DNA from: Lachnospiraceae bacterium C1.1 | GTDB lineage: Bacteria; Bacillota; Clostridia; Lachnospirales; Lachnospiraceae | Assembly: GCA_030434875.1 (NCBI GenBank) | Contig: JAUISW010000001.1 | Location: 3,982,001-4,046,000 of the forward strand | Length of the DNA: 64,000 nucleotides | Direction: 5' to 3' | Shown here: positions 1 to 64,000 of the stretch, piece after piece | Position numbering within the stretch: the first letter of the stretch is position 1 | Layout: every line of letters starts with the position of its first letter | Translations under genes and position numbers: made by a program | Notes under the pieces: generated by a model | Told to the model about the DNA's origin: nothing | The model's database searches: none | Seen by the model: only the letters and a program-made list of their open reading frames with translations

Positions 1-1377
1 TGGTATGTAATATCAAACGTGCTAATCAGGGCTGTGGGTATCCTTACCGCACCGATCTACACAAGACTCTTAACAACAGCAGAAACCGGATATGCCAATA
101 ATTTTAATAATTATGTCAGTATCCTAAGTGTAATAGCCGGCCTCTGTCTCATATATTCAGTCGGCAGAGCCAAACTTGATTTTGCGGATCATTTTGACGA
201 GTATTTATCATCTATACAGTCACTTTCAGGAGCTTTCGGAATCCTTGTCATGGCAGCGGTGTTTATATTCTGTCCGGCAGAGGGAATGCTTCAGTTTGAA
301 AGGACTGTGGTATTGATACTTTTTGCTTATCTGGCTCTTTATCCGTCGATAGACTATATGCAGTATAAATACCGTTTTGAGTACAGATATAAGGAAAATA
401 TCGCGATCTCAGTGATAATTACCGTATCCACTGTGATCCTGACACTTATAATGCTCTTTGCAATGCCGGATAACAGAGGATTTGCGAAGATACTCGGTAC
501 GGTAATTCCGGGTGGACTTGCGGCTTTATGGTGTTATATCAACATAATCCGCAAGGGAAAGACCTTTTACAATAAAGAATACTGGCTCTATGCATTGAGA
601 ATATCGCTTCCGATGATACCGCACGGTCTTGCTATGCTCCTTCTTGCAAGGATAGATACCTCGATGATAGCAAATATCTGCAACTATTCAGATGTAGGTC
701 TGTATACATCAGGCTACACAATAGGAAGTCTGCTGATGTTTGTCACAAATGCAGTGGGAAATGCCTGGCTTCCCTGGTTTAATGAAAGGCTTTATGAGAA
801 CGATTATAAGTCGATCAGGGATAAAAACCGCTATATGATGGCCGCAGGCTGTGCTATAACGCTTGTATTTATCGCAGCTGCGCCCGAGGCTGTAAAGATA
901 CTCTATGCACCGGCTTATCATGAAGCGATGTATGTAGTTCCGCCGGTGGCACTGGGAACTTTATGCCAGTATTTTTACACAAACTATGTAAATGTTGAGC
1001 TTTTTTATAAAAAAACATCATTGATCGCTGTAAATTCATGTATTGCTGCAGTTGCCGACATAGGACTGAATGCCTATTTCATACCGAGATACGGCTATAT
1101 TGCGGCAGCATACACAACACTGGCAGGATATTTTATCCTGATGATACTCCATTTCCTGTCTACGCGCTTTATCCTGAAAATTAAGCTTTACAGTGATTTT
1201 TTGTACTTTATCCTTTTGCTCGCAACATCGGCAGCCGGTATAGGATGTCTCATGCTTTATGACCACTGGATCATAAGATATGCGGCAGGATTAATAATAT
1301 TAGGAATTTTGGCATATTGGCAAAATGATGTTATAATGGCAATGGTGTTTAAAATCAAGAACAGAAAAAAGAGCTGA
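1..1377 (+). CDS. Polysaccharide flippase (Wzx/MOP family), 5'-truncated by window edge
   Basis: The reading frame is open from base 1, so the gene begins before the window; the GTG at 19 is internal. The visible residues start with a TAPIYTRLL segment, which is typical of the first helix of O-antigen/teichuronic-type flippases (MVF/MOP superfamily). The rest is a chain of about a dozen hydrophobic segments with short polar loops and a Lys/Arg-rich C-terminal tail. Members of this family move undecaprenyl-linked oligosaccharides to the outer face of the cytoplasmic membrane. It is followed 29 bases later by a nucleotide-sugar gene and is the first visible gene of a glycan operon. A second flippase lies at 8709-10163, so the operon may handle two glycans, or one may be a remnant. 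The family call is confident; the substrate is unknown. Confidence 0.85.
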   Translation, partial: WYVISNVLIRAVGILTAPIYTRLLTTAETGYANNFNNYVSILSVIAGLCLIYSVGRAKLDFADHFDEYLSSIQSLSGAFGILVMAAVFIFCPAEGMLQFERTVVLILFAYLALYPSIDYMQYKYRFEYRYKENIAISVIITVSTVILTLIMLFAMPDNRGFAKILGTVIPGGLAALWCYINIIRKGKTFYNKEYWLYALRISLPMIPHGLAMLLLARIDTSMIANICNYSDVGLYTSGYTIGSLLMFVTNAVGNAWLPWFNERLYENDYKSIRDKNRYMMAAGCAITLVFIAAAPEAVKILYAPAYHEAMYVVPPVALGTLCQYFYTNYVNVELFYKKTSLIAVNSCIAAVADIGLNAYFIPRYGYIAAAYTTLAGYFILMILHFLSTRFILKIKLYSDFLYFILLLATSAAGIGCLMLYDHWIIRYAAGLIILGILAYWQNDVIMAMVFKIKNRKKS

Positions 1378-1406
1378 ATCGGAGGATTCGGCTATGTAGG
1401 AAGAGA

Positions 1407-3041
1407 ATGAATATTTTAGTAGTTATCCCGGCGCGCGGAGGTTCAAAGAGAATACCCCGGAAGAATGTGCGCCTTATGTGTGGAAAGCCGCTCATACTCT
1501 ACTCTGTAGAGCATGCAATGGCTCTTTCAAAGAAATACGATGCAGATGTTGCAGTTTCAACAGATGATGAAGAGCTTGCAGCGATAATAGAGGACAGCGG
1601 CGCAGAGCTTATAGAGCGAGGCGAGGAGCTTTCGGCGGATTCGGTAACTTTAGATCCCGTTATCTACGATGCAGTTGTCAAAATGGAAGAGAGAAAGTCT
1701 AAGAGTTATGACTGTGTCATAACAATGCAGGCAACGAGCCCGACCTTAAAAACAGAAACTCTTTTGGGCGCTCTCGAATATTTTGAGAAGGGTGATTACG
1801 ATACAGTTATCAGCGTTGTAAATAAACCGCACCTTTCATGGACAAAGAAGGACGGAGCGATAGTCAAGAACTACGATAAACGTCTTAATTCACAGGAGCT
1901 TCCGGCAAATTATTTAGAGACCGGAGCTTTTGTCATGTCAAAACGTGCTGTTGTTAAGAAGGATTCGAGGATCGGAGCTAAGATCTCCGTCTATGAAACT
2001 TCTGCGATAGAAGCTGTAGATATCGATACTGACGAGGACTGGATAACGGCTGAGGCAATACTTGGCAGAAAGAAGATACTTTTTCACTGCATAGGTCAGA
2101 GAAAACTCGGAATGGGTCATGTTTACAGATGCCTTTCAATAGCCTATAAGCTTGTGGGACATGAACTCCTCTTTGTTACCGATGACAAGAGTGAAATGGG
2201 TATAGAGAGACTTAAAAATTCATTCTTCCCTTATAAGGTAGTTTCGGGACTTGAGGATTTTGATCGGGTTCTTAAGGATTACAATCCGGATATAGTCGTA
2301 AATGATATCCTCGATACAACAGAGGAACTTATGAGCCTTGAAAGAAAATATGCCGGAAGGATCGTCAATTTCGAGGATATGGGCAAGGGCGCAAGGCTTG
2401 CGGATGTTGTAATAAATGCCCTTTATGAGAATAATTCAAAGCGTTCCGGAAATGTTAAGGAAGGCTCGGATTATTATTTCATCAGAGATGAATTCTTAGA
2501 GCAGAAGCCAAAGGCTTTCAGCGAAGAATGCAAAAATATCATGATAATCTTTGGCGGAGCTGATCCGGCTGACCTCACAGGAAAGCTTTACAGGGTATGC
2601 CAGAGACTTCATAATGCACTGCCCGGCTGTGAATTTCATTTTATCACCGGATTTGCATATATTGGCAAGGACAATATAAAGGATATACCTGAAAAAAATA
2701 TTTTTATACATAAAGATGTTAAACGCGTTTCGGCATATATGAAAAATGCGGACATCGCGGTAACAAGTCAGGGACGTACTATCTACGAGCTTGCAAGCAT
2801 GGGAGTTCCTGCGATTGTAATGGCTCAGAATGTCAGAGAGGCAGAGCACGTATTTGCAGCTATCCAGAATGGCTTTATAAACTTAGGTCTTGGAGAGAAG
2901 CTGGATGAGGATTCGATAGCGAAGACGGTAAGATGGCTGGCAGATACGCCGAATGTAAGACGTGAGATGAGGGCTGCCGAGCTTACTCACAGATTTGAGA
3001 AGGGACAGCAGCGAGTTATAGACCTTATTTTGGAGAAGTGA
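1407..3041 (+). CDS. Fused CMP-nonulosonate synthetase / PseG-like UDP-sugar hydrolase
   Basis: Residues 1-225 match acylneuraminate cytidylyltransferases (NeuA/PseF): the N-terminal VVIPARGGSKRIPRKN signature, a DDEE stretch, and a QATSPT motif that binds the nucleotide. From about residue 225 a second domain begins with GMGHVYRCLSIA, the N-terminal motif of PseG-type UDP-sugar hydrolases. It ends with a GT28-like C-terminal half containing TSQGRTIYELASMGVP. In the pseudaminic-acid pathway PseG removes UDP from the 2,4-diacetamido-altrose intermediate and PseF later activates the nonulosonate with CMP, so one polypeptide would carry two non-consecutive steps. The other pathway enzymes are not in the window and are probably upstream. 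A legionaminic- or sialic-acid-like product is also possible. The start is ATG 1407 with AGGAAGAG before it. Confidence 0.83.
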   Translation: MNILVVIPARGGSKRIPRKNVRLMCGKPLILYSVEHAMALSKKYDADVAVSTDDEELAAIIEDSGAELIERGEELSADSVTLDPVIYDAVVKMEERKSKSYDCVITMQATSPTLKTETLLGALEYFEKGDYDTVISVVNKPHLSWTKKDGAIVKNYDKRLNSQELPANYLETGAFVMSKRAVVKKDSRIGAKISVYETSAIEAVDIDTDEDWITAEAILGRKKILFHCIGQRKLGMGHVYRCLSIAYKLVGHELLFVTDDKSEMGIERLKNSFFPYKVVSGLEDFDRVLKDYNPDIVVNDILDTTEELMSLERKYAGRIVNFEDMGKGARLADVVINALYENNSKRSGNVKEGSDYYFIRDEFLEQKPKAFSEECKNIMIIFGGADPADLTGKLYRVCQRLHNALPGCEFHFITGFAYIGKDNIKDIPEKNIFIHKDVKRVSAYMKNADIAVTSQGRTIYELASMGVPAIVMAQNVREAEHVFAAIQNGFINLGLGEKLDEDSIAKTVRWLADTPNVRREMRAAELTHRFEKGQQRVIDLILEK

Positions 3042-3070
3042 TCTTTTTATAGAATTTGGGGAATTATCAG

Positions 3071-4291
3071 ATGGAGAGACCGGAAAAGGTATTATTTATA
3101 AATACAATATGTGGGACAGGTTCCACAGGAAGACTTGTGACCGGACTTATGGATTCTCTTGAGATCAGGGGGATCGATTCCATGTGCGCCTATGGAAGAT
3201 GGGAGGCACCGGAAAAGTATAAGTCATACAGAGTCGGAAATAATCTGGATGTGGTAGTTCATGGGGTACTGAGCCGTGTGACTGATAGGCATGCCCTTTA
3301 TTCTAACGCTGCCACAAGGAAGCTTATAGATGAAATAAAGAAATATGACCCTGATATAATCCATCTCCACAATGTGCATGGTTATTATCTGAATTTTAAG
3401 ATCCTTTTTAATTATCTTAAGAGCTGCGGAAAGAGAATAGTCTGGACGCTGCATGACTGCTGGACTTTTACAGGTCATTGCTCACATTATGAATATATTG
3501 GCTGTGATAAATGGCTCGAGGGCTGCAGCCACTGTCCGCAGAAGGATCAGTATCCGAAGACCATGCTCCTCGATGCTTCAAAGTCTAATTATGAATTAAA
3601 AAAGAAAATGTTCACAGGGATAGAGAATCTGACTATTGTGACACCTTCAAAATGGCTTGCAGGCGAAGTTGGGAAGTCATTTCTCAAGGAATATCCTGTG
3701 GTCGTAGTACCAACAGGCATCAATTTAAGCCGATTCCGTCCCGTGGAATCTGATATCCGTGATCAGTATGAGATCGGTACGAGGAAGCTCATATTGGGAA
3801 TCGCAAATCCCTGGAGAGAACGCAAGGGATACAACGATTTTATAAAGCTTGCCGAAATGCTGGATGATGACTACAGGATAGTGATGATAGGGCTTAAGAA
3901 AAATCAGCTTGGAGCACTTCCGGATAATATAATCGGCCTGGAAAAGACTGACAGTATAGAGGATATCGTTAAATGGTATACGGCAGCGGATGTTTATGTA
4001 AATCTTACATATGAGGATACATTCCCGACTACAAATATTGAGTCGATGGCCTGCGGAACACCTGTAATAACCTATAGAGCCGGAGGAAGTCCGGAATCGG
4101 TCAACAGCAGGACGGGAGCAATAGTAGAAAAGAATGATCTGGCAGCAGTTCGCAAGGCAATAGATGACGTTACTGACAGAAATGATCAGAGAGTAAGGGA
4201 ATTCTGCCTTGGAAAGGCAAAGGATTACTCGGCAGCAAAGCGCTACGAGGAATACATGACAAAAGTTTACGGTTTGAAGCGCGTTTATTGA
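3071..4291 (+). CDS. Glycosyltransferase family 4
   Basis: This is a GT-B fold transferase of 406 residues. The N-terminal half carries TWTLHDCW and a cysteine cluster (GCxxWxxGCxxCP) seen in WcaC/colanic-acid-type GT4 enzymes. The C-terminal half has an E-x7-E-like donor site in YEDTFPTTNIESMACGTPVI. It likely adds one sugar to a lipid-linked glycan on the cytosolic face of the membrane. The ATG at 3071 is preferred over an in-frame TTG at 3056 because GGGGA at 3058-3062 sits 8 bases before the ATG. An 8-bp hairpin (arms 4279-4286 and 4294-4301) spans the stop codon; it lacks a U tract, so it is not a clear terminator. Sugar specificity cannot be read from the sequence. Confidence 0.87.
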   Translation: MERPEKVLFINTICGTGSTGRLVTGLMDSLEIRGIDSMCAYGRWEAPEKYKSYRVGNNLDVVVHGVLSRVTDRHALYSNAATRKLIDEIKKYDPDIIHLHNVHGYYLNFKILFNYLKSCGKRIVWTLHDCWTFTGHCSHYEYIGCDKWLEGCSHCPQKDQYPKTMLLDASKSNYELKKKMFTGIENLTIVTPSKWLAGEVGKSFLKEYPVVVVPTGINLSRFRPVESDIRDQYEIGTRKLILGIANPWRERKGYNDFIKLAEMLDDDYRIVMIGLKKNQLGALPDNIIGLEKTDSIEDIVKWYTAADVYVNLTYEDTFPTTNIESMACGTPVITYRAGGSPESVNSRTGAIVEKNDLAAVRKAIDDVTDRNDQRVREFCLGKAKDYSAAKRYEEYMTKVYGLKRVY

Positions 4292-4325
4292 TGAAACGCG
4301 CCGGCATAAAATAACAGAAAATCAG

Positions 4326-6431
4326 ATGAAGAAATTTTGCAGCAGATTTAAGAACAGCATAATGGGAATATTTGCCGCCTTTATATATTTAGGCGGCTAT
4401 ATCGCGTTATTCGGACTTTTCGGTATCGAAAACCGGCAGACAAGAGTAATTTCAAGAACTTCGGTAATGATGACACTTGCCTATATGGGAGTCATGTATG
4501 TCCTTACAAGGATATACGGAGGCTTTGACACGGGAAAAAGAAACCGGGGGCAGATAAGGCTTTCGTTGATACTCGCGCATTTTCTTACGGATCTGGCGGC
4601 TTATGCGGTATTGATCGTTATGACGACAAATGATGAGAATGGCAGGAAGATTCTCTTTCTTTCTCCGTGGGCACCGCTGGCAGCATTTCTGATACAATTC
4701 ATTCTGATCGTATTCTTCGTATATCAGGGTAACCGCTTTTACAGCTGGGTAGTACCGCCGAAAAAGACATTGGTCGTACTTGCGGATTTCTCTGAAAAAG
4801 CGAATGTCTTAAGAGTTATAAAAAATTCAGGTGAGCTTTTTGATATAACGCGTATCATCCGTTATGATGACGCAGAAGTAAAGAAACATATCAAGGAATC
4901 CGATGCAGTATTTTTCTATGATCTACCTTCACCGGATAAGCAGATACTTACGGAATACTGCTATAAGCATTTAAAAAGTGTCTACTCGAATCCGTCTCTT
5001 TCAGATATTGTTACGAAAAGCTCTGAAAACAGAATGTTTGGAGACCTTCCTTTCTTTGCAAAGGAATTTTCAGGCATGACCATGGAACAGAGGATAATCA
5101 AAAGGCTTATGGATATTTTCATATCAGCCTTTTTCCTTATAATTGCTTCGCCGATAATGCTTCTTTCAGCAATCCTCATAAAGTTAGATGACGGTGGACC
5201 GGTATTTTTTAGACAGAAAAGGGCGACGATACGCGGAAGAGTTTTCAATATATATAAATTTCGTACAATGAAGCAGAATTCCGAAAATATTTCGGTGTCT
5301 GCGAATGATTCGAGAATTACAAAGGCCGGAGAATTTTTAAGAAAATACAGGATTGATGAGATCCCTCAGTTTCTGAACGTTATCAGAGGAGAAATGTCGC
5401 TGGTGGGACCGAGACCGGAAATGCTCGAAAATGTAAATGAATACGAGAAAGAGCTTCCGGAATTCAGATACAGGCTTCGAATGAAAGCAGGTCTTACAGG
5501 TCTGGCGCAGGTCGCAGGCAGATACAATACTTCCTCGAGAGACAAGCTCGTACTTGATCTTATGTATATTGAAAATTTCAGTATAAGCATGGATATAAGT
5601 CTTTTATTCCAGACTATACTTGTTTTCTTTAATGCTGATGATTCTACGGAGGCTTTTGGAACTGTGGAGTCAGGAGAAGATAAATCGGATATGCTCATGA
5701 GCATTGTCACGGTTTCCTATAATTCTGAAGCTACGATAAGTCGTACTATCGAGTCGGTCTTAAATCAGACCTACAAGCATATAGAATATATAATCATAGA
5801 CGGAGCCAGCAGTGACAGGACCGTTGAGATCGCAGAATCATACAGAGAGGCCTTTGAAAAGAAGGGATATATCTACAGGATATACTCTGAAAAAGACAAG
5901 GGTATCTATGATGCCATGAATAAAGGCGTCTTAAAGGCTGAAGGAGAGATCGTCGGAATTATAAACAGCGATGACTGGTATGAAGTCGATGCAGTTGAAA
6001 ATGTTGCGGAAAAGTATTGGATAGAGGACTTTGATCTTTGCTTTGCCGATCTCAGGATGCATATGCCGAGCGGCGATACATTTATAAAAAAAGCACGGCT
6101 CAGAAAATATATAACAAGCCGTGACTGGAATCATCCGACCCAGTTCGTGAAGAGATCGGTATATGACAAGCATCTTTTCAGACTCAAGAACATGAGTGAC
6201 GATATGGAATTTTATTTCAGAGTGAGAAGGGCAGGATATAAGATAACGGTAATCCATGAGACACTGGCTAATTTCCAGATGGGCGGTGTTTCAAGCAAGA
6301 TAAAGGCATCGGAGATAATTCCGAGAATAAAGAGACGCTATGAGGTATACAGGGTGAATGGCTACAGCAGATTTTATATTTTTGAATGTGTGGCCTTTGA
6401 ACTGATCAAATTTATTACATCGAGGTTTTGA
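4326..6431 (+). CDS. Initiating sugar-phosphate transferase fused to GT2 glycosyltransferase
   Basis: The 701-residue protein has four N-terminal membrane segments and a short nucleotide-binding-like middle. Around residues 255-445 is a bacterial sugar transferase domain (WcaJ/PglC class) with the DGGPVFFRQKR, FRTMK and LVGPRPE motifs. A GT-A domain of family 2 starts near residue 457, with the SIVTVSYNS start, a DGASSD motif and an INSDDW metal site. The first half should load a sugar phosphate onto undecaprenyl phosphate; the second should add a further sugar or another residue. Initiating enzymes are usually separate proteins, so the fusion suggests coupling of the first two steps. The gene ends one base into the next reading frame, which suggests translational coupling. 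The domain calls are firm, the sugars unknown. Confidence 0.88.
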   Translation: MKKFCSRFKNSIMGIFAAFIYLGGYIALFGLFGIENRQTRVISRTSVMMTLAYMGVMYVLTRIYGGFDTGKRNRGQIRLSLILAHFLTDLAAYAVLIVMTTNDENGRKILFLSPWAPLAAFLIQFILIVFFVYQGNRFYSWVVPPKKTLVVLADFSEKANVLRVIKNSGELFDITRIIRYDDAEVKKHIKESDAVFFYDLPSPDKQILTEYCYKHLKSVYSNPSLSDIVTKSSENRMFGDLPFFAKEFSGMTMEQRIIKRLMDIFISAFFLIIASPIMLLSAILIKLDDGGPVFFRQKRATIRGRVFNIYKFRTMKQNSENISVSANDSRITKAGEFLRKYRIDEIPQFLNVIRGEMSLVGPRPEMLENVNEYEKELPEFRYRLRMKAGLTGLAQVAGRYNTSSRDKLVLDLMYIENFSISMDISLLFQTILVFFNADDSTEAFGTVESGEDKSDMLMSIVTVSYNSEATISRTIESVLNQTYKHIEYIIIDGASSDRTVEIAESYREAFEKKGYIYRIYSEKDKGIYDAMNKGVLKAEGEIVGIINSDDWYEVDAVENVAEKYWIEDFDLCFADLRMHMPSGDTFIKKARLRKYITSRDWNHPTQFVKRSVYDKHLFRLKNMSDDMEFYFRVRRAGYKITVIHETLANFQMGGVSSKIKASEIIPRIKRRYEVYRVNGYSRFYIFECVAFELIKFITSRF

Positions 6432-6439
6432 CCGGAAAC

Positions 6440-7606
6440 ATGAAGCTTACATTTTTTTCAAATTATTTTAATCATCATCAGGAAGCTCTATGTAATGAGC
6501 TTTATAAACTTTTAGGAGACGGATTTACTTTCGTTGAAACAGAGGAGATCGAGGAATTCCGTTCTAAAATGGGATGGGGAAAAGAGGCTATTCCGCCTTA
6601 TGTCCTTAAATCACATACATCGGCCGAAAACCTTCAAAAAGCCTATGAACTTGGTGAGTCCAGTGATGTTGTCATCATGGGTACGGCACCTGAGGATATG
6701 ATAGAAAAGAGACTTGATGAAAATAAGCTGACTTTCAGATATTCTGAGAGACCCTTAAAAGAGGGAAGAGTAAAAGTGCTTATTCCTCGTCTTGCAAAGA
6801 AGTTTTATCATAATCATTACAGGAACAGGGATAAAAATATCTATATTCTGGCAGCAAGTGCCTTCTGCTCATCAGATTACAAATTTATGCAGTCCTATAT
6901 CGGAAAATGTTTTAAATTCGGCTATTTTCCAAAGGCTGAAACAAAGTCATTTCAGGAGCTTGCAAGGCTTAAGGATAAAAACCAGCCTCCGAAAATACTC
7001 TGGGCAGGACGTTTCCTTAAGCTTAAAAGAGCAGACTTGTTTTTATATGCTGCGAAGAAATGCAGAGATGATGGTTATAAATTTACAATTGAACTTGTAG
7101 GCGACGGAACAGAGGAAAAAAAGCTCCGTGCACTTGTTAAGGAACTTGGATTAAAGGACATTACCGAATTTAAGGGATTCCTTTCTCCGGAGGAGACCAG
7201 AATGGAGATGGAAAAGGCTGATGTATTCGTAATGACCAGCAATTTCCTCGAGGGCTGGGGCTCGGTAATTTATGAGGCTCTTTCGTCGGGATGCGCCGTG
7301 ATCGCAAGCCATGCGGCAGGGGCAACACCTTTCCTTGTAAGACAGGGTAAGACAGGCTATGTCTTTAAGAACGGAAGTGATGAAAGCCTTGCAGAAAAGA
7401 TGGAGATCGTTTTAAGAAACAGAGATCTGGCAAGGGAACTCGGACATGCAGCCTATGACAATATGCAGAAATACTGGAATCCCCGTGTTGCAGCAGAACG
7501 TATAGTAGAGCTTTCGGAAGCTATGCTCAAGGGTGAAAAGGTAAATTATGAGCATGGTCCGCTTTCGAAATGCAAAGATATTTATAATAATTGGTTTAAA
7601 GAATGA
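6440..7606 (+). CDS. Glycosyltransferase family 4
   Basis: The product of 388 residues starts MKLTFFSNYFNHHQ, a usual opening for capsule GT4 enzymes. It contains the ILWAGRF donor-lobe entry and a C-terminal EGWGSVIYEALSSGCAVIAS segment with the GT4 E-x7-E pattern. A TTG at 6428 would overlap the previous stop, but the ATG at 6440 matches the expected family start better; no strong Shine-Dalgarno sequence is visible. It overlaps the next gene by ATGA (7603-7606), so the two are probably translated in a coupled way. It most likely acts on the same lipid-linked glycan as its neighbours. Confidence 0.87.
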   Translation: MKLTFFSNYFNHHQEALCNELYKLLGDGFTFVETEEIEEFRSKMGWGKEAIPPYVLKSHTSAENLQKAYELGESSDVVIMGTAPEDMIEKRLDENKLTFRYSERPLKEGRVKVLIPRLAKKFYHNHYRNRDKNIYILAASAFCSSDYKFMQSYIGKCFKFGYFPKAETKSFQELARLKDKNQPPKILWAGRFLKLKRADLFLYAAKKCRDDGYKFTIELVGDGTEEKKLRALVKELGLKDITEFKGFLSPEETRMEMEKADVFVMTSNFLEGWGSVIYEALSSGCAVIASHAAGATPFLVRQGKTGYVFKNGSDESLAEKMEIVLRNRDLARELGHAAYDNMQKYWNPRVAAERIVELSEAMLKGEKVNYEHGPLSKCKDIYNNWFKE

Positions 7607-8712
7607 AGAAAATCCTTTATTTAATGGAATATCCCATTGACCTTCCGGGCGGGGCACAGCTTTCTACAAAGAGTATCTGCGATGCTCTTGTAAATGACAG
7701 TGAAAGCGGCTATGAACCGGTCGTGGTCTGTCCTGAGCTTTTGAAATTGAAGAAATCTGATTATTCTTTTAAGATCAGAACTTATAAAATGGGAGATAAT
7801 CGCTTAATTAATCTGATATACAGAATTTCGGCATTTAAAAAGATCATCAGGGAAGAAAAGCCTGATCTTATACATATTGAAATGTCAGAATCTCTCATAA
7901 CCTACGGTTTTATAAAGGGAACGTTTAAGGATATCCCTTATATCTATACCGACAGGGGAATGTATTTCGGATATCGAACACGCTCAAAGCTCTTCATGAT
8001 GCCGGTGCTTAAAAAAGCCTCTGCAATGGTAACAACTACTGACAGGAACAGAAAGCTCTGGGAGGAGAACAGCTCTGTAAGGCCTCTTTATACTATTCCA
8101 AATACGATAAGCGACAGCTTTGCGGTCTATGATGAAAAAAAGAAGAAAAAGGACGGACGTTTTGCGATAGGATTTGCAGGAAGGATCTGCATAGAAAAAG
8201 ACTGGCCTTTCGTACCGGTTCTTGTAAAAGCCTTAAATGATGCCGGGATAGATTTCGAAGTTCATCTGGTCCTGTCTCTTTTTGAGAAGGGCGATGACAT
8301 TAAGGCAAAGGAATTAAGGGATAAAATTGCAGAAATAGTCGGCGAAGAGAGGATAAAGTATTTTACAGAACTCAGCCAGGATGAAATGAGTGATTTTTAC
8401 TATAATATCGATCTTTTTGTCATGACTTCGCAGTTTGAGTCATTCGGAAAAGCCGCAGTTGAGGCAATGAGCCGTTCCTGCAGCGTAATATCTACTGAAG
8501 TCGGCGGTCTGCCGGAGGTAATAGGTAAGGAAGAGAATCTATACAGTAAAGATAATCTCTCAAAGGCAGTGGATTACGTAAAAAGGCTTTCAGAAGACAG
8601 AGAGCTGCTTCAATCTGACAGAAAGTATTTTCTTGAACGATACAGAGATAATTATACATCTGATGCTTATCTTAGAAGACATCTGGAACTCTATCGGAAG
8701 GTGGTCTCATGA
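7603..8712 (+). CDS. Glycosyltransferase family 4
   Basis: A 369-residue GT-B transferase. The N-terminus MKKILYLMEYPIDLPGGAQLS contains the glycine-rich loop of GT4 acceptor domains. The donor lobe shows IGFAGRICIEKDWPF and TSQFESFGKAAVEAMSRSCSVISTEVGGLPEV, with the conserved glutamates. It is joined by 4-base overlaps to the gene before and the gene after, so it lies in the middle of a tightly coupled operon. Specificity is unknown. Confidence 0.88.
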   Translation: MKKILYLMEYPIDLPGGAQLSTKSICDALVNDSESGYEPVVVCPELLKLKKSDYSFKIRTYKMGDNRLINLIYRISAFKKIIREEKPDLIHIEMSESLITYGFIKGTFKDIPYIYTDRGMYFGYRTRSKLFMMPVLKKASAMVTTTDRNRKLWEENSSVRPLYTIPNTISDSFAVYDEKKKKKDGRFAIGFAGRICIEKDWPFVPVLVKALNDAGIDFEVHLVLSLFEKGDDIKAKELRDKIAEIVGEERIKYFTELSQDEMSDFYYNIDLFVMTSQFESFGKAAVEAMSRSCSVISTEVGGLPEVIGKEENLYSKDNLSKAVDYVKRLSEDRELLQSDRKYFLERYRDNYTSDAYLRRHLELYRKVVS

Positions 8713-10163
8713 GCAGTTCGGAAAATAAAAAATCAGCGTTTGGAGGATTTCTAAGCTATTTTTACGGGAACTTTGTTGTTCTTTTGCTTGGCTTTGTCCA
8801 GACACCCCTTGTCACAAGAATTATGTCAACCGATGAATATGGCCGGACGGGCATGTTTGAAAAGGCAGTATCGATCATCTATATCTTCGCAGTCCTTGGT
8901 ATGGATCAGGCTTATATACGCTATTATTACAAAGAAGACGTGAATCGCAGGGCTCTTATGAGATCCTGCCTGATGCCCTCGCTCGGCATAGTCAGCGTTC
9001 TTCTTGTTTTTTACTTTATTTTCAGCGCGAGAGTGAATGAGTATCTTTTTGAAAAGAATGGTACGGATATAATCATATTAGTCGCAGCCTACACGCTGGT
9101 ATCGGTATTTGAGCGCTTTTTATTTCTGGATGTAAGAATGCAGCAGAACGGCGTTTTATATTCAAATATAAATATAACGCAGAAAATATTGAATATTGCT
9201 TTTATTTTTGCTGCCTGGTACTTTTTGGGAGATGATTTCAGGGTGGTGCTCTATGCAATGACTTTGTCATGGGGACTTACCACACTCTATCTCTGCATAC
9301 GTTATTTAATAAGGCTCAGAGACCCAAAGCTGTCAGAGAAAGACGGAAAAACTGTTTATCCGCGTTCTGAGCTGATAAAATATGGCACGCCTTTTATCCT
9401 CGTACTTTTGATGGAATGGCTTTTGTCTTCCTGTGATATGATAGCCCTTAAACAGTGGTCTGATTATTCAGAGATCGGCGTATACGAAGCTGCCATGAAA
9501 ATCATGGTGATCCTTCTGACCTTTAAGAACTCTTTTATTGCCTTCTGGTCACCGGTAGCCATGAAAAAATATGAACAGGAGAGCAGAGAGGATTCAACAG
9601 CATTTTTCAGAAATGCCTTTGATACAATAAGGTTTTTATCTGTAATTGCAGCTATCGGACTGATGATATTCCGTCGTGTTGTAGTACTTCTTTTAGGAGA
9701 GAGTTACAGAGGTGCGGATAAGATAATACCATTCCTCACCCTAATGCCGATCTTTGCCATGATGTTTGAGGTTACGGTGCAGGGAATAAAATTCGTAAAG
9801 AAAAATATGCTCTTAAATATAGCATCGGCGGCATCCATAGCCGTAAACATCATTGGAAATGTTCTTTTAGTACCCAGGCTTGCAGGTATTGGAGCGGCGA
9901 TAACAACGGGACTTTCTTATTTTATATATTTTGTGGCAGGCTCTTATATTTCAGAAAAAAGCTGGAAGGTCGGCTATGATTATAAAAGAACCTTTATTGA
10001 CAGTCTGATACTCGTTTTCATGGCATCTTTGGCGGCATTCAGCGATAAATTCCTTATGTCGGTTGCTGCGGGAATTGTCATGATAGCAGTAGTTTTTATT
10101 GTAGAAAGAAAAACTGTTATATATATTTTCAAGACAATATCTGAAAGGATGAAAGGAGGCTGA
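8709..10163 (+). CDS. Second polysaccharide flippase (Wzx/MOP family)
   Basis: A 484-residue protein with about 12-14 hydrophobic segments. It opens with SYFYGNFVVLLLGFVQTPLVTRIMS, the classic first helix of Wzx/RfbX transporters, and ends with ERMKGG. The start ATG overlaps the previous stop. It should export the lipid-linked repeat made by the neighbouring transferases. It differs from the flippase at the window start, so the locus has two non-identical exporters. Confidence 0.87.
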   Translation: MSSSENKKSAFGGFLSYFYGNFVVLLLGFVQTPLVTRIMSTDEYGRTGMFEKAVSIIYIFAVLGMDQAYIRYYYKEDVNRRALMRSCLMPSLGIVSVLLVFYFIFSARVNEYLFEKNGTDIIILVAAYTLVSVFERFLFLDVRMQQNGVLYSNINITQKILNIAFIFAAWYFLGDDFRVVLYAMTLSWGLTTLYLCIRYLIRLRDPKLSEKDGKTVYPRSELIKYGTPFILVLLMEWLLSSCDMIALKQWSDYSEIGVYEAAMKIMVILLTFKNSFIAFWSPVAMKKYEQESREDSTAFFRNAFDTIRFLSVIAAIGLMIFRRVVVLLLGESYRGADKIIPFLTLMPIFAMMFEVTVQGIKFVKKNMLLNIASAASIAVNIIGNVLLVPRLAGIGAAITTGLSYFIYFVAGSYISEKSWKVGYDYKRTFIDSLILVFMASLAAFSDKFLMSVAAGIVMIAVVFIVERKTVIYIFKTISERMKGG

Positions 10164-10172
10164 TGACAGCAT

Positions 10173-10880
10173 ATGGGATCAAAATTAAAAAAATATCTGC
10201 CGTCGGCTATTGTCCTGCTCACGATCATTGTCTCCATTTTGAACTGTGTTTATAACAGCTCATATTCGGACGAGTCCTACAGCTTGAAAAAGCCGGACAG
10301 TCAGGCAATGTATACTATAGAAGATTTTGAAAACGGAAGCTATCCTGATCTTTTTTTAAGGGTATTGGTACGTGATAAAAAGGTCATTCTTGCGAGAGCT
10401 CCTAAATCATATTCCGAATATTCGAGTTACGGTCATGATGATGATTATCTGAATCCTTTTGATTCCGGCTATTTCAAGGAAAATAATTTTACTTACTGGT
10501 TTATGTGTTATGCAGACTCTTATGAATATGATCCATCTCTTCCGACAAATGATGCGGTATCTGAAAATATGATTCCGCATAAGGCGGATTTTACTGATTT
10601 TGGTGAGGCAAACGACATGCTCCGTTATTCATTTCCGTTGAATCATGAACACTATCAGGAAGCGACTGCGTTCTGGTATTCATGGTATTATCATACTTAT
10701 GCTGAAAAAGTTCAGCATCTGGAAAATGTGAAAAAGAGAAGGGATCTGTTCCCTAATGTTTACGTAAACACATCGGACATTGCTGAGGCAGATACTCTCG
10801 TGGCTCTTATTGCTGAAAACGAGGATCTCTACCTCATGAGCCGCGAAAACTATGACCGCTACATGAACGCAGATTCATAA
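10173..10880 (+). CDS. Single-pass membrane-anchored protein of unknown function
   Basis: A 235-residue protein that I do not recognise. Residues 1-25 form a basic start and a hydrophobic stretch (YLPSAIVLLTIIVSILNC), so it is probably anchored in the membrane with the rest outside. The remainder is rich in Tyr, Asp and Ser, with aromatic clusters such as ATAFWYSWYYHTYAEK. An AGGAGG just before 10163 lies upstream of the ATG at 10173. Its place between a flippase and a polytopic protein suggests a role in glycan export or modification, but nothing in the sequence proves this. Confidence 0.6.
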   Translation: MGSKLKKYLPSAIVLLTIIVSILNCVYNSSYSDESYSLKKPDSQAMYTIEDFENGSYPDLFLRVLVRDKKVILARAPKSYSEYSSYGHDDDYLNPFDSGYFKENNFTYWFMCYADSYEYDPSLPTNDAVSENMIPHKADFTDFGEANDMLRYSFPLNHEHYQEATAFWYSWYYHTYAEKVQHLENVKKRRDLFPNVYVNTSDIAEADTLVALIAENEDLYLMSRENYDRYMNADS

Positions 10881-10916
10881 ATTTTAGAATTACTTAACGG
10901 CTGGGAGGAAATATTT

Positions 10917-12413
10917 TTGACAGAAGAAATGCTTCTTGAAATGATAAAAGGATTAACAGAGTCATACTTTCTGAATCAGATCCTTATAATATTGGCATTA
11001 TTCCTGCTTGGACTTGTATTTTTGCATATTACGGATGAAGAGACAGGCTTGAGAAGGATTCTTATGTCATTTCCTATGGGGCTGGCGCTATTTTCAGTTT
11101 CCGGCGCCTTTTTACTTATGGTGGGGATTCCTTTTACTCCTGTCTCTGCTGCACTCACACCGGTTCTTATTATTTTTCTTCTTTTTTTTATTAAAAAGAG
11201 ATGGGTAGATTTAAAAGAAGTTTTTGTAAAAAAAGAGCTGCTGGCCTTGATAGCGGTGATAATTATAGCTGCGATCGCTTCCTCGGGAATATTTTCCCTT
11301 AATGTTTCAAATGATTCGGTATATTATTATTCATCGTTTCCTGCAATGCTCGTGGAGGCCGGAGCGTATGCAAAATCGTTCGATACCTATCTTACAAATG
11401 TGGGACAGACAAGTGCAGTGCTTAATTGCCTGCCATTTCTCTATGGATTTGATACAAGCTTTGGAATACAGCATTTCATGAACATAAATTTTATTCTGAT
11501 CTTTGCTGAAATTCTTTATGAAGATGCCTTTGAACTCAAAAAATCTGTAAAGACCGCATTAATAGCGGCAATAGCCGGAACATTTTTCCTTGCAAGCTCC
11601 ACACCTTTTATGATCATTTCAAAATGGGTGCTCTCCAATGTATATTTTATGGACTACAGCTTTATTCTCTTTTATTTATTAAAAAGAGACAGGGAAAAGG
11701 AAAGAGGTTTTAGTTTTTCGGAATTTATCCTTTTTGCGATGGTTACAATGATAAGACAGGAAGGAACTGTTATGGTGCTTCTGCTCATAATTGCAGCATC
11801 TTCCTTTGAATATACGAATAAGCGACTTGGATTAAATTTTGTCCTGCCGGTATTTTTGATGGAGGCATTTTACTATCTCATGCTCTTTTTAAGGCTCGGA
11901 GTTGATCCGCTCTACAGTTTTCTTGACTGGAAAAAAGCGGTGCTCGTTCTCGGAGCTACAGCAGCAGTGGGATTTTATGTGCTGGTCATGAGAGGAAAGT
12001 TCTTAAAAATAATTGCTGACAATATAAACACGGTTCTGATAATTGCAGTGGCAGCAGGGAATGTCGCAATCCTCGCAGCAAGTCACAGTCGTTATTTAAC
12101 AAATCTTTATACATTTTATCAAAATATAAGAATTGGGAACGGCTGGGGATATTTTGGCATTTTCTTAGCGATAGCAATAGTATTTATGGCATTGGAGATA
12201 ATTATAAACAAATTTAGAAATATTTCATACAATACGGCATACATTGCGGCAATGTTAATGACCACGATCGCTGTTGCGTGGGCAAGAGGCGGTGTTTTAG
12301 TGGTTAGGACCAGTGACTCAGGAAACAGGATACTCCTCCAGTGCATTCCTTTTGTTGTGTATACGATGTTCACTTTTTGTTCACGCTTATGTTATATGAA
12401 TATGAGAAAATAA
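10917..12413 (+). CDS. Polytopic membrane protein, possible polymerase or GT-C enzyme
   Basis: A protein of 498 residues with about a dozen membrane helices. An extracellular-facing loop after the third or fourth helix carries NVSNDSVYYYSSFP, an acidic loop in the position of the catalytic loop of GT-C enzymes. The operon otherwise lacks a Wzy polymerase, so this is a candidate for that job, but I see no diagnostic motif. The start is TTG 10917, supported by GGAGG at 10904-10908 with 8 bases spacing. It is the last gene of the glycan operon; no clear U-tract terminator follows. Confidence 0.6.
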   Translation: MTEEMLLEMIKGLTESYFLNQILIILALFLLGLVFLHITDEETGLRRILMSFPMGLALFSVSGAFLLMVGIPFTPVSAALTPVLIIFLLFFIKKRWVDLKEVFVKKELLALIAVIIIAAIASSGIFSLNVSNDSVYYYSSFPAMLVEAGAYAKSFDTYLTNVGQTSAVLNCLPFLYGFDTSFGIQHFMNINFILIFAEILYEDAFELKKSVKTALIAAIAGTFFLASSTPFMIISKWVLSNVYFMDYSFILFYLLKRDREKERGFSFSEFILFAMVTMIRQEGTVMVLLLIIAASSFEYTNKRLGLNFVLPVFLMEAFYYLMLFLRLGVDPLYSFLDWKKAVLVLGATAAVGFYVLVMRGKFLKIIADNINTVLIIAVAAGNVAILAASHSRYLTNLYTFYQNIRIGNGWGYFGIFLAIAIVFMALEIIINKFRNISYNTAYIAAMLMTTIAVAWARGGVLVVRTSDSGNRILLQCIPFVVYTMFTFCSRLCYMNMRK

Positions 12414-12490
12414 TCAGGTTTGAAATTTAAGGTTTGGAGACAGGCACAGCTTTAAGGGAAATTCGCTGTGCGAAAGGAATTTTATCACTA

Positions 12491-14263
12491 ATGAAGCAGT
12501 TTCAGTTTGAAGTATTTGACTTGAATAAACTCGAAGAACAATTCGGGGAATTAACAGAATATCTGAACAGCCATGAAAGATCAGCCCTTTTATTCCATAT
12601 TTACACCGGGATAAATGATGAAGAGAAAATACTGAGCTTAAGAGATTATTTAAAAGAAAAATATATAGGATCGCATATTGTGGGATGTCTTTCAAATGGT
12701 GAAATATTTGAAGGGCACCTTACGGACCCGGAGATGGTTGTAACCGCCTGGGTATTTGAGACAACAAGGGTAAAGGTGAAGAATTATGCTCTCCCGCTGG
12801 ATGGAGAAGAGGAAACAGCTAAGAAAATAATAAAAGACAGTGAGGCAGATGATCTTAAGGGAATAGAGCTTCTTCTTGTTAAGGGAACGGCATATCATTA
12901 TAAACTCCTGCTGGCACTTGAAGAGCTGGACGAGAGCGTGAAGATTTTTGGCGGAGCATCCAAGGGACACAGCATGGATGATGAATTTGGCTGTTCATTT
13001 TCGGATGAAGGGTCTGTTATCAGAGATGCTGTTACCGTTGTTTTTTATTATGGCTCAGAGCTGAATATCGATCTTCAGTACTCACTTGGATGGCAGGCAC
13101 TCGGACATGAACTTACGGTTACCGGTCTTAAGAATAAAACCCTTGAGAAGCTTGACAACATTACAGCAACAGAAGTATACAGTCATTATCTCGGCATAAA
13201 AATGGATGAGAACTTCTTTTTGAATGTTATCGAATTTCCGCTGATCCTAAAAAGAGACGGAATAACACTTCTTCGTGAGCCATTTAACGAAACGGCTGCA
13301 AATGGAGTCAGGATGGTGTCAGACCTCTTTGAAGGCGAGAAGGTCAGGATAGCTTATGCAGACCCTGAAAATATCGTTGCAGAAACAGATAAGGCCTGTC
13401 AGAGGACAAGTGATTTTGCGCCGGAGGCAATTATGATCTTTTCCTGTGCTGCCAGAAAGCATTTCTGGTCTTATTTTGTAAATAAGGAAATGGAACCTTT
13501 TCAGAAACTGGCAGGATGCTCCGGATTTTTTTCGGGAGGAGAAATAATAAGGATCGGCAGGAAAGTAATAGAACAGAATGTATGTCTCGTTGCAGTAGGT
13601 ATTCGTGAAGGAGAAAAGAAAAATCTTCCAAAAGAAGAGGTGCATGTGGATAAGAGTATGCTTCATGGCCAGCTTTCTATTTTGCGCCGTCTTGCAACCT
13701 TTGCCAGGGCAACTACGGAAGAACTTGAAAGGGCAAATGAAAAGCTCAGAGAATATGCGATAATAGACGAGCTCACAAAAGTCTACAACAGACGTGAACT
13801 TGAAAGAAAGCTGATAGAGACCCTTTACCATGCGGTACAGAATGAAACTCCGGCATCGTTTATTATGCTGGATATAGATTTCTTCAAGGGGATTAATGAC
13901 AGATACGGGCATGATACGGGTGATATTGTTTTAAGGAAGGTGGCAGGTATCCTCAAAAGTCATGCCGGCTCGCTCAGGACACCAGAAGGCGATGCTGTAG
14001 TAGGAAGATTCGGAGGAGAGGAGTTCATAATAATCCTTCCCGGAAAAAACATATCCGAAGCGAAGGAAGTGGCTGAATCAATCCGAATGGATATAGCAGA
14101 ATATGAATTTCCTAAAAAAATTCGTGTAACCGCGAGCCTGGGTGTAACCTCCGTTAATGAAGAGGACAGAAAAAGAAGAGATTCAATGACCATATCAAAG
14201 AGGGTAGATGAAGCACTCTATACAGCCAAAAATGATGGACGTAACTGCGTGAGGATCAAATAA
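12491..14263 (+). CDS. FIST sensor domain protein with GGDEF diguanylate cyclase domain
   Basis: A soluble protein of 590 residues with no membrane segment. The first 200 residues resemble the FIST_N sensor domain (LLFHIYTG, HIVGCLSNGEIFEG). Residues around 210-370 resemble FIST_C. A short coiled-coil linker ending in ELERANEKLREYAI leads to a GGDEF domain from about residue 435, with DELTKVYNRRE, MLDIDFFKGIND and an active-site GGEEF. No RxxD inhibitory site is visible before GGEEF. It probably makes cyclic di-GMP in response to a small ligand; FIST domains are thought to bind amino acids or similar molecules. The ATG at 12491 is chosen; a TTG at 12434 is possible. A 7-bp hairpin (12444-12450 with 12465-12471) lies in the leader. 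Confidence 0.88.
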   Translation: MKQFQFEVFDLNKLEEQFGELTEYLNSHERSALLFHIYTGINDEEKILSLRDYLKEKYIGSHIVGCLSNGEIFEGHLTDPEMVVTAWVFETTRVKVKNYALPLDGEEETAKKIIKDSEADDLKGIELLLVKGTAYHYKLLLALEELDESVKIFGGASKGHSMDDEFGCSFSDEGSVIRDAVTVVFYYGSELNIDLQYSLGWQALGHELTVTGLKNKTLEKLDNITATEVYSHYLGIKMDENFFLNVIEFPLILKRDGITLLREPFNETAANGVRMVSDLFEGEKVRIAYADPENIVAETDKACQRTSDFAPEAIMIFSCAARKHFWSYFVNKEMEPFQKLAGCSGFFSGGEIIRIGRKVIEQNVCLVAVGIREGEKKNLPKEEVHVDKSMLHGQLSILRRLATFARATTEELERANEKLREYAIIDELTKVYNRRELERKLIETLYHAVQNETPASFIMLDIDFFKGINDRYGHDTGDIVLRKVAGILKSHAGSLRTPEGDAVVGRFGGEEFIIILPGKNISEAKEVAESIRMDIAEYEFPKKIRVTASLGVTSVNEEDRKRRDSMTISKRVDEALYTAKNDGRNCVRIK

Positions 14264-14274
14264 TAGTAATATTG

Positions 14275-14301
14275 TTAGCACTCTTTTTAAAAGAGTGCTA
14301 A
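14275..14301 (+). promoter_or_regulatory. CIRCE operator (HrcA binding site)
   Basis: A perfect 9-9-9 inverted repeat, TTAGCACTC-N9-GAGTGCTAA, identical to the consensus CIRCE element bound by HrcA. It lies 8 bases upstream of the -35 box of the htpG promoter. It should repress htpG until heat or misfolded protein inactivates HrcA. Confidence 0.95.
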
Positions 14302-14308
14302 TTTTTTA

Positions 14309-14337
14309 TTGACTTTTAAACTTTGGGGTCTTAGAAT
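14309..14337 (+). promoter_or_regulatory. Sigma-A promoter of htpG
   Basis: TTGACT (14309-14314), a 17-base spacer and TAGAAT (14332-14337). Each box matches the sigma-A consensus at five of six positions. It lies directly downstream of the CIRCE element and about 55 bases before the htpG start codon. Confidence 0.8.
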
Positions 14338-14391
14338 AGTATTTGTTGGGAAAACTTAACGAAAATAACTCTATAGGGAGGCACTATAATA

Positions 14392-16425
14392 ATGGAAAAT
14401 AAACATGGAAGTCTTTCAATAAGCAGTGAAAATATCTTTCCGATAATTAAAAAATGGATGTATTCTGATCAGGATATATTCATCCGTGAGCTTGTATCGA
14501 ATGCCTGTGATGCTATCACAAAGCTTAAAAAACTCGAAGTTATCGGTGAATATACAGCACCTGCAGAGGAGACAGACGGCAGTGAAGGTGCCGGATTAAA
14601 GGGAAGAGTTGATGTTATTGTTGATAATAAGGCAAAGACTCTTAAATTTATAGATAACGGAATCGGTATGACTGCCGAGGAAGTAGATAAATATATCAAT
14701 CAGATTGCATTTTCAGGTGCAACTGATTTCATCAGTAAATATAAGGATAAGTCAGATTCAGACCAGATCATCGGTCATTTCGGACTTGGATTCTATTCTG
14801 CATTCATGGTTGCTGATAAGGTAACGATAGATACACTTTCCCATGAGGAAGGCGCTTCAGCAGTTCACTGGGAATGCGAAGGAGCCGGTACTGAATTTGA
14901 CATGAAAGACGGCGACCGCAGCAAGGTTGGTACAGAGATAACACTTTACCTCAACGAGGACTGCCTGAAATACTGTAATGAATATGCAGTAAGGGAAGTT
15001 CTTGATAAATACTGCGCATTCATGCCTACAGAGATCTATCTTACAGATGTAAATGCCGAGCCGCCCAAGCCGACTAAGGATAAGGACGGAAATGAGGTTC
15101 CGCCTGAAGCTCCGAAGCCGATAAATGATATTCATCCTCTTTGGGCGAAGACACCTAAAGACTGCACAGATGAGGAATATAAGGACTTCTACAGAAAAGT
15201 TTTCCATGATTACAGAGAGCCTCTTTTCTGGATACATTTGAATATGGACTATCCTTTCAATCTGAAGGGTATCCTTTACTTCCCGAAGATCAATATTGAA
15301 TATGAATCTATCGAGGGTGTTATCAAGCTTTACAATAACCAGGTATTCATTGCAGATAATATCAAAGAAGTAATACCGGAATTCCTGATGCTCCTTAAAG
15401 GTGTTATAGATTGTCCTGATCTTCCGCTTAATGTTTCAAGAAGTGCACTTCAGAATGATGGCTTTGTAACAAAGATTTCCGATTACATCACAAAGAAGGT
15501 TGCAGAGAAGCTTTCCGGTATGTGCAAGACGGATAAGGAAAATTACGAGAAATACTGGGAGGACATTTCCCCATTCGTTAAATACGGCTATTTAAGAAAT
15601 CAGAAGTTCGCAGAAAAGATCAATGATTATATACTCTTCAAGGATATCAATGATAAATTCCTTACACTTCCTGAGTGTCTTGATGTAAAACCTACAGAAG
15701 AGGCTGAGGTAACTGATGCCGAGACAGGCGAAAAGGTTGAGGCAGAGGTTGTTGACGAGAAGAAGGATGAGAATGCTGAAGGCGAAAATAAGGAAGAAAA
15801 GAAAGAGCATGTTATTTACTATGTAACTGATGTAAAACAGCAGGGACAGTATATAAATATGTTTAAATCAGCCGGCATGACAGCAGTAGTTTTAAGAAAC
15901 AACATAGATACTCCTTTCATGCAGCAGCTTGAGATGAAGAACGAAGGTGTAAAATTCAAGAGAATTGATGCTGACGTTACCGAATCAATGAAGAGCGAAG
16001 AGTCTGAGGAAGAGACAAAGAGCTTCAAGGAAAAGGCAGAGAGCATCCAGAAGGTGCTGAGGGATACCTTAAAGAAGGAAAAGCTTGAAGTAAGCATTCA
16101 GAAGCTCAAGGACGAAGGAATTGCTTCTATGATAACCTTATCTGAAGAGACACGTCGTATGCAGGATATGATGAAGATGTATGCAATGGGCGGTGCAATG
16201 GGAGACGATCCGATGGCTGATGATGGACAGACACTTATACTCAATGCAACACATCCCCTTGTAAAGAAGGTCATGGATGCACCTGAGGATGAGCAGTCAA
16301 AGCTTATTTCGGAGCAGCTCTACGATCTGGCAATGCTCGCAAACAAGCAGCTTGCACCGGCAGAGATGACAGCATTTATCAATAGAAGCAATGATATAAT
16401 GATGCAGCTTGCAGGATTGAAATAA
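14392..16425 (+). CDS. htpG: Chaperone protein HtpG (Hsp90 family)
   Basis: A 677-residue Hsp90. The N-terminal ATPase domain shows ELVSNACDAITKL (the ATP-Mg glutamate and asparagine), DNGIGMT and GHFGLGFYSAFMV near residue 127, which is the lid glycine-rich motif. The middle domain carries LPLNVSRSALQ. An acidic Glu/Lys-rich insertion lies near residues 435-475, making the protein longer than the usual 620-640. It assists folding and remodelling of client proteins in the cytosol. The start has GGGAGG nearby (14376-14381). Control by CIRCE is directly visible upstream. A palindromic repeat (16436-16464) and a terminator (16517-16560) follow. Confidence 0.97.
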   Translation: MENKHGSLSISSENIFPIIKKWMYSDQDIFIRELVSNACDAITKLKKLEVIGEYTAPAEETDGSEGAGLKGRVDVIVDNKAKTLKFIDNGIGMTAEEVDKYINQIAFSGATDFISKYKDKSDSDQIIGHFGLGFYSAFMVADKVTIDTLSHEEGASAVHWECEGAGTEFDMKDGDRSKVGTEITLYLNEDCLKYCNEYAVREVLDKYCAFMPTEIYLTDVNAEPPKPTKDKDGNEVPPEAPKPINDIHPLWAKTPKDCTDEEYKDFYRKVFHDYREPLFWIHLNMDYPFNLKGILYFPKINIEYESIEGVIKLYNNQVFIADNIKEVIPEFLMLLKGVIDCPDLPLNVSRSALQNDGFVTKISDYITKKVAEKLSGMCKTDKENYEKYWEDISPFVKYGYLRNQKFAEKINDYILFKDINDKFLTLPECLDVKPTEEAEVTDAETGEKVEAEVVDEKKDENAEGENKEEKKEHVIYYVTDVKQQGQYINMFKSAGMTAVVLRNNIDTPFMQQLEMKNEGVKFKRIDADVTESMKSEESEEETKSFKEKAESIQKVLRDTLKKEKLEVSIQKLKDEGIASMITLSEETRRMQDMMKMYAMGGAMGDDPMADDGQTLILNATHPLVKKVMDAPEDEQSKLISEQLYDLAMLANKQLAPAEMTAFINRSNDIMMQLAGLK

Positions 16426-16435
16426 TATAGAAAGT

Positions 16436-16464
16436 GTAACTGTTCAGGTACCCTGAACAGTTAC
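16436..16464. repeat. 29-bp extragenic palindrome, GTAACTGTTCAGG type
   Basis: A perfect 13-bp inverted repeat, GTAACTGTTCAGG, around a 3-base centre. The same arms recur at 18159-18187, and variants occur at 19301-19351 and 45464-45530. It is not followed directly by a U tract, so it is a dispersed repeat rather than a terminator. Confidence 0.9.
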
Positions 16465-16516
16465 GCCGCCCCGAAGCCTATCGGCATGGGAAGTTAACAT
16501 AACATTAAAAGAAATG

Positions 16517-16560
16517 AAAGAACGTGAAGTGTTATAAATGGGGCTTCACGTTCTTTTTTT
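16517..16560 (+). terminator. Rho-independent terminator after htpG
   Basis: A stem with arms at 16517-16529 and 16544-16556 (core AGAACGTGAAG) followed by a run of T residues to 16560. It ends transcription coming from htpG. Confidence 0.88.
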
Positions 16561-16637
16561 AGGAAAAATCCTGAGGATTCGTAAATTCTCTCTATCTACC
16601 GTGTCGCTTTAAGTGTTACAAAGTGGGGGAAAAATGA

Positions 16638-16847
16638 ATGCATGCTACAATTCGAGCAACTATATTACCTGAGATCATAAAAGAGATTCAAAAAGAATAT
16701 CCATGGAATGATGAAGAGGCAATGGATATGTTTTATTCATCTGCTACAGGGGAAATGTTTTCGGATGATGAATTGGGATTATATGGACAATCTGCAATAT
16801 ATATAGCCGGATTATTTTTTGAGGAAATGAAAAATAAAGAAATGTGA
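16638..16847 (+). CDS. Small protein of unknown function
   Basis: An acidic protein of 69 residues with ILPEIIKEIQKEYPW followed by a predicted helix and a GLYGQSAIYIAGLFFEEM end. The shape resembles small orphan proteins, often near toxin-antitoxin or DUF3791-like loci in Lachnospiraceae, but I cannot name the family. GGGGG lies at about 16624. An out-of-frame ATG at 16634 gives only a short peptide. It lies between a terminator and gene debris, suggesting an isolated accessory gene. Confidence 0.5.
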   Translation: MHATIRATILPEIIKEIQKEYPWNDEEAMDMFYSSATGEMFSDDELGLYGQSAIYIAGLFFEEMKNKEM

Positions 16848-16849
16848 GG

Positions 16850-16960
16850 CTTGTATAATGCCATCATAATATCAACAACCTTCTTCTTTCTTGATTCAAG
16901 GCATTCCCTGAATTTCATCAAGCTCTGCATTGGTCATGTTTTCTAAGACCATTCGTATGT
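16850..16960 (-). pseudogene. Possible frameshifted gene remnant
   Basis: Read on the minus strand, one frame gives MTNAELDEIQGMP before a stop, and the neighbouring frame continues with a basic ESRKKKVVDIMMAL stretch. Both look like pieces of one small helical protein split by a frameshift. No intact gene is present. The remaining bases up to the terminator at 17091 are AT-rich with nothing else recognised. Confidence 0.3.
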
Positions 16961-17090
16961 TCCTTTCTTTACTGGCTTAATTGTTTTATATCAAAAATAT
17001 CAATATATGGTACTTATTTTCTAATGTTAAAATAGTGTTATTGGTTAAAGAAACAGTATCTGATTGGAAGTAGAACTATAAAAAGGCACA

Positions 17091-17121
17091 AAAAAACTCC
17101 GGCAGACCCACCGGAGTTTTT
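17091..17121 (-). terminator. Rho-independent terminator of the secreted-protein gene
   Basis: An 11-bp stem (AAAAACTCCGG at 17092-17102 with its complement at 17111-17121) with A and T tracts on both sides. It is placed 33 bases after the stop of the minus-strand gene and could work in both directions. Confidence 0.88.
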
Positions 17122-17153
17122 CTTATCTTTAATTGGCTAATTTATATTCTAAA

Positions 17154-17912
17154 TTAGTTGCCAGAAACTGTGAGGCTGTTACCGCTTACGATAAGAGTTC
17201 CCTCATAGTTACCGGAAAGCTTAATTGTGTTGTTTGAATAGCTAACGTTGCTCTTGTTAACCTTAGCCTTCTTAAGCTTGCCCTTTGAGTTCTTGTACCA
17301 TACAAATACAGTAGCCTTTGTATTCTTCTTGTTGATCTTTGCAGATATAGCATAGTTGCTGCTTGAAGAAGTGAATGCAGTTACCTTCTTTGTAAGCTGA
17401 GCTTCTACATCGTTGTAAGATACAGAGAACTTACCGATCTCTATCTCGATAGAAGGAGTCTTCTTGCTTGTCTTGATGAAGCTCTTAACAACCTTCTTGT
17501 CAGCCTTGCTGAGAGCCTTAACCTCTGTCTTGTCGAACTTAGCTACGCCAACCTTTACTGTACCTGTTGTTGTCTTCTTGTAGCCCTTAGCGAACTTAAG
17601 CTTTGCAACTGTAAGGTTCTTTGAAACTGAAAGACCGCTTACGGTAACTTTCATGTTAAGTGCCTTAGCGTCGATCTTAGCGCCTGTGAAAAGAGGTGTC
17701 TTGTTGTAGCTTACAACAGAACCATCTGTAAGGGTAACCTGTGAAACAGTCTGGCTGTTCATGCTGTCTGTTGACTGAGTTGCATCAGCCTCAACCTCAA
17801 CTACATCTTCAACTGCTACTACTTCGTCGTTTGCCTCATCTGCAAATGCAACAGCATTCATTGAGAATACCATAGATACAGCAAGCAGAAGAGAAAGTGC
17901 TTTCTTGTTCAT
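17154..17912 (-). CDS. Secreted protein of unknown function with signal peptide
   Basis: A 252-residue protein with a clear Sec signal peptide (MNKKALSLLLAVSMVFSMNAVAFA, cleavage after AFA). An acidic linker follows, then a Lys/Thr/Ser/Val-rich beta-type domain with no cysteines. Codon use is strongly biased towards a small set, as in highly expressed genes and unlike the neighbouring injection genes. The signal peptide is close in sequence to that of the secreted protein at 54142-55710, on the other side of the injection locus. Its mRNA leader holds two hairpins (17961-17984 and 17999-18018). GAGG lies about 11 bases before the ATG. The role is unknown; surface or matrix function is a guess. 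Confidence 0.8.
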   Translation of the reverse strand: MNKKALSLLLAVSMVFSMNAVAFADEANDEVVAVEDVVEVEADATQSTDSMNSQTVSQVTLTDGSVVSYNKTPLFTGAKIDAKALNMKVTVSGLSVSKNLTVAKLKFAKGYKKTTTGTVKVGVAKFDKTEVKALSKADKKVVKSFIKTSKKTPSIEIEIGKFSVSYNDVEAQLTKKVTAFTSSSSNYAISAKINKKNTKATVFVWYKNSKGKLKKAKVNKSNVSYSNNTIKLSGNYEGTLIVSGNSLTVSGN

Positions 17913-17960
17913 TTTTTCAATTTCCTCTCTTTCTTTCGAAAACCTGGCTTTGAGTGTTTA

Positions 17961-18018
17961 TGAAATACCTGTGCCTGTATTTCAAAAATCATAGCTAAGT
18001 GCGATATCTAAATCGCAC
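17961..18018 (-). other. Two leader hairpins upstream of the secreted-protein gene
   Basis: TGAAATAC at 17961-17968 pairs with 17977-17984 (8 bp, perfect), and GTGCGAT at 17999-18005 pairs with 18012-18018 (7 bp, perfect). Both fall in the presumed 5' leader of the minus-strand gene and may stabilise its mRNA. The gap up to 18158 is otherwise AT-rich with no gene. Confidence 0.45.
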
Positions 18019-18158
18019 GATAGATAGTACCACATTTTTTTAGAAAAGTTTTAAATTTTTTTTATAAAAATTGTATTTTATTAGATACAATCCGGATTGG
18101 CATGGAATATACTGTCCGATAAGACGGTTAGTAAATTTTTCCGGTATGAAAAAAATTA

Positions 18159-18187
18159 GTAACTGTTCAGGGCACCTGAACAGTTAC
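18159..18187. repeat. 29-bp extragenic palindrome, GTAACTGTTCAGG type
   Basis: The same perfect 13-bp arms as at 16436-16464, with GCA as the centre. It lies in the divergent region before the injection-system operon. Confidence 0.9.
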
Positions 18188-18218
18188 AAAAATTAAAAAT
18201 AACCAAAAAGTATACGAA

Positions 18219-18275
18219 AAAGTACAATTAATTTGTGCATATGTACTTTAAAATGAAAATTTAAGAGTGTACAAT
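18219..18275 (+). promoter_or_regulatory. Candidate promoter with overlapping palindrome before the injection operon
   Basis: A candidate -10 box TACAAT (18270-18275) lies 17 bases after a weak -35 TTTAAA (18247-18252). A perfect inverted repeat AAAGTAC/GTACTTT (18219-18225 and 18243-18249) overlaps the -35, a usual place for a repressor site. No experimental support; the -35 matches only four of six positions. Confidence 0.4.
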
Positions 18276-18314
18276 GAATTTAAAATCGTTTATCTTATGC
18301 ATGACTGAAAGGTA

Positions 18315-19304
18315 ATGGTGAGTAAGATAAAAACATATCTGAATAAAAGGGACAATTATTCTGAATCAGGGGAAATGCCGCAGGATGAGACAGGGGATGT
18401 CAGGCGGCAGATAGCAAAAGTATCGGGGACTGAGGCATTTAATGACAGGGATCCGATATGGCATCTTGATGAATCATTCTGCCAGACATTTGATCTGGCG
18501 GGTCAGAAAAGAGCCATGGAGTCAGACAGATCAGGGGAAAATAAAAAGTCTGGCGGAGAAAAGAGAGAAGAGACCAATGAGGGGGAATCATTTCTAAACA
18601 AAGATTCCAGGACAGATTTTAATAATAAATATGAACCGAGAAAGGAAGAAAACGAGCCGCAGGTCAGGGGCTTTGCAGAGACAGCATTTAAAAGGGGACA
18701 GCTTTCATCTGCAGTAGTTGCCGGCACTGCAAAGACTATGTTTTTCTCCTGTCTTAACCGTACAGTCGGACAGCAGGACGCAAAGAACCGTAAGGAAAGA
18801 AAATTATTTCAGAAAGAATCGCTGCATAGAAAAGTTCCGGGTAATGACGGGGCGAAATTGATCGTAAACCGTGGTGAGGCAGAGTCGGCAGTAGGTCTTG
18901 TGGTGGATTCGCTTAAGGATGCCAGATGGACACTCAAAAGCATGCAGGATATCGCTGAGGGCAGGATGGGTGCAGCCGGAGCTGAAACCTACAGGAAACA
19001 GTATCCATTTCTGACAGACAGTGGTGAAAGGGCTCTGATAGCAGAATACAGGGATAAGCTCGAAGGGGCTGTATCCTTAAAGGAAAAACAGGCACTGAAT
19101 TCCGGGATCATCAAGCTTCAGCATGTGATAGAAAAGAAAGAGCAGATGAAAAGGCGCTTTCTTGAACACCTAAAAAAACTTCAGTTTGATGCACTGACAG
19201 CAGAGCAGATGTTTTTATCAGAGGATTTTTTAAGCAGTGTTTATGAGGCGGATGAACCATCAGAGGCTCCGGATGACGCAGATAACAATGATGATGGAGA
19301 GTAA
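18315..19304 (+). CDS. First gene of injection locus, unknown, disordered N-terminal half
   Basis: The 329-residue protein is not recognised. Residues 1-160 are polar and rich in Glu, Lys, Ser and Asn, so probably disordered. Residues 170-300 look alpha-helical, with SLKDARWTLKSMQDIAEGRMG and a charged helix around IEKKEQMKRRFLEHLKKLQF. No membrane segment or signal peptide. The stop codon is supplied by the palindromic repeat at 19301-19351, so the original C-terminus may have been longer. It heads the locus and lies close to a YbjN-like chaperone gene, which makes it a possible cargo. The ATG has AAAGG only two bases upstream, so the start is uncertain. Confidence 0.6.
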   Translation: MVSKIKTYLNKRDNYSESGEMPQDETGDVRRQIAKVSGTEAFNDRDPIWHLDESFCQTFDLAGQKRAMESDRSGENKKSGGEKREETNEGESFLNKDSRTDFNNKYEPRKEENEPQVRGFAETAFKRGQLSSAVVAGTAKTMFFSCLNRTVGQQDAKNRKERKLFQKESLHRKVPGNDGAKLIVNRGEAESAVGLVVDSLKDARWTLKSMQDIAEGRMGAAGAETYRKQYPFLTDSGERALIAEYRDKLEGAVSLKEKQALNSGIIKLQHVIEKKEQMKRRFLEHLKKLQFDALTAEQMFLSEDFLSSVYEADEPSEAPDDADNNDDGE

Positions 19305-19351
19305 CTGTTCAGGGTAGCTTAATCTAATGACATTGGTACCTGAACAGTTAC
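19301..19351. repeat. Palindromic repeat with GTAACTGTTCAGG ends
   Basis: GTAACTGTTCAGG at the left and CCTGAACAGTTAC at the right enclose a centre containing CTTAATCTAATGACATTGG. Related centres and right ends recur at 35427-35536, 45464-45530 and 46222-46252. The element contributes the stop codon of the preceding gene. Confidence 0.82.
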
Positions 19352-19383
19352 GATGGAGATATAGATCCGAAAGAAAGCTGATC

Positions 19384-19719
19384 ATGGCGGAATTTGACAG
19401 AGAAGATCTTAAAGATAAAGGCAAAGGGGAAAAGACCGGGGAAGGCACCGGAAAAAAAGAGATAAACAGCAGCTTTTCCGGGGAAGGATTCAGTCTGCAG
19501 AATCTTGTTGGTAGCCTGCAGAACGATCCTCAAGTCATAAGGCACTTATCTTTTGAAAAAATCAGCGAAATAGCAGAAATAATAGGAAATCAGCAGCTTG
19601 CAGCCATACTGGGAGGCGGCGGGCCATTACTTAGAAAAGGTGATTTCCATCCGTCCGCAGGGGAGACAGATATAAATGATATTTCAACTGAAACGCCCGA
19701 ACTCATTGAGCTGGGATGA
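19384..19719 (+). CDS. Small protein of unknown function in injection locus
   Basis: A 111-residue protein. The first 35 residues are charged and Gly/Lys-rich; a predicted helical part follows (FSLQNLVGSLQNDPQVIRHL, then ISEIAEIIGNQQLAAILGG). The ATG at 19384 is preferred over an in-frame ATG at 19327 that lies inside the repeat element. It overlaps the next gene by 44 bases, so the two are likely coupled. No family is recognised. Confidence 0.55.
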   Translation: MAEFDREDLKDKGKGEKTGEGTGKKEINSSFSGEGFSLQNLVGSLQNDPQVIRHLSFEKISEIAEIIGNQQLAAILGGGGPLLRKGDFHPSAGETDINDISTETPELIELG

Positions 19720-20110
19720 AAATGATGCAGAAAAGGAATTGAAATATCTTTTAGAATACAATGGCTATAGTTTTGCAGGGGAAAATGGTCATTACAGCCT
19801 TAAATTCAGAGATAACGGGAATATCTGGACCAGCGAATTTGAGATTTTGGAGGAAAAAATACTTATATGGGGGATATATCCCTTTGAATGCAGAAATCAG
19901 GAACGGGGGCTGGAATTTTGCAACGCCTCCAATTTACAAACGGTCATGGGGGCTTTTTCCATATATAAAGCCCATTTGACATATCGCACTACTGCGGATC
20001 TTTTTGATGCTTACAGTTCGTATGAATGTCTGGCGCGTGCTCTTGAATACAACGCCAACGTTATCATTCATTTCTGGAGCAGGGCGTCAGAAGCATCTTT
20101 TGGCAGTTAA
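19676..20110 (+). CDS. YbjN/type III chaperone-like protein
   Basis: A 144-residue protein with the alternating beta and helix pattern of YbjN-type, secretion-chaperone-like folds: a long N-terminal helix (DENDAEKELKYLLEYNGY), beta strands (YSLKFRD, WTSEFEI), and an extended motif LEFCNASNLQTVMGAFSIYKAHLTYRTTADL. The family resembles type III secretion chaperones and occurs next to secretion genes. In this setting it may keep a cargo or tail protein soluble before loading. It starts inside the preceding gene and lies 64 bases before the sheath gene. The family call is from memory of the motif. Confidence 0.6.
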   Translation: MIFQLKRPNSLSWDENDAEKELKYLLEYNGYSFAGENGHYSLKFRDNGNIWTSEFEILEEKILIWGIYPFECRNQERGLEFCNASNLQTVMGAFSIYKAHLTYRTTADLFDAYSSYECLARALEYNANVIIHFWSRASEASFGS

Positions 20111-20173
20111 ACATTTTTTCATCCACAGGGAAGGAGGATTGTTCCCACACGATCGAGGGGGACAGAGAAAAGC

Positions 20174-21982
20174 ATGGCAGAGTATTTACATCCGGGCGTA
20201 TATACCGAAGAATACGATTCCGGTCCGGTACCGATGCAGGGGGTGAGCACTAGTACGGCAGGCTTCATTGGTTTGGCGGAGCGTGGTCCTGTCATTGGTG
20301 CACCACAGTTTGTAACCAGTTTTGCTGATTACAAGAGGATTTACGGCAGCTATCTCAGTGATACAAAATATGGGGATGCAAGATATCTTCCATATGCTGT
20401 TGAGCAGTTCTTTGTAAACGGTGGCTCAAGGGCATATATCATGAGGGTTGCGCCTGATGATGCAAAAGCTTCATCCGGAGCACTCGGATGTCTTAATATT
20501 GAAGCTGCAAGCCCCGGTGAGTGGGGAGACAGGCTGGTCGTTACTGCTGTACCTTCATCAAAGGCCAGAACACAGGTTTACAGCGTAAGCGGCTCAGAGC
20601 TTACAGTAAAGCATCCTGACGGATTTAATCCGGGAGACGTTGTAGAGCTTTTCGACGGAAAATCAAGGGCATATTCGACAGTCAAGAGCGTAATAGATAA
20701 GACTGTTACTCTTGACAGCCCACCATCACTTGATATAGCTGACAAGGCGCTTGTTACGCAGAAATATATGCGTACCATGGAAATTACCGTAACCGCAAAG
20801 CTTGATGATGCGGTTGAAACCTTTGAAAACGTGTGCCTGAATACCTTTGCGACAAACTATATCGGAATCAGGTCGGAAAAGTCAGATCTTGTACGTTTCA
20901 CCGTGAAACAGGGCGGAGCAGCTGCTGCACCGGCTCAGCCTCCGAAAGACAATAAAGACGCAAAGGATGGCAAGGACAAGGACGGAAAAGACAAGTCAGC
21001 ACCGGCACCTGCACCTGCTGCCGCAGCCGGCGGAACACAGACACCTTTCGCACAGATAGGTGGAAACGGAAGCTCCATATCCGTTACTCTTTCGGGCGGT
21101 TCGGAAGGCTCCGTAGGAAAGGTTACGGCTGATGTTTATGTAGGTACTGACAATGGACCCGGAAAACGTACAGGACTTCAGGCATTTATAGAAAACAGCA
21201 ATGTTTCCATAATGGCGATCCCCGGCGTGACCGATCAGACCGTACAGTCATCGCTCATTGCTTTCTGTGAGAACAGATCGAGCTGCTTTGCGATACTGGA
21301 TATTCCGATTGATAAAAAGAAGGTAGATGAGATCGCACAGTTCCGTGATGCATACGATACTACCTATGCCGCAATCTATCATCCATGGCTGCAGATGCTC
21401 GATCCGCTCCTTAAGCGCACGGAGTTCTTCCCGCCGTCAGGAGCGATGGCAGGCATTTATGCCCGTGTTGATGGTGACAGGGGCGTTCATAAGGCACCTG
21501 CAAATGAGACAGTCTCAGGATGCACAGGCCTGTCATGCAGCTACAATGATGCAGAGCAGGATATACTGAATCCTATAGGAGTTAACCTTGTACGTGCATT
21601 TACAGGAAGAGGAATACGCGTATGGGGCGCAAGGACCTTAAGCTCCAATGGACTCTGGAAATATATCAATGTCAGACGTCTTTTCATCTATGTAGAGCAG
21701 TCGATCAAGACAAATACAAACTGGGTAGTATTTGAGCCTAATGCAGAAGTGCTCTGGACAAGAGTCCGCGGCACTATCGAATCATTCCTTGCAACATGCT
21801 GGAGAGATGGAGCATTGGCAGGTACATCTCCGGATCAGGCTTATTTTGTTGAATGTGGACCTACGACAATGACGCAGGATGACATAGACAATGGAAGACT
21901 CATATGTAATATCGGAATCGCACCTGTAAAACCGGCTGAATTCGTAATCTTCCGCATTACGCAGAAGACGGCAACAAGCTGA
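20174..21982 (+). CDS. Contractile tail sheath protein
   Basis: A 602-residue protein that starts MAEYLHPGVYTEEYDSG, the hallmark start of phage and eCIS sheath proteins (Afp2-4/Pvc2-4 type). The C-terminal part has the conserved ISVWGARTLSS-like region (RVWGARTLSSNGLWKYINVRRL) and EPNAEVLW, which form the sheath core fold. Residues 247-290 are a low-complexity Ala/Pro/Lys/Asp insert, probably an exposed loop on the outside of the sheath. The protein forms the contracting cylinder around the tube. There is a single sheath gene here, whereas Serratia and Photorhabdus systems carry several. It is 66 bases upstream of the tube gene. Confidence 0.96.
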   Translation: MAEYLHPGVYTEEYDSGPVPMQGVSTSTAGFIGLAERGPVIGAPQFVTSFADYKRIYGSYLSDTKYGDARYLPYAVEQFFVNGGSRAYIMRVAPDDAKASSGALGCLNIEAASPGEWGDRLVVTAVPSSKARTQVYSVSGSELTVKHPDGFNPGDVVELFDGKSRAYSTVKSVIDKTVTLDSPPSLDIADKALVTQKYMRTMEITVTAKLDDAVETFENVCLNTFATNYIGIRSEKSDLVRFTVKQGGAAAAPAQPPKDNKDAKDGKDKDGKDKSAPAPAPAAAAGGTQTPFAQIGGNGSSISVTLSGGSEGSVGKVTADVYVGTDNGPGKRTGLQAFIENSNVSIMAIPGVTDQTVQSSLIAFCENRSSCFAILDIPIDKKKVDEIAQFRDAYDTTYAAIYHPWLQMLDPLLKRTEFFPPSGAMAGIYARVDGDRGVHKAPANETVSGCTGLSCSYNDAEQDILNPIGVNLVRAFTGRGIRVWGARTLSSNGLWKYINVRRLFIYVEQSIKTNTNWVVFEPNAEVLWTRVRGTIESFLATCWRDGALAGTSPDQAYFVECGPTTMTQDDIDNGRLICNIGIAPVKPAEFVIFRITQKTATS

Positions 21983-22048
21983 TAGGGATACTCCGTCGGA
22001 TAAATCTTTTTTACGAGAATTTATGATAGGAAGTGAGGGAATAATAAA

Positions 22049-22540
22049 ATGGCTATTAACTACCCATATAGAGTGTTCCGGTACCAGGTTGTGATAGACG
22101 GAATCAACAGGGCCAGTTTTTCGGAGGTTTCCGGAATGAATCTGGCAACCGCAGCGATCGAGTACCGTGAAGGTGATGATTTAAGAAATACCCCGAGAAA
22201 ACTTCCGGGGCTTACAACTTTTGGTAATGTCACGCTCCGCTGGGGCATTGCCGAGGACGTTGAATTCCTTGAGTGGATACACTCAGTAGCACCTGATAAT
22301 TCCGCAGGTCCTACAGGAATCACAAGGCACAATATTACCATTTCACTGTTTACAGATGCGGGTGAGCCGTCAGGACCGTCCTGGACACTCATCAATGCAT
22401 GGCCGGTCAGCTACACTATACCTGATCTTTCAGGTCTTGGAGGAGAGGTAGCTATCCAGTCTATCGAGATCTGCCATGAAGGAATCTGGACAACAACAGG
22501 TACTTCACCGGCACCTGCAGGAACACCTTCGGAGATTTAA
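22049..22540 (+). CDS. Main inner tube protein (Afp1/Pvc1 type)
   Basis: A 163-residue phage T4 gp19-like tube protein. It shows the typical opening NYPYRVFRYQVVIDGINRASFSEVSGM, followed by the strand pattern and a WPVSYTIPDLSGLGGEVAIQSIEICHEG end. Its monomers stack as hexamers to form the inner tube pushed through target envelopes. GGAAGTGAGGG precedes the ATG. It lies next to the sheath and is followed by a strong hairpin (22546-22582) that may hold its mRNA level above that of the downstream genes. Two further tube-like genes follow at 23168 and 23669. Confidence 0.95.
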   Translation: MAINYPYRVFRYQVVIDGINRASFSEVSGMNLATAAIEYREGDDLRNTPRKLPGLTTFGNVTLRWGIAEDVEFLEWIHSVAPDNSAGPTGITRHNITISLFTDAGEPSGPSWTLINAWPVSYTIPDLSGLGGEVAIQSIEICHEGIWTTTGTSPAPAGTPSEI

Positions 22541-22545
22541 TTTTC

Positions 22546-22582
22546 GTTATCCGGTATCCGGTTTTCACGGATACCGGATAAC
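22546..22582 (+). other. Strong intercistronic hairpin after sheath-tube genes
   Basis: A perfect 15-bp stem (GTTATCCGGTATCCG at 22546-22560 with its complement at 22568-22582) and a 7-base loop, with no U tract. Such structures after highly expressed structural genes often block 3' exonucleases or limit read-through. The sequence is unlike the other repeats in the window. Confidence 0.75.
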
Positions 22583-22610
22583 AGGATAAAAACAACATAG
22601 GAGAGGAAAA

Positions 22611-22979
22611 ATGCAGACTGAGTTTGAGTTTATGCTTCCAAAGGGCTATGTGGATGCATCGGGGGAAATCCACAGGCAGGGGAAAATGAGACTTGCAACA
22701 GCGGCAGATGAGATACTGCCTTTAAGGGATCCGCGTGTTCAGGCGAATTCCTCATATCTGACGATAGTGCTCTTATCGAGAGTCATAACACAGCTGGGAA
22801 CTCTTCCTGTTATATCAAATCAGGTCATCGAGAAGCTGTTTACCATGGATCTGGCATATCTGCAGGATTTTTACCAGAGAATCAATATGAAAGAAATACC
22901 ATCATATACTGTAACATGCCCGGATTGTGGTAAAAAATTCGAGGTACCGTTGGATTTTTTATTGAATCAGGGCTTGTAA
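22611..22979 (+). CDS. Tail assembly protein with zinc-ribbon end, frameshift donor
   Basis: The 122-residue zero-frame product resembles the conserved eCIS tail-assembly protein (FEFMLPKGYVDASG, LSRVITQLG). It ends in a zinc-knuckle-like CPDCGKKFEVP. In phages, the gene between tube and tape measure makes a tail-assembly chaperone in two forms by -1 frameshifting (gpG/gpGT of lambda, E/E' of P2). This gene is in exactly that place. Near its end the codons TTT TTA follow a T, giving the slippery heptamer T_TTT_TTA at 22955-22961. Shifting back one base leads straight into the DUF6760-like frame ending at 23155, a product of 181 residues. GGAGAGG lies before the ATG. Confidence 0.85.
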   Translation: MQTEFEFMLPKGYVDASGEIHRQGKMRLATAADEILPLRDPRVQANSSYLTIVLLSRVITQLGTLPVISNQVIEKLFTMDLAYLQDFYQRINMKEIPSYTVTCPDCGKKFEVPLDFLLNQGL

Positions 22980-23000
22980 GCTATCCACAGGACAGGCTCT
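22941..23000 (+). promoter_or_regulatory. Predicted -1 programmed ribosomal frameshift signal
   Basis: Three elements sit at canonical spacing. A Shine-Dalgarno-like GAGGT (22941-22945) ends 9 bases before the heptamer T_TTT_TTA (22955-22961), which is in the correct phase for simultaneous slippage. After a 7-base spacer, 22969-22977 can pair with 22992-23000 to form a 9-bp stem (two G-U pairs) with a 14-base loop. The zero-frame stop TAA is at 22977-22979, inside the structure. The -1 frame is open from the heptamer to TGA 23153-23155. Confidence 0.8.
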
Positions 23001-23155
23001 ATAAGGAAATGGCATTTCTTGCTTATTATCTTCACTGGTCACAGGATGATCTCATGAACATGGATCACAGGGAACGCAGACGGTGGTGCAGTGAGATATC
23101 TTCAATAAACAGGAAGCTGAGTGGAGATCAGAATAATACTTTTGAGTTTAAATGA
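22961..23155 (+). CDS. DUF6760-like C-terminal extension, reached by -1 frameshift
   Basis: In the -1 frame relative to the assembly gene, 64 codons read ...SYPQDRLYKEMAFLAYYLHW, then SQDDLMNMDHRERRRWCSEI and a short polar end. This closely matches a small conserved eCIS protein family (DUF6760 as I recall it: RLYEE-AF-AYHFHW...HRERRRW). No ATG, GTG or TTG exists in this frame upstream of the conserved YPQDRLY part after the last in-frame stop. The only ATG (23009) would cut off that part and has no properly spaced ribosome site. Expression as a frameshift fusion is therefore the simplest reading. The coordinates give the extension from the slip point, not an independent gene. Confidence 0.78.
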   Translation: MESGLVSYPQDRLYKEMAFLAYYLHWSQDDLMNMDHRERRRWCSEISSINRKLSGDQNNTFEFK

Positions 23156-23167
23156 CGGTGACGTTTT

Positions 23168-23659
23168 ATGGCAGATAAATTATATACGTCTTTCCGCTTT
23201 CAGGTAACAATGAGCGGGGAGGGATATGTTAAAGACGGGGAGACTGCGAGTTCGGATGCGGCATTCGCGGAGTGCTCCGGCATAAAGGTGATAAGCCATG
23301 TCATAAAGATGCGGAGCGGTTCTGATGAAAGAGGGGTACAGGGCATTATTCCTGCCACTGTTGAATACAGCAATCTGACCCTGACTAAAGGAGCCTCTTC
23401 AAGCAACAGGTTTCTTAACTGGGTATTTGAATGTCTTCCTTCATTTGAGAAGGGACCTGCAAATCCGGTGCGAAGGACGGTCAGGATAACCGTGCTTGAT
23501 GAACTGCAGAAACCCGGGATAATATGGAGCCTTTATGGGGCATATCCGGTTTCCTATACGCTTGGAGACCTGAATGCACAGAACAATTCAGTGTTGCTGG
23601 AATCTGTGGAATTTGCCTACAGTGGTCTCGGAAGAGAAGAGCCACCGGCAGGAAGCTGA
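23168..23659 (+). CDS. Second tube-like protein (gp19 family)
   Basis: A 163-residue protein with the tube fold pattern: LYTSFRFQVTMSGEG at the start, AFAECSGIKVISHVIKMRSGSD, and GAYPVSYTLGDLNAQNNSVLLESVEFAYSGL at the end. It is clearly diverged from the main tube protein. In Afp/PVC systems an Afp5/Pvc5-like tube paralogue forms the layer linking the tube to the baseplate, which is a likely role here. It begins 12 bases after the stop of the frameshift extension. Confidence 0.88.
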   Translation: MADKLYTSFRFQVTMSGEGYVKDGETASSDAAFAECSGIKVISHVIKMRSGSDERGVQGIIPATVEYSNLTLTKGASSSNRFLNWVFECLPSFEKGPANPVRRTVRITVLDELQKPGIIWSLYGAYPVSYTLGDLNAQNNSVLLESVEFAYSGLGREEPPAGS

Positions 23660-23668
23660 GGCTGAATA

Positions 23669-24106
23669 ATGAAAGATCAACAGGAAATGGAAAAATATGT
23701 GTCAGGCGCATATTTTGAAGTGAAAATCGGGGGCATAAGCGGTCTCAGCGGAAAGTTCACATCGGTCAGCGGACTTGGGATGACAATGTCATATGAAACG
23801 TATTTTGAAGGCGGTTCAATGGCACCGCATTTCCTTCTGGGGAATGCAGTTCCGCAGCAGCTTATCCTCGAGCAGGGAACGGTAACTGAAAAAGACGGCT
23901 TTTCAAAATGGATAAAAGAGGCAAACAGCGGGATAAGCCTGCCGACAAGCGGAGATATAACGCTTAAGGATGCGGCCGGAAAGACTATGAGGATCTGGCA
24001 TATAAATGACGCAGTGCTTGTAAGCTATACAGGACCCGAATTAAACAGTAATTCACCGCAGCTTGCGGTAAGCAGGATAGTCCTGATGTATGGAGGATGC
24101 ACATGA
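23669..24106 (+). CDS. Third tube-like protein (gp19 family)
   Basis: A 145-residue tube-family protein: VSGAYFEVKIGGISGLSG, SVSGLGMTMSYETYFEGG, and NDAVLVSYTGPELNSNSPQLAVSRIVLMYGG. It is the most divergent of the three tube paralogues and shorter. Its job may be to start the tube on the hub. The last bases overlap the start of the next gene as ATGA. Having three paralogues implies ring-by-ring specialisation of the tube base. Confidence 0.86.
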   Translation: MKDQQEMEKYVSGAYFEVKIGGISGLSGKFTSVSGLGMTMSYETYFEGGSMAPHFLLGNAVPQQLILEQGTVTEKDGFSKWIKEANSGISLPTSGDITLKDAAGKTMRIWHINDAVLVSYTGPELNSNSPQLAVSRIVLMYGGCT

Positions 24107-27100
24107 GGAATGATGGTTCTATTGCATTGACAAAATTAAATATGTCAGTCATAGATTCATCTGCGATGATCTCATCCGAGGCACTTTTATGCGCTTCCTT
24201 TGCCCAGAACATCATTGATAAGGAAAGAAATGAAGTTTTTGCGGCACCATTCACTGACCTTGATTTTCTGGAGGAAGAAAACGGAGAACCGGAACCGCTT
24301 CCTAAGGCAAAACAGGTCAATCTGAACTATGACCTGACATTTAAGATGGTACTGGCACATCTGGAGGCCATAGAGAAAGAGTCAGGCAGGAAAAAAAATA
24401 ATGAAAAGAAGGAAGTCGAGAGAGTCTTTGAGAAAGAAAGGAGACTTCTTGAAAGAAGCCTTAAGATACTGGAAGGACATTCGAGATTTAATAGCTCTCC
24501 CGTCATAAAAAATTACAGGGAATACCTGACGGTTAAGGAGAGGATCTTAAGGGAAAGCAGTAAAGGAAAATCTCATCAGCCGGACAGTTCCGGCGGAACA
24601 AAGATAAATACTGTTTCTAAGGAAATAAATACAGATCTTTACAGGCTGATCGAAAATGAGACGGAGATCAGAAGTCTTTCCAACGAACTACTGGACAGGA
24701 ATAATACGATAAAGAACATTGATAGAAAAAAATCTGTTTTTGACAGAGTAAACAGGATCATTAATGACAGGGAAAGAATAAATTTTATAAACAGGATAGC
24801 CGATAATGATCCCCGGAGCCGAAGGCAGCCGGAAGAGACAGCCAAAAGCTTGAAGAGAATGCTTGAAAAGCAGAGAAGGGAGATCGGAAGCTTAAAGAAG
24901 ATTCTCGTGGAGACCGGGGGATATGACATAAATACCTTTTCGTCCGGAGGCGATCCATACACTAGCGCTGATATCGATGACCTGAGGGCAGACGGCGGAC
25001 CTGAAACGCTAAATAAGGATACAGAACGGGTTCTCGACAGGCAGACAAGGGAGATCAGGCAATTAAAACAGATCATCACAGGTTCAGATATATATGAACC
25101 TCTAAGGATAAATTATAACAGGCCGGAAATACATGTTAACAGGCAGGGAATGTCTGTTAACAGACCGGGATTTGAGCCTGTTAAGCTGGATAATATCAAT
25201 ATTGATGCTGACAGGGAAACTGATAAAGCATCTGATACTGTATCGGATACGGCATCAGACAGAGCCGGTGATATGACCTACGACATGGAAGAAAAGGTCA
25301 GGACGGCAAGGCTTATAGGTGAAAAGCAGATAAGGGAGATAAGGGAATTAAAGACGATAATGCAGAATGCAGACCTTATGTCCCCGCTGAGGATAAGCTA
25401 TGGCGGTAAGAGCATCCGGACTGAAGCTGATAATGAGAGTTCGCCGGAAATGCCTCCTGACAGGCCTGCAAAAACGACTGTCAGGCTGACGGCTGACAGG
25501 ATAAAAACGCTGAGGGAAATAGTTCCTCAGGGCGGAACGAATCTGATAAATGCCATTGCCCAACAGCTGAAACGCTATGATATGGGCTTTGAGCCTGTGG
25601 ACTTCAAGGATGCTCCCACTATGGATGATGTCGCGGCTGACATGGACGAAAAGGTCAGGACGGCAAAGCTTATTGGCGAAAAGCAGATAAGGGAGATACG
25701 GGAATTAAAGACGATACTGGGGAATGCTGAAATTTTATCTCCCGCAAAATTAATTCATTCCGGTAGTAAGCAAAAGAAAACGGGAAGCCGTGAAGACTCG
25801 GAAGACAGGGTGATCAAGGCATCTGACAGGGAAAATAAGCTATCTGAAAAAACGTCTGAGAAAGCATCCGAAAAAGTATCTGAGAAAGCAGCTGAATTAG
25901 GGGAAAATCTCAGGATTGGCGATAATATAAGAAATGCCCTTAATCCGCTGACAAGGGAAATAGCCCTGATAAAGCTGCTTCGCGGGAATAACAGGTACGA
26001 ACTGAGGAATATAAGCAGGCTGGTTCATGATGAACTGCCGTGGAACAGCGTGGAAGCAACAGATGAAATAAGGGAAAAATATATCATAAGGCAGATGGGA
26101 TATACACCTGCCGACATAGAGGACCTGCTGACAGCCAATGATGAGAAGGATGAAGAGATTTCAAGGATCATGCAGACAAGTGCACGGCAGGAGAGAGATA
26201 TAAGGGAGCTGAAGAAAACCATTCAGGCTGATATCCCGAAGGAGAAGGCGGAAAAAGAAAAAAAAGAAGCAGAAGAGGAAAAGAAAAAGGAGAAAAGGGA
26301 GAAGGAAGAGGAAAAAAGGCAGGAAAAATTAGAACGCTCCATTGAGATAAATGAAACCGTGAGAAATGCGCTGGCACCAGTGATCAGGGAAATTGCGACT
26401 ATAAAGCTTTTGAGATCGGCCGGTGGACGGGGAATGACAAATATTTCAAAACTCGTAAGAAAGGCATTTCCGGATAGCAGCGTGGAGGCTGTCAATGAGA
26501 TAACGTCAAAATATATGCATGGGATAATGAGCTTTGAGCCGGAAAGATTGGAAAACATCCTTTTTGAGAAAAACGAAGGAGATGACCTTCCTGCAAGGCT
26601 GAGGGCTGATGAACTGCCGGGAGCGGTTCACGAAAGGGAGATAAGGGAACTGAAAAATATCCTGAAAAAAGACAGGGGAAAGAAGAACGACCATTTCTAT
26701 CCGACAGTCAATATGGAATATGGCAGTTCCTATCCGGCAATCATAAATGAGGCAGTGAAAAAACAGCTGTCCGGGATAAATCCCCTGGAAATGAAAAATG
26801 ACACGGCAGCGGAAAAATTTTTACGGGGAGAGGTTCAGGAAACTGTTGTCGAGGAGCCTGTAAAAGCCACTGAACTGATGAAAACAGTTCAGAAGAGGAT
26901 AACGGCTCCGCAGAACACAACATGGGTAAATCCGGCATTTGCCGGGAACAATAATACTCCTTTACAGGCTCCCTTCGGAAATTACGGTTACATGGATGAC
27001 CTGAATTTCAAGGAGAAAAATACCGGGGGCGGTAAGGAAAAAAATACGGGGCAGGCCAGACTTTCGGATGCTGATATAAGGCGTACAGCCGATAAGGTCT

Positions 27101-27156
27101 TTAAGCTTGTGGAAGAGAGAATGAGAAAAGAGAGACGCAGAATAGGAAGGATATAG
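24103..27156 (+). CDS. Long coiled-coil protein, candidate tape measure
   Basis: A 1017-residue, highly charged, almost all-helical protein. A motif with core (R/K)EIRELKxI recurs about six times, near nucleotides 24880, 25050, 25330, 25690, 26195 and 26635; two of the copies (near 25285 and 25640) are nearly identical over about 30 residues. A separate unit of about 70 residues is duplicated (near 25925-26130 and 26350-26565: NALxPxxREIxxIKLLR...SVEA). Position between the tube/assembly genes and the LysM protein is that of the tape measure in P2-like tails. If fully helical and extended at 1.5 angstrom per residue, it would span about 150 nm. No membrane segment is visible, which is unusual for phage tape measures. 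ATG 24103 is favoured: GGAGG ends 6 bases upstream. Confidence 0.62.
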   Translation: MRNDGSIALTKLNMSVIDSSAMISSEALLCASFAQNIIDKERNEVFAAPFTDLDFLEEENGEPEPLPKAKQVNLNYDLTFKMVLAHLEAIEKESGRKKNNEKKEVERVFEKERRLLERSLKILEGHSRFNSSPVIKNYREYLTVKERILRESSKGKSHQPDSSGGTKINTVSKEINTDLYRLIENETEIRSLSNELLDRNNTIKNIDRKKSVFDRVNRIINDRERINFINRIADNDPRSRRQPEETAKSLKRMLEKQRREIGSLKKILVETGGYDINTFSSGGDPYTSADIDDLRADGGPETLNKDTERVLDRQTREIRQLKQIITGSDIYEPLRINYNRPEIHVNRQGMSVNRPGFEPVKLDNINIDADRETDKASDTVSDTASDRAGDMTYDMEEKVRTARLIGEKQIREIRELKTIMQNADLMSPLRISYGGKSIRTEADNESSPEMPPDRPAKTTVRLTADRIKTLREIVPQGGTNLINAIAQQLKRYDMGFEPVDFKDAPTMDDVAADMDEKVRTAKLIGEKQIREIRELKTILGNAEILSPAKLIHSGSKQKKTGSREDSEDRVIKASDRENKLSEKTSEKASEKVSEKAAELGENLRIGDNIRNALNPLTREIALIKLLRGNNRYELRNISRLVHDELPWNSVEATDEIREKYIIRQMGYTPADIEDLLTANDEKDEEISRIMQTSARQERDIRELKKTIQADIPKEKAEKEKKEAEEEKKKEKREKEEEKRQEKLERSIEINETVRNALAPVIREIATIKLLRSAGGRGMTNISKLVRKAFPDSSVEAVNEITSKYMHGIMSFEPERLENILFEKNEGDDLPARLRADELPGAVHEREIRELKNILKKDRGKKNDHFYPTVNMEYGSSYPAIINEAVKKQLSGINPLEMKNDTAAEKFLRGEVQETVVEEPVKATELMKTVQKRITAPQNTTWVNPAFAGNNNTPLQAPFGNYGYMDDLNFKEKNTGGGKEKNTGQARLSDADIRRTADKVFKLVEERMRKERRRIGRI

Positions 27157-27160
27157 AGCC

Positions 27161-27886
27161 ATGTATGCCGGAGACGGAAACAATAATAAGAATTTTCCGT
27201 TAAGGAAAATGAAGATAACCAATATGGTAACCAAAAAAAGCTTTTTCGTCCTGTATAATCCTACGACTTATGCAGTCGGGAAGACAGCGGAATTCGGTGT
27301 CCAGCCGGCATTTGATTCGGAATCCCCGGGAATCCAGTTTTCACACGGTACTACGGAAACACTTTCGATGCAGCTTTTTTTCGATACATTTAGCACAGGT
27401 GCACTGAATGCTCCTTCGGTATCAGACGGGCTTAAGCTGGAAGGTACCAGGCGGATCAATGCACTGGCAAAATTTCTGGATGTAAGGCAGTTTACGGATA
27501 AGGTCTATTCGCTTATGCAGATAGAGGCGAGCGTGCACATTCCCCCACTGGTAAAGGTCGAGTGGTCAAGTCTCCAGTTTGAAGGGGTGCTGAAAAGCTG
27601 CAACGTCAATTTTACGAAGTTTACCGATCTGGGAATTCCCGTGAGGGCAACCATGGATGTTGTATTTTTCAGATTCAGCAAAATGGATGTCAAGGTCAAG
27701 AGCAATCCATTCGGCTCACCCGATACCGCAAAGTATAAGACAGTGGAAGAAGGGGAGTCACTTTGGAAATATGCTTCGGATGAATTTGGAGATCCGCTTA
27801 AATGGAGAGAGATAGCAAAGGCAAATAATATTTCCAATCCAAGACTTTTAAAGAGCGGGACAACGGTACAGATTCCCGCATTATAA
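27161..27886 (+). CDS. LysM tube-baseplate adaptor (Afp7/Pvc7-like)
   Basis: A 241-residue protein. The N-terminal 180 residues have the CIS-tube/gp53-like pattern: SFFVLYNPTTYAVGK, LSMQLFFDTFSTG, VKVEWSSLQFEGVLKSCNVNFTKF. Residues 190-241 are a LysM domain (EGESLWKYASDEFGDPLKWREIAKAN, then NPRLLKSGTTVQIP). Homologues join the tube to the baseplate hub. The gene starts 4 bases after the previous stop. It is followed by an inserted palindromic element. Confidence 0.93.
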   Translation: MYAGDGNNNKNFPLRKMKITNMVTKKSFFVLYNPTTYAVGKTAEFGVQPAFDSESPGIQFSHGTTETLSMQLFFDTFSTGALNAPSVSDGLKLEGTRRINALAKFLDVRQFTDKVYSLMQIEASVHIPPLVKVEWSSLQFEGVLKSCNVNFTKFTDLGIPVRATMDVVFFRFSKMDVKVKSNPFGSPDTAKYKTVEEGESLWKYASDEFGDPLKWREIAKANNISNPRLLKSGTTVQIPAL

Positions 27887-27891
27887 CAAGG

Positions 27892-28111
27892 CAATGTCAT
27901 GATGCCAGGGTCAAAAGGTCATACAGCAGTCATGCTTGCATGATCTGCTGCATGACTTGTTGACCCGCCCAATCATGAGGAAGTAGCTGTTTACGCAGTA
28001 AACAAGCGGATTCCGAATGATTGCAGCATTGCGTGAATTGCGAAGCAATGGAGCAATGCGTGGGCATCAGTTGGGGGCAAAATACCTTTTGACCCTGACA
28101 TCATGACATTG
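27892..28111. mobile_element. 220-bp MITE-like element between baseplate genes
   Basis: The two ends, 27892-27919 and 28084-28111, are inverted repeats of 28 bp with one mismatch. The inside holds further small palindromes (around 27925-27955 and 28010-28060) and no coding frame. It sits 5 bases after the stop of the LysM gene and 19 bases before the hub gene start. The right end lies immediately upstream of the GGGGGAAG ribosome site. It has the size and shape of a non-autonomous transposable element. No clear target duplication was found. Confidence 0.8.
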
Positions 28112-28130
28112 GGTCTAAGGGGGAAGTTAA

Positions 28131-29252
28131 ATGGGGGGTTTTGATAAGAGTGGAAAATATGACGTATCAAGCCTTGTAAAGAAATATGAGTCCTATGCGG
28201 CACCGGCAGCGGAGATAAAGGTCGGTTCTTTTAAGATTGACGGAATGAAGATTCCCATAGTCTATATAAAAATCCAGCAGTCTGTCAGGAACAGGGCAGG
28301 AACAGCTGAATTTGCGATAAACGGACTTTATGATTATGAAAAAAGAGAATGGTCCGAGGGACTTTTGAAGAAAATAGATGTGGGAATGAAGGTTACCATA
28401 AGCTTGGGATATGTAAAATCGAAAAAAGAGGTTTTTTTCGGATATGTTGATTCCTACACTGTTTCATACAGGGCAAACCGCCAGCCGATGATAGTTGTCA
28501 CGGCACTTGATGGCATGGGGCTTCTGATGAGCGGAGGAACGAGAAAGGATTTTGGAAAAAAGAAGACCGGAGAGATAGTCAAGGAGCTTTTGGGTGAGTG
28601 CCAGAGCGCGGGACTTGTGAACAAGGTGACGATAGATAAGCTTCCGGAATTTAAGACCCAGCTCATGAAAGAGACAAACTGCAGCAGCTATGATTTCCTG
28701 AGTCAGATAGCTGAGATGAGCTTTGTCAATTTTTGCGTTATAGACGGGGAGCTTTTATTTTCAAACCTGATGAAAAATTCATCTCCACTGATGGAGCTGA
28801 CATTGGGAAAGGAGCTTCTCGAATATTCCAGGACCGTTGCCCTTAATAAAAATATGGTGGGCTCGGTAACGGTAATAAGCAATGGTACTCCTGACAAGAC
28901 TGAGGTAAGGGGAAAAGCCGATAAGCCGGGATCATTTGGAGAAAGCGGCAAGACAGGTGCCGAGAAGCTGAAAGGACTGTCAAAGACTTCAAGGCATATC
29001 AGGATGAATTTCCTTCAGTCGGAAAAAGAGTGCAAGGATATGGCACAGAATATCCTGAATTATATGAATATGGGCTTTTCGGGAGGTGAGTGCAGATGCA
29101 TAGGACTTCCGGAAATAATACCGGGAAGGTTTATCAAACTCAAGGGAATAGACTCAAAGTCCGATGGAAGTTATTTTATCAGTGAAGTAACACAGATACT
29201 TTCAGAGGATGGTTACAATACGGAGTTTGAACTAAGCGGATTAAGGGGATAA
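28131..29252 (+). CDS. Baseplate hub protein, gpD/VgrG-N-like (Afp8 N-terminal part)
   Basis: A 373-residue protein with the gp27/gpD-like hub pattern: IKIQQSVRNRAGTAEFAINGLYD, MKVTISLGYVKSKKEVFFGYVDSYTVSYRANRQPMIVVTALDG. The C-terminal end GRFIKLKGIDSKSDGSYFISEVTQILSEDGYNTEFEL fits the last barrel of the same fold. The hub receives the tube and carries the spike. Here the hub and spike are separate genes, whereas Afp8/VgrG combines both. GGGGGAAG precedes ATG 28131. Confidence 0.92.
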   Translation: MGGFDKSGKYDVSSLVKKYESYAAPAAEIKVGSFKIDGMKIPIVYIKIQQSVRNRAGTAEFAINGLYDYEKREWSEGLLKKIDVGMKVTISLGYVKSKKEVFFGYVDSYTVSYRANRQPMIVVTALDGMGLLMSGGTRKDFGKKKTGEIVKELLGECQSAGLVNKVTIDKLPEFKTQLMKETNCSSYDFLSQIAEMSFVNFCVIDGELLFSNLMKNSSPLMELTLGKELLEYSRTVALNKNMVGSVTVISNGTPDKTEVRGKADKPGSFGESGKTGAEKLKGLSKTSRHIRMNFLQSEKECKDMAQNILNYMNMGFSGGECRCIGLPEIIPGRFIKLKGIDSKSDGSYFISEVTQILSEDGYNTEFELSGLRG

Positions 29253-29255
29253 TAA

Positions 29256-30044
29256 ATGGCTTTTGATTTTTATGAAAATGAGTTAAGCCAGTTTGATGAC
29301 ATAGAAAGACGTTCAAAACGGTTAGGGCTGACCCTGGCAAAGGTTACAAACATAAAGGATCCCGAGAATAAGAACCGGGTTCTCTGCAAGCCTGTAACCG
29401 GAGAAAAAGAAAAGGATATACTGGAGATGGAGTGGGCTGATGTGATACAGCCTCTTTCGGGGAAAAATGCAGGAACATTCCTGCTGCCGTCTGTGGATGA
29501 TGTGGTCCTGATAGCGTATCTTGACGGAGATCCCCACTGTCCGTATGTGGTCGGTGGTGTATGGGATAAAAAGAGCACAGCACCGTACAAGATGAAAGAC
29601 GGTAAAAACAACGATTTCAGCTTTAAGACACCGGGAGGCTCCGAGCTTCATTTTTCAGACCAGAAGGACAAGCAGAAAATAACCCTTTCCACTCCAAAGG
29701 GAACTGAGATCTGTCTGGATGATGAAAATGAAAAGCTCACAGTTACCGATAAAAAGAAAAAAAATACCATAACGATAAATATAAAAAAAGGCGAAATCGA
29801 GATAAAGGCTGAGAAGAAGCTTACACTTGCTGCCGGGGATACATCGCTCGTAATGGAATCTTCGGGAAAGGCAACACTCAAGGGAAAGGGAGCCGTATCG
29901 ATAGAGGGCAGCAGCATCAAGGAAAATGCAAAGAGCAGCATGGAGATAAAGGGAGCCAGCACCAAGGTGGAAGCTTCCGGAAAGCTTACACTGAAGGGCT
30001 CGATGGCTGACCTGAAGGGACCTGCGGGAGTAAATATAAACTGA
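29256..30044 (+). CDS. Spike/baseplate protein, gpV-like with beta-helix
   Basis: A 262-residue protein. Residues 20-110 form the OB-fold of gpV/gp5 (LAKVTNIKDPENKNRVLCKP, WADVIQPLSGKNAGTFLLPSVDDVVLIAYLDGDPHCPYVVGGVW). From about 125 on it has short repeats of hydrophobic-polar strands rich in Lys, Thr and Gly, which suit a trimeric beta-helix spike. A PAAR-like tip encoded at 46279 probably caps it. The start is 3 bases after the stop of the hub gene. Confidence 0.93.
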   Translation: MAFDFYENELSQFDDIERRSKRLGLTLAKVTNIKDPENKNRVLCKPVTGEKEKDILEMEWADVIQPLSGKNAGTFLLPSVDDVVLIAYLDGDPHCPYVVGGVWDKKSTAPYKMKDGKNNDFSFKTPGGSELHFSDQKDKQKITLSTPKGTEICLDDENEKLTVTDKKKKNTITINIKKGEIEIKAEKKLTLAAGDTSLVMESSGKATLKGKGAVSIEGSSIKENAKSSMEIKGASTKVEASGKLTLKGSMADLKGPAGVNIN

Positions 30045-30054
30045 GGATAAAGAA

Positions 30055-30462
30055 ATGCAGAATGCCAAGAATTTTTTGGGAAGCGGATGGAAGTTTCCTA
30101 TCCAGCTGGATCCCAGGACCGGTAAGATAGCAGTTTCAACTCTTGAGGAAAATATTGAAGAGTCAATAGGGATAATCCTTTCTACCTATAGGGGAGAGAG
30201 GGTCATGAGAGCTGATTTCGGGACAAACATACCTGACTATGTATTTTCTCCCGTGAATTACACGGAGAAGGAGAGCATAGCATATGAATTAAACCAGCAG
30301 CTGCTGATAGATGAGCCGAGGATAAGGGACATAGAAGTTGAATGCAGGGATGGCAGTATCGATGGCGGACTTGAGGTAAGCGTCAGCTATACGGTAAGGA
30401 CGACTAATAACCGCTATAACAAAGTTTATCCTTTTTATAAGGAAGGTCAGGATGACAGATGA
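30055..30462 (+). CDS. Baseplate wedge protein gp25/gpW family (Afp9-like)
   Basis: A 135-residue protein matching gp25-like lysozyme-fold wedge proteins: WKFPIQLDPRTGKIAVSTLEENIEESIGIILSTYRGERVMRADFGTNIPDYVF and a C-terminal EPRIRDIEVE, the EPR core motif that anchors the first sheath ring. It ends with an ATGA overlap with the next gene. Confidence 0.95.
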   Translation: MQNAKNFLGSGWKFPIQLDPRTGKIAVSTLEENIEESIGIILSTYRGERVMRADFGTNIPDYVFSPVNYTEKESIAYELNQQLLIDEPRIRDIEVECRDGSIDGGLEVSVSYTVRTTNNRYNKVYPFYKEGQDDR

Positions 30463-33395
30463 ATTATTTCTCTTTGGATGACAGAAAAAAAGAAGACATA
30501 TTAAAAGAGATTAAAGAGCTTGCGGGATCTTATGTTCCTGAATGGAGACTTGAGGAGAAGGACAGGGAAGACCCGGGGGCTGCTCTTGTTGAGATTTTTT
30601 CTGAAATGTATGAGGGGATGATCGACAGGCTGAATGACGTTCCTGAACGTTTTTATTATGAATATCTAAATCTCCTCGGGGTGGAAAATTCCCGTCCGGA
30701 GGCGGCGGAAGGACTTGTACAGTTTAATATATCTGATTCCGTGGACGATACAGTAAGGGTTCCGGAGAATTCACTTTTATATATAGCACCGGAGGACGAT
30801 GATGATGAGAGCGTGGTTTATGAAACATGCCAGTCGATAGACGCATCATCAAATGCCGTGAAAGCTGCATACTATGTGAATTCCGTAGAAGGACTTATAG
30901 AAAAGCTTGATTTTAACAGCGTGGAAAATTTTTTCATGAGCGGAAACCATGAAAATCTTCAGAGACATTTTTTTTCAATATCGCAGAATGATATTTTTAA
31001 TTTAAGCGGTAAGGCAGAAATCGCCCTGAGAATCATTGCGGAAACGGATTATCTGAGAAATGAGGTCTCATCCCATCTGACTGATAAAGAGCATGTAAGA
31101 TGGTTTTACATGACAGAGGATGGGGAAAAAAATATTGATGACATCAGTAAACGTACTGAAAACATCATACTTAAAAAGAACACGGATGACAGGATAATAG
31201 CTGATGAAGACGGCAATTATAAAATATTCTGTGAATTAAACGGGAAATGGGAAGATTTTTTCCTCGACGGGATAAGGGTAAGCGGAAGTGCCGCAGGAGC
31301 CATCCATGCTGATGAGCTTTTTTACGGGGAGTTCCCGATCACAAGGAAAAAGGGCGGTTACTGCTTTGGACATGCACCGGCACCTTATGAAGAATTTTAT
31401 ATAAAATCCGATACCGCCTTTAATAAAAAAGGCTCGGAAGTGCTTGTTGAATTTGATATGGATATCATCAGCTATATCGGATATGACGATTCTGTTCCGC
31501 AATATGTATATGGCGATATGATAATTGACAAAAATTCGGCTGTTGCGCTGGAGGCTGAGGATGTTTACGTAAGCGAGCTGGTCTGGGAATACTATAACGG
31601 CAGCGGATGGAATTATATCGAAACAAAGGGCAATCAGAATCCGTTTTCCGGTAAAAATGACGGGGCTCTGGCAATACGCTTCATCATACCGGAGGATATC
31701 GAGAGTACGGATGTCAACTCAAGGGAAGGCTATTATATACGGGCAAGGGTCGTAAGCGTGGAAAATGCCAACAGTACGAGACCGAGATGGCTTCTCCCTT
31801 TCGTTAAGGATGTAAATATAAAATGGAGCTGCATAGAAGAGAGAGTACCTGAAAAATTTGAAATGCAGAACAATGCAGAAAAGAAAACGGTTACGGGCTG
31901 GGATGGAAAGTCAGCGGTAAGGCTGGATATTTTTTCGGATATAGAGCTGCTCCATCCGGCGGTTTACATATGCTTTGAAAAGAAACTTATGGGCATGCCT
32001 TTTTCGGTGATGTTTGATCTGGAAAATAACGCCATACTTCAGGAACAGGTGCGTTATGAGGTCTGGACGGGAAAGAGGTTTGAAACAGTTCATGTGATAG
32101 ATGATACGGATAATCTGGAGCATTCGGGACCTGTATATTTTTACTTTAATGCAGAGACCGCGGAGGGGGATTTCTTTGGTGAGAACGGCTACTGGCTCAG
32201 GGTAAGTGCGGGACAGAAGCCCATAAGGTCAAAGAAATTCTGTCCAAGGGTCAGAGGGATATCCGTCAATGTTTCAAGGGTTATCCAGCGGCAGCATGCC
32301 GAAGAGGAAATATTTTCCAATGATGAATATATAAAAAATAAAAAGTTAAAGCTTCTGAATGCACCTGTTCTGGATCTGGAGGTCTGGGTCAACGAAACGG
32401 ACGGCATAAAGACAGAGATAATAAAAAAACTGGAAAAAGAATATCCTGACAGGATACGCGAAGAAGTTGATGAGGACGGCGTAACAAATTACTGGATAAA
32501 GTGGAAGCGGATACGCGAAAGCGACAGCGCATCTGAAAATGACAGGGTATATACAGTCGATCCTTATAATGCAGAGATAAGATTTGGCGATGGAAAATAC
32601 GGGATGATAGTTCCGGAGGGCTTTGAAAATATAAGGGTTAACTATACCTACGGCGGTGGGATCAGGGGAAATGCCGATGTCGGAAGGCTGGAGTCATTCC
32701 TGATACCTGTTGCAAGGGTCGAGTCCGTAAGAAATATCAGCAGTCTCAGCGGAGGCATGGGACAGGGCAGCATGGAACGGGTGCTGAAATATGGCAAGTA
32801 CAGGATAAGCCATCAGAACAGGGCAGTATCTGTCGAGGATTTTGACAATATCATTTATGAAAATTTCGGGAGCATCGCACATGTTAAGACCTTTGATGGA
32901 ATGAACGCTGACGGAGAGCCGGAAAAGGGGCATGTGACTGTTGTTATTTCAGGAATGCCCGGAGGAAGTGAAAGGACAGACAAGGAGCTCTGCTCAAAGG
33001 TCAAAAGATTCCTTAATGAACACGCAGACTGCACCCTGATATCGGCAGGGAACCTGGAAGTCAGGACAGCTTCAAATATCGAGATCTATGCAGATATCAC
33101 GGTGACTATCATTAATCCGGATGAGGCGGCATCAACGCAGGAAAAGATAAAGGGCACGATAAAAAAACTCATCGAAGAAAAATGGGCTCAGAGGGAGATA
33201 GGTAATCAGATAAAACTAAGTGAAGTCTATAAAGCCCTGAAAGAGATAAGGAATATAAAGACAGTCAAGAAAATCATATTTGAAGGCAGCTGGTATGAAA
33301 ACGGGAAGCGTATGCTCTCACCTATCGAAAATGATGCGGAATTTCCATATTCGACGGTAAGGAGCGGGGAGCATAAGGTCAATATTGAGATATAA
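30459..33395 (+). CDS. Large baseplate protein, gpJ-like (Afp11/12 type)
   Basis: A 978-residue protein of the 'putative baseplate assembly protein' class. The start (YFSLDDRKKEDILKEIKELAGSYVPEWR, then DPGAALVEIFSEMYEGMIDRLNDVPERFYYEYLNLLGV) and the end (RYRISHQNRAVSVEDFDNIIYENFGSIAHVKTF) match gpJ-like wedge proteins. The long middle is beta-rich and unlike phage gpJ. It forms the arms of the baseplate wedge with the next gene product. The start codon overlaps the gp25 stop. Confidence 0.92.
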   Translation: MNYFSLDDRKKEDILKEIKELAGSYVPEWRLEEKDREDPGAALVEIFSEMYEGMIDRLNDVPERFYYEYLNLLGVENSRPEAAEGLVQFNISDSVDDTVRVPENSLLYIAPEDDDDESVVYETCQSIDASSNAVKAAYYVNSVEGLIEKLDFNSVENFFMSGNHENLQRHFFSISQNDIFNLSGKAEIALRIIAETDYLRNEVSSHLTDKEHVRWFYMTEDGEKNIDDISKRTENIILKKNTDDRIIADEDGNYKIFCELNGKWEDFFLDGIRVSGSAAGAIHADELFYGEFPITRKKGGYCFGHAPAPYEEFYIKSDTAFNKKGSEVLVEFDMDIISYIGYDDSVPQYVYGDMIIDKNSAVALEAEDVYVSELVWEYYNGSGWNYIETKGNQNPFSGKNDGALAIRFIIPEDIESTDVNSREGYYIRARVVSVENANSTRPRWLLPFVKDVNIKWSCIEERVPEKFEMQNNAEKKTVTGWDGKSAVRLDIFSDIELLHPAVYICFEKKLMGMPFSVMFDLENNAILQEQVRYEVWTGKRFETVHVIDDTDNLEHSGPVYFYFNAETAEGDFFGENGYWLRVSAGQKPIRSKKFCPRVRGISVNVSRVIQRQHAEEEIFSNDEYIKNKKLKLLNAPVLDLEVWVNETDGIKTEIIKKLEKEYPDRIREEVDEDGVTNYWIKWKRIRESDSASENDRVYTVDPYNAEIRFGDGKYGMIVPEGFENIRVNYTYGGGIRGNADVGRLESFLIPVARVESVRNISSLSGGMGQGSMERVLKYGKYRISHQNRAVSVEDFDNIIYENFGSIAHVKTFDGMNADGEPEKGHVTVVISGMPGGSERTDKELCSKVKRFLNEHADCTLISAGNLEVRTASNIEIYADITVTIINPDEAASTQEKIKGTIKKLIEEKWAQREIGNQIKLSEVYKALKEIRNIKTVKKIIFEGSWYENGKRMLSPIENDAEFPYSTVRSGEHKVNIEI

Positions 33396-33404
33396 GGACA
33401 GATT

Positions 33405-35423
33405 ATGATCCAGGCAAAGAATCTAGATAATCAGAATTTTGATGAAATTACAGAACGGGCAGTATCACGAATAGCGAATTATTCGGACAACTGGACTAAC
33501 TATAATCTTTCAGATCCGGGAATAACGCTTATAGATCTTTTCGCCTGGTATAAGGAAATGGAGCAGTATGAGCTTAATTTCTACAGTGAGGCGATAGCGG
33601 AAAGGCTTCTCCGGCTCACGGGGATCGAGAGGATGAGCTCCAGGCCGGCAGAATGCTTTATACATATTTCACCTGATATCAGGCAGTATTATCCTAAACA
33701 TTCCAGACTTGAGACTAATGAGGGGATCATATTTGAGACGGAAGAGGAGATACCTGAGAAGCGGCCTGTTATAAAGGGGATTTTTATAGGAAATGGTGAA
33801 AAAAGGTCAGATGTAAGCGGAATAATCAATGAAGGGGTTGGGATACATCCTTTCGCAGAAGGTGATCTTATCATCGAATTTGAAGATATGGAAGATGATC
33901 TGGTAAATATAACTTTTGATGTGGCTGAGCACAATATAAGAAAGAGGAACAGGCCGGATTCGTCTGAGGATGTGCCAAGAACGATAGAATGGAGATGGCT
34001 CGGAGATGACAGGGAGTGCCTTGTATCGGATGAGACCAATGCCCTCTCGGAAGACGGCAGGATAAGCTTTAAGGTTTACGGGAAAACACTTGTCGCAAGG
34101 CTCATAGATGAGGGCTGCGAGGAAGAAGTCATAATCAATGGGATATGCACGGGTGATTTCAAGGCAACGCAGAAAAGAACCGTTGCGAAAACACGATATT
34201 TTAAGGTGGAAAGGGAAAAGTCATGCCGGATAGAGCTCAGGGACCGTCCCATCAGGGAAGCAGGGTATACGGTCTTTCTGAGGACGGGCAAGGGCTGGAC
34301 AGAGACTGAATATGACATAGAGTATTCTGAGAACCTTATAGCCGAGACCATAATCATAGATTCACTTAAAGCAGCAGAGGACGGCATGGATAATCTCAGG
34401 ATATCTTATGCTGAGGCGCTTTTACAGGAGGACTTTTTATTTGATTCAACAGGAATGCCTGGACAGGAAATACAGCTTACCCTGAATGGTAAAAATGTAC
34501 TTGAGGACAGCTTCAGGCTGATATGCGACAGCCGCATGGAGGATGGGAGCATATCGGAGGAGGAATGGACAGCGGTCCCGGATTTTTATTCTGCCGGTTC
34601 CAGGTCAAGGGTTTTTGTATATGACCGGGAAAATGAAAAGATCATATTTGGAGATGGAAAAAGAGGAGCTGTGGTTCCGAGGGGAAAAGGCGCGATCCTC
34701 ATATCATCAATGGAGATTTCGGAATGCAGTGCCGGAAATATTCCTAAGAACGCCGGTCTTAAATTTATTGACAGCGATACCGAAGTGGAAAACACAGCGG
34801 CAAATTACGGCAGGGACAGGGAAAATATTCCAGATATGATAATGCGCTGCCGCAACAGGATAAATAATACAAGAAAATGCGTGACCGCTGCTGACTATGA
34901 GAGGGCGGCGATGGAAACTCCGGGACTCAGGGTAGGATTTGTCAGGGCAGTTCCGGGATTTGACAGAAGCGAGCCCACAAGGGTCAGCCGTTATCCTGTG
35001 GTAACTGTGGTGGTCATACCGGATTCGGATAAGGAGCTTCCGGTTCCGGATGAGCGATTCCTGAATCTGGTCAGAAAAAATCTGGAGGACAGGAGAATAA
35101 TAGGCACTCTGGTCAGGGTCAGCGGTCCTAAATATATCCCGTTGGATATCAGGGTGGAGGTCCTGACGCAGGGCAGGATTTCGGAAGAACTGATAAGTGA
35201 TAAGGTAAAAAGTGTGCTTGCACTCGGGAGACACAGAAAGATAGGGGATTCTGTGTTTGAAGGTGACATAGAAAGTGCGATAAGCGAGATAGATGAGGTC
35301 TTGAGCGTAACGAGAATTGAAATATCGACAAGTGCTGCGGAATGTTATAAAGATTCTTATGGCTATATGGAGATACCCTCTGACGGAGTATGCTGGCTCC
35401 ATAGCCTGAAGATTCGCTCATGA
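33405..35423 (+). CDS. Second gpJ-like baseplate wedge protein
   Basis: A 672-residue wedge protein: an N-terminal AVSRIANYSDNWTNYNLSDPGITLIDLFAWYKEMEQYELNFYSEAIAERLLRLTGI region and a C-terminal CVTAADYERAAMETPGLRVGFVRAVPGFDR region followed by alternating strands, as in gpJ/gp6. It probably pairs with the product of the preceding gene to form heterodimeric wedges as Afp11 and Afp12 do. The gap after it holds a palindromic repeat rather than a gene. Confidence 0.92.
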   Translation: MIQAKNLDNQNFDEITERAVSRIANYSDNWTNYNLSDPGITLIDLFAWYKEMEQYELNFYSEAIAERLLRLTGIERMSSRPAECFIHISPDIRQYYPKHSRLETNEGIIFETEEEIPEKRPVIKGIFIGNGEKRSDVSGIINEGVGIHPFAEGDLIIEFEDMEDDLVNITFDVAEHNIRKRNRPDSSEDVPRTIEWRWLGDDRECLVSDETNALSEDGRISFKVYGKTLVARLIDEGCEEEVIINGICTGDFKATQKRTVAKTRYFKVEREKSCRIELRDRPIREAGYTVFLRTGKGWTETEYDIEYSENLIAETIIIDSLKAAEDGMDNLRISYAEALLQEDFLFDSTGMPGQEIQLTLNGKNVLEDSFRLICDSRMEDGSISEEEWTAVPDFYSAGSRSRVFVYDRENEKIIFGDGKRGAVVPRGKGAILISSMEISECSAGNIPKNAGLKFIDSDTEVENTAANYGRDRENIPDMIMRCRNRINNTRKCVTAADYERAAMETPGLRVGFVRAVPGFDRSEPTRVSRYPVVTVVVIPDSDKELPVPDERFLNLVRKNLEDRRIIGTLVRVSGPKYIPLDIRVEVLTQGRISEELISDKVKSVLALGRHRKIGDSVFEGDIESAISEIDEVLSVTRIEISTSAAECYKDSYGYMEIPSDGVCWLHSLKIRS

Positions 35424-35426
35424 CAT

Positions 35427-35536
35427 CATTAAGTTAAGCCTGTTGAAATAAATTTTTGCCGCATAAAGCGTTTTTAAATGCGGACAAAAATTGATTTCAA
35501 AGCTTAACTTAATGACACTGGTAACTGGATTGTAAC
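35427..35536. repeat. Palindromic repeat between baseplate genes
   Basis: 35427-35458 and 35486-35514 form a long imperfect inverted repeat (CATTAAGTTAAGC outward, AAATTTTTG inward) around a CCGCATAAAGC/AAATGCGG centre. The right side continues with AATGACACTGGTAACTGGATTGTAAC, like the right end of the repeat at 19301-19351. The same CGCATAAAGC centre is found at 49690-49760. Confidence 0.8.
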
Positions 35537-35557
35537 GATTTGAGAGGTTTCGATCAG

Positions 35558-36664
35558 ATGGGGAAAAGTCAGAAAAAACTGTATTTCTGCAAGAAGGAAG
35601 ACTGGATATGCTGTGCCGGAAAAGGCTTTATCCCTGTGGGAGACAAGCTTGTTCATGATCTGGACAAAAGCAGGAGCGCTTTTTTGATACTTCCTGTCAT
35701 AGACAGTGGTCAGTATGGTTTTATATGGGAAAGGCTTAAAATAGAGGGCTATTTTCCGGATGACAGTGTAGTCAGTGTTTATGCAAAGGCGTGGAATGCA
35801 GAGGGGCTGGAAAAATTCTCCGACAATGAGGACATGAATGGTAGTGATGAAAAGATAAGAAAGGATTTTAATCTCTTTCTAGGCTCACCGATATCCAGAT
35901 CGACAGATTCCATCCTGAACCTCGAAGGGGAAAAGCTTCTGATAGCAATGGAAATATCGGCAGGCGGCGAAGAGGCACCGGAGGTAAATGAAATCGCGGT
36001 CACGGTTGAGAGCGACCATATGACGGATTATCTTCCTGCCATATATAGGAAAGACGATTTTACAAGACGATTTCTTTCGATATTCAACAGCATGTTTCTT
36101 GATATGGAGAAACGCATCGAGGATATACCTGAGATTTTTGATATAAATTCAAAAAGATCTGAAGTTATAAAGCTGCTTTCCTACTGGCTCGCCATTCCCG
36201 GGATGTCGATAGATGAAGGGAAGATGGGGGAGCTTATAAAGACGGCTTTTTTTGACCATGAAGATAAATATACCAAAAAAGGTCTGATGAGGAGCATAAA
36301 ACTTCTGACAGGGAAGGATTCCATCATTATAGAGCATTTTGAGGTAAATCCACATTCCGGTGAATGTTCTGATCCTCAGGTGTTTGAAAGGCTATATGGT
36401 GATGACCCATATACATTTTTCGTGCTGCTTCCGGAGGATACTTTTAAGAATACGGATGAAAAAGAGTCATTTATCAGGGATATGAAGCATTTCATCCCGG
36501 CAGGACGGAGAATGGAGCTTATATTACTGAAACAGGGCATCCAGCTTGACTGGCACTCATATCTGGGTGTGAACTCGATGGTTGGAGATTATACAAGCGT
36601 TAAGATAGATGAGAACAGTTCGCTTCAGTTTGATACGATCATAGGTGGGAGCCGACAGTGTTAG
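35558..36664 (+). CDS. Phage tail protein I-like baseplate component
   Basis: A 368-residue protein. The second half has the tail-protein-I signature: MTDYLPAIYRKDDFTRRFLSIFNSMFLDMEKRIEDI, then LLSYWLAIPGMSIDEGKMGELIKTAFFDHEDKYTKKGLMRSI. The first half is specific to injection systems. P2 gpI links the baseplate wedge to fibres, and the gene after this one is fibre-like. ATG 35558 is chosen (GAGAGG 10 bases upstream) over an in-frame TTG at 35540 that lies next to the repeat. Confidence 0.87.
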   Translation: MGKSQKKLYFCKKEDWICCAGKGFIPVGDKLVHDLDKSRSAFLILPVIDSGQYGFIWERLKIEGYFPDDSVVSVYAKAWNAEGLEKFSDNEDMNGSDEKIRKDFNLFLGSPISRSTDSILNLEGEKLLIAMEISAGGEEAPEVNEIAVTVESDHMTDYLPAIYRKDDFTRRFLSIFNSMFLDMEKRIEDIPEIFDINSKRSEVIKLLSYWLAIPGMSIDEGKMGELIKTAFFDHEDKYTKKGLMRSIKLLTGKDSIIIEHFEVNPHSGECSDPQVFERLYGDDPYTFFVLLPEDTFKNTDEKESFIRDMKHFIPAGRRMELILLKQGIQLDWHSYLGVNSMVGDYTSVKIDENSSLQFDTIIGGSRQC

Positions 36665-36690
36665 TCAGATTTTGAGGAGGGAAGACAGCG

Positions 36691-38457
36691 ATGTCAAATG
36701 ATTTTTTTCCTGTAGAGAGAAACAGATATTTTTACGGAAAGCTTCTTACGGTCAAGGACTTTGAGACCGAGCAGAACTACAACAGAAATAAACACAGATT
36801 TTCAAATATAGCACTGAACGGGGCAGGCGTCGTATACGGGCTTGGCGTTTCCATGCATGATGATGCCACGTTGCTGATAGAAAGCGGATTTGCCATCGAT
36901 TATGAAGGACAGGAGATCGTGCTGGAGGAATCACTGATAAGAAAGCTTGCCATGATAGATGGCTATGAGGATATCGGGGATTCCAATGATGCGTGGCTTG
37001 GACTTGTATATGAAGAAAAGAACATAAATCCCGTAAATGCCGTGAACACCGGAAATGTCGGAAACAGTGAATTCAATATGATAAGGGAGAGCTACAGGCT
37101 CTTCATTTCCGCGGAAAAGCCTGATTATAAGGAAATACTCGAGGCAAATGGCTATAAAAACGTTACCAGCCTGTATTCGGCAGAAAACCTTTCCATAGTG
37201 ATCGCTGTTGATGATGTTGCCGTAGCCGGCGGAAACATATATATCCATGCACTTATTGTAAAGGATTATAATACTCCCCATATCAAATTTGAACTCAATG
37301 GTGAAAGTGAGTTCACGGAGAGCGGAACGATATCGGCAGGCTATGCCCAGGGGTCTGACGAGAAGAGACAGTGCATGATCGTGGACATGCCGGTACATAT
37401 AGATGGCGTAAGTGAATACGAGGGACAGCTTTTCAGCAGAAATGTGGAGCTGAGTCTGGAGATAGGTACAAGGAGCTACAAGAATTATATAAAAATACCT
37501 ATAGAGCTGACTGTGCTGCCAACAGAAGCTGAGGCTGACGCATTAAGAAGAAGCAGGGATAATCTGTCAGCACATCTGAGCACTAAAAATGTGCCAATCT
37601 ATCTTTCAAAAATAGAACTGATCCATTCATCAGCGAGCGTTTTCATCAATGCCCTGACGGATCTACCCTTTGACCAGAAGATAAGGAAAAACAGGGGCGG
37701 GGGAAACAGTTCTGCCGGAATGATGGAAGTGGCTACCAGTGTAAGGAAGCTTGATTACTGGCAGAAGCCTGATGTCAAGTCATCATATGATCCCAACAAG
37801 GGAAGGCTCAGCTTTGATTTCGGGATACCTACACCTGAACAGTATGACTATTCCGTATGTCACGGCGTTGTAGATCTGCAGATGCCGGGCGGCATAAAGG
37901 TAAATTCAAGGATATGCTCCGAAGAGATACCGCATGGCCTTGGTGCAGGAACAGTTGATGTGAGGCTGTCTGTGGAATTTCGGACGGCTGAAAACGACAA
38001 GGCTATGCTTTTAGGAAACAAGGAAGTCTTTCGTTCAAAAAATTCAGGGATAAATCCGCCATGGGTTGAGACCGCCTGCGTGGTATTTCCTGAAAAGGGA
38101 ACGATGAAGATAGGCGCATGGCTGCACGACACAGTGGACGGAAACAGCATAAGGATCCACTATTTTGCCCAGAAGCCGGAGAGGGATACGGACAGGATAT
38201 ATGATAAATCCAAACCGGTCGTAAGGATCGTACCGGAGGTTACAAGGCTGTCTGCAGGCGATAAGGTTCATTTCAGGGCTATGGTGGACAATTCTGATGA
38301 TAAGAATGTAACCTTCGGAATTGTTGAGGATGATGGAGGAGTAATTGATGTAAACGGTGTTTACCAGGCACCTGAGCAGACAGGAACGTATGAGGTGACA
38401 GCAACATCCACGGCAGATCCGGATGTAAGTGCAAGTGCTTACGTTATAGTAGAGTGA
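36691..38457 (+). CDS. Fibre-like surface protein with C-terminal Ig-like domain
   Basis: A 588-residue protein opening with FFPVERNRYFYGKLLTVKDFETEQNY and GAGVVYGLGV, a motif I recall from a conserved eCIS family of unknown function. The middle is beta-rich. The last 85 residues (starting KPVVRIVPEVTRLSAGDKVHF and ending TYEVTATSTADPDVSASAYVIVE) look like a bacterial Ig-like (Big2-type) domain. It follows the gpI-like gene in the place where phages keep fibre genes, so target or surface binding is a reasonable inference. GAGGAGGGAAG precedes the ATG. Confidence 0.65.
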   Translation: MSNDFFPVERNRYFYGKLLTVKDFETEQNYNRNKHRFSNIALNGAGVVYGLGVSMHDDATLLIESGFAIDYEGQEIVLEESLIRKLAMIDGYEDIGDSNDAWLGLVYEEKNINPVNAVNTGNVGNSEFNMIRESYRLFISAEKPDYKEILEANGYKNVTSLYSAENLSIVIAVDDVAVAGGNIYIHALIVKDYNTPHIKFELNGESEFTESGTISAGYAQGSDEKRQCMIVDMPVHIDGVSEYEGQLFSRNVELSLEIGTRSYKNYIKIPIELTVLPTEAEADALRRSRDNLSAHLSTKNVPIYLSKIELIHSSASVFINALTDLPFDQKIRKNRGGGNSSAGMMEVATSVRKLDYWQKPDVKSSYDPNKGRLSFDFGIPTPEQYDYSVCHGVVDLQMPGGIKVNSRICSEEIPHGLGAGTVDVRLSVEFRTAENDKAMLLGNKEVFRSKNSGINPPWVETACVVFPEKGTMKIGAWLHDTVDGNSIRIHYFAQKPERDTDRIYDKSKPVVRIVPEVTRLSAGDKVHFRAMVDNSDDKNVTFGIVEDDGGVIDVNGVYQAPEQTGTYEVTATSTADPDVSASAYVIVE

Positions 38458-38490
38458 CCTAACGAAAGAACGACAGGGAAAAAATAGATT

Positions 38491-39219
38491 ATGGCAGAGT
38501 TGATTCAGGAAAGATATAAAATTGAATATCGTATAACTGAGTCTGAGGATTACGTGGCTTACAGGGGAGTCGATATAGAGGACAGAGAGAAAAAGGTTTA
38601 TCTCCTGAATGTATATTCGGGTTCCAATGCCAAAAAGTTTGTAAAGGTTTTTCATGACCTGAAAAACTGCCCTGAGTACAAGGGTCTAATAGTTGAAGAG
38701 GGATGCCTGATCGCCGTATTTGATTACAGGAGCGGAGAAAAGATTGTTGACGTATTTAAAAAGAATGCCCACAGATCGGAGGAATACAGGCTGAAATCTG
38801 CAGGACAGCTCCTGAATATAGGTCTTATAGCGGAATCCTATCCGGATGAGATCAGGAAAAGAATGATAAATTATAAAAACTTCTGTGTAAAGGCTTCGTC
38901 TGAAAGAATTGATATTAATTTCATGCTCGAACCTGAGACCTATAACAATGATTATCTGCAGATCCTTATCAACTGCCTGAGAGTCATACTGCCAAGGAGC
39001 TTTTCAGAGCCGGAAAAGGAGAGGGAGTTTTTTCTCGATCTGAAAAAAAGACCCGTTAAGGATGGAATTGAACTTTACGCAAGATGGAAAAAGGCTTTTC
39101 CTGATATAGAAAGTGAGTATCATAAGCAGATAAACATGCCGTTTATAGAAAGATTTCTTAGTCTGCTTGCAATAAATATCAAGTGGTTTTTCAAGGATCT
39201 TTTCGGGGGGAGGGGATAG
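38491..39219 (+). CDS. Pseudokinase-like protein of injection locus
   Basis: A 242-residue protein. The N-terminus (ERYKIEYRITESEDYVAYRGV, then EKKVYLLNVYSG) follows the strand pattern of a protein kinase N-lobe, but there is no glycine loop and no VAIK lysine. A later NYKNFCVKASSERIDINFML segment sits where a kinase has its Asn/DFG loop, with NFM replacing DFG. It would therefore be a catalytically dead kinase fold, if the fold is right. The end (FLSLLAINIKWFFKDLF) is hydrophobic and may attach to the membrane. EssB of Firmicute type VII secretion has a similar pseudokinase, which is a comparison only. It is 3 bases from the cyclase-like gene. Confidence 0.45.
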   Translation: MAELIQERYKIEYRITESEDYVAYRGVDIEDREKKVYLLNVYSGSNAKKFVKVFHDLKNCPEYKGLIVEEGCLIAVFDYRSGEKIVDVFKKNAHRSEEYRLKSAGQLLNIGLIAESYPDEIRKRMINYKNFCVKASSERIDINFMLEPETYNNDYLQILINCLRVILPRSFSEPEKEREFFLDLKKRPVKDGIELYARWKKAFPDIESEYHKQINMPFIERFLSLLAINIKWFFKDLFGGRG

Positions 39220-39222
39220 ATA

Positions 39223-41754
39223 ATGAAACTCAGGATCAGAAAAATTATACTCTTCTTCCTGATATTGGGGATGCTGAATATTATGGGACGGGCTGTCGGC
39301 AATGAATATATGCATGTCGTATTTAATGAGGTCATGAATAAGGTCGATGTCCATCCCGAGCTGGTATCGAGCGGCGGCGGTTATACGGATGTGATCGAAA
39401 TGTATGGAACAGACGTTGATGGAAGAGGACATATCAGATGGGTACTGGCACGGCTCGACCACAACGGGAAATTCATGAGGTCAGATACACTGGACAGGCT
39501 CGGGATAAATGACATATGCGGATTTGAAAACATGCATACTACAGCCGGAGGGGATCTGTATATAGTTGTTGAAAACAGCAATCATACATATTCTGTTGTT
39601 TTCCTGAAGGAAGGAAAGGGGAAGGCTGTAAGATGCTATACTACTTCGACTAACAGCGTAGACAGGATAACAGATATATCAGAACAGAATCAGGTATGTA
39701 CATTTCTTGTATCAGGAGCGACGGACACAAAAGCATACAGGATAGATCCGAAAGAACATAATACAACGCTCATCGCAGAATTTGACAAAAAGGAAGAGGA
39801 ACCCGGAGACCGGGTTTTCTTTGTACTGAATGACGGTTCTGTGATCAGAAGGCTAAAGGGAAAGCTTTACTATAATGACAGGATTTTCGCTGATGTAGGA
39901 ACAGATACCAACATAACGAAACTCTGGGAAATAGACAAGGGTGTTTATTATCTTGATGCCCTGAACGGTGATATCTGGACCAGATATTTCGGATCCACTG
40001 ACGGATATAAGGTACGTTTTGAGGATATTTTTGCCGGGAGCAATGGCATTACCTATATCGATGCTGATATCAATGGCGGAATATGGGTAATAGATAACTG
40101 TGAAAGGCTTATCCATTATTTCAGCAATACATACGTGGATCTTACGGAGAATATTACAAGACCGAGGTATGTTTCAGTACTTATCCTTCTGACGATCGAA
40201 CTGATCATGATCTTTGTCAGTCTGGTCCTCTGGTATCTGATCGCCGTAAGACGCAGGATGTACTATTCACTTGTTGTAAGGTGGGGAGCATATTTATTTG
40301 TTTTATTCTGTGTTATCAGGATCTTATCAAAACCCTATGTCTATTCAGCGATCTTCAATGAGCTTGTAAAAGACGAGTATACTTACCTGAACACTCTTAA
40401 TCAGGGAGAACCAAGGCTGGATCTGCTCAGGAAGACGAGAAGTGATTTTAATCTTGTGGAATTTGAGCTTGAAGATGATAAGGAAATATATTATCAGAAT
40501 ACTGAAGGCAAGAGCAACATAGAAATGCTTTTCTTTGGGGCAGATTACATCAGTCTGATCGAAGAAGCCATGAAAAGTGAGAACGGATGCTTTAATGCCT
40601 ACTATTACAGGAACGACAGGCTTTATTTCATATCTGCGACCAAGATAGGATATAACAGGGTAAGGGCGGTTTCTGTCAGGGATTATGTATATCTCACGGA
40701 TATGTACAGGCTGTATACGTATATAGTGAATTCTATTACGGCATTTATGGCTTTCATATGGTTCGTGGTAATAGGCATTCTCGTGTCATATTCAGTCAGG
40801 GTCATTATCATAAGCCGCCGGAGCAGGAATCTTCTTACGGAAGAGGAAAGCGTGGTTGATTTTTATGGAGATGAGATAAGTGAGCTTAATTATGCTCTCA
40901 ATGCTGCCGGGCTCGAGCTTCGTGAATATGTTCTGGAGCTGAAGGAACACAAAAAGGTCTATGAAAAATTCATGCCAAAGAATATAGTGGAACTGCTCGG
41001 AGTCAGGGATGCCCATGAGATCAATAGAGAAACAAGTTCCACTAATGAGCTTATCATGATGACGGTATCATTTTCGTTAGATGCGGATGTCTATGATGAT
41101 GATTCGGAAGGTATATTCAAAAAAATGAACAGTCTGGTTGGCAGGTCATCGGAGATCCTTGATCACGAAGGAGGAACGGTGCTGGATTTCAGATATGACG
41201 GATTCGTTGCATATTTCAAGGAGAGAAATCCAAGCTCTGTTATGGCAGCTGTCAAAATAGTCCAGGAATTCAGGAATGATGACAAGGCAAAGGCTCATGT
41301 GGTGATCGACTCGAATACCGTAAAAAGCGGAATTGTCGGAAATGATGAAAAAATGCAGGCAGTTGCCATATCCGAAAGCTACAGTACGATAGGCAAGCTT
41401 CTGAATTTTGTTGAAAGGGCGGAGGCTTCTATCCTTTGTACAGAGAATGTGATCTCACTTGTGGGACAGTATCCGACCAGATATGTTGGCAAGATAAAAG
41501 AGAAAAAGTCGGATCTCAGGGTATATGAGCTGTATGGCGGTGATATGCCGGAGCTTATCTCAAGGAAGATGTCTACAGAGAAGATTTTTCTTGATGCGCT
41601 TTATTCTTTTTATTCGGGAGACTACAAGACGGCAAGAGGAGAGCTGCTGCAGGTGGTCAGGAAAAATCCTTACGATGGGATCGCAAAGTATTATCTTTAT
41701 CTTGCAGATACCAATGAAAACAGGGATGAGGGAAAAATATTTTATCTGGAGTAG
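39223..41754 (+). CDS. Membrane protein with sensor ectodomain and class III cyclase-homology domain
   Basis: An 843-residue protein. One membrane anchor lies at residues 5-24, a beta-rich extracellular domain of about 285 residues follows (perhaps a propeller), and more membrane segments lie near 313-338, 347-365 and 505-530. A HAMP-like or coiled linker leads to a class III nucleotide cyclase homology domain at about 580-765 (KFMPKNIVELLG, RYDGFVAYF, ISESYSTIGKLLNFVERA). The first metal-binding Asp motif (F-x-D-I) is not visible, so activity is uncertain. The end (LYSFYSGDYKTARGELLQVVRKNPYDGIAKYYL) is the TPR-like tail usual in such cyclases. It may signal to, or be anchored with, the injection machine. 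Confidence 0.7.
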   Translation: MKLRIRKIILFFLILGMLNIMGRAVGNEYMHVVFNEVMNKVDVHPELVSSGGGYTDVIEMYGTDVDGRGHIRWVLARLDHNGKFMRSDTLDRLGINDICGFENMHTTAGGDLYIVVENSNHTYSVVFLKEGKGKAVRCYTTSTNSVDRITDISEQNQVCTFLVSGATDTKAYRIDPKEHNTTLIAEFDKKEEEPGDRVFFVLNDGSVIRRLKGKLYYNDRIFADVGTDTNITKLWEIDKGVYYLDALNGDIWTRYFGSTDGYKVRFEDIFAGSNGITYIDADINGGIWVIDNCERLIHYFSNTYVDLTENITRPRYVSVLILLTIELIMIFVSLVLWYLIAVRRRMYYSLVVRWGAYLFVLFCVIRILSKPYVYSAIFNELVKDEYTYLNTLNQGEPRLDLLRKTRSDFNLVEFELEDDKEIYYQNTEGKSNIEMLFFGADYISLIEEAMKSENGCFNAYYYRNDRLYFISATKIGYNRVRAVSVRDYVYLTDMYRLYTYIVNSITAFMAFIWFVVIGILVSYSVRVIIISRRSRNLLTEEESVVDFYGDEISELNYALNAAGLELREYVLELKEHKKVYEKFMPKNIVELLGVRDAHEINRETSSTNELIMMTVSFSLDADVYDDDSEGIFKKMNSLVGRSSEILDHEGGTVLDFRYDGFVAYFKERNPSSVMAAVKIVQEFRNDDKAKAHVVIDSNTVKSGIVGNDEKMQAVAISESYSTIGKLLNFVERAEASILCTENVISLVGQYPTRYVGKIKEKKSDLRVYELYGGDMPELISRKMSTEKIFLDALYSFYSGDYKTARGELLQVVRKNPYDGIAKYYLYLADTNENRDEGKIFYLE

Positions 41755-41760
41755 AAAGCT

Positions 41761-44700
41761 ATGTTCGAGAATTTATTGGGAAGGATAATTGCATCACTGG
41801 GCGTAGTAATAAGGACATTCAGGGCATTTTTCCTGCGTTTCCTTACAAGTATCACATCCAGGGTAAGGAGCATGGTGAGCATTACGCGCCATGCTTCCAA
41901 GATTGGACCGAAGGTTCTTGATGCGGCGGCATCAACCGGAAAAAAACCTTCTAAGAGAGAAGATTATGTTGAAACGGGAAATCTCCTTATTTCAAAATCA
42001 TTTCTCATAACCGTTGCCATAGGACTGGTTATAGCCATCATACTGGCTGTAACGGTCGTATGGCCGTGGATAGTCAGCCATTTCCTCACAAGGCATATGT
42101 GGGAACAGGATAATCTCGTAGGAGCATATAACGGCAAGGTCGTGCTTTATTATGATAAGGAGAAAAAGAACCCCAAATTCAGGGGAAAGCTGGAAAAGGG
42201 GATAAGACAGGGAGCCGGGATCACGTATGACGAAAACAATATGGAGGTCTTTAACGGAGTTTATCTTGACGGCGAGTATGAGGGCAAGGGCAAGCTCTTC
42301 AAAGACGGCGTTCCTGTTTATAACGGCACATTTAAGGCAGGTGTATATGATGGAGAGGGAACCATTTATGATGATAACGGCATGATCCTTTATGAGGGAG
42401 GACTTGCAGACGGAGTATATGAAGGGGAAGGTTCTCTTTATGAGATGGGAGAGCTTATCTATGAGGGGAGTTTTTCAAAGGGAAAATACAGTGGACACGG
42501 AATAGAGTATAAGAGGGGAATAAAGGTTTACGACGGGAAATTTGAGGAAGGTCTCTACGAAGGACGTGGAAGGCTTTTCGATGATGGAAACATGGTCTAT
42601 GACGGGGAGTTTTCCATGGGAAAAAAGTCCGGTCAGGGCATAGAATACGAGAAGAAAAAGATTAAATATAAAGGTGACTTTGAAGACGATCTCTATAACG
42701 GAAACGGTATAGCTTACAATAAAGACGGAACAATAGCATTTAAGGGGGAATTTGTTGACGGATATTATTCGGGGGAAGGAGTTTTAACATTAGATGATGG
42801 TGAGATAGTCAAGGGGAACTTTGACCATGGAACCGTTGTTGGCGATGCCAACTGCTTTAAGGATGATAAATTATGGTATGAAGGCAGCCTGACTGACTAT
42901 ATTCCGGATGGAAACGGAAAGATCTTTAATAACGGGGTAATGATATATAACGGTCCGGTGACACAGGGAACCATTAACGGCTACGCACTTACCGGTCTTA
43001 CACTGGAAGATATCGTTGATGCTTTTCAGAAAAAGGGCAGGAGGAAAATATTGGAAGACGGCTTCATGTATTATTATCCAAAGCTTGGAGCAAACGTGTT
43101 CTTTTCCTTTGCAACAGCAGAAGATGAGCCAAGGGTGAGTAAATTCTGTCTTTCGGGAACCGGATCAAAATCAGATGCCGACCTGATGATATGGAAGAAG
43201 GTAAGCGATTTTAAGAAATATATAAAAAAACATCAGGATATATATGGTGAAATGAAAGAAAGCACCGGATATGCGGTCAATCCAGTGAAGGATGAGAAGG
43301 AATACTATGCTTCATTTAAGGGGGACAGCTTTAAGATAAGCTTCTGGTGTAAGGATAAAAACAGCAGGATAAATACATATGAATGGGAAGCGGTAGAAGA
43401 AGCGGAAAAAACGGATGATGAAGCAGGCGAAGGAGAAGAGTCGGTAACAGATTCCGCTGAGGCAGCGCAGGACAAGATGAATGACCTCCTGGAAATGATC
43501 GGGCTTGAAGCACCGGGAGCTGCTGACAAAGATGCAGGGGCAGATGCCGGAGCCGCCGGAGGAGCCGGAGGAACAGATGCCGGAGCATCCGGAGGAGCTG
43601 ATGCCGGGGCAGCCGGTGGAGCAGGTGCCGGGGCAGCCGGTGGAGCAGGTGCCGGAGCAGCCGGTGGAGCAGATGCCGGAGCAGCCGGTGGAGCAGGCGC
43701 CGGAGCTGCAGCGGGTACAGCAGCAGCCGGTGGAGCAGCAGGTGCAGGAGCTGCAGCAGGTACAGCAGCCGCCGCAGGAGCAAATGCAACAGCCGGAGCG
43801 GCAACAGCAGCTGCGTCCTCAGGGGCAGGCGAAGTGACCACGGCAGCCGCCACGGCCGCGTCCGCAGGCGCATCTGCGGCTGTACAGACAACGCCGGCAA
43901 AGAAAAGTGATTACTATGGAACAGAGGATCCCGGTAAAGTTATAAAAAAGGCCAAAAAGAAGGACAGAAATACTGTAATAAAAAATATGATCCTTTATTT
44001 CAATGCCGCTGAAAGAGTCGATGCCGCAAAGCAGAAGAGTGAGATGATCGAGAAATCAATACAAAAGGCCAATATTGATGAAGCTCTGGGAGAGGATACG
44101 ACTGACAGGGTAAAGGAGCTTAAAAAAGAGGCAAATGCATCACAGGCAGACCTGACTCTCGCAACCTCTGAAATGGCGAAATATGCATCGGAGATATCGG
44201 TCCTTACAGGTGGAGACAATGGGACGTCAGCTGATATGTCAAAGGTTGCGGTTTTTTTTGACGTATCAAAAATAGATCCCGAAAAGCTTTCACAGGCTGC
44301 CGTACAGAATGCACTGACAAAAAATGAAGAAGAACATGAGGCAGCCATGGCAGCTTACAAGGATGCAGTCAAAAAAAATGCAAAGAAGCTGGAAAAGGCA
44401 TTTGAAGATTCCGGAATGGACGAGAGGATAGTCATTGACGACATAGACTATGAACTTGGAGAAGAGCATGTAAGGACGAGCATCCTGTACAATGAATTAA
44501 AAGAAGAAATAGAAGATCTTCTGGAACAGCTTTTTGAGATTGAAAAGCCTGAGAATTCTGAGATAAACGATCAGGAGATATATAAGCTTCTGCAGACACA
44601 GATGATAGAGCTGCAGCTTTCGGGAGAAACTGTCAAGTCATCTTTAAGTGATTACTCTGATGCGATAGAAAGGCAGAATGAGATAGAGAAAAAAGTCAAA

Positions 44701-44883
44701 ACAGGCAGAATGGACGAGGAAAAACTGGATGATGCAAAGATGGAGGTAATGGAGGCGAGACAGAGTCTGTACTCCAATCTGTCATCATTCACGGTGATCG
44801 CTTCTGAAATGAATGACGTGTCAGGAGGCTATCTTTCAAAAAGCAACGGCTGGATGAAAGACTCCTTTGAAGGTGAGGAATAA
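41761..44883 (+). CDS. Membrane-anchored MORN-repeat protein with Ala/Gly-rich linker and coiled coil
   Basis: A 1040-residue protein. An amphipathic basic N-terminus (about 1-60) is followed by a membrane helix at about 78-103. Residues 123-412 hold around a dozen MORN repeats (YEGxGxLFxDGxxVYNGxF type). A globular segment follows to about 530. Residues 583-705 are a low-complexity Ala/Gly tract with the unit GGAGAGAA, and the last 310 residues are charged coiled coil. MORN arrays bind lipids or proteins and make rigid rods. Topology predicts the MORN part on the far side of the membrane. I infer a trans-envelope scaffold or docking structure for the injection particle. The gene abuts the next one directly (stop ends 44883, ATG 44884). 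Confidence 0.78.
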   Translation: MFENLLGRIIASLGVVIRTFRAFFLRFLTSITSRVRSMVSITRHASKIGPKVLDAAASTGKKPSKREDYVETGNLLISKSFLITVAIGLVIAIILAVTVVWPWIVSHFLTRHMWEQDNLVGAYNGKVVLYYDKEKKNPKFRGKLEKGIRQGAGITYDENNMEVFNGVYLDGEYEGKGKLFKDGVPVYNGTFKAGVYDGEGTIYDDNGMILYEGGLADGVYEGEGSLYEMGELIYEGSFSKGKYSGHGIEYKRGIKVYDGKFEEGLYEGRGRLFDDGNMVYDGEFSMGKKSGQGIEYEKKKIKYKGDFEDDLYNGNGIAYNKDGTIAFKGEFVDGYYSGEGVLTLDDGEIVKGNFDHGTVVGDANCFKDDKLWYEGSLTDYIPDGNGKIFNNGVMIYNGPVTQGTINGYALTGLTLEDIVDAFQKKGRRKILEDGFMYYYPKLGANVFFSFATAEDEPRVSKFCLSGTGSKSDADLMIWKKVSDFKKYIKKHQDIYGEMKESTGYAVNPVKDEKEYYASFKGDSFKISFWCKDKNSRINTYEWEAVEEAEKTDDEAGEGEESVTDSAEAAQDKMNDLLEMIGLEAPGAADKDAGADAGAAGGAGGTDAGASGGADAGAAGGAGAGAAGGAGAGAAGGADAGAAGGAGAGAAAGTAAAGGAAGAGAAAGTAAAAGANATAGAATAAASSGAGEVTTAAATAASAGASAAVQTTPAKKSDYYGTEDPGKVIKKAKKKDRNTVIKNMILYFNAAERVDAAKQKSEMIEKSIQKANIDEALGEDTTDRVKELKKEANASQADLTLATSEMAKYASEISVLTGGDNGTSADMSKVAVFFDVSKIDPEKLSQAAVQNALTKNEEEHEAAMAAYKDAVKKNAKKLEKAFEDSGMDERIVIDDIDYELGEEHVRTSILYNELKEEIEDLLEQLFEIEKPENSEINDQEIYKLLQTQMIELQLSGETVKSSLSDYSDAIERQNEIEKKVKTGRMDEEKLDDAKMEVMEARQSLYSNLSSFTVIASEMNDVSGGYLSKSNGWMKDSFEGEE

Positions 44884-45462
44884 ATGGCGGATTATACAGC
44901 TATATTTGAAACGGGCAATGCACTTGTCGAGATGCTGAGGGATGCACTGACCCCTGAACCTATAGCAAAAAGGGAAACGATATCTCTCTGCAGTCCCTAT
45001 GAAAGCGAAAATAATTTCCTGACAGTGCATCTTCTACATTTTGAAGAAGACAGACAGAACGGGATGCCGCGATACAGGACCGTAGGTCAGGACAGGATGG
45101 AAATGGAGCCTACGCTGATTTTTGCATATTTCATGATAACAGCCCATTCCACGGCACCTGTACAGGTGAGGGAAGCAGATACCTACAGGATACTGGGGGC
45201 AGCGATACAGGCAATGAGTGATTCACCTGTCATTGATAAGAAATACCTGACCGGCTCGCTCGCTGCCGAGGGGGCAACACTATTTGCAAATATGGAAAAC
45301 TACGATATGGAGAGGATGCAGAAAATCTGGAATAATCCTCAGGTTCCGTATAAAGCCTCTTTTGTGGTAAAGGTTTCGGGTATCAATATAGAATCTGCAC
45401 GCTCCATCAGGATAAGCCGAGTAGTGAATGCAGAATTTTCTGTGGACCATAAAGAAAAGTAG
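44884..45462 (+). CDS. Tail terminator/cap protein (DUF4255, Afp16/Pvc16-like)
   Basis: A 192-residue protein with the DUF4255 pattern: AIFETGNALVEMLRDALTPEPI, then VHLLHFEEDRQNGMPRYRT, LIFAYFMITAHS and YRILGAAIQAMSDSPVI. Homologues cap the tube and sheath at the distal end and set the length together with the tape measure. It is placed after the membrane module rather than at the end of the cluster. Confidence 0.93.
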   Translation: MADYTAIFETGNALVEMLRDALTPEPIAKRETISLCSPYESENNFLTVHLLHFEEDRQNGMPRYRTVGQDRMEMEPTLIFAYFMITAHSTAPVQVREADTYRILGAAIQAMSDSPVIDKKYLTGSLAAEGATLFANMENYDMERMQKIWNNPQVPYKASFVVKVSGINIESARSIRISRVVNAEFSVDHKEK

Positions 45463-45463
45463 G

Positions 45464-45530
45464 CTGCTGTTCAGGGCGCATGTCATTTACTTAAGTGAAT
45501 GACAGTGGTTCAGGGCAGCTGAACAGTTAC
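45464..45530. repeat. Palindromic repeat after the cap gene
   Basis: Outer ends GCTGTTCAGG and GCTGAACAGTTAC enclose an inner palindrome TGTCATTTACTTAAGTGAATGACA-like (45481-45503), matching the style of the repeats at 19301 and 35427. It fills nearly all of the gap before the next gene. Confidence 0.75.
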
Positions 45531-45552
45531 AAAGGGATAAGGGATTCGATGC

Positions 45553-46221
45553 ATGTTCAGATATATAGTCAACACAATATTCAGGGTAACTGACAGCTTT
45601 AGCCACGAAGTGATCGCAAACGGGATTTTCACTGCATTCCTTGATGGGGAGAGGGTAAAGCTTCTTTCCAAGGGGGACGGGTATTTCCTCCTGATGAATG
45701 CGCCTTACGGAGAGCATGAGATAGAGTTCATAAGCGGGATTTATCTAAGGGAAAAGCTGAAAATAAATGTATCGGGAAAGGCTGAAACGATAGCAATGGC
45801 ATTAAAGCCGGGCGAGCATTATCCATATGGCTCCGGCACAAAGGTATTTGAAGGCGAGGCAGATGGAGAATATGCATGGATCGCGCCTGTTAAAAGGGGA
45901 TGGGAATTAAAGATAGCTGAAAATGAGTCTGCCGGTGGGGCAGAAGAGATCAGTGTTTTTTCACCGGCTTCCTTTGCGGGTCATGCTTATCCCGATAATT
46001 TCCTCATATCGGATGGGGACAAAAGCGAAGTCGTGTGTATCGAGAGGGTCGAGGATGGAAAAGCCAGACTGATCTCAGGACTCGCAAATCCACATAAAAG
46101 AGGAACGAGACTTGTCCCTGCTGTCAGGTTTGGGCTGGAAGAAGGCAGGTACAGGGCAGTTTTCAAGGATGCGGAATCAATAGAAGTTTTATGCGGCAAA
46201 AATCTATTTCAACAGGTTTAA
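45553..46221 (+). CDS. Unknown injection-locus protein, beta-rich
   Basis: A 222-residue protein with no known motif. The first 80 residues (FRVTDSFSHEVIANGIFTAFLDGERVKLLSKGDGYFLL) have the feel of a carboxypeptidase-regulatory/Ig-like beta sandwich with an APYGEHEIEF turn. The rest contains FAGHAYPDNFLIS and a GLEEGRYRAVFKD end. It sits between the cap and PAAR genes, so it may be a structural or decorating component. The start ATG 45553 has AAGGGATAAGGG upstream. The function is not known. Confidence 0.5.
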   Translation: MFRYIVNTIFRVTDSFSHEVIANGIFTAFLDGERVKLLSKGDGYFLLMNAPYGEHEIEFISGIYLREKLKINVSGKAETIAMALKPGEHYPYGSGTKVFEGEADGEYAWIAPVKRGWELKIAENESAGGAEEISVFSPASFAGHAYPDNFLISDGDKSEVVCIERVEDGKARLISGLANPHKRGTRLVPAVRFGLEEGRYRAVFKDAESIEVLCGKNLFQQV

Positions 46222-46252
46222 CTAAACGACATTGCTGCCGGAACAGCTGCGT
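46222..46252. repeat. Half-copy remnant of palindromic repeat
   Basis: CTAAACGACATTGCTGCCGGAACAGCTG resembles the right half of the element at 19301-19351 (CTAATGACATTGGTACCTGAACAGTT) with several substitutions. It fills the gap before the PAAR-like gene. Confidence 0.5.
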
Positions 46253-46278
46253 ATCGGGAAGATAGAGGAGGTATAAAA

Positions 46279-46641
46279 ATGGGGGCAAATCCACTTACAC
46301 AAGGATGCTTATGTCAATGCACGTTTGGTTCGGTACCATTTCCGGTTCCGAAGGTCACATCACCAAATGTAAAGATATGCCATATGGGTGCAGGCATCAT
46401 CATGGACAATAAACCGCTGATGTTTGGTACCTGTACAAGCCCGATGCAGCCAAGCATGGCTGTAGGAACTCCGGGACCGTGTATTGCGGCGGCTCAGGTC
46501 GTAGCACCCTGGGCACCGGGCTCGGCTACGGTAAAGATCAATGGAATGCCGGCGGCACATAAAAACTGCAAGCTTATATGCAATTTCGGCGGCGTGATAA
46601 CGATAAAGATGGCACCTGCCATGAATGTCAAGATAGGTTGA
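46279..46641 (+). CDS. PAAR-like spike tip (DUF4280)
   Basis: A 120-residue protein with GCLCQCTFGSVPFPVP, then CHMGAGIIMDNKPLMFGTCTSPMQPS and AAHKNCKLICNFGGVITI. It has nine cysteines, several of which could hold a metal. This is the DUF4280 PAAR-like family, which sharpens the spike tip in eCIS and type VI-like machines (Afp10 role). GGAGG lies at 46267-46271, 7 bases before the ATG. Confidence 0.93.
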   Translation: MGANPLTQGCLCQCTFGSVPFPVPKVTSPNVKICHMGAGIIMDNKPLMFGTCTSPMQPSMAVGTPGPCIAAAQVVAPWAPGSATVKINGMPAAHKNCKLICNFGGVITIKMAPAMNVKIG

Positions 46642-46645
46642 TGCT

Positions 46646-48787
46646 ATGGATCTTTTAGAGCTTGAGATTGATGACGAGGATATCCGTATAGATAAAGTTG
46701 ATGAGGCTTATGCAGATCAGGAAGAGTTTCTTCACGATATCGCAGCCGAAATGGATCACCGTCTATACCTCTATTATAAATATCATCAGTGGGTCGGCCC
46801 GAAAAATGACATGAAAAACATGCTCGGGCTTGTCATAACAAGACACGAGTTTGAGCATAATCTTTCAAAGGCTTCTGAAGAAAGGCTGGAAGAAAAGTGT
46901 GATTCTGAGGAAAAAGCAGAGCTTAAGCTTTACAGGGACGTTGTCGAAAACCGTATCGGACTGACTGACAGTGAAGCATTTCCGGCAGTGAAGCTTGTAA
47001 AGCGGTTCGCACTCGATTATCAGGAAAGAGCGGCGGTATTTTTAAGCTTTTTTGCGGAAAATTCTGATAAATACAGAAAGATCATCGCTTATCTTCAGGA
47101 TGATGTCTCAAAGGGGATGCCGGGGATATCATTGATATCAGATCTGTTTGGTGACGAAGTTGATATAGCCTCCATGAGAAGGAAATTCATAGAACGTTCC
47201 CCTTTCTTAAACCTTTTTTCAAAAGAAAAACTCCAGAAGGGAACGCTCGGACTAAAGAACGAGGTACTGTTTTTCCTTAACGGCAGTGAGGAGACCCGGA
47301 ACGGTTTTAAACTTATAAAGGCCGATAAAAGTAAAAAGCTCCTTATAAGACAGGATATCGGAAGAAGGCTGGATGCGGTATTTGAAACTGAGGGAACGGC
47401 TGTGTTTCTTTCAGGGAGAGACGGGATAGGGCGCAGTTTTATGGCTGAAGCAGTGGCAGCGGCTCATGACAGGGACTGCCTCCTGGCTGACCTGACCTAT
47501 TCAAGATCCAAGCCGGAAATGATCGAAGAGGCGGATACATTAAGCCGTCTTTTTGACGCAGTCCTCCTGATAAAGGGAACAGAAGAAAAGACAGATGGAG
47601 AAACAGAAGCGCCAAAAAGGGAAGTGGCGGAAGCCATTGAAAAGCTGGAGCCGTACAGGACGCCTCTGTTTATCATCTCAGAAAAAGTCCTTCACCTTCA
47701 TCCTGCTTTATCTGCAATAAGTATTGATCTGGAGGATACAGATGTAGATGAGAGGATGATCCTGTTTGAACATTACATAAAAGGCGTGGAGCTCGCAGAT
47801 GAGGTTTCCATTGAGGAAACAGCGGTTAAATTCCATTTTACGCCTTTACAGATAAAAGGGGCGTGTGACAGACTGCGCGGAATCTACAGTATAGAGCAGA
47901 GACCCCTGACAGCGGATACTGTAAGCGAATGCTGTTACGGGGAAGTGGTCACAAGGCTCGAAAGGCTTGCAAGGAAGGTAAGGGGAAAATACACATGGGA
48001 TGATATCGTCATTCCGGATGAGATAAAAAGACTGGTGCGGCAGGCGATCGCACATGTGCGTTTCCATCATAAGGTTTACAGCGAATGGGGATTCAATAAA
48101 AAGCTGACCTATGGAACAGGTCTTTCAGTCCTTTTTGCCGGGGTACCGGGAACCGGAAAAACCATGTGTGCGCAGATAATAGCCCATGATCTGAAGATGG
48201 AGATTTTTAAGGTCAATCTGTCCCAGATCGTGAGCAAGTATATAGGTGAAACTGAAAAGAACCTGCAGGAAATATTTGCAGAGGCGAAAAATTCAAACTG
48301 TATCCTGTTCTTTGACGAATGTGATTCGCTTTTTGGAAAGAGAACCAATGAAGTCAAGGATGCAAATGATAAAAATGCAAATGTGGAAAGTGCCTATCTT
48401 TTACAGCAGATAGAGGAGTATGACGGGGTATGTATCCTTGCGACAAATCTGCTGCAGAACATTGATGAGGCATTTTTAAGGCGGATCACGTTTATAGTCC
48501 ATTTTCCTTTCCCTGATGCAGATGCAAGGAAAGAAATATACAGAAGGACTTTTCCTGCCGGAATGGAATTGTCAGATGATATAGACTGGGATTTCATATC
48601 ACGGACTTTTGAGCTTTCGGGAGGATATATAAAAAACATAGTCTTATCGGCGGCTTTTCTTGCAGCAGAGGAAGGCAGCATAGTTTCGATGAAGCATATG
48701 GTAAATGCTGCAGTGGATGAGATGAAAAAGAACGGCATTGTAGTAGTGAGGGAGCTGCTGCAGGAATATGCCGATCTGCTGGAATGA
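46646..48787 (+). CDS. AAA+ ATPase (Afp15/Pvc15-like)
   Basis: A 713-residue protein. The C-terminal AAA+ module has Walker A GVPGTGKT near residue 498, Walker B ILFFDECD near 552, a sensor ATNLLQNIDEAFLRR with the arginine finger, and RRITFIVHFPFPD. A second, degenerate module is visible around residue 256 (GRDGIGRS, without the Walker lysine and threonine). The first 200 residues are helical and specific to this family. Homologues are needed for particle assembly or cargo loading and are encoded just before the payload genes. The gene follows the PAAR gene by 4 bases. Confidence 0.94.
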   Translation: MDLLELEIDDEDIRIDKVDEAYADQEEFLHDIAAEMDHRLYLYYKYHQWVGPKNDMKNMLGLVITRHEFEHNLSKASEERLEEKCDSEEKAELKLYRDVVENRIGLTDSEAFPAVKLVKRFALDYQERAAVFLSFFAENSDKYRKIIAYLQDDVSKGMPGISLISDLFGDEVDIASMRRKFIERSPFLNLFSKEKLQKGTLGLKNEVLFFLNGSEETRNGFKLIKADKSKKLLIRQDIGRRLDAVFETEGTAVFLSGRDGIGRSFMAEAVAAAHDRDCLLADLTYSRSKPEMIEEADTLSRLFDAVLLIKGTEEKTDGETEAPKREVAEAIEKLEPYRTPLFIISEKVLHLHPALSAISIDLEDTDVDERMILFEHYIKGVELADEVSIEETAVKFHFTPLQIKGACDRLRGIYSIEQRPLTADTVSECCYGEVVTRLERLARKVRGKYTWDDIVIPDEIKRLVRQAIAHVRFHHKVYSEWGFNKKLTYGTGLSVLFAGVPGTGKTMCAQIIAHDLKMEIFKVNLSQIVSKYIGETEKNLQEIFAEAKNSNCILFFDECDSLFGKRTNEVKDANDKNANVESAYLLQQIEEYDGVCILATNLLQNIDEAFLRRITFIVHFPFPDADARKEIYRRTFPAGMELSDDIDWDFISRTFELSGGYIKNIVLSAAFLAAEEGSIVSMKHMVNAAVDEMKKNGIVVVRELLQEYADLLE

Positions 48788-48824
48788 AACATGGAATGTT
48801 ACAATTCAGTTTTGTGAGGGTGTT

Positions 48825-49667
48825 ATGGGTGATAGTCTTCATTTGGTAAGGGTAAGAGAAGGGTATGAGAATTATTATTCTTACATACCTGAAAACTTGA
48901 TATATCTGCTTTCTGATGAAAGCAACCTTGCCGTATCGGCGGTCTGGCAGGGGAAAATCTGCGGAACGGCCATAGCTGAACGCTTTGAGGACGTTATCGA
49001 GCTTCGGAGCATATTTGTTGACCCCGGTTACAGGAATATCGGTCTTGGAGAATATATATTAAAGGGACTTATAAATACGGCAAGGGAAGAAGGGGTTATC
49101 GGTGTAACGGCCCATTATACGGAAAAGTCGTTTCCAAAGCATACAAGTCTCTTGCAGAGGGCTGGCATGAATGAGTCAAGACCTTCTGCGGGTGGATATA
49201 TCATAGCACTTGGCGATATACCTCCTATCAATATCAGCAGACTTCCCTTCAAGGCATACGCATTTGATAAATGTCCGGAGAATTTGATAGATAATTACAG
49301 AAAGATGTGCTCAAGGGGAGAATTCCCTGATTATGTAAATGTTCTGAAATACAGGGAGCCATTGAAGAACCTGTCTTTTCTCGTGGCTGATGAAAAGAAG
49401 ATAGCCGGTGTGCTGATCGCGGAAAGGTCAGCAGCGGGACTCAGGCTCGCCGGTCTTTATTCGCCCAGGGAATATCACGGGAGAGGACCTTCGATACTGC
49501 TTTTGAGCCTGGCATTGACAGAGGCACAGAAACAGTATCCAAAGGAAACTGTCATTACGATCGATGCCATATCCAAAGGAGCAATCAGATTATGTGAAAA
49601 GCTTCTTCCCAGAGAATCACTCATTTATAAGGGCACGGAATTTTTCAGTTACATGAAACTTACGTGA
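48825..49667 (+). CDS. Tandem GNAT acetyltransferase in injection locus
   Basis: A 280-residue protein made of two GNAT-like halves. The first has a good acetyl-CoA loop (ELRSIFVDPGYRNIGLGEYIL). The second has a weaker one (GLYSPREYHGRGPSILLLSLAL). ATG 48825 with GAGGG four bases upstream is chosen over a longer in-frame start at 48768 that overlaps the ATPase gene. A GTTACAATTCAG fragment of the dispersed repeat lies at 48799-48810. As a gene placed right after the ATPase, it could be a cargo, or an enzyme that modifies a particle component; neither is shown. Confidence 0.75.
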   Translation: MGDSLHLVRVREGYENYYSYIPENLIYLLSDESNLAVSAVWQGKICGTAIAERFEDVIELRSIFVDPGYRNIGLGEYILKGLINTAREEGVIGVTAHYTEKSFPKHTSLLQRAGMNESRPSAGGYIIALGDIPPINISRLPFKAYAFDKCPENLIDNYRKMCSRGEFPDYVNVLKYREPLKNLSFLVADEKKIAGVLIAERSAAGLRLAGLYSPREYHGRGPSILLLSLALTEAQKQYPKETVITIDAISKGAIRLCEKLLPRESLIYKGTEFFSYMKLT

Positions 49668-49689
49668 CTGGTTATGAACAGATCCTTAC

Positions 49690-49760
49690 CTGAGTTCTGA
49701 AAAAACTTTTTGTCGCATAAAGCTTTTCAAATGCGGCAAAAAAGTGTTATTAAGGCTCAG
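49690..49760. repeat. Palindromic repeat with CGCATAAAGC centre
   Basis: CTGAG (49690-49694) and CTCAG (49756-49760) frame an imperfect stem with AAAAA/TTTTT and a CGCATAAAGC...AAATGCGG centre, shared with the repeat at 35427-35536. It lies between the acetyltransferase gene and the candidate cargo. Confidence 0.75.
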
Positions 49761-49826
49761 GCAGAGGATATTGAGAGTGAACTGTAAAAGATGATAACTG
49801 ATGTCTTTATTTTGGAGGCAGTCCAT

Positions 49827-51902
49827 ATGGGAAAAAAATTATTACCTCAGAGAAGTGGCAGCGAGTCAGAAATACTGGAAGCTGTTGTTGAAAATTCGGC
49901 AGGAAATTCGGGAGCCGGTGAATCGGCTCAGACTATCCCGAATTCTGCAAATGACATAGAGGAGCAGGAACCTCAGGGAGAGGAACCGCAGCAGACGGAA
50001 GAACAGGCGGCGGAAAGTAATCCCCAAAATGTTGAGGAAGGAAATCAGCACGAAGAAAGTGCACCTCAGAATGCTGAAGAAGGAAATCAGACTGAAGAAA
50101 ATGCACCTCAGAATGCTGAAGAGGGAACACAGACTGAAGAAAATGCACCTCAGAATGCTGAAGAGGGAACACAGACTGAAGAAAATGCTCCGCAGAATGC
50201 TGAAGAGGGAACACAGACTGAAGAAAATACTCCTCAGAATGCTGAAGAGGGAACACAGACTGAAGAAAATACTCCCGAAGAAAACGGCGAGATAGATCAG
50301 ATAATCAAAGAAGAAAAAGAAGCAACAGAACATGAAAAAAGCGACGAAAAAGAGGTCGAGGCGGTAGAAAAACAGGAAAAAGCTGCAGATGAGGGTGGTG
50401 GAAAGTCAGATGCGGATAAGATAAAGGAAGAGCTGAAAAATGCAAAAGACAGCGCATCGGAAGCCAGCGGAGAGGATAAAGAAGCAAAACCGGCAAGCGA
50501 TAAAAAAGCAGCTCCCATGATACAGATATTCTCAAACAAATTCAGCTTTGAGGGACTGTCGAAGCTGTTTGGCGGAAATTTCGGAAACGGTGGAAATCAG
50601 GAAGAAAAGGCTGATGCTAAGAAAGAATCAGAAGAAGCAGAAAAACCGTCAGAAACACCGTCAGAAACACCGTCAGAAACACCGGATGAGAAAAAGGGAG
50701 ACACACCTGCAGAAGAAGCAGAGGAGAACCCTGAGGAAGAATCAAAAGAAGGCATAGGCAGTTCGATCGTCAAGGGACTTAAATTCCTTGGAAAGAAAAC
50801 GGTCAAAGGCAAGGGGGAAGGCTTCCTTGACGGACTTAAAAAACTGGGAAAGAAAGCTGTAGGAAGCCTTTTGAATAAAGCAGCTGAAAAGATTGAAAAG
50901 AGATATTCCGGTGATAAAGGTATGGATAAGGTTGTAGAAGACCTTACAACAGTCGGAAAAGGTGCGGTTAAGGCAGCAAAATGGGCCGGCAAGGGTATAG
51001 TAAAAGGAGCGAAAAAGCTTGGACATGGTATAGCCACCGGTGCTAAGAAGCTTGGACATGGTATAGCCACAGGCTTTAAGAAGCTTGGACATGGTATAGC
51101 CACAGGCTTTAAGAAGCTTGGCAGAGGAATAAAAAAAGCATACAGGACAGTACGTTATGGCAGCAAAAAAGCCAAAGAAATGGCGAGACAGGATGTAATT
51201 GACAGTGCAAAGAAGCAGCAGGAGAAAGATGCCAGGAAAATACAGAAAGAAAAAGAAAAGATAAAGAAATCCAAAGAAAACCGTGGTCTGGATCATATGG
51301 AAGAAAATATGGCCAACGGCGGTCTTGAAAAGCATGAGCAGAGAGCTGAAAGGGCAAAGGAAAGAGAAAAAGATACTGATCCTGTAGATATTTCAGGATT
51401 ATTTGACCAGGACGAGGAACCGGCACAGGAGCACGAAGCAGCTCAGGATGAAAACCAGGCTCAGGAAGAGAATCATGAAGATGAAGCAGCTCATGATGAA
51501 AATCAGGCGCAGGAAAACCAGCCTGAGGAAAACCAGGCGCAGGAAAACCAGGCACAGGAAAATCAGGCGCAGGAAAATCAGGCGCAGGAAAACCAGCCTG
51601 AGGAAAACCGTGAGCAGGCAGATGCGGAACCCGGGCAGAATGGAAATAAGCCGCAGGAAGCTGCAGCTCCGCAGCAGGAGGATAAAAGGACAAAGGCACT
51701 TAATAATCTGTTTGGATCCCCTGAACAAAGAGCAGCTTCGGAAATGGTAAATTCTTATAAAAAAGGTCGGGTTTCCATGCTGGAAAAGCGGATAAAGAGA
51801 CTTGAAAGAATTTCAAAACTTGAAACTCCCCAACAAAAGGCAGAAACCAATAAACTGATAGAGAAACTTAAGAAAGAAATAGACAATATACGTAAAAAAT
51901 AA
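49827..51902 (+). CDS. Repeat-rich protein with cationic amphipathic core, candidate cargo
   Basis: A 691-residue protein in three zones. Residues 65-148 are six 14-residue acidic repeats (APQNAEEGTQTEEN type), 42 bp each. Residues about 312-457 are a Lys/Gly/Ala-rich stretch of amphipathic helices, including four 11-residue units KKLGHGIATG(A/F). Residues 558-597 are eight ENQAQ/ENQPE repeats. No signal peptide or cysteine. The middle part resembles membrane-active cationic peptides; the acidic ends could mask it. Position directly after the ATPase is where Afp/PVC loci keep payload genes. Alternatively it is an intracellular scaffold. ATG 49827 is supported by GGAGG at 49814-49818; the earlier in-frame ATG at 49791 is less likely. 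Confidence 0.62.
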   Translation: MGKKLLPQRSGSESEILEAVVENSAGNSGAGESAQTIPNSANDIEEQEPQGEEPQQTEEQAAESNPQNVEEGNQHEESAPQNAEEGNQTEENAPQNAEEGTQTEENAPQNAEEGTQTEENAPQNAEEGTQTEENTPQNAEEGTQTEENTPEENGEIDQIIKEEKEATEHEKSDEKEVEAVEKQEKAADEGGGKSDADKIKEELKNAKDSASEASGEDKEAKPASDKKAAPMIQIFSNKFSFEGLSKLFGGNFGNGGNQEEKADAKKESEEAEKPSETPSETPSETPDEKKGDTPAEEAEENPEEESKEGIGSSIVKGLKFLGKKTVKGKGEGFLDGLKKLGKKAVGSLLNKAAEKIEKRYSGDKGMDKVVEDLTTVGKGAVKAAKWAGKGIVKGAKKLGHGIATGAKKLGHGIATGFKKLGHGIATGFKKLGRGIKKAYRTVRYGSKKAKEMARQDVIDSAKKQQEKDARKIQKEKEKIKKSKENRGLDHMEENMANGGLEKHEQRAERAKEREKDTDPVDISGLFDQDEEPAQEHEAAQDENQAQEENHEDEAAHDENQAQENQPEENQAQENQAQENQAQENQAQENQPEENREQADAEPGQNGNKPQEAAAPQQEDKRTKALNNLFGSPEQRAASEMVNSYKKGRVSMLEKRIKRLERISKLETPQQKAETNKLIEKLKKEIDNIRKK
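50019..50270 (+). repeat. Six tandem 42-bp repeats inside the candidate cargo gene
   Basis: Units start at 50019, 50061, 50103, 50145, 50187 and 50229. Units two to six are close to identical at the DNA level, the first is diverged. They encode a 14-residue acidic Gln/Glu/Asn motif. Confidence 0.92.
51009..51140 (+). repeat. Four tandem 33-bp repeats coding for KKLGHGIATG units
   Basis: Units begin at 51009, 51042, 51075 and 51108. The first three are nearly identical in DNA; the fourth diverges at its end (KKLGRGIKKA). Confidence 0.92.
51498..51617 (+). repeat. Eight tandem 15-bp repeats coding for ENQAQ/ENQPE
   Basis: Eight consecutive five-codon units near the end of the candidate cargo gene, alternating ENQAQ and ENQPE with a last ENREQ. 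Confidence 0.9.
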
Positions 51903-51912
51903 GATTTATGCC

Positions 51913-51936
51913 CATGCGCGGCATGAGCCGCGCATG
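51913..51936 (+). other. Strong intercistronic hairpin
   Basis: A perfect 10-bp GC-rich stem (CATGCGCGGC and its complement) with loop ATGA, without a U tract. It lies 27 bases before the next start codon and may limit read-through or protect the upstream mRNA. Confidence 0.75.
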
Positions 51937-51963
51937 AAAGGTTTATAGAGGAGGCGGCATACG

Positions 51964-53922
51964 ATGGGAAAAAAACGTAAAACAAGAAGAGGAATGATCC
52001 ATTTAAAATTATTCCTGGTTTTTGCCGCTTTTACGGTTACGATAAGCCTGATTTTTGGGGTTCTGATTCTTTTCTTCTCTACGGCTTCCATAATTAACCA
52101 GTTTATAAGGACTGAGGGGATAATCACCAGAAATGTTGCCCTGACTATGCTTGAGGAATATAAAGACGAACTCTTAAAGCCTGAACTTTTTACATTGGAG
52201 CAGAAAAAAAAGATCACAGAATACATAAAAGAGGTCAATGGGATAGCCGAGGGCAAGGCAATAGCCATCTATACGGTTGACAGATTTGATAATCCGGTAC
52301 TCTTATGTGAAGTCGGATATAAAGATGTGAAAGGAAATTATCAGTTTGGATACAGCCTGTCGAATAACAGTTACGATATTGAGATAAAAAAAGTAGGTGA
52401 AAACGGAGATCCGGAGATAATATTCAAATGTAATTCAAAAGAGGAGATCAGATATCAGGGCAGCATAATCGGTTATTGCTATGCTTATAGTGAGAATATA
52501 GTCTATGATAATATCATCTCGAAAGTGATCAACGTTATAGTATCTACAACCGGGACGGTTGCCGGACTTGCTTTTTTTGCCTCTCTTATCGTGAGTCATA
52601 TGATAGCGCGGCCGATAGGAATATTGACAGAGCAGGTTGCCGGTTTTGATATCAGTTCCCCCAATGATTTTTTTAAGAAAAGGATCAGGACGGGGGATGA
52701 GATCCAGGTTCTGCAGGAGGTTTTCATAGAACTGGCATCCAAGTTAAAGTGGGTAACTGAAAACAAGATCGCAGCAGCTGCGGAGAATGAGAGGGAGCTT
52801 ACACAATACAGTGTTTATAAGAACATGAAGGAAGGATTTATGCCTAAAAGCTTCGACCTTCCACCTGAATCATTTACAAAAATGGGATGCATGGAGCTGA
52901 TCACAACAAAACTGAATGCAGACGGATGTAATTATTTCATAAGAGAAGACGGAAAGATCGTGTTCACGCTTGCCGGCATGGATGAGACAGGGATAATGCC
53001 GACGATGCATATGGCAATAATAATGGCTATTATAAAAAGCTATATAAATTCTGCCAAAAGCTTTGAAGAATGCATATCTGAGATCAACCGGCAGGCATAT
53101 GTAAATCAAAACAGCTATTCTTCATGCAGGGCTTTTTTCGGTATGATAGACAATGAAGAAAACAAGCTTTATTTTATAAACTGTGGTGCACGGCCTGCAC
53201 TGTTTACAGACCGTAACAGAAACCTGACCCATATTACGGGAAAGATATATGATCCCCTGGGATTTTCCGAAAATGTAAATTATAAGGCAGAAGTGATGGA
53301 TATCAAGGACGGAGACATGATATTTGTCACGAACGGCAAGCTGGAGAAGAGCCGTAACATCAACGGAGAGATCTATGATTTTGAAAGATTTTCTGCCGTT
53401 GTCGAAGATTATAAAAACAGGGATGCAGGGGTTGAGGAAATCCTTGCGAAAACCGAGGAAAGCATAATTAATTTCTTTAAGGGCTCACGACTTGACAGCG
53501 AGGTTTTAATGCTGGGCTTATCTTATATGAAGCCGGATAAGAAAAAGGCTGTAAAAAGGTATCCTCCAACTATGGATCATTCATCAAAGCTTCAGGAATT
53601 TGTAATGCTGCAGCTGAAGCAGAACGATATCCCTCCGAAGGTAAATGCCCTGATGAAGGTGATCCTGGAAGAACTATACAGCGTTTTCTGCCATAATACA
53701 CTTGGAAAAGAAGTAGTTGTTACATGTGAGATCACGGAAGAGAAAATACTGATAATTGAAATGGAATCAGAAGTCAAAAACGGCAAGAACGCTTTTGACA
53801 GCTCGAATTTCCCGGGGATGACATTTATAAAACGCAACGTTGACGACTTCAATGCAGAGGAGATCAGAAATCCTAAAGACAACAGGTCAACAACAAAGAT
53901 CATCATGATAAAGAATCTATGA
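51964..53922 (+). CDS. Membrane PP2C/SpoIIE-like protein, metal ligands lost
   Basis: A 652-residue protein. Membrane helices at about 14-40 and 189-213 flank an extracellular sensor of about 145 residues; a HAMP-like linker follows (SHMIARPIGILTEQV). Residues 285-530 follow the SpoIIE/PP2C pattern, but the usual metal Asp motifs are changed: the GGDFYD region reads DGCNYF, DVSGKG reads GMDETG, TDG reads TNG (FVTNGKLEKS), and DD(I/L)T reads SEVL. The last 110 residues look like a degenerate HATPase/RsbW-like fold. I infer a pseudophosphatase that senses an external cue and regulates by binding. It is the last gene of the injection locus. AGGAGG is placed about 10 bases upstream of ATG 51964. 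Confidence 0.75.
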   Translation: MGKKRKTRRGMIHLKLFLVFAAFTVTISLIFGVLILFFSTASIINQFIRTEGIITRNVALTMLEEYKDELLKPELFTLEQKKKITEYIKEVNGIAEGKAIAIYTVDRFDNPVLLCEVGYKDVKGNYQFGYSLSNNSYDIEIKKVGENGDPEIIFKCNSKEEIRYQGSIIGYCYAYSENIVYDNIISKVINVIVSTTGTVAGLAFFASLIVSHMIARPIGILTEQVAGFDISSPNDFFKKRIRTGDEIQVLQEVFIELASKLKWVTENKIAAAAENERELTQYSVYKNMKEGFMPKSFDLPPESFTKMGCMELITTKLNADGCNYFIREDGKIVFTLAGMDETGIMPTMHMAIIMAIIKSYINSAKSFEECISEINRQAYVNQNSYSSCRAFFGMIDNEENKLYFINCGARPALFTDRNRNLTHITGKIYDPLGFSENVNYKAEVMDIKDGDMIFVTNGKLEKSRNINGEIYDFERFSAVVEDYKNRDAGVEEILAKTEESIINFFKGSRLDSEVLMLGLSYMKPDKKKAVKRYPPTMDHSSKLQEFVMLQLKQNDIPPKVNALMKVILEELYSVFCHNTLGKEVVVTCEITEEKILIIEMESEVKNGKNAFDSSNFPGMTFIKRNVDDFNAEEIRNPKDNRSTTKIIMIKNL

Positions 53923-54018
53923 GACTTACAATTTTTGTGGGCTTGTTTGCCACCTGTGTTGTCTTATCACACGGGATCCGCAATTAATGCGCTTTATAAA
54001 AAACATCTAAAGAAATTA

Positions 54019-54048
54019 TTGTTAGAATATTTCAGAGGAGGTTATAAT
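54019..54048 (+). promoter_or_regulatory. Sigma-A promoter of the second secreted-protein gene
   Basis: TTGTTA (54019-54024), an 18-base spacer and a perfect TATAAT (54043-54048). It starts a leader of about 85 bases holding a run of 12 T residues and a 7-bp hairpin (54108-54114 with 54121-54127). Confidence 0.72.
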
Positions 54049-54141
54049 AAATTCTGTTGGGGGTTCTTACAGTTTGAGAGGTGCTGTGGAACAAAAAAAT
54101 TTTTTTTTTTCGGAGGCTTTTCCGAAAGAAAGGACGGGGTT

Positions 54142-55710
54142 ATGAGGAATAAAAAGGCGCTGGCAATACTGCTGGCGGTATCAATGGTCTTTAGCTTGAA
54201 TCTGTCTGCCTTTGCCGCAAATGTAAGTGATGTTGTGGAGGTAACAGAGGAAGACGATTCCCAGAGTGTAAATTCATCGAATTCGAAAAAAGCAACGATC
54301 AGCAATAATAATCCAAGTGATAATATAATTATTGATACAAAGACACTAAATGCGGTCTCAGGTAATGAAGAAACTGAAATTATATTGAAAAGTGGCTCTG
54401 TGACGCTGCCTCAGTCTGTATTGAAAGAGCTTATCGCAGCTGCTGATGGCGAAAATGTTGTGGTAAATATAGGCACTACCGATCTGGATGAAAATGATGT
54501 AAATTCAATAGTAGAAGAGTATAGTGTAAGCGCAGCAGACATAACCCAGTTAGTCAGCATTCATATTTTTGCAGGTAATAAGATATTTAAGTGGGAAAGT
54601 GGAAATATTGATATTTCCATAAATGCAAATACTGATACACAGGCATTAAAGACGGCATACATCTACTGCCTGTCAACAGACCCTGTAGAAAAAACCGGTT
54701 CTGATGACGTTACGGATGGAACCGCAGACTGGTCAACGTCGCATCTTTCATCTTATATCTTTGCATCAGAGGCGGAAGCACTCGGTGAATGGGATGTTAC
54801 GTTTAGCGGTTATGATGCGCTGGTAGTTTCCGGCAATGATATGTATATATCAGAGTTTGTACCTATTTATGATGAGAATGACGATGATATTTTGAGTGGA
54901 ATTGAGTTAACAGCAAATGCTGCAAACGGTTTCACAATAACAGCTCCTTATGTTCATACTCATGGTTCTGCGAAGATTATTAAGTGGGTTGAATTGGGAA
55001 ATGGTACTATCTCGGATAATAATGGTGATGAGGTGGCATTTATCGATGATGTTGTCAATTCTTTCGATATGGGGGCTTCCGTTACTCTTGATACCATTTA
55101 TGATGAAGAAAGCTATGCAAAGACATACTACCCGGTGGTCGAGCTTCTTAACGAAACCATCGATACAGAAGTTTCAGCCAATGGACACACCATCAATGTT
55201 GAAATAGCCAAGACACCAGCCTACACAGGCAAAAAGATGTCAGGAGGGTATCTTCTTAGGGGCATAACCGTGGATGGCAAGTATATTGATCCAAGTCTTG
55301 TAAAACTTAAGGTTAAGGGTAAGAAGGATGTCGGCTCATCTGTAACCGTTACATTGCAGAAGATCAACGGTCTCGACAAGGATACAAACAAGGCTCTCAA
55401 GGGACAGGCTCTTGGAACAGCCACTATCCGTGCCATTGAAGCGACTGAGGCTACTCTCTGGACAGGAAAATACAGTCAGGAAGGACAGGTTATTGTAAGC
55501 CTTAAGAACGGCGCAGTTAAGAAGATTAAGGCTGTAGTCCGGAAGGGAAAGTATAAGTTTAATAAAAATACCGGTCTTGCTGATGATAAGGCAAGAAAGC
55601 TCTCAATAAAGAAGAACAAGGGATACACCTATGATTCTTCAACAGGCTATCTTACATTTGACGGTACACAGCTTAATGGTACCATTAAAGTCAAGATAAC
55701 TTCCAAATAA
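54142..55710 (+). CDS. Secreted protein of unknown function with signal peptide
   Basis: A 522-residue protein with signal peptide MRNKKALAILLAVSMVFSLN and an AFA cleavage site, closely like that of the secreted protein at 17154-17912. The mature part is acidic and Ser/Asn-rich at first, then has beta-type segments; the last 90 residues are Lys/Gly/Thr-rich repeats of short strands, again in the style of the other protein. There is no membrane anchor or sortase motif. GGACGGGG precedes the ATG at 54142; longer in-frame starts lie before the promoter and are rejected. A terminator follows. Function unknown; an extracellular matrix or surface role is a guess. Confidence 0.78.
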   Translation: MRNKKALAILLAVSMVFSLNLSAFAANVSDVVEVTEEDDSQSVNSSNSKKATISNNNPSDNIIIDTKTLNAVSGNEETEIILKSGSVTLPQSVLKELIAAADGENVVVNIGTTDLDENDVNSIVEEYSVSAADITQLVSIHIFAGNKIFKWESGNIDISINANTDTQALKTAYIYCLSTDPVEKTGSDDVTDGTADWSTSHLSSYIFASEAEALGEWDVTFSGYDALVVSGNDMYISEFVPIYDENDDDILSGIELTANAANGFTITAPYVHTHGSAKIIKWVELGNGTISDNNGDEVAFIDDVVNSFDMGASVTLDTIYDEESYAKTYYPVVELLNETIDTEVSANGHTINVEIAKTPAYTGKKMSGGYLLRGITVDGKYIDPSLVKLKVKGKKDVGSSVTVTLQKINGLDKDTNKALKGQALGTATIRAIEATEATLWTGKYSQEGQVIVSLKNGAVKKIKAVVRKGKYKFNKNTGLADDKARKLSIKKNKGYTYDSSTGYLTFDGTQLNGTIKVKITSK

Positions 55711-55752
55711 GATTTTGACGAACCTTAAAACATTATAAAGCCTCTCTTTCTG

Positions 55753-55788
55753 AAAACGGGTGATGAATACACGCATCACCCGTTTTTC
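55753..55788 (+). terminator. Rho-independent terminator
   Basis: A 13-bp stem (55753-55765 with 55774-55786, core CGGGTGATG) followed by T residues; ends the secreted-protein transcript. Confidence 0.88.
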
Positions 55789-55830
55789 ATTCCCTTATAG
55801 AGTGATTATTAAAAGTTTACATTATGTTTA

Positions 55831-55859
55831 TTGTTAAATAATTGTATTTGTGGTATAAA
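55831..55859 (+). promoter_or_regulatory. Sigma-A promoter of pckA
   Basis: TTGTTA (55831-55836), 17 bases, TATAAA (55854-55859). Confidence 0.65.
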
Positions 55860-55871
55860 TTAATATGGATT

Positions 55872-55897
55872 GTGAAAAAAACATCAGATTTTTTCAC
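55872..55897 (+). promoter_or_regulatory. Palindrome in pckA leader
   Basis: GTGAAAAAA (55872-55880) and TTTTTTCAC (55889-55897) form a perfect 9-bp inverted repeat with an 8-base centre, just downstream of the presumed transcription start. It could be an operator or a leader hairpin; no regulator is identified. Confidence 0.5.
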
Positions 55898-55961
55898 TTG
55901 GGCAGTTAGGCTTGTTTTGGATAGCTGTAAAAAATAATTTTAAGAAAAGAGGTTTAATTCT

Positions 55962-57575
55962 ATGGCAAACATTGATTTAACTCAGTATGGCATTACCGGA
56001 ACAACTGAGATTGTTTACAACCCTTCATACGAGGATCTCTACAAGGCAGAGATGGATCCGTCTCTTGAGGGTTATGATAAGGGCGTTGAGACTGAGCTTG
56101 GTGCAGTTAATGTAATGACAGGTATCTATACAGGTCGTTCTCCTAAGGATAAATTCATCGTTATGGATGAGAATTCAAAGGACACTGTATGGTGGACATC
56201 TGATGAGTATAAAAACGATAACCATCCTGCATCAGAGGAAACATGGGCTGCTGTTAAGGAAATAGCTAAGAAAGAGCTCTGCAATAAAAAGCTTTATGTT
56301 GTAGATGCATTCTGCGGTGCAAACAAGGATACACGTATGGCTGTACGTTTCATTGTAGAGGTTGCATGGCAGGCTCATTTCATCAGAAACATGTTTATCA
56401 AGCCTACAGCTGAGGAAGAGGCTGATTTCAAGCCTGATTTCGTTGTTTACAACGCTTCAAAGGCAAAGGTTGAGAATTATAAAGAGCTCGGGCTCAATTC
56501 CGAGACAGCTGTAGTATTCAATATTACAAGCCGTGAGCAGGTTATCATCAATACATGGTACGGCGGAGAAATGAAGAAGGGTATGTTCTCAATGATGAAC
56601 TATTACCTTCCTCTCAAGGGCATCGCTGCTATGCACTGCTCTGCAAATACAGATATGGAAGGCAAGAACACAGCAATCTTCTTTGGCCTTTCAGGAACAG
56701 GTAAGACAACCCTTTCCACAGATCCTAAGAGACTTCTCATCGGTGATGATGAGCACGGCTGGGATGACAATGGAGTATTTAACTTTGAGGGCGGCTGCTA
56801 CGCAAAGGTTATCAATCTTGATAAAGAGTCTGAGCCTGATATCTACAATGCGATCAAGAGAGATGCTCTTCTTGAGAACGTAACAGTTGACGGCAACGGA
56901 AAGATTGATTTCGCAGATAAGTCTGTAACGGAGAATACCCGTGTATCTTATCCTATAGATCACATTAAGAACATCGTTCTTAACGTTAATCCTACATCCT
57001 CAGGTCCGGCTGCTGAGAACGTTATATTCCTTTCAGCTGATGCATTTGGAGTACTTCCTCCTGTATCTATCCTTACACCTGAGCAGACACAGTACTATTT
57101 CCTTTCTGGCTTTACAGCAAAGCTTGCAGGTACAGAGAGAGGAATCACTGAGCCTACACCTACATTCTCAGCTTGCTTTGGTCAGGCATTCCTTGAGCTT
57201 CATCCTACAAAGTACGGCGAAGAGCTCGTTAAGAAGATGAAGAAGAGCGGTGCTAAGGCTTACCTCGTAAATACAGGCTGGAACGGCACAGGCAAGAGAA
57301 TCTCCATCAAGGATACCCGTGGAATCATTGACGCTATCCTCAATGGTGATGTAAATAAGGCTCCTACAAAGAAGATCCCGATCTTCGACTTTGAGGTTCC
57401 TACAGAGCTTCCCGGCGTTGATACAGGAATCCTTGATCCTCGTGATACCTATGCTGATGCTTCTGAATGGGAGACAAAGGCAAAGGATCTTGCTGAGAGA
57501 TTCATCAAGAACTTCAAGAAGTATGAAGGCAATGAAGCAGGTAAGGCACTTGTTGCTGCAGGCCCTAAGCTTTGA
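55962..57575 (+). CDS. pckA: Phosphoenolpyruvate carboxykinase (ATP)
   Basis: A 537-residue enzyme of the usual length. It shows the N-terminal [15 protein letters not shown] motif, [13 protein letters not shown] (P-loop, near residue 241), the metal site GDDEHGW, and RVSYPIDHI. It interconverts oxaloacetate + ATP and phosphoenolpyruvate + CO2 in the cytosol; in anaerobes it often runs towards oxaloacetate. Codons are strongly biased, consistent with high expression. AGAGG lies upstream of the ATG, and promoter, leader palindrome and terminator (57608-57639) mark a single-gene unit. Confidence 0.97.
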
Positions 57576-57607
57576 TCTTGAGCTGAAAAATTTTATAATG
57601 ACTTTAG

Positions 57608-57639
57608 AAGGAGCATCCTCTTATGGGGATGCTCCTTTT
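57608..57639 (+). terminator. Rho-independent terminator after pckA
   Basis: Stem AAGGAGCATCC (57608-57618) with GGATGCTCCTT (57627-57637) and following T residues. Confidence 0.88.
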
Positions 57640-57713
57640 GCACATAAAAAAACATCAATATAATGTTAAAATTGTCCCTATTATTTGATTAATATTTGTG
57701 ATAACATACTTTT

Positions 57714-57765
57714 AGTCAACTAATTTGATGTAAATAAATGATTAAATTTGGTCAATTAATCTAAT
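57714..57765 (+). promoter_or_regulatory. Direct repeat upstream of leuA, candidate regulator sites
   Basis: AGTCAACTAATTTGAT (57714-57729) and GGTCAATTAATCTAAT (57750-57765) agree at 12 of 16 positions in direct orientation, 36 bases apart. AraC-type proteins commonly bind direct repeats, and the gene that follows encodes such a domain, so autoregulation is possible. Confidence 0.4.
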
Positions 57766-57788
57766 AATAAGAGGAAAGAGGTTGGGAC

Positions 57789-59780
57789 ATGTATAATCCG
57801 GAAAAGTATCAGATACCATATTTTATGCCGAAGAAGCCTACATATAACTGGATAAAGCAGGATCATATCACTAAAGCACCGATATGGTGCAGTGTTGATC
57901 TTCGTGATGGAAATCAGGCACTTATAGAGCCCATGAGCCTTGACGAGAAACTTGAGTTTTTCAGAATGCTGGTTGAGATCGGCTTTAAGGAGATCGAGAT
58001 AGGTTTTCCGGCGGCTTCGGATACAGAATACAGGTTTGCGAGAACACTTATTGAAAACAACATGATCCCACAGGACGTGACTGTGCAGGTACTCACACAG
58101 GCAAGGGAACATATCATAAAAAAGACCTTTGAGGCGGTAAAGGGGGCTCCAAGGGCGATAGTACACCTGTATAATTCGACTTCTGTAGCCCAGAGGGAGC
58201 AGGTATTTAAGAAAGATAAGAAGGAGATAAAGAATATAGCAGTTGAGGGGGCAAAACTTCTGAAAACCCTTGCAGATGAAACAAATGGAGACTTTCTGTT
58301 TGAGTATTCTCCCGAAAGCTTCCCCGGAACAGAGGTAGAATATGCCATAGATGTCTGCAATGCAGTGCTTGATGTCTGGAAGCCGAAGAAGGAGAGCAAG
58401 GCTATCATAAATATTCCTACGACAGTTGAAAATGCCATGCCGCACGTATTTGCTACCCAGGTTGAGGCAGTAAGCAATTCCCTTAAATACCGTGATGCAG
58501 TAACACTTTCGATCCACCCTCATAATGACAGGGGAACCGGTGTTGCAACTGCAGAGATGGCAGTTCTTGCAGGTGCTGACAGGATCGAGGGAACACTTTT
58601 CGGAAACGGTGAGAGAACCGGTAACGTTGATATAGTCACACTTGCGATGAACATGTTCTCACATGGAACAGATTCAAAGCTCGATTTCAGAAATATCAGC
58701 AGGATCGGAGAGACTTACGAGAGACTTACGAGAATGAGGATCTACGAGAGACAGCCCTACGCAGGACAGCTCGTATTCACTGCTTTCTCAGGTTCACATC
58801 AGGATGCTATTTCAAAAGGATTTAAGTGGCATGACGAGCACCCGGATGAACCTTGGTCGGTACCTTATCTTCCTGTTGATCCTCACGATCTCGGAAGAGA
58901 GTATGACGGTGATGTTATCCGCATAAACAGCCAGTCCGGAAAGGGCGGTGTAAGCTATATCCTTCAGCACAATTTTGGAATGTCCATTCCGAAGGAAATG
59001 CAGGAAGATGTCGGATATATGATAAAGGGCGTATCGGACAAGGAGCATGCAGAGCTTTCACCCGAGAGAGTCTATCATATATTTGAGGATAAATATATAA
59101 ATAACGATGGAGTATTTTCCATACCGGCCTGCCATTTTGAGCAGGTAGACGGAATCCTTGCCCGTGTGACAATAAACAGAGGCGGTAAGGAAACAATGGT
59201 GGCTGCTAACGGAAACGGACGTCTCGATGCCGTAAGTAATGCTATCAAGTCCTTCTTTAATATCAGCTATGAACTCTCGACTTACACAGAGCATGCATTG
59301 ACAACGGGTTCATCCTCTAAGGCATGCACTTATGTAGGAATCTGCTGTGCAGGAAAGCGCTACTGGGGTGTTGGAATTGATGAAGATATCATTAAGTCAT
59401 CCATCAGCGCACTTACGGTTGCAGTAAATCAGATCGACAGTATCAGAGAGACAAACCTTGATAAGGATCAGAGAATAACCGAGATCATTAATTTTATTCA
59501 GGAAAAATATCTTTCTGTAACACTTGATGATCTTTCAAGGGAATTCTATCTTTCAAAACCGTATCTTTCCAAATATATTAAGGAAAAGTCCGGCGAGACC
59601 TTCAGTGAAAATGTCCAGAAGATCAGGCTTAAAAAAGCCTGCACACTTCTCAAAAACGGAAATATGAAGGTTGAAAAGGTAGCAGAAAATGTCGGATACC
59701 CGAGCGTAGAACACTTTAATCGCCAGTTCAAAAAGCGTTACGGTATGACACCGGTACAATACAGAAATTCATCTAAATAA
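57789..59780 (+). CDS. leuA: 2-Isopropylmalate synthase with C-terminal AraC-type DNA-binding domain
   Basis: A 663-residue protein. Residues 1-440 are LeuA (long, yeast-like/IPMS2 class): catalytic DLRDGNQAL near residue 37, LSIHPHNDRGTG metal ligands near 240, and LFGNGERTGNVDI. Residues about 440-555 are the LeuA dimer/allosteric domain that binds leucine. Residues about 560-663 are an extra AraC/XylS domain with two helix-turn-helix units (VTLDDLSREFYLSKPYLSKYIKEKSG, and VEKVAENVGYPSVEHFNRQFKKRYGMTPVQYR). LeuA condenses acetyl-CoA and 2-ketoisovalerate, the first step of leucine synthesis. The frame is continuous, with no stop or shift between the parts. A leucine-sensing enzyme that also controls transcription is the natural inference. 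Promoter boxes are not clear. Confidence 0.95.
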   Translation: MYNPEKYQIPYFMPKKPTYNWIKQDHITKAPIWCSVDLRDGNQALIEPMSLDEKLEFFRMLVEIGFKEIEIGFPAASDTEYRFARTLIENNMIPQDVTVQVLTQAREHIIKKTFEAVKGAPRAIVHLYNSTSVAQREQVFKKDKKEIKNIAVEGAKLLKTLADETNGDFLFEYSPESFPGTEVEYAIDVCNAVLDVWKPKKESKAIINIPTTVENAMPHVFATQVEAVSNSLKYRDAVTLSIHPHNDRGTGVATAEMAVLAGADRIEGTLFGNGERTGNVDIVTLAMNMFSHGTDSKLDFRNISRIGETYERLTRMRIYERQPYAGQLVFTAFSGSHQDAISKGFKWHDEHPDEPWSVPYLPVDPHDLGREYDGDVIRINSQSGKGGVSYILQHNFGMSIPKEMQEDVGYMIKGVSDKEHAELSPERVYHIFEDKYINNDGVFSIPACHFEQVDGILARVTINRGGKETMVAANGNGRLDAVSNAIKSFFNISYELSTYTEHALTTGSSSKACTYVGICCAGKRYWGVGIDEDIIKSSISALTVAVNQIDSIRETNLDKDQRITEIINFIQEKYLSVTLDDLSREFYLSKPYLSKYIKEKSGETFSENVQKIRLKKACTLLKNGNMKVEKVAENVGYPSVEHFNRQFKKRYGMTPVQYRNSSK

Positions 59781-59804
59781 TTCAGATAAAAACTCCTTTC
59801 TTCT

Positions 59805-59842
59805 AAAAATCCCCGATAGTTGGATGACTGTCGGGGATTTTT
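59805..59842 (+). terminator. Rho-independent terminator after leuA
   Basis: A stem with arms 59805-59819 and 59828-59842 (core AAAATCCCCGA, one mismatch) ending in T residues. Confidence 0.88.
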
Positions 59843-60015
59843 GTGCTAAGTAACAGAATAAAGAGCTTAAAGCTTATTAATATAAATTGTGTGAAAATAA
59901 GTACTAAAATATACATATCGACAGATTGTATTATATTTTGACCAACGAAAAACGTGCATTATGCCGAAAGTATTAAATTTAGAGCGTATATTTTGTATAT
60001 TTTTGCAAATTGTTA

Positions 60016-60024
60016 TGCTATAAT
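60016..60024 (+). promoter_or_regulatory. Extended -10 promoter of cheV
   Basis: TGCTATAAT gives an extended -10 with a perfect TATAAT (60019-60024); a weak TTGTAT lies 20 bases upstream. No sigma-28 promoter is obvious. The rest of the gap 59843-60064 is AT-rich without a gene. Confidence 0.5.
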
Positions 60025-60064
60025 TATTTTCAGATAACGACAAGCACTCTTGTGAGGTACGGGG

Positions 60065-60979
60065 ATGGAAACTAATATTTTACTTGAGAACGGCACAAAT
60101 GAGCTCGAAATATTGGAATTTAAGTTGGACGAAGATTCTTACGGCATAAATGTCGCTAAGATAAAGGAGATCATAACTTATCAGCCTGTGACTCCTGTGC
60201 CAAATTCACATCCGAGCATAGAAGGAATATTTATGCCGCGTGATACCATGATAACAGCTATTAACCTTAAGAACTGCCTGCAGCGCGGAAGCCAGGAAGG
60301 CGGAGGGCTTTTTATAATCACAAACTTTAATAAGCTCGACATTGCATTCCATGTTGATTCCGTAGTAGGTATTCACAGAGTATCCTGGGGCGATATCATT
60401 AAGCCTGATGCTACAGTGAATACGGTAGAAAGCGGAGTTTCAACAGGTATAGTCAAGTTTGACAACAGGCTGGTCATTATTCTTGACTTTGAGAAGATCG
60501 TAACAGATATAAGCCCTGAGACCGGACTCAAGGTTACAGAAGTTGAAGATTTCGGACAAAGAAGAAGAAGTGATGTACCTATCGTTATGGCAGAGGATTC
60601 TGCACTTCTTAATAAGCTTATCTCTGATTCGCTTAAGAAGTCCGGATATACAAATCTTGTTAACTGCGTTAACGGTAAAGAAGCCTGGGATTTCATCAGT
60701 CAGTGCAGAGACGAAGGTACGCTTGACAAGAAAGTGGGACTGGTCATCACTGATATTGAGATGCCTATCATGGATGGACATCATCTTACCAAGCTTATAA
60801 AAACAGACGATACTACCAAGCACGTTCCGGTAATTATTTTCTCATCCCTTGTGAATGATGAAATGAGAAGGAAAGGAGAGCAGTTAGGTGCAGATGCACA
60901 GCTCTCGAAACCGGAGATAGGAAATCTTGTAAAAGAGATTGACACACTTCTGGACACTAAGGCATCACAAGCCGGATAA
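60065..60979 (+). CDS. cheV: Chemotaxis protein CheV (CheW domain + receiver)
   Basis: A 304-residue protein of the standard CheV size. Residues 1-165 are CheW-like (ILEFKLDEDSYGINVAKIKEII, PNSHPSIEGIFMPRD). Residues 175-300 are a receiver domain with an acidic pocket (MAEDSALLNKLI), the phospho-acceptor Asp near 230 (LVITDIEMPIMDGHH), FSS and the SKP lysine. It couples chemoreceptors to CheA and is tuned by phosphorylation. It implies a flagellar chemotaxis system elsewhere in the genome. GAGGTACGGGG lies before the ATG. The next gene encodes a protein with FliM-like receiver-binding motifs. Confidence 0.95.
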   Translation: METNILLENGTNELEILEFKLDEDSYGINVAKIKEIITYQPVTPVPNSHPSIEGIFMPRDTMITAINLKNCLQRGSQEGGGLFIITNFNKLDIAFHVDSVVGIHRVSWGDIIKPDATVNTVESGVSTGIVKFDNRLVIILDFEKIVTDISPETGLKVTEVEDFGQRRRSDVPIVMAEDSALLNKLISDSLKKSGYTNLVNCVNGKEAWDFISQCRDEGTLDKKVGLVITDIEMPIMDGHHLTKLIKTDDTTKHVPVIIFSSLVNDEMRRKGEQLGADAQLSKPEIGNLVKEIDTLLDTKASQAG

Positions 60980-60995
60980 TTAGAAGACAGAATAT

Positions 60996-61030
60996 AAAAC
61001 CCGGAATATCAATTTCCGGGTTTTATTTTT
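60996..61030 (+). terminator. Rho-independent terminator after cheV
   Basis: Stem AAAACCCGGAA with its complement (60996-61006, 61014-61024) followed by T residues. Confidence 0.88.
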
Positions 61031-61058
61031 AACAGATTAATGTGAAGGAGCAAGTGCA

Positions 61059-63296
61059 ATGTCAGACGATCCTAATCATATCATGACGCCGGAAGAAATA
61101 GAAGCACTGCTTGCTCAGGTGCCGGAAACCAAGGTAGAACCGGTCACAGACGAGGATCTGCATCTTGATGAAGAACCTCTTGCAATGGACAGAGCTGCAG
61201 AAAATAAGGAAATTATAGCTGAGGCTGACCCCGCAGATGCCGGAGTGAGTCCTGTTTCTGATGATCCAAATCATATAATGACACCGGAAGAAATAGCGGC
61301 ACTTATAAATGGCGGAGCGGTTGCTGAGCCCGAACCAGAGCCAGAGCCTGAACCTGAGCCGGAACCCGAACCGGAGCCTGAACCGGAACCAGAACTGGAA
61401 CTCGAGCCAGAACCGGAGCCCGAACCAGAGCCAGAGCCGGAACCGGAGCCGGAGCCTGAACCGGAGCCCGAACCGGAGCCCGAACCGGAACCAGAACTGG
61501 AACTTGAGCCAGAACCGGAACCAGAGCCGGAGCCTGAACCCGAACCTGAACCGGAACTTGAAGCCATGCCGGAGTTTGAGGCAGAGCCGGAGCCTGAACC
61601 AGAATCTGCTCCGGAGCCGGCAGCAGAAGCTGCAGCAGCTTCGGGGGATGAAATGTCGGCAGATGAAATAGCGGATCTTTTAGATTCGATACCTGAGCTT
61701 GCAGACAGTCCGGAAGAAAAAACTGAGCCGGAGGCAGAAGCAGAGCCTTCACCGGCGGCTGAAGCGGCTATGGAAATAGCATCTGATGACATCGATATGG
61801 GAGTTGGAGACCTTGATCTGTCAGTTGACAGCGAGGATAAGGATGTTACAGATATCATCGACAGCATGGGAGCTGATGATGAACTTTCTGAAATAAATGA
61901 CCTGTTAAAACAGAGCGACAGCAATTCAATGGCTGATGATGATGTGCTTGCACTTTTGGACAGCATAGAAGGAGACGGATCTGAAGCAGCTGGCGGAGAA
62001 GACAGCGGCGGATCAGATGACAACTCTGAAGCTGCAGCAGATGCCGGAGGTGGAGACGAGGCAGCCGGGGAAGAGACCGAGAAAAAGGGACTTTTCGGAA
62101 AGAAAAAGAAGAAAGAAAAGGATGATAAAAAGGATGGTGCTGAAAAAGCTCCTAAAAAAGGCGGCATAATCCAGAAAATAATCAGTCTTTTCTTTGATGA
62201 GGATGAACCTGAGGAAGATGATGACGGAGCGAGTGAAGCTACCAAGGAAAACCGCAAGGTCATCAAGGAAGCAGAAGAGAACGACAAGCAGAAAAAGAAA
62301 AAGAAGAAAGAAAAGAAACCCAAGGAAAAGAAAGAAAAGCCGCCGAAAGAGAAGAAGCCCAAAAAGCCTAAAGCTCCGAAGCCGCCAAAACCGGAGGAAC
62401 CGCCGGGAAAGAAGATCGCGAAAAAGAAGATCTTTGCAGTTGTACTTTTCTTTGGATCACTGCTCGCCATGATCCTTGTCTGTCTCGCAGTATTTCCTAA
62501 GACAACCTACATTAATCTCGGAAAATCGCTTTACAAGGATGGCAATTATGAAGCGGCTTACGAGACGCTGGCAGGAATAGATGGACTTGACGATGAAACT
62601 TCATTGATCTATACAAATTCGGCAATGATAATGAGACTTGACCGTAAGTATGATTCTTATGAGGATTATATGGACAGGGATAAGGCTCTCGAGGGACTTG
62701 ATTCACTTATCCAGGGAGTTGCACTTTATAATTATCTTCTTCCGGATGCCGAAGCAAACGGAATTTCTGAGCAGCTTAGCTCAGAGTACAATGAGATAAT
62801 TACCGCACTCTCAGATAATTTTGGAGTTAGTGAAGAAAATGCCAATGAGCTTTTGAATATATCAGATAAGGTTGAGTATACATTGGCTCTTATGGATATC
62901 ACGAATCCTGGCTGGAAGAGCGAAGTTGCAAAGCAGATCGATGAAGAGACCTATGAGGCTGTGCTGGAAGCCGAGAAGAAGAAGCGTAAGGAAGAAAGGG
63001 CAGAAGCGAAAGCTGAAGAACTTCCGTTCAAATATACGCCGGATGCCGATGCCTTCAGCAGCGGAGATGATGCTGAGACGGTCGATGATTCTGAAAATAC
63101 AGAGGCTGAGGCAGGACAGGAAAATCCGGAAAACGGCGAAAATCCTGAGAACCCGGATCAGACAGCGCCTCCTGAAGATCAGGCAGAAGAAGCCGGAGAG
63201 AATGCCGACAGCGGAGATTCTGCCGAGGCAGAAGATGACGGGGATCTTCTTTATGAATTTAATGTAACTAAGGGCGAAGACGGAACATATAAATAA
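61059..63296 (+). CDS. Membrane protein with FliM-like motifs, Glu-Pro tract and extracellular TPR-like domain
   Basis: A 745-residue protein. The cytosolic part (1-455) opens with [18 protein letters not shown], repeats [16 protein letters not shown] about 65 residues later, and has weaker echoes ([22 protein letters not shown]). The pattern resembles the EIDALL peptide at the N-terminus of FliM and FliY. Residues about 88-180 are an almost pure Glu-Pro tract with periodic Leu. A Lys-rich segment precedes one membrane helix (about 457-478). The outside part begins with a TPR-like [18 protein letters not shown] and ends in an acidic tail. No family is known to me. It may be a membrane scaffold that binds phosphorylated receivers such as CheV or CheY. 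GAAGGAGC precedes the ATG. Confidence 0.75.
61318..61572 (+). repeat. Glu-Pro codon repeat tract
   Basis: About 85 codons of almost pure GAR-CCN alternation with occasional GARCTN (ELE) interruptions. The synonymous codons vary, so the tract is not a simple recent DNA slippage. Confidence 0.9.
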
Positions 63297-63307
63297 AATT
63301 AATCAAT

Positions 63308-63357
63308 GACAATCACTTTTACCTATGCTAAGATGTAAAAGTGATTGTCTTTTTTTG
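63308..63357 (+). terminator. Rho-independent terminator
   Basis: A perfect 15-bp stem (GACAATCACTTTTAC at 63308-63322 and its complement at 63335-63349) followed by eight T residues. Confidence 0.93.
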
Positions 63358-63419
63358 GGTACAAAACACTAAAAAAGGAATGTCATTGGTTATAAAGTAA
63401 ATTTTAGCTTAACGTAGGC

Positions 63420-63463
63420 GAAAACCCACAGGCTCGCCTGTGGGATGAAGCCGTTTTCTTTTT
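63420..63463 (+). terminator. Nested hairpin with T run, possible second terminator
   Basis: A perfect 9-bp stem CCCACAGGC/GCCTGTGGG (63425-63433, 63436-63444) inside an outer GAAAAC/GTTTTC pairing (63420-63425, 63453-63458), followed by TTTTT. It lies just upstream of a promoter, isolating the next gene. Confidence 0.6.
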
Positions 63464-63471
63464 GACACATA

Positions 63472-63499
63472 CATAGAAATAATATATAATCTATGTAAT
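63472..63499 (+). promoter_or_regulatory. Sigma-A promoter of the interrupted gene
   Basis: A perfect TTGACA (63472-63477), 16 bases, and TGTAAT (63494-63499). Confidence 0.68.
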
Positions 63500-63523
63500 G
63501 AATACATGAGGTACACAAAAATT

Positions 63524-64000
63524 ATGGATAAAACCTACAAAGCAATCCAATACAAAGTAACCACAGTTACTGTTCAGTTAGTAGCCAGCACTTTGCTGCT
63601 GGCTACGTAAGAACATGAAGCGGGAGTGAGGGGCACCTTTTTTGCGTAGCAAAAAAATTAAAATGGTGCCCCGAATGTTGCAATTCAGTTGACAGCTTGG
63701 CTGACAACTGAATTGTAACTAACCACACATCATGATGCAGTTGTGGACAAGGAAGAACCTTGGAATAATTCTCCCGCATATGACACATTTGAAATGAGAT
63801 ATTGTATAGTGTCAACCGATACCGGTGAGGTTCTTGATGATGCTCAGGGGTATGGGTATAAAACAGCACAAAAGGCATATGCCGCTTTTGCATATAAAAA
63901 TAGAGACAAGAATAAAGACAAGGGGCATCTTGCAAAAAAGCGACATATTGAACAATGGATGAAAAAGAACAAGCCTTTTGTAAAACTGATGGATTCCTAT
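63524..64000 (+). pseudogene. Gene of unknown function interrupted by a palindromic element; runs off the window
   Basis: The ATG at 63524 (GAGGTAC upstream) starts MDKTYKAIQYKVTT, after which the element at 63566-63719 brings a stop (TAA 63608-63610). Past the element the same phase reads on, HHDAVVDKEEPWNNSPAYDT, then EMRYCIVSTDTGEVLDDAQG, a basic KNRDKNKDKGHLAKKRHIEQ region and onward to the window end. Removing the element and one copy of the 8-base duplication (162 bases) restores one frame exactly. The product is not recognised; its charged, KNRDKNK-type region could bind nucleic acid. Confidence 0.72.
63566..63719. mobile_element. 154-bp palindromic element with 8-bp target duplication
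   Basis: Ends GTTACTGTTCAGTT (63566-63579) and AACTGAATTGTAAC (63706-63719) are inverted repeats with two mismatches. The inside holds three hairpins (GTAGCCAGCA..., GGGGCACC..., CAATTCAGTTG...). The 8-base sequence TAACCACA flanks both sides (63558-63565, 63720-63727). The ends resemble the dispersed GTAACTGTTCAG repeats. Eight-base duplications and GTAA-like tips are typical of the IS66 family, so an IS66-mobilised MITE is a plausible origin. Confidence 0.88.

Follow-up and report, generated by a model that had tools for sequence, protein, structure and literature searches.

The locus and its injection-system genes

The window, a stretch of 64,000 nucleotides from Lachnospiraceae bacterium C1.1 in which all positions given here are counted, carries a short gene (ORF1) that overlaps, in the -1 frame, a sequence encoding a DUF6760 domain. 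Both lie among genes of an eCIS-type injection system:

20174..21982, + strand: tail sheath (PF04984 3e-22, PF17482 1e-18)
22049..22540, + strand: gp19-type tube protein, upstream of ORF1 (PF06841 2.2e-37)
22611..22979, + strand: ORF1, probable tail assembly chaperone of 122 aa with a C-terminal CxxC zinc-ribbon-like stretch (PHROG_508; fold of a homologue)
22942..22946, + strand: SD-like GAGGT, possible stimulator (sequence; 8 bases between GAGGT and the heptamer)
22955..22961, + strand: slippery heptamer T_TTT_TTA, in phase with ORF1 (sequence; junction motif kept in relatives)
22961..23155, + strand: predicted -1 frame extension read after slippage, ending at the TGA at 23153-23155
22969..23000, + strand: predicted 9-bp stem-loop, 7 nt after the heptamer (-10.4 kcal/mol)
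22982..23134, + strand: DUF6760 domain (PF20546 E 1.3e-15), matching the phage P2 GpE' domain by profile
23168..23659, + strand: gp19-type tube protein, downstream of ORF1/DUF6760 (PF06841 2.3e-28)
23669..24106, + strand: third gp19-type tube protein (PF06841 5.3e-20)
24097..27156, + strand: charged, repeat-rich protein of 1019 aa, upstream of the baseplate genes (ORF list; position)
27161..27886, + strand: CIS_tube/LysM protein (PF19266 1.6e-25)
at 28131: hub-like protein; at 29256: OB spike (family searches of the window)
at 30055: gp25; at 33405: baseplate J (family searches of the window)
46646-48787: AAA ATPase, from a Walker A motif read by eye, with no family search behind it

The sheath, gp19 tubes, CIS_tube protein, spike, gp25, baseplate J and AAA ATPase by which an eCIS is recognized are thus present in a single locus. 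ORF1 sits between the first two tube genes of the window, flanked by tube genes on both sides, and a gp19-type gene adjoins 189 of 193 loci of this kind. The 1019-aa protein contains repeated units of the type EKQIREIRELK; family searches gave it no convincing match (a TrlF-like match had an E-value of 5e-4, far below that family's cut-off), and its position suggests that it may occupy the slot expected of a tape-measure-like protein.

Two other elements were observed in this region. A Clostridiales-1 RNA (RF01699, 125.8 bits) lies at 27900-28069, between the CIS_tube/LysM and hub genes. It looks like a dispersed element, since it is multi-copy in these genomes, with at least 18 matches in that of the window and at least 64 in one relative from the genus; the eCIS stretches of loci L031 and L032 had no RF01699 match. 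At 41761-44883, near the eCIS genes, a 1040-aa protein shows by eye a membrane helix, MORN-like repeats and long Ala-Gly-rich runs, and has no NCBIfam match.

An open -1 frame at the end of ORF1

A sequence-only reading of the window had proposed that a -1 ribosomal frameshift joins ORF1 to the DUF6760 domain. Its slippery heptamer was confirmed in the phase of ORF1, and its description of an intact domain devoid of a usable start of its own also held. The open stretch of the -1 frame spans 22934-23155; no ATG, GTG or TTG occurs in it before the ATG at 23009, which already belongs to the DUF6760 core. Upstream of the core, the window's -1 frame thus contains neither a conventional start, which in homologues the earlier reading had named as a refutation, nor the start codon expected of a translationally coupled pair. 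The predicted fusion has 181 aa against 122 aa for ORF1 alone, as previously calculated; the proposed junction peptide, FLLIESGLVS, had one residue too many and should be corrected to PLDFLIESGLVS, with the predicted fusion reading PLDFLIESGLVSYPQ across the join and the region of the predicted junction peptide lying around PLDFLIESGLVSYPQDR.

TTTTTTA occurs 15 times on the + strand of the window and 37 times on the - strand, so that the heptamer alone would mean little. As far as sequence can tell, the weight of the evidence is in the place and phase that the heptamer keeps across relatives.

ORF1 and DUF6760 resemble parts of phage tail chaperones

ORF1 matches the PHROG_508 family of tail assembly chaperones (E 1.3e-7), and PF10109 is weakly seen in its relatives. 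The N-domain in the structural model of a homologue (P0108, 56% identical to ORF1) aligns with YqbN (3KLU) and the HK97 chaperone (2OB9). When the homologue's fold was compared with the PDB by Foldseek alone, no match was significant, and a PDB sequence search with the ORF1 and DUF6760 profiles retrieved nothing relevant. Against viral models, Foldseek gave significant matches to an uncharacterised protein of Bacillus phage BCD7 (1.8e-8) and to a T4-like hub assembly protein (3.6e-7); the rows named gp26 or gp51 were not themselves significant. The PHROG match and the modelled fold of the homologue support that ORF1 resembles a phage tail assembly chaperone. T4-like phages themselves reportedly use a mechanism other than frameshifting, going by the title of a 2022 work by Vladimirov.

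The extension also points to phages. By hhalign, DUF6760 matched the P2 E' family (PF06528) with a probability of 95.5 and an E-value of 1.5e-8 over 48 columns, as compared with E-values of 0.22-0.32 for three unrelated control pairings. A Pfam scan of the window's -1 frame lists DUF6760 alone, not PF06528. DUF6760 itself had no match in 50,697 phage records at E 0.01 with one 55-aa query. The P2-type E' relatives were taken from genomes, the matches to P2 E' in viral contigs being 80 loci identical to the query. These profile and fold comparisons give concrete form to the likeness to P2 that had been proposed for the locus.

The predicted arrangement resembles that of P2, where the short gene for E and E+E' lies behind those for the sheath and the adjoining tail protein and ahead of that for the tape measure, a -1 shift takes place on T_TTT_TTG, and the extension carries the PF06528 domain, which DUF6760 matches by profile comparison. 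However, the P2 product serves a phage tail, P2 E is devoid of the zinc-ribbon stretch, and the profiles of ORF1 and P2 E did not match each other when compared. The lambda tail is non-contractile, unlike an eCIS. Lambda G/GT would share with our locus the principle of a chaperone of two lengths made by -1 frameshifting; according to excerpts of PMC5009743, the shift yields chaperones of two sizes, short and long, in a ratio that is important.

The overlap and the slip motif are conserved in bacteria and archaea

We obtained matches in 34 of 99 genomes from the window's genus and nearby taxa, the window's own genome included. Beyond these near relatives, DUF6760 loci were collected without using the slip motif. 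In the window's phylum, 13 of 398 genomes matched, again with the window's own among them. Named genomes contributed the best 80 of 579 confirmed loci, a selection biased towards the query, and further loci came from three viral contigs and from three plasmids chosen from 34. Even phylum draws, each including its centre genome and named after the centre locus, matched 24 of 244 genomes around a cyanobacterium, 19 of 296 around a Streptomyces, 15 of 246 around an ANME-2 archaeon and 6 of 349 around a Methylococcales bacterium, where three of the six matched genomes were over the Pfam cut-off and three under it. Left out of the count of 194 loci are L045 (a copy of the window locus), L131 (phage P2) and L135-L140 (duplicate copies).

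An ORF1 match lies in reach in 188 of these 194 bacterial and archaeal loci, as counted with an ORF1 profile that was built from -1-class loci and may miss unlike arrangements; L033, L034, L178, L200, L201 and L202 have no usable ORF1/DUF6760 pair. DUF6760 overlaps ORF1 in the -1 frame in 185 of the 188, and an in-frame ORF1-DUF6760 fusion was found in none. The alignment with other loci that the sequence-only reading had called for gave an in-phase slippery motif in 177 of the 185 overlapping loci, under a definition (X_XXY_YYZ with any bases, or G_GGG_GAN) whose second pattern is no strict X_XXY_YYZ heptamer and joined the motif set after the loci were seen. Excerpts of PMC10885494 record GGGGGAA across about a thousand motifs in a phage training set consisting chiefly of tail assembly chaperones. 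In the window's genus and nearby taxa, all 32 two-part loci combine the -1 frame with an in-phase motif, either T_TTT_TTA or T_TTT_TTC, or A_AAT_TTT; the other two of the 34 lie at contig ends. Among loci with a sole motif across the whole collection, this was GGGGGAA in 55, AAATTTT in 26, GGGGGAG in 22, GGGGGGG in 20, GGGGGGA in 11, and TTTTTTA and TTTTTTG in eight each. The remaining motif loci hold two or more motifs. Seven archaeal loci have GGGAAAY, and one from the Pseudomonadota sample (L198) has G_GGA_AAG, the heptamer of lambda.

The same motif set occurred in 54 of 1007 twelve-codon windows from ORF1 bodies, as compared with 123 of 125 junctions; sorted by phase over the last 40 nt of ORF1, motifs were present in 123, 38 and 13 of the 125 loci. 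The 125 control-set loci form 35 single-linkage clusters at 70% identity and 74 at 80%. Because of this phylogenetic clustering, the number of independent lineages is well below that of the loci, though it is not small. The count over 188 loci and the control of 54 in 1007 rule out chance overlap, a pseudogene or a sequencing error as the source of the arrangement.

Codon choice around the slip site is also restricted. The 29 loci of the A_AAT_TTT class have CTA (21), GTA (five) or ATA (three) immediately ahead of the motif. Leu at this place is therefore always written CTA (21 of 21), a codon that the bodies of these ORF1 genes use for only 7 of their 329 Leu residues. Among the 121 loci of the G class, the codon giving the first G encodes 11 different residues; it ends in G because the motif definition requires so (third-base G in ORF1 bodies, 0.32). 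Judging from these alignments, the slip junction is constrained at the nucleotide level.

Three loci fall outside the -1 class. In L159, the ORF1 frame is broken upstream and GGGGGAG is still there, and in L180 the two parts are adjacent without overlap. In the third, L087 from a Brocadiaceae MAG, a short insertion separates the two parts, and the three-frame reading suggests that one and the same short stretch flanks it on both sides. L047, whose ORF1 carries an indel, was counted in the -1 class. PF20546 was found in one frame with ORF1 in six proteins (P0079, P0080, P0088, P0108, P0164 and P0171) among the 120 listed of 7977 matched. We considered these as proof of the fusion and did not count them as evidence, since one contig alone supplies five of the six and an error in a homopolymer would give the same picture.

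Several cyanobacterial loci (within L142-L165) have two tandem ORF1 paralogues. The slip site is on the copy nearer to DUF6760, which overlaps this domain and is the one that was scored; no separate DUF6760 accompanies the more distant copy. In a Cyanobacteriota sample of 170 genomes, 17 of the 18 with an ORF1 match also have DUF6760; at the 18th locus we looked for it and did not find it.

Possible stimulators of slippage

Both elements that the sequence-only reading had proposed as stimulators, the SD-like GAGGT and the 9-bp stem-loop, are present in the window, and their stimulatory role there is suggestive only. GAGGT overlaps conserved Glu-Val codons of ORF1 and is missing in L007 and L008, so that it is not decisive as a stimulator. 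Among Bacillota loci, 40 of 44 have Glu-(Val/Thr/Ile/Leu) near the ORF1 end, and this Glu is encoded by GAG in 37 of the 40 (within GAGGT in 33) as compared with 142 of 268 in ORF1 bodies, a codon preference suggestive of an SD-like signal.

Hairpins differ among motif classes. In the G-run class we found a recurrent downstream stem of the type GGCTACC-GGTAGCC, with a mean z of -2.28 against synonymous shuffles in 121 loci, 60% of which were below -2. Mean z-values were -1.17 for A3T4 (26 loci), -1.13 for GGGAAA (6), -0.84 for T6 (21) and -0.41 for other motifs (3). T6 is the window's own class and gives its hairpin weak support: the window stem has a z of -0.94, and the seven loci of group A range from -0.49 to -2.75. 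Covariation was scored against 500 shuffles. Among the 113 distinct sequences of the G class, pairing reaches 82.7% of the stem cells, where no shuffle exceeded 79.0%; two-sided changes number 49, as against at most 30 in a shuffle, and are spread over seven pairs, as against up to 8. L181 was excluded from the stem counts. Twenty sequences start differently and were put aside, a choice made by sequence after they had been seen; the remaining 93 pair at 91.7% (best shuffle, 89.2%) and have 40 changes (best, 22) in six pairs, a number of pairs not above the best shuffle (6). Partner slides gave 35-60% pairing, a comparison that favours the stem since this was read from the consensus of the tested sequences, and the 20 set aside pair at 88.0% in a shifted register. 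The predicted G-class hairpin is thus well supported by the synonymous test and fairly by covariation; for the hairpin in the window, a function is only possible. Excerpts of PMC3091744 report that hairpins are absent at P2 and P2-like frameshift sites.

Alternatives to ribosomal slippage

DUF6760 might instead be made as a separate small protein by translational coupling at an overlapping ATGA or GTGA, the slippery motifs being a by-product. In the PLSDB annotation of several plasmids, DUF6760 is a gene by itself. A possible start near the ORF1 stop exists in 50 of the 177 motif loci, chiefly GTG (26) or ATG (19) at position -1, and mostly overlaps that stop. This applies to 10 of the 11 motif loci of the Actinomycetota sample, for which coupling or mixed expression is therefore possible. 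Such a start is also found in seven of the eight motif-less loci, namely L118 and L127 from Brevibacillus, four of the Actinomycetota sample and one of the archaeal sample (near start versus motif absence, Fisher p 0.0012, with lineages that are not independent); L172 has neither a motif of the set nor a start codon. On this ground the sequences suggest that coupled initiation took the place of slippage in a few lineages, and coupling may well hold for these seven loci. However, in 127 of the 177 motif loci, the window included, the stretch that begins 30 bases ahead of the ORF1 stop and ends at the DUF6760 YP motif contains no ATG, GTG or TTG; in 108, such codons are absent from all of the open -1 frame as far as that motif. 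Moreover, the codon at the possible start place in the A_AAT_TTT class varies (ATA 15, ATG 11, TTA 2, TTG 1), and coupling leaves unexplained the fixed phase and the choice of CTA, ATA or GTA. As a general account of the family, we consider coupling improbable. In the Actinomycetota sample, L177, L179, L182 and L183 lack the slip motif and overlap DUF6760 by ATGA, apparently having switched from frameshifting to coupled initiation; the ORF1 C-terminus of L177 and L182 is different and longer.

ATT is a very rare start codon. The database gene call for the window's extension (the 64-aa P0001) seems to assume that it begins at the ATT at 22961; both P0001 and P0002 start with the residue at this place, and GAGGT lies upstream. 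This ATT nevertheless stands immediately behind the T run of the slippery heptamer, and the junctions of L008, of the G-run class and of the A_AAT_TTT class read differently there and still keep the frame, which makes such a start the least credible of the alternatives, one to which we give almost no weight. Slippage of the RNA polymerase, instead of the ribosome, could also make the fusion, and many loci do contain homopolymer runs (T6, G5 and longer). These are short in comparison with those listed for polymerase slippage in excerpts of PMC3711429 (T over 8, A over 7), A_AAT_TTT has no long run, the motif keeps the codon phase, and the G class has an RNA hairpin downstream; polymerase slippage thus appears very improbable, only slightly less so than the ATT start.

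Programmed frameshifting as the preferred reading

The conserved frame and motif, the startless extension of the window, the G-class hairpin and the family relations support frameshifting. Very probably, a programmed -1 ribosomal frameshift lets the locus produce the chaperone both alone and fused to DUF6760, in the manner of P2 E/E' and lambda G/GT. Most ribosomes would complete ORF1 and produce the 122-aa tail assembly chaperone; a minority would re-pair on T_TTT_TTA and go on in the -1 frame, yielding the 181-aa form with its P2 E'-like DUF6760. By analogy with the two phage systems, the chaperone part would attach to the tape-measure-like protein, to which the DUF6760 extension would bring tube subunits as the tube grows. 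This assembly role is drawn from lambda and P2 as described in excerpts of PMC5009743 and PMC3091744. We infer that slippage occurs, that the ratio of the two forms is important and that they have a role in assembly.

Frameshifted tail chaperones are of a known kind. In the open-licence literature, we found no description of a frameshift in an eCIS assembly gene, of its spread in bacteria and archaea, of the match between DUF6760 and P2 E', or of the conserved hairpin. By word search, "frameshift" is absent from the main text of two Streptomyces CIS papers and one eCIS survey.

Implications for eCIS evolution and assembly

The frameshift reading bears on the way in which an eCIS particle arrives at a tube of defined length and on the chaperones that it uses. 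It would give DUF6760 a predicted role and explain its poor annotation, with a gene call seemingly from ATT and, in several plasmids, no gene under the match in a table that is itself incomplete. The loci would also provide a rich natural collection of -1 frameshift sites to compare. If frameshifting is kept across bacterial phyla and archaea, machines that have left the phage context would still rely on the two-form chaperones of phages. We think it likely, if with clearly less confidence than the frameshift itself, that slip site, chaperone and P2 E'-like extension are one inherited module, kept by bacterial and archaeal eCISs since their split from phage tails, in which the slippery sequence was swapped (T6, A3T4, G-runs, GGGAAAY), a hairpin was often added and a few members switched to overlapping-start coupling. 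If so, DUF6760 would be an overlooked core part of this eCIS branch.
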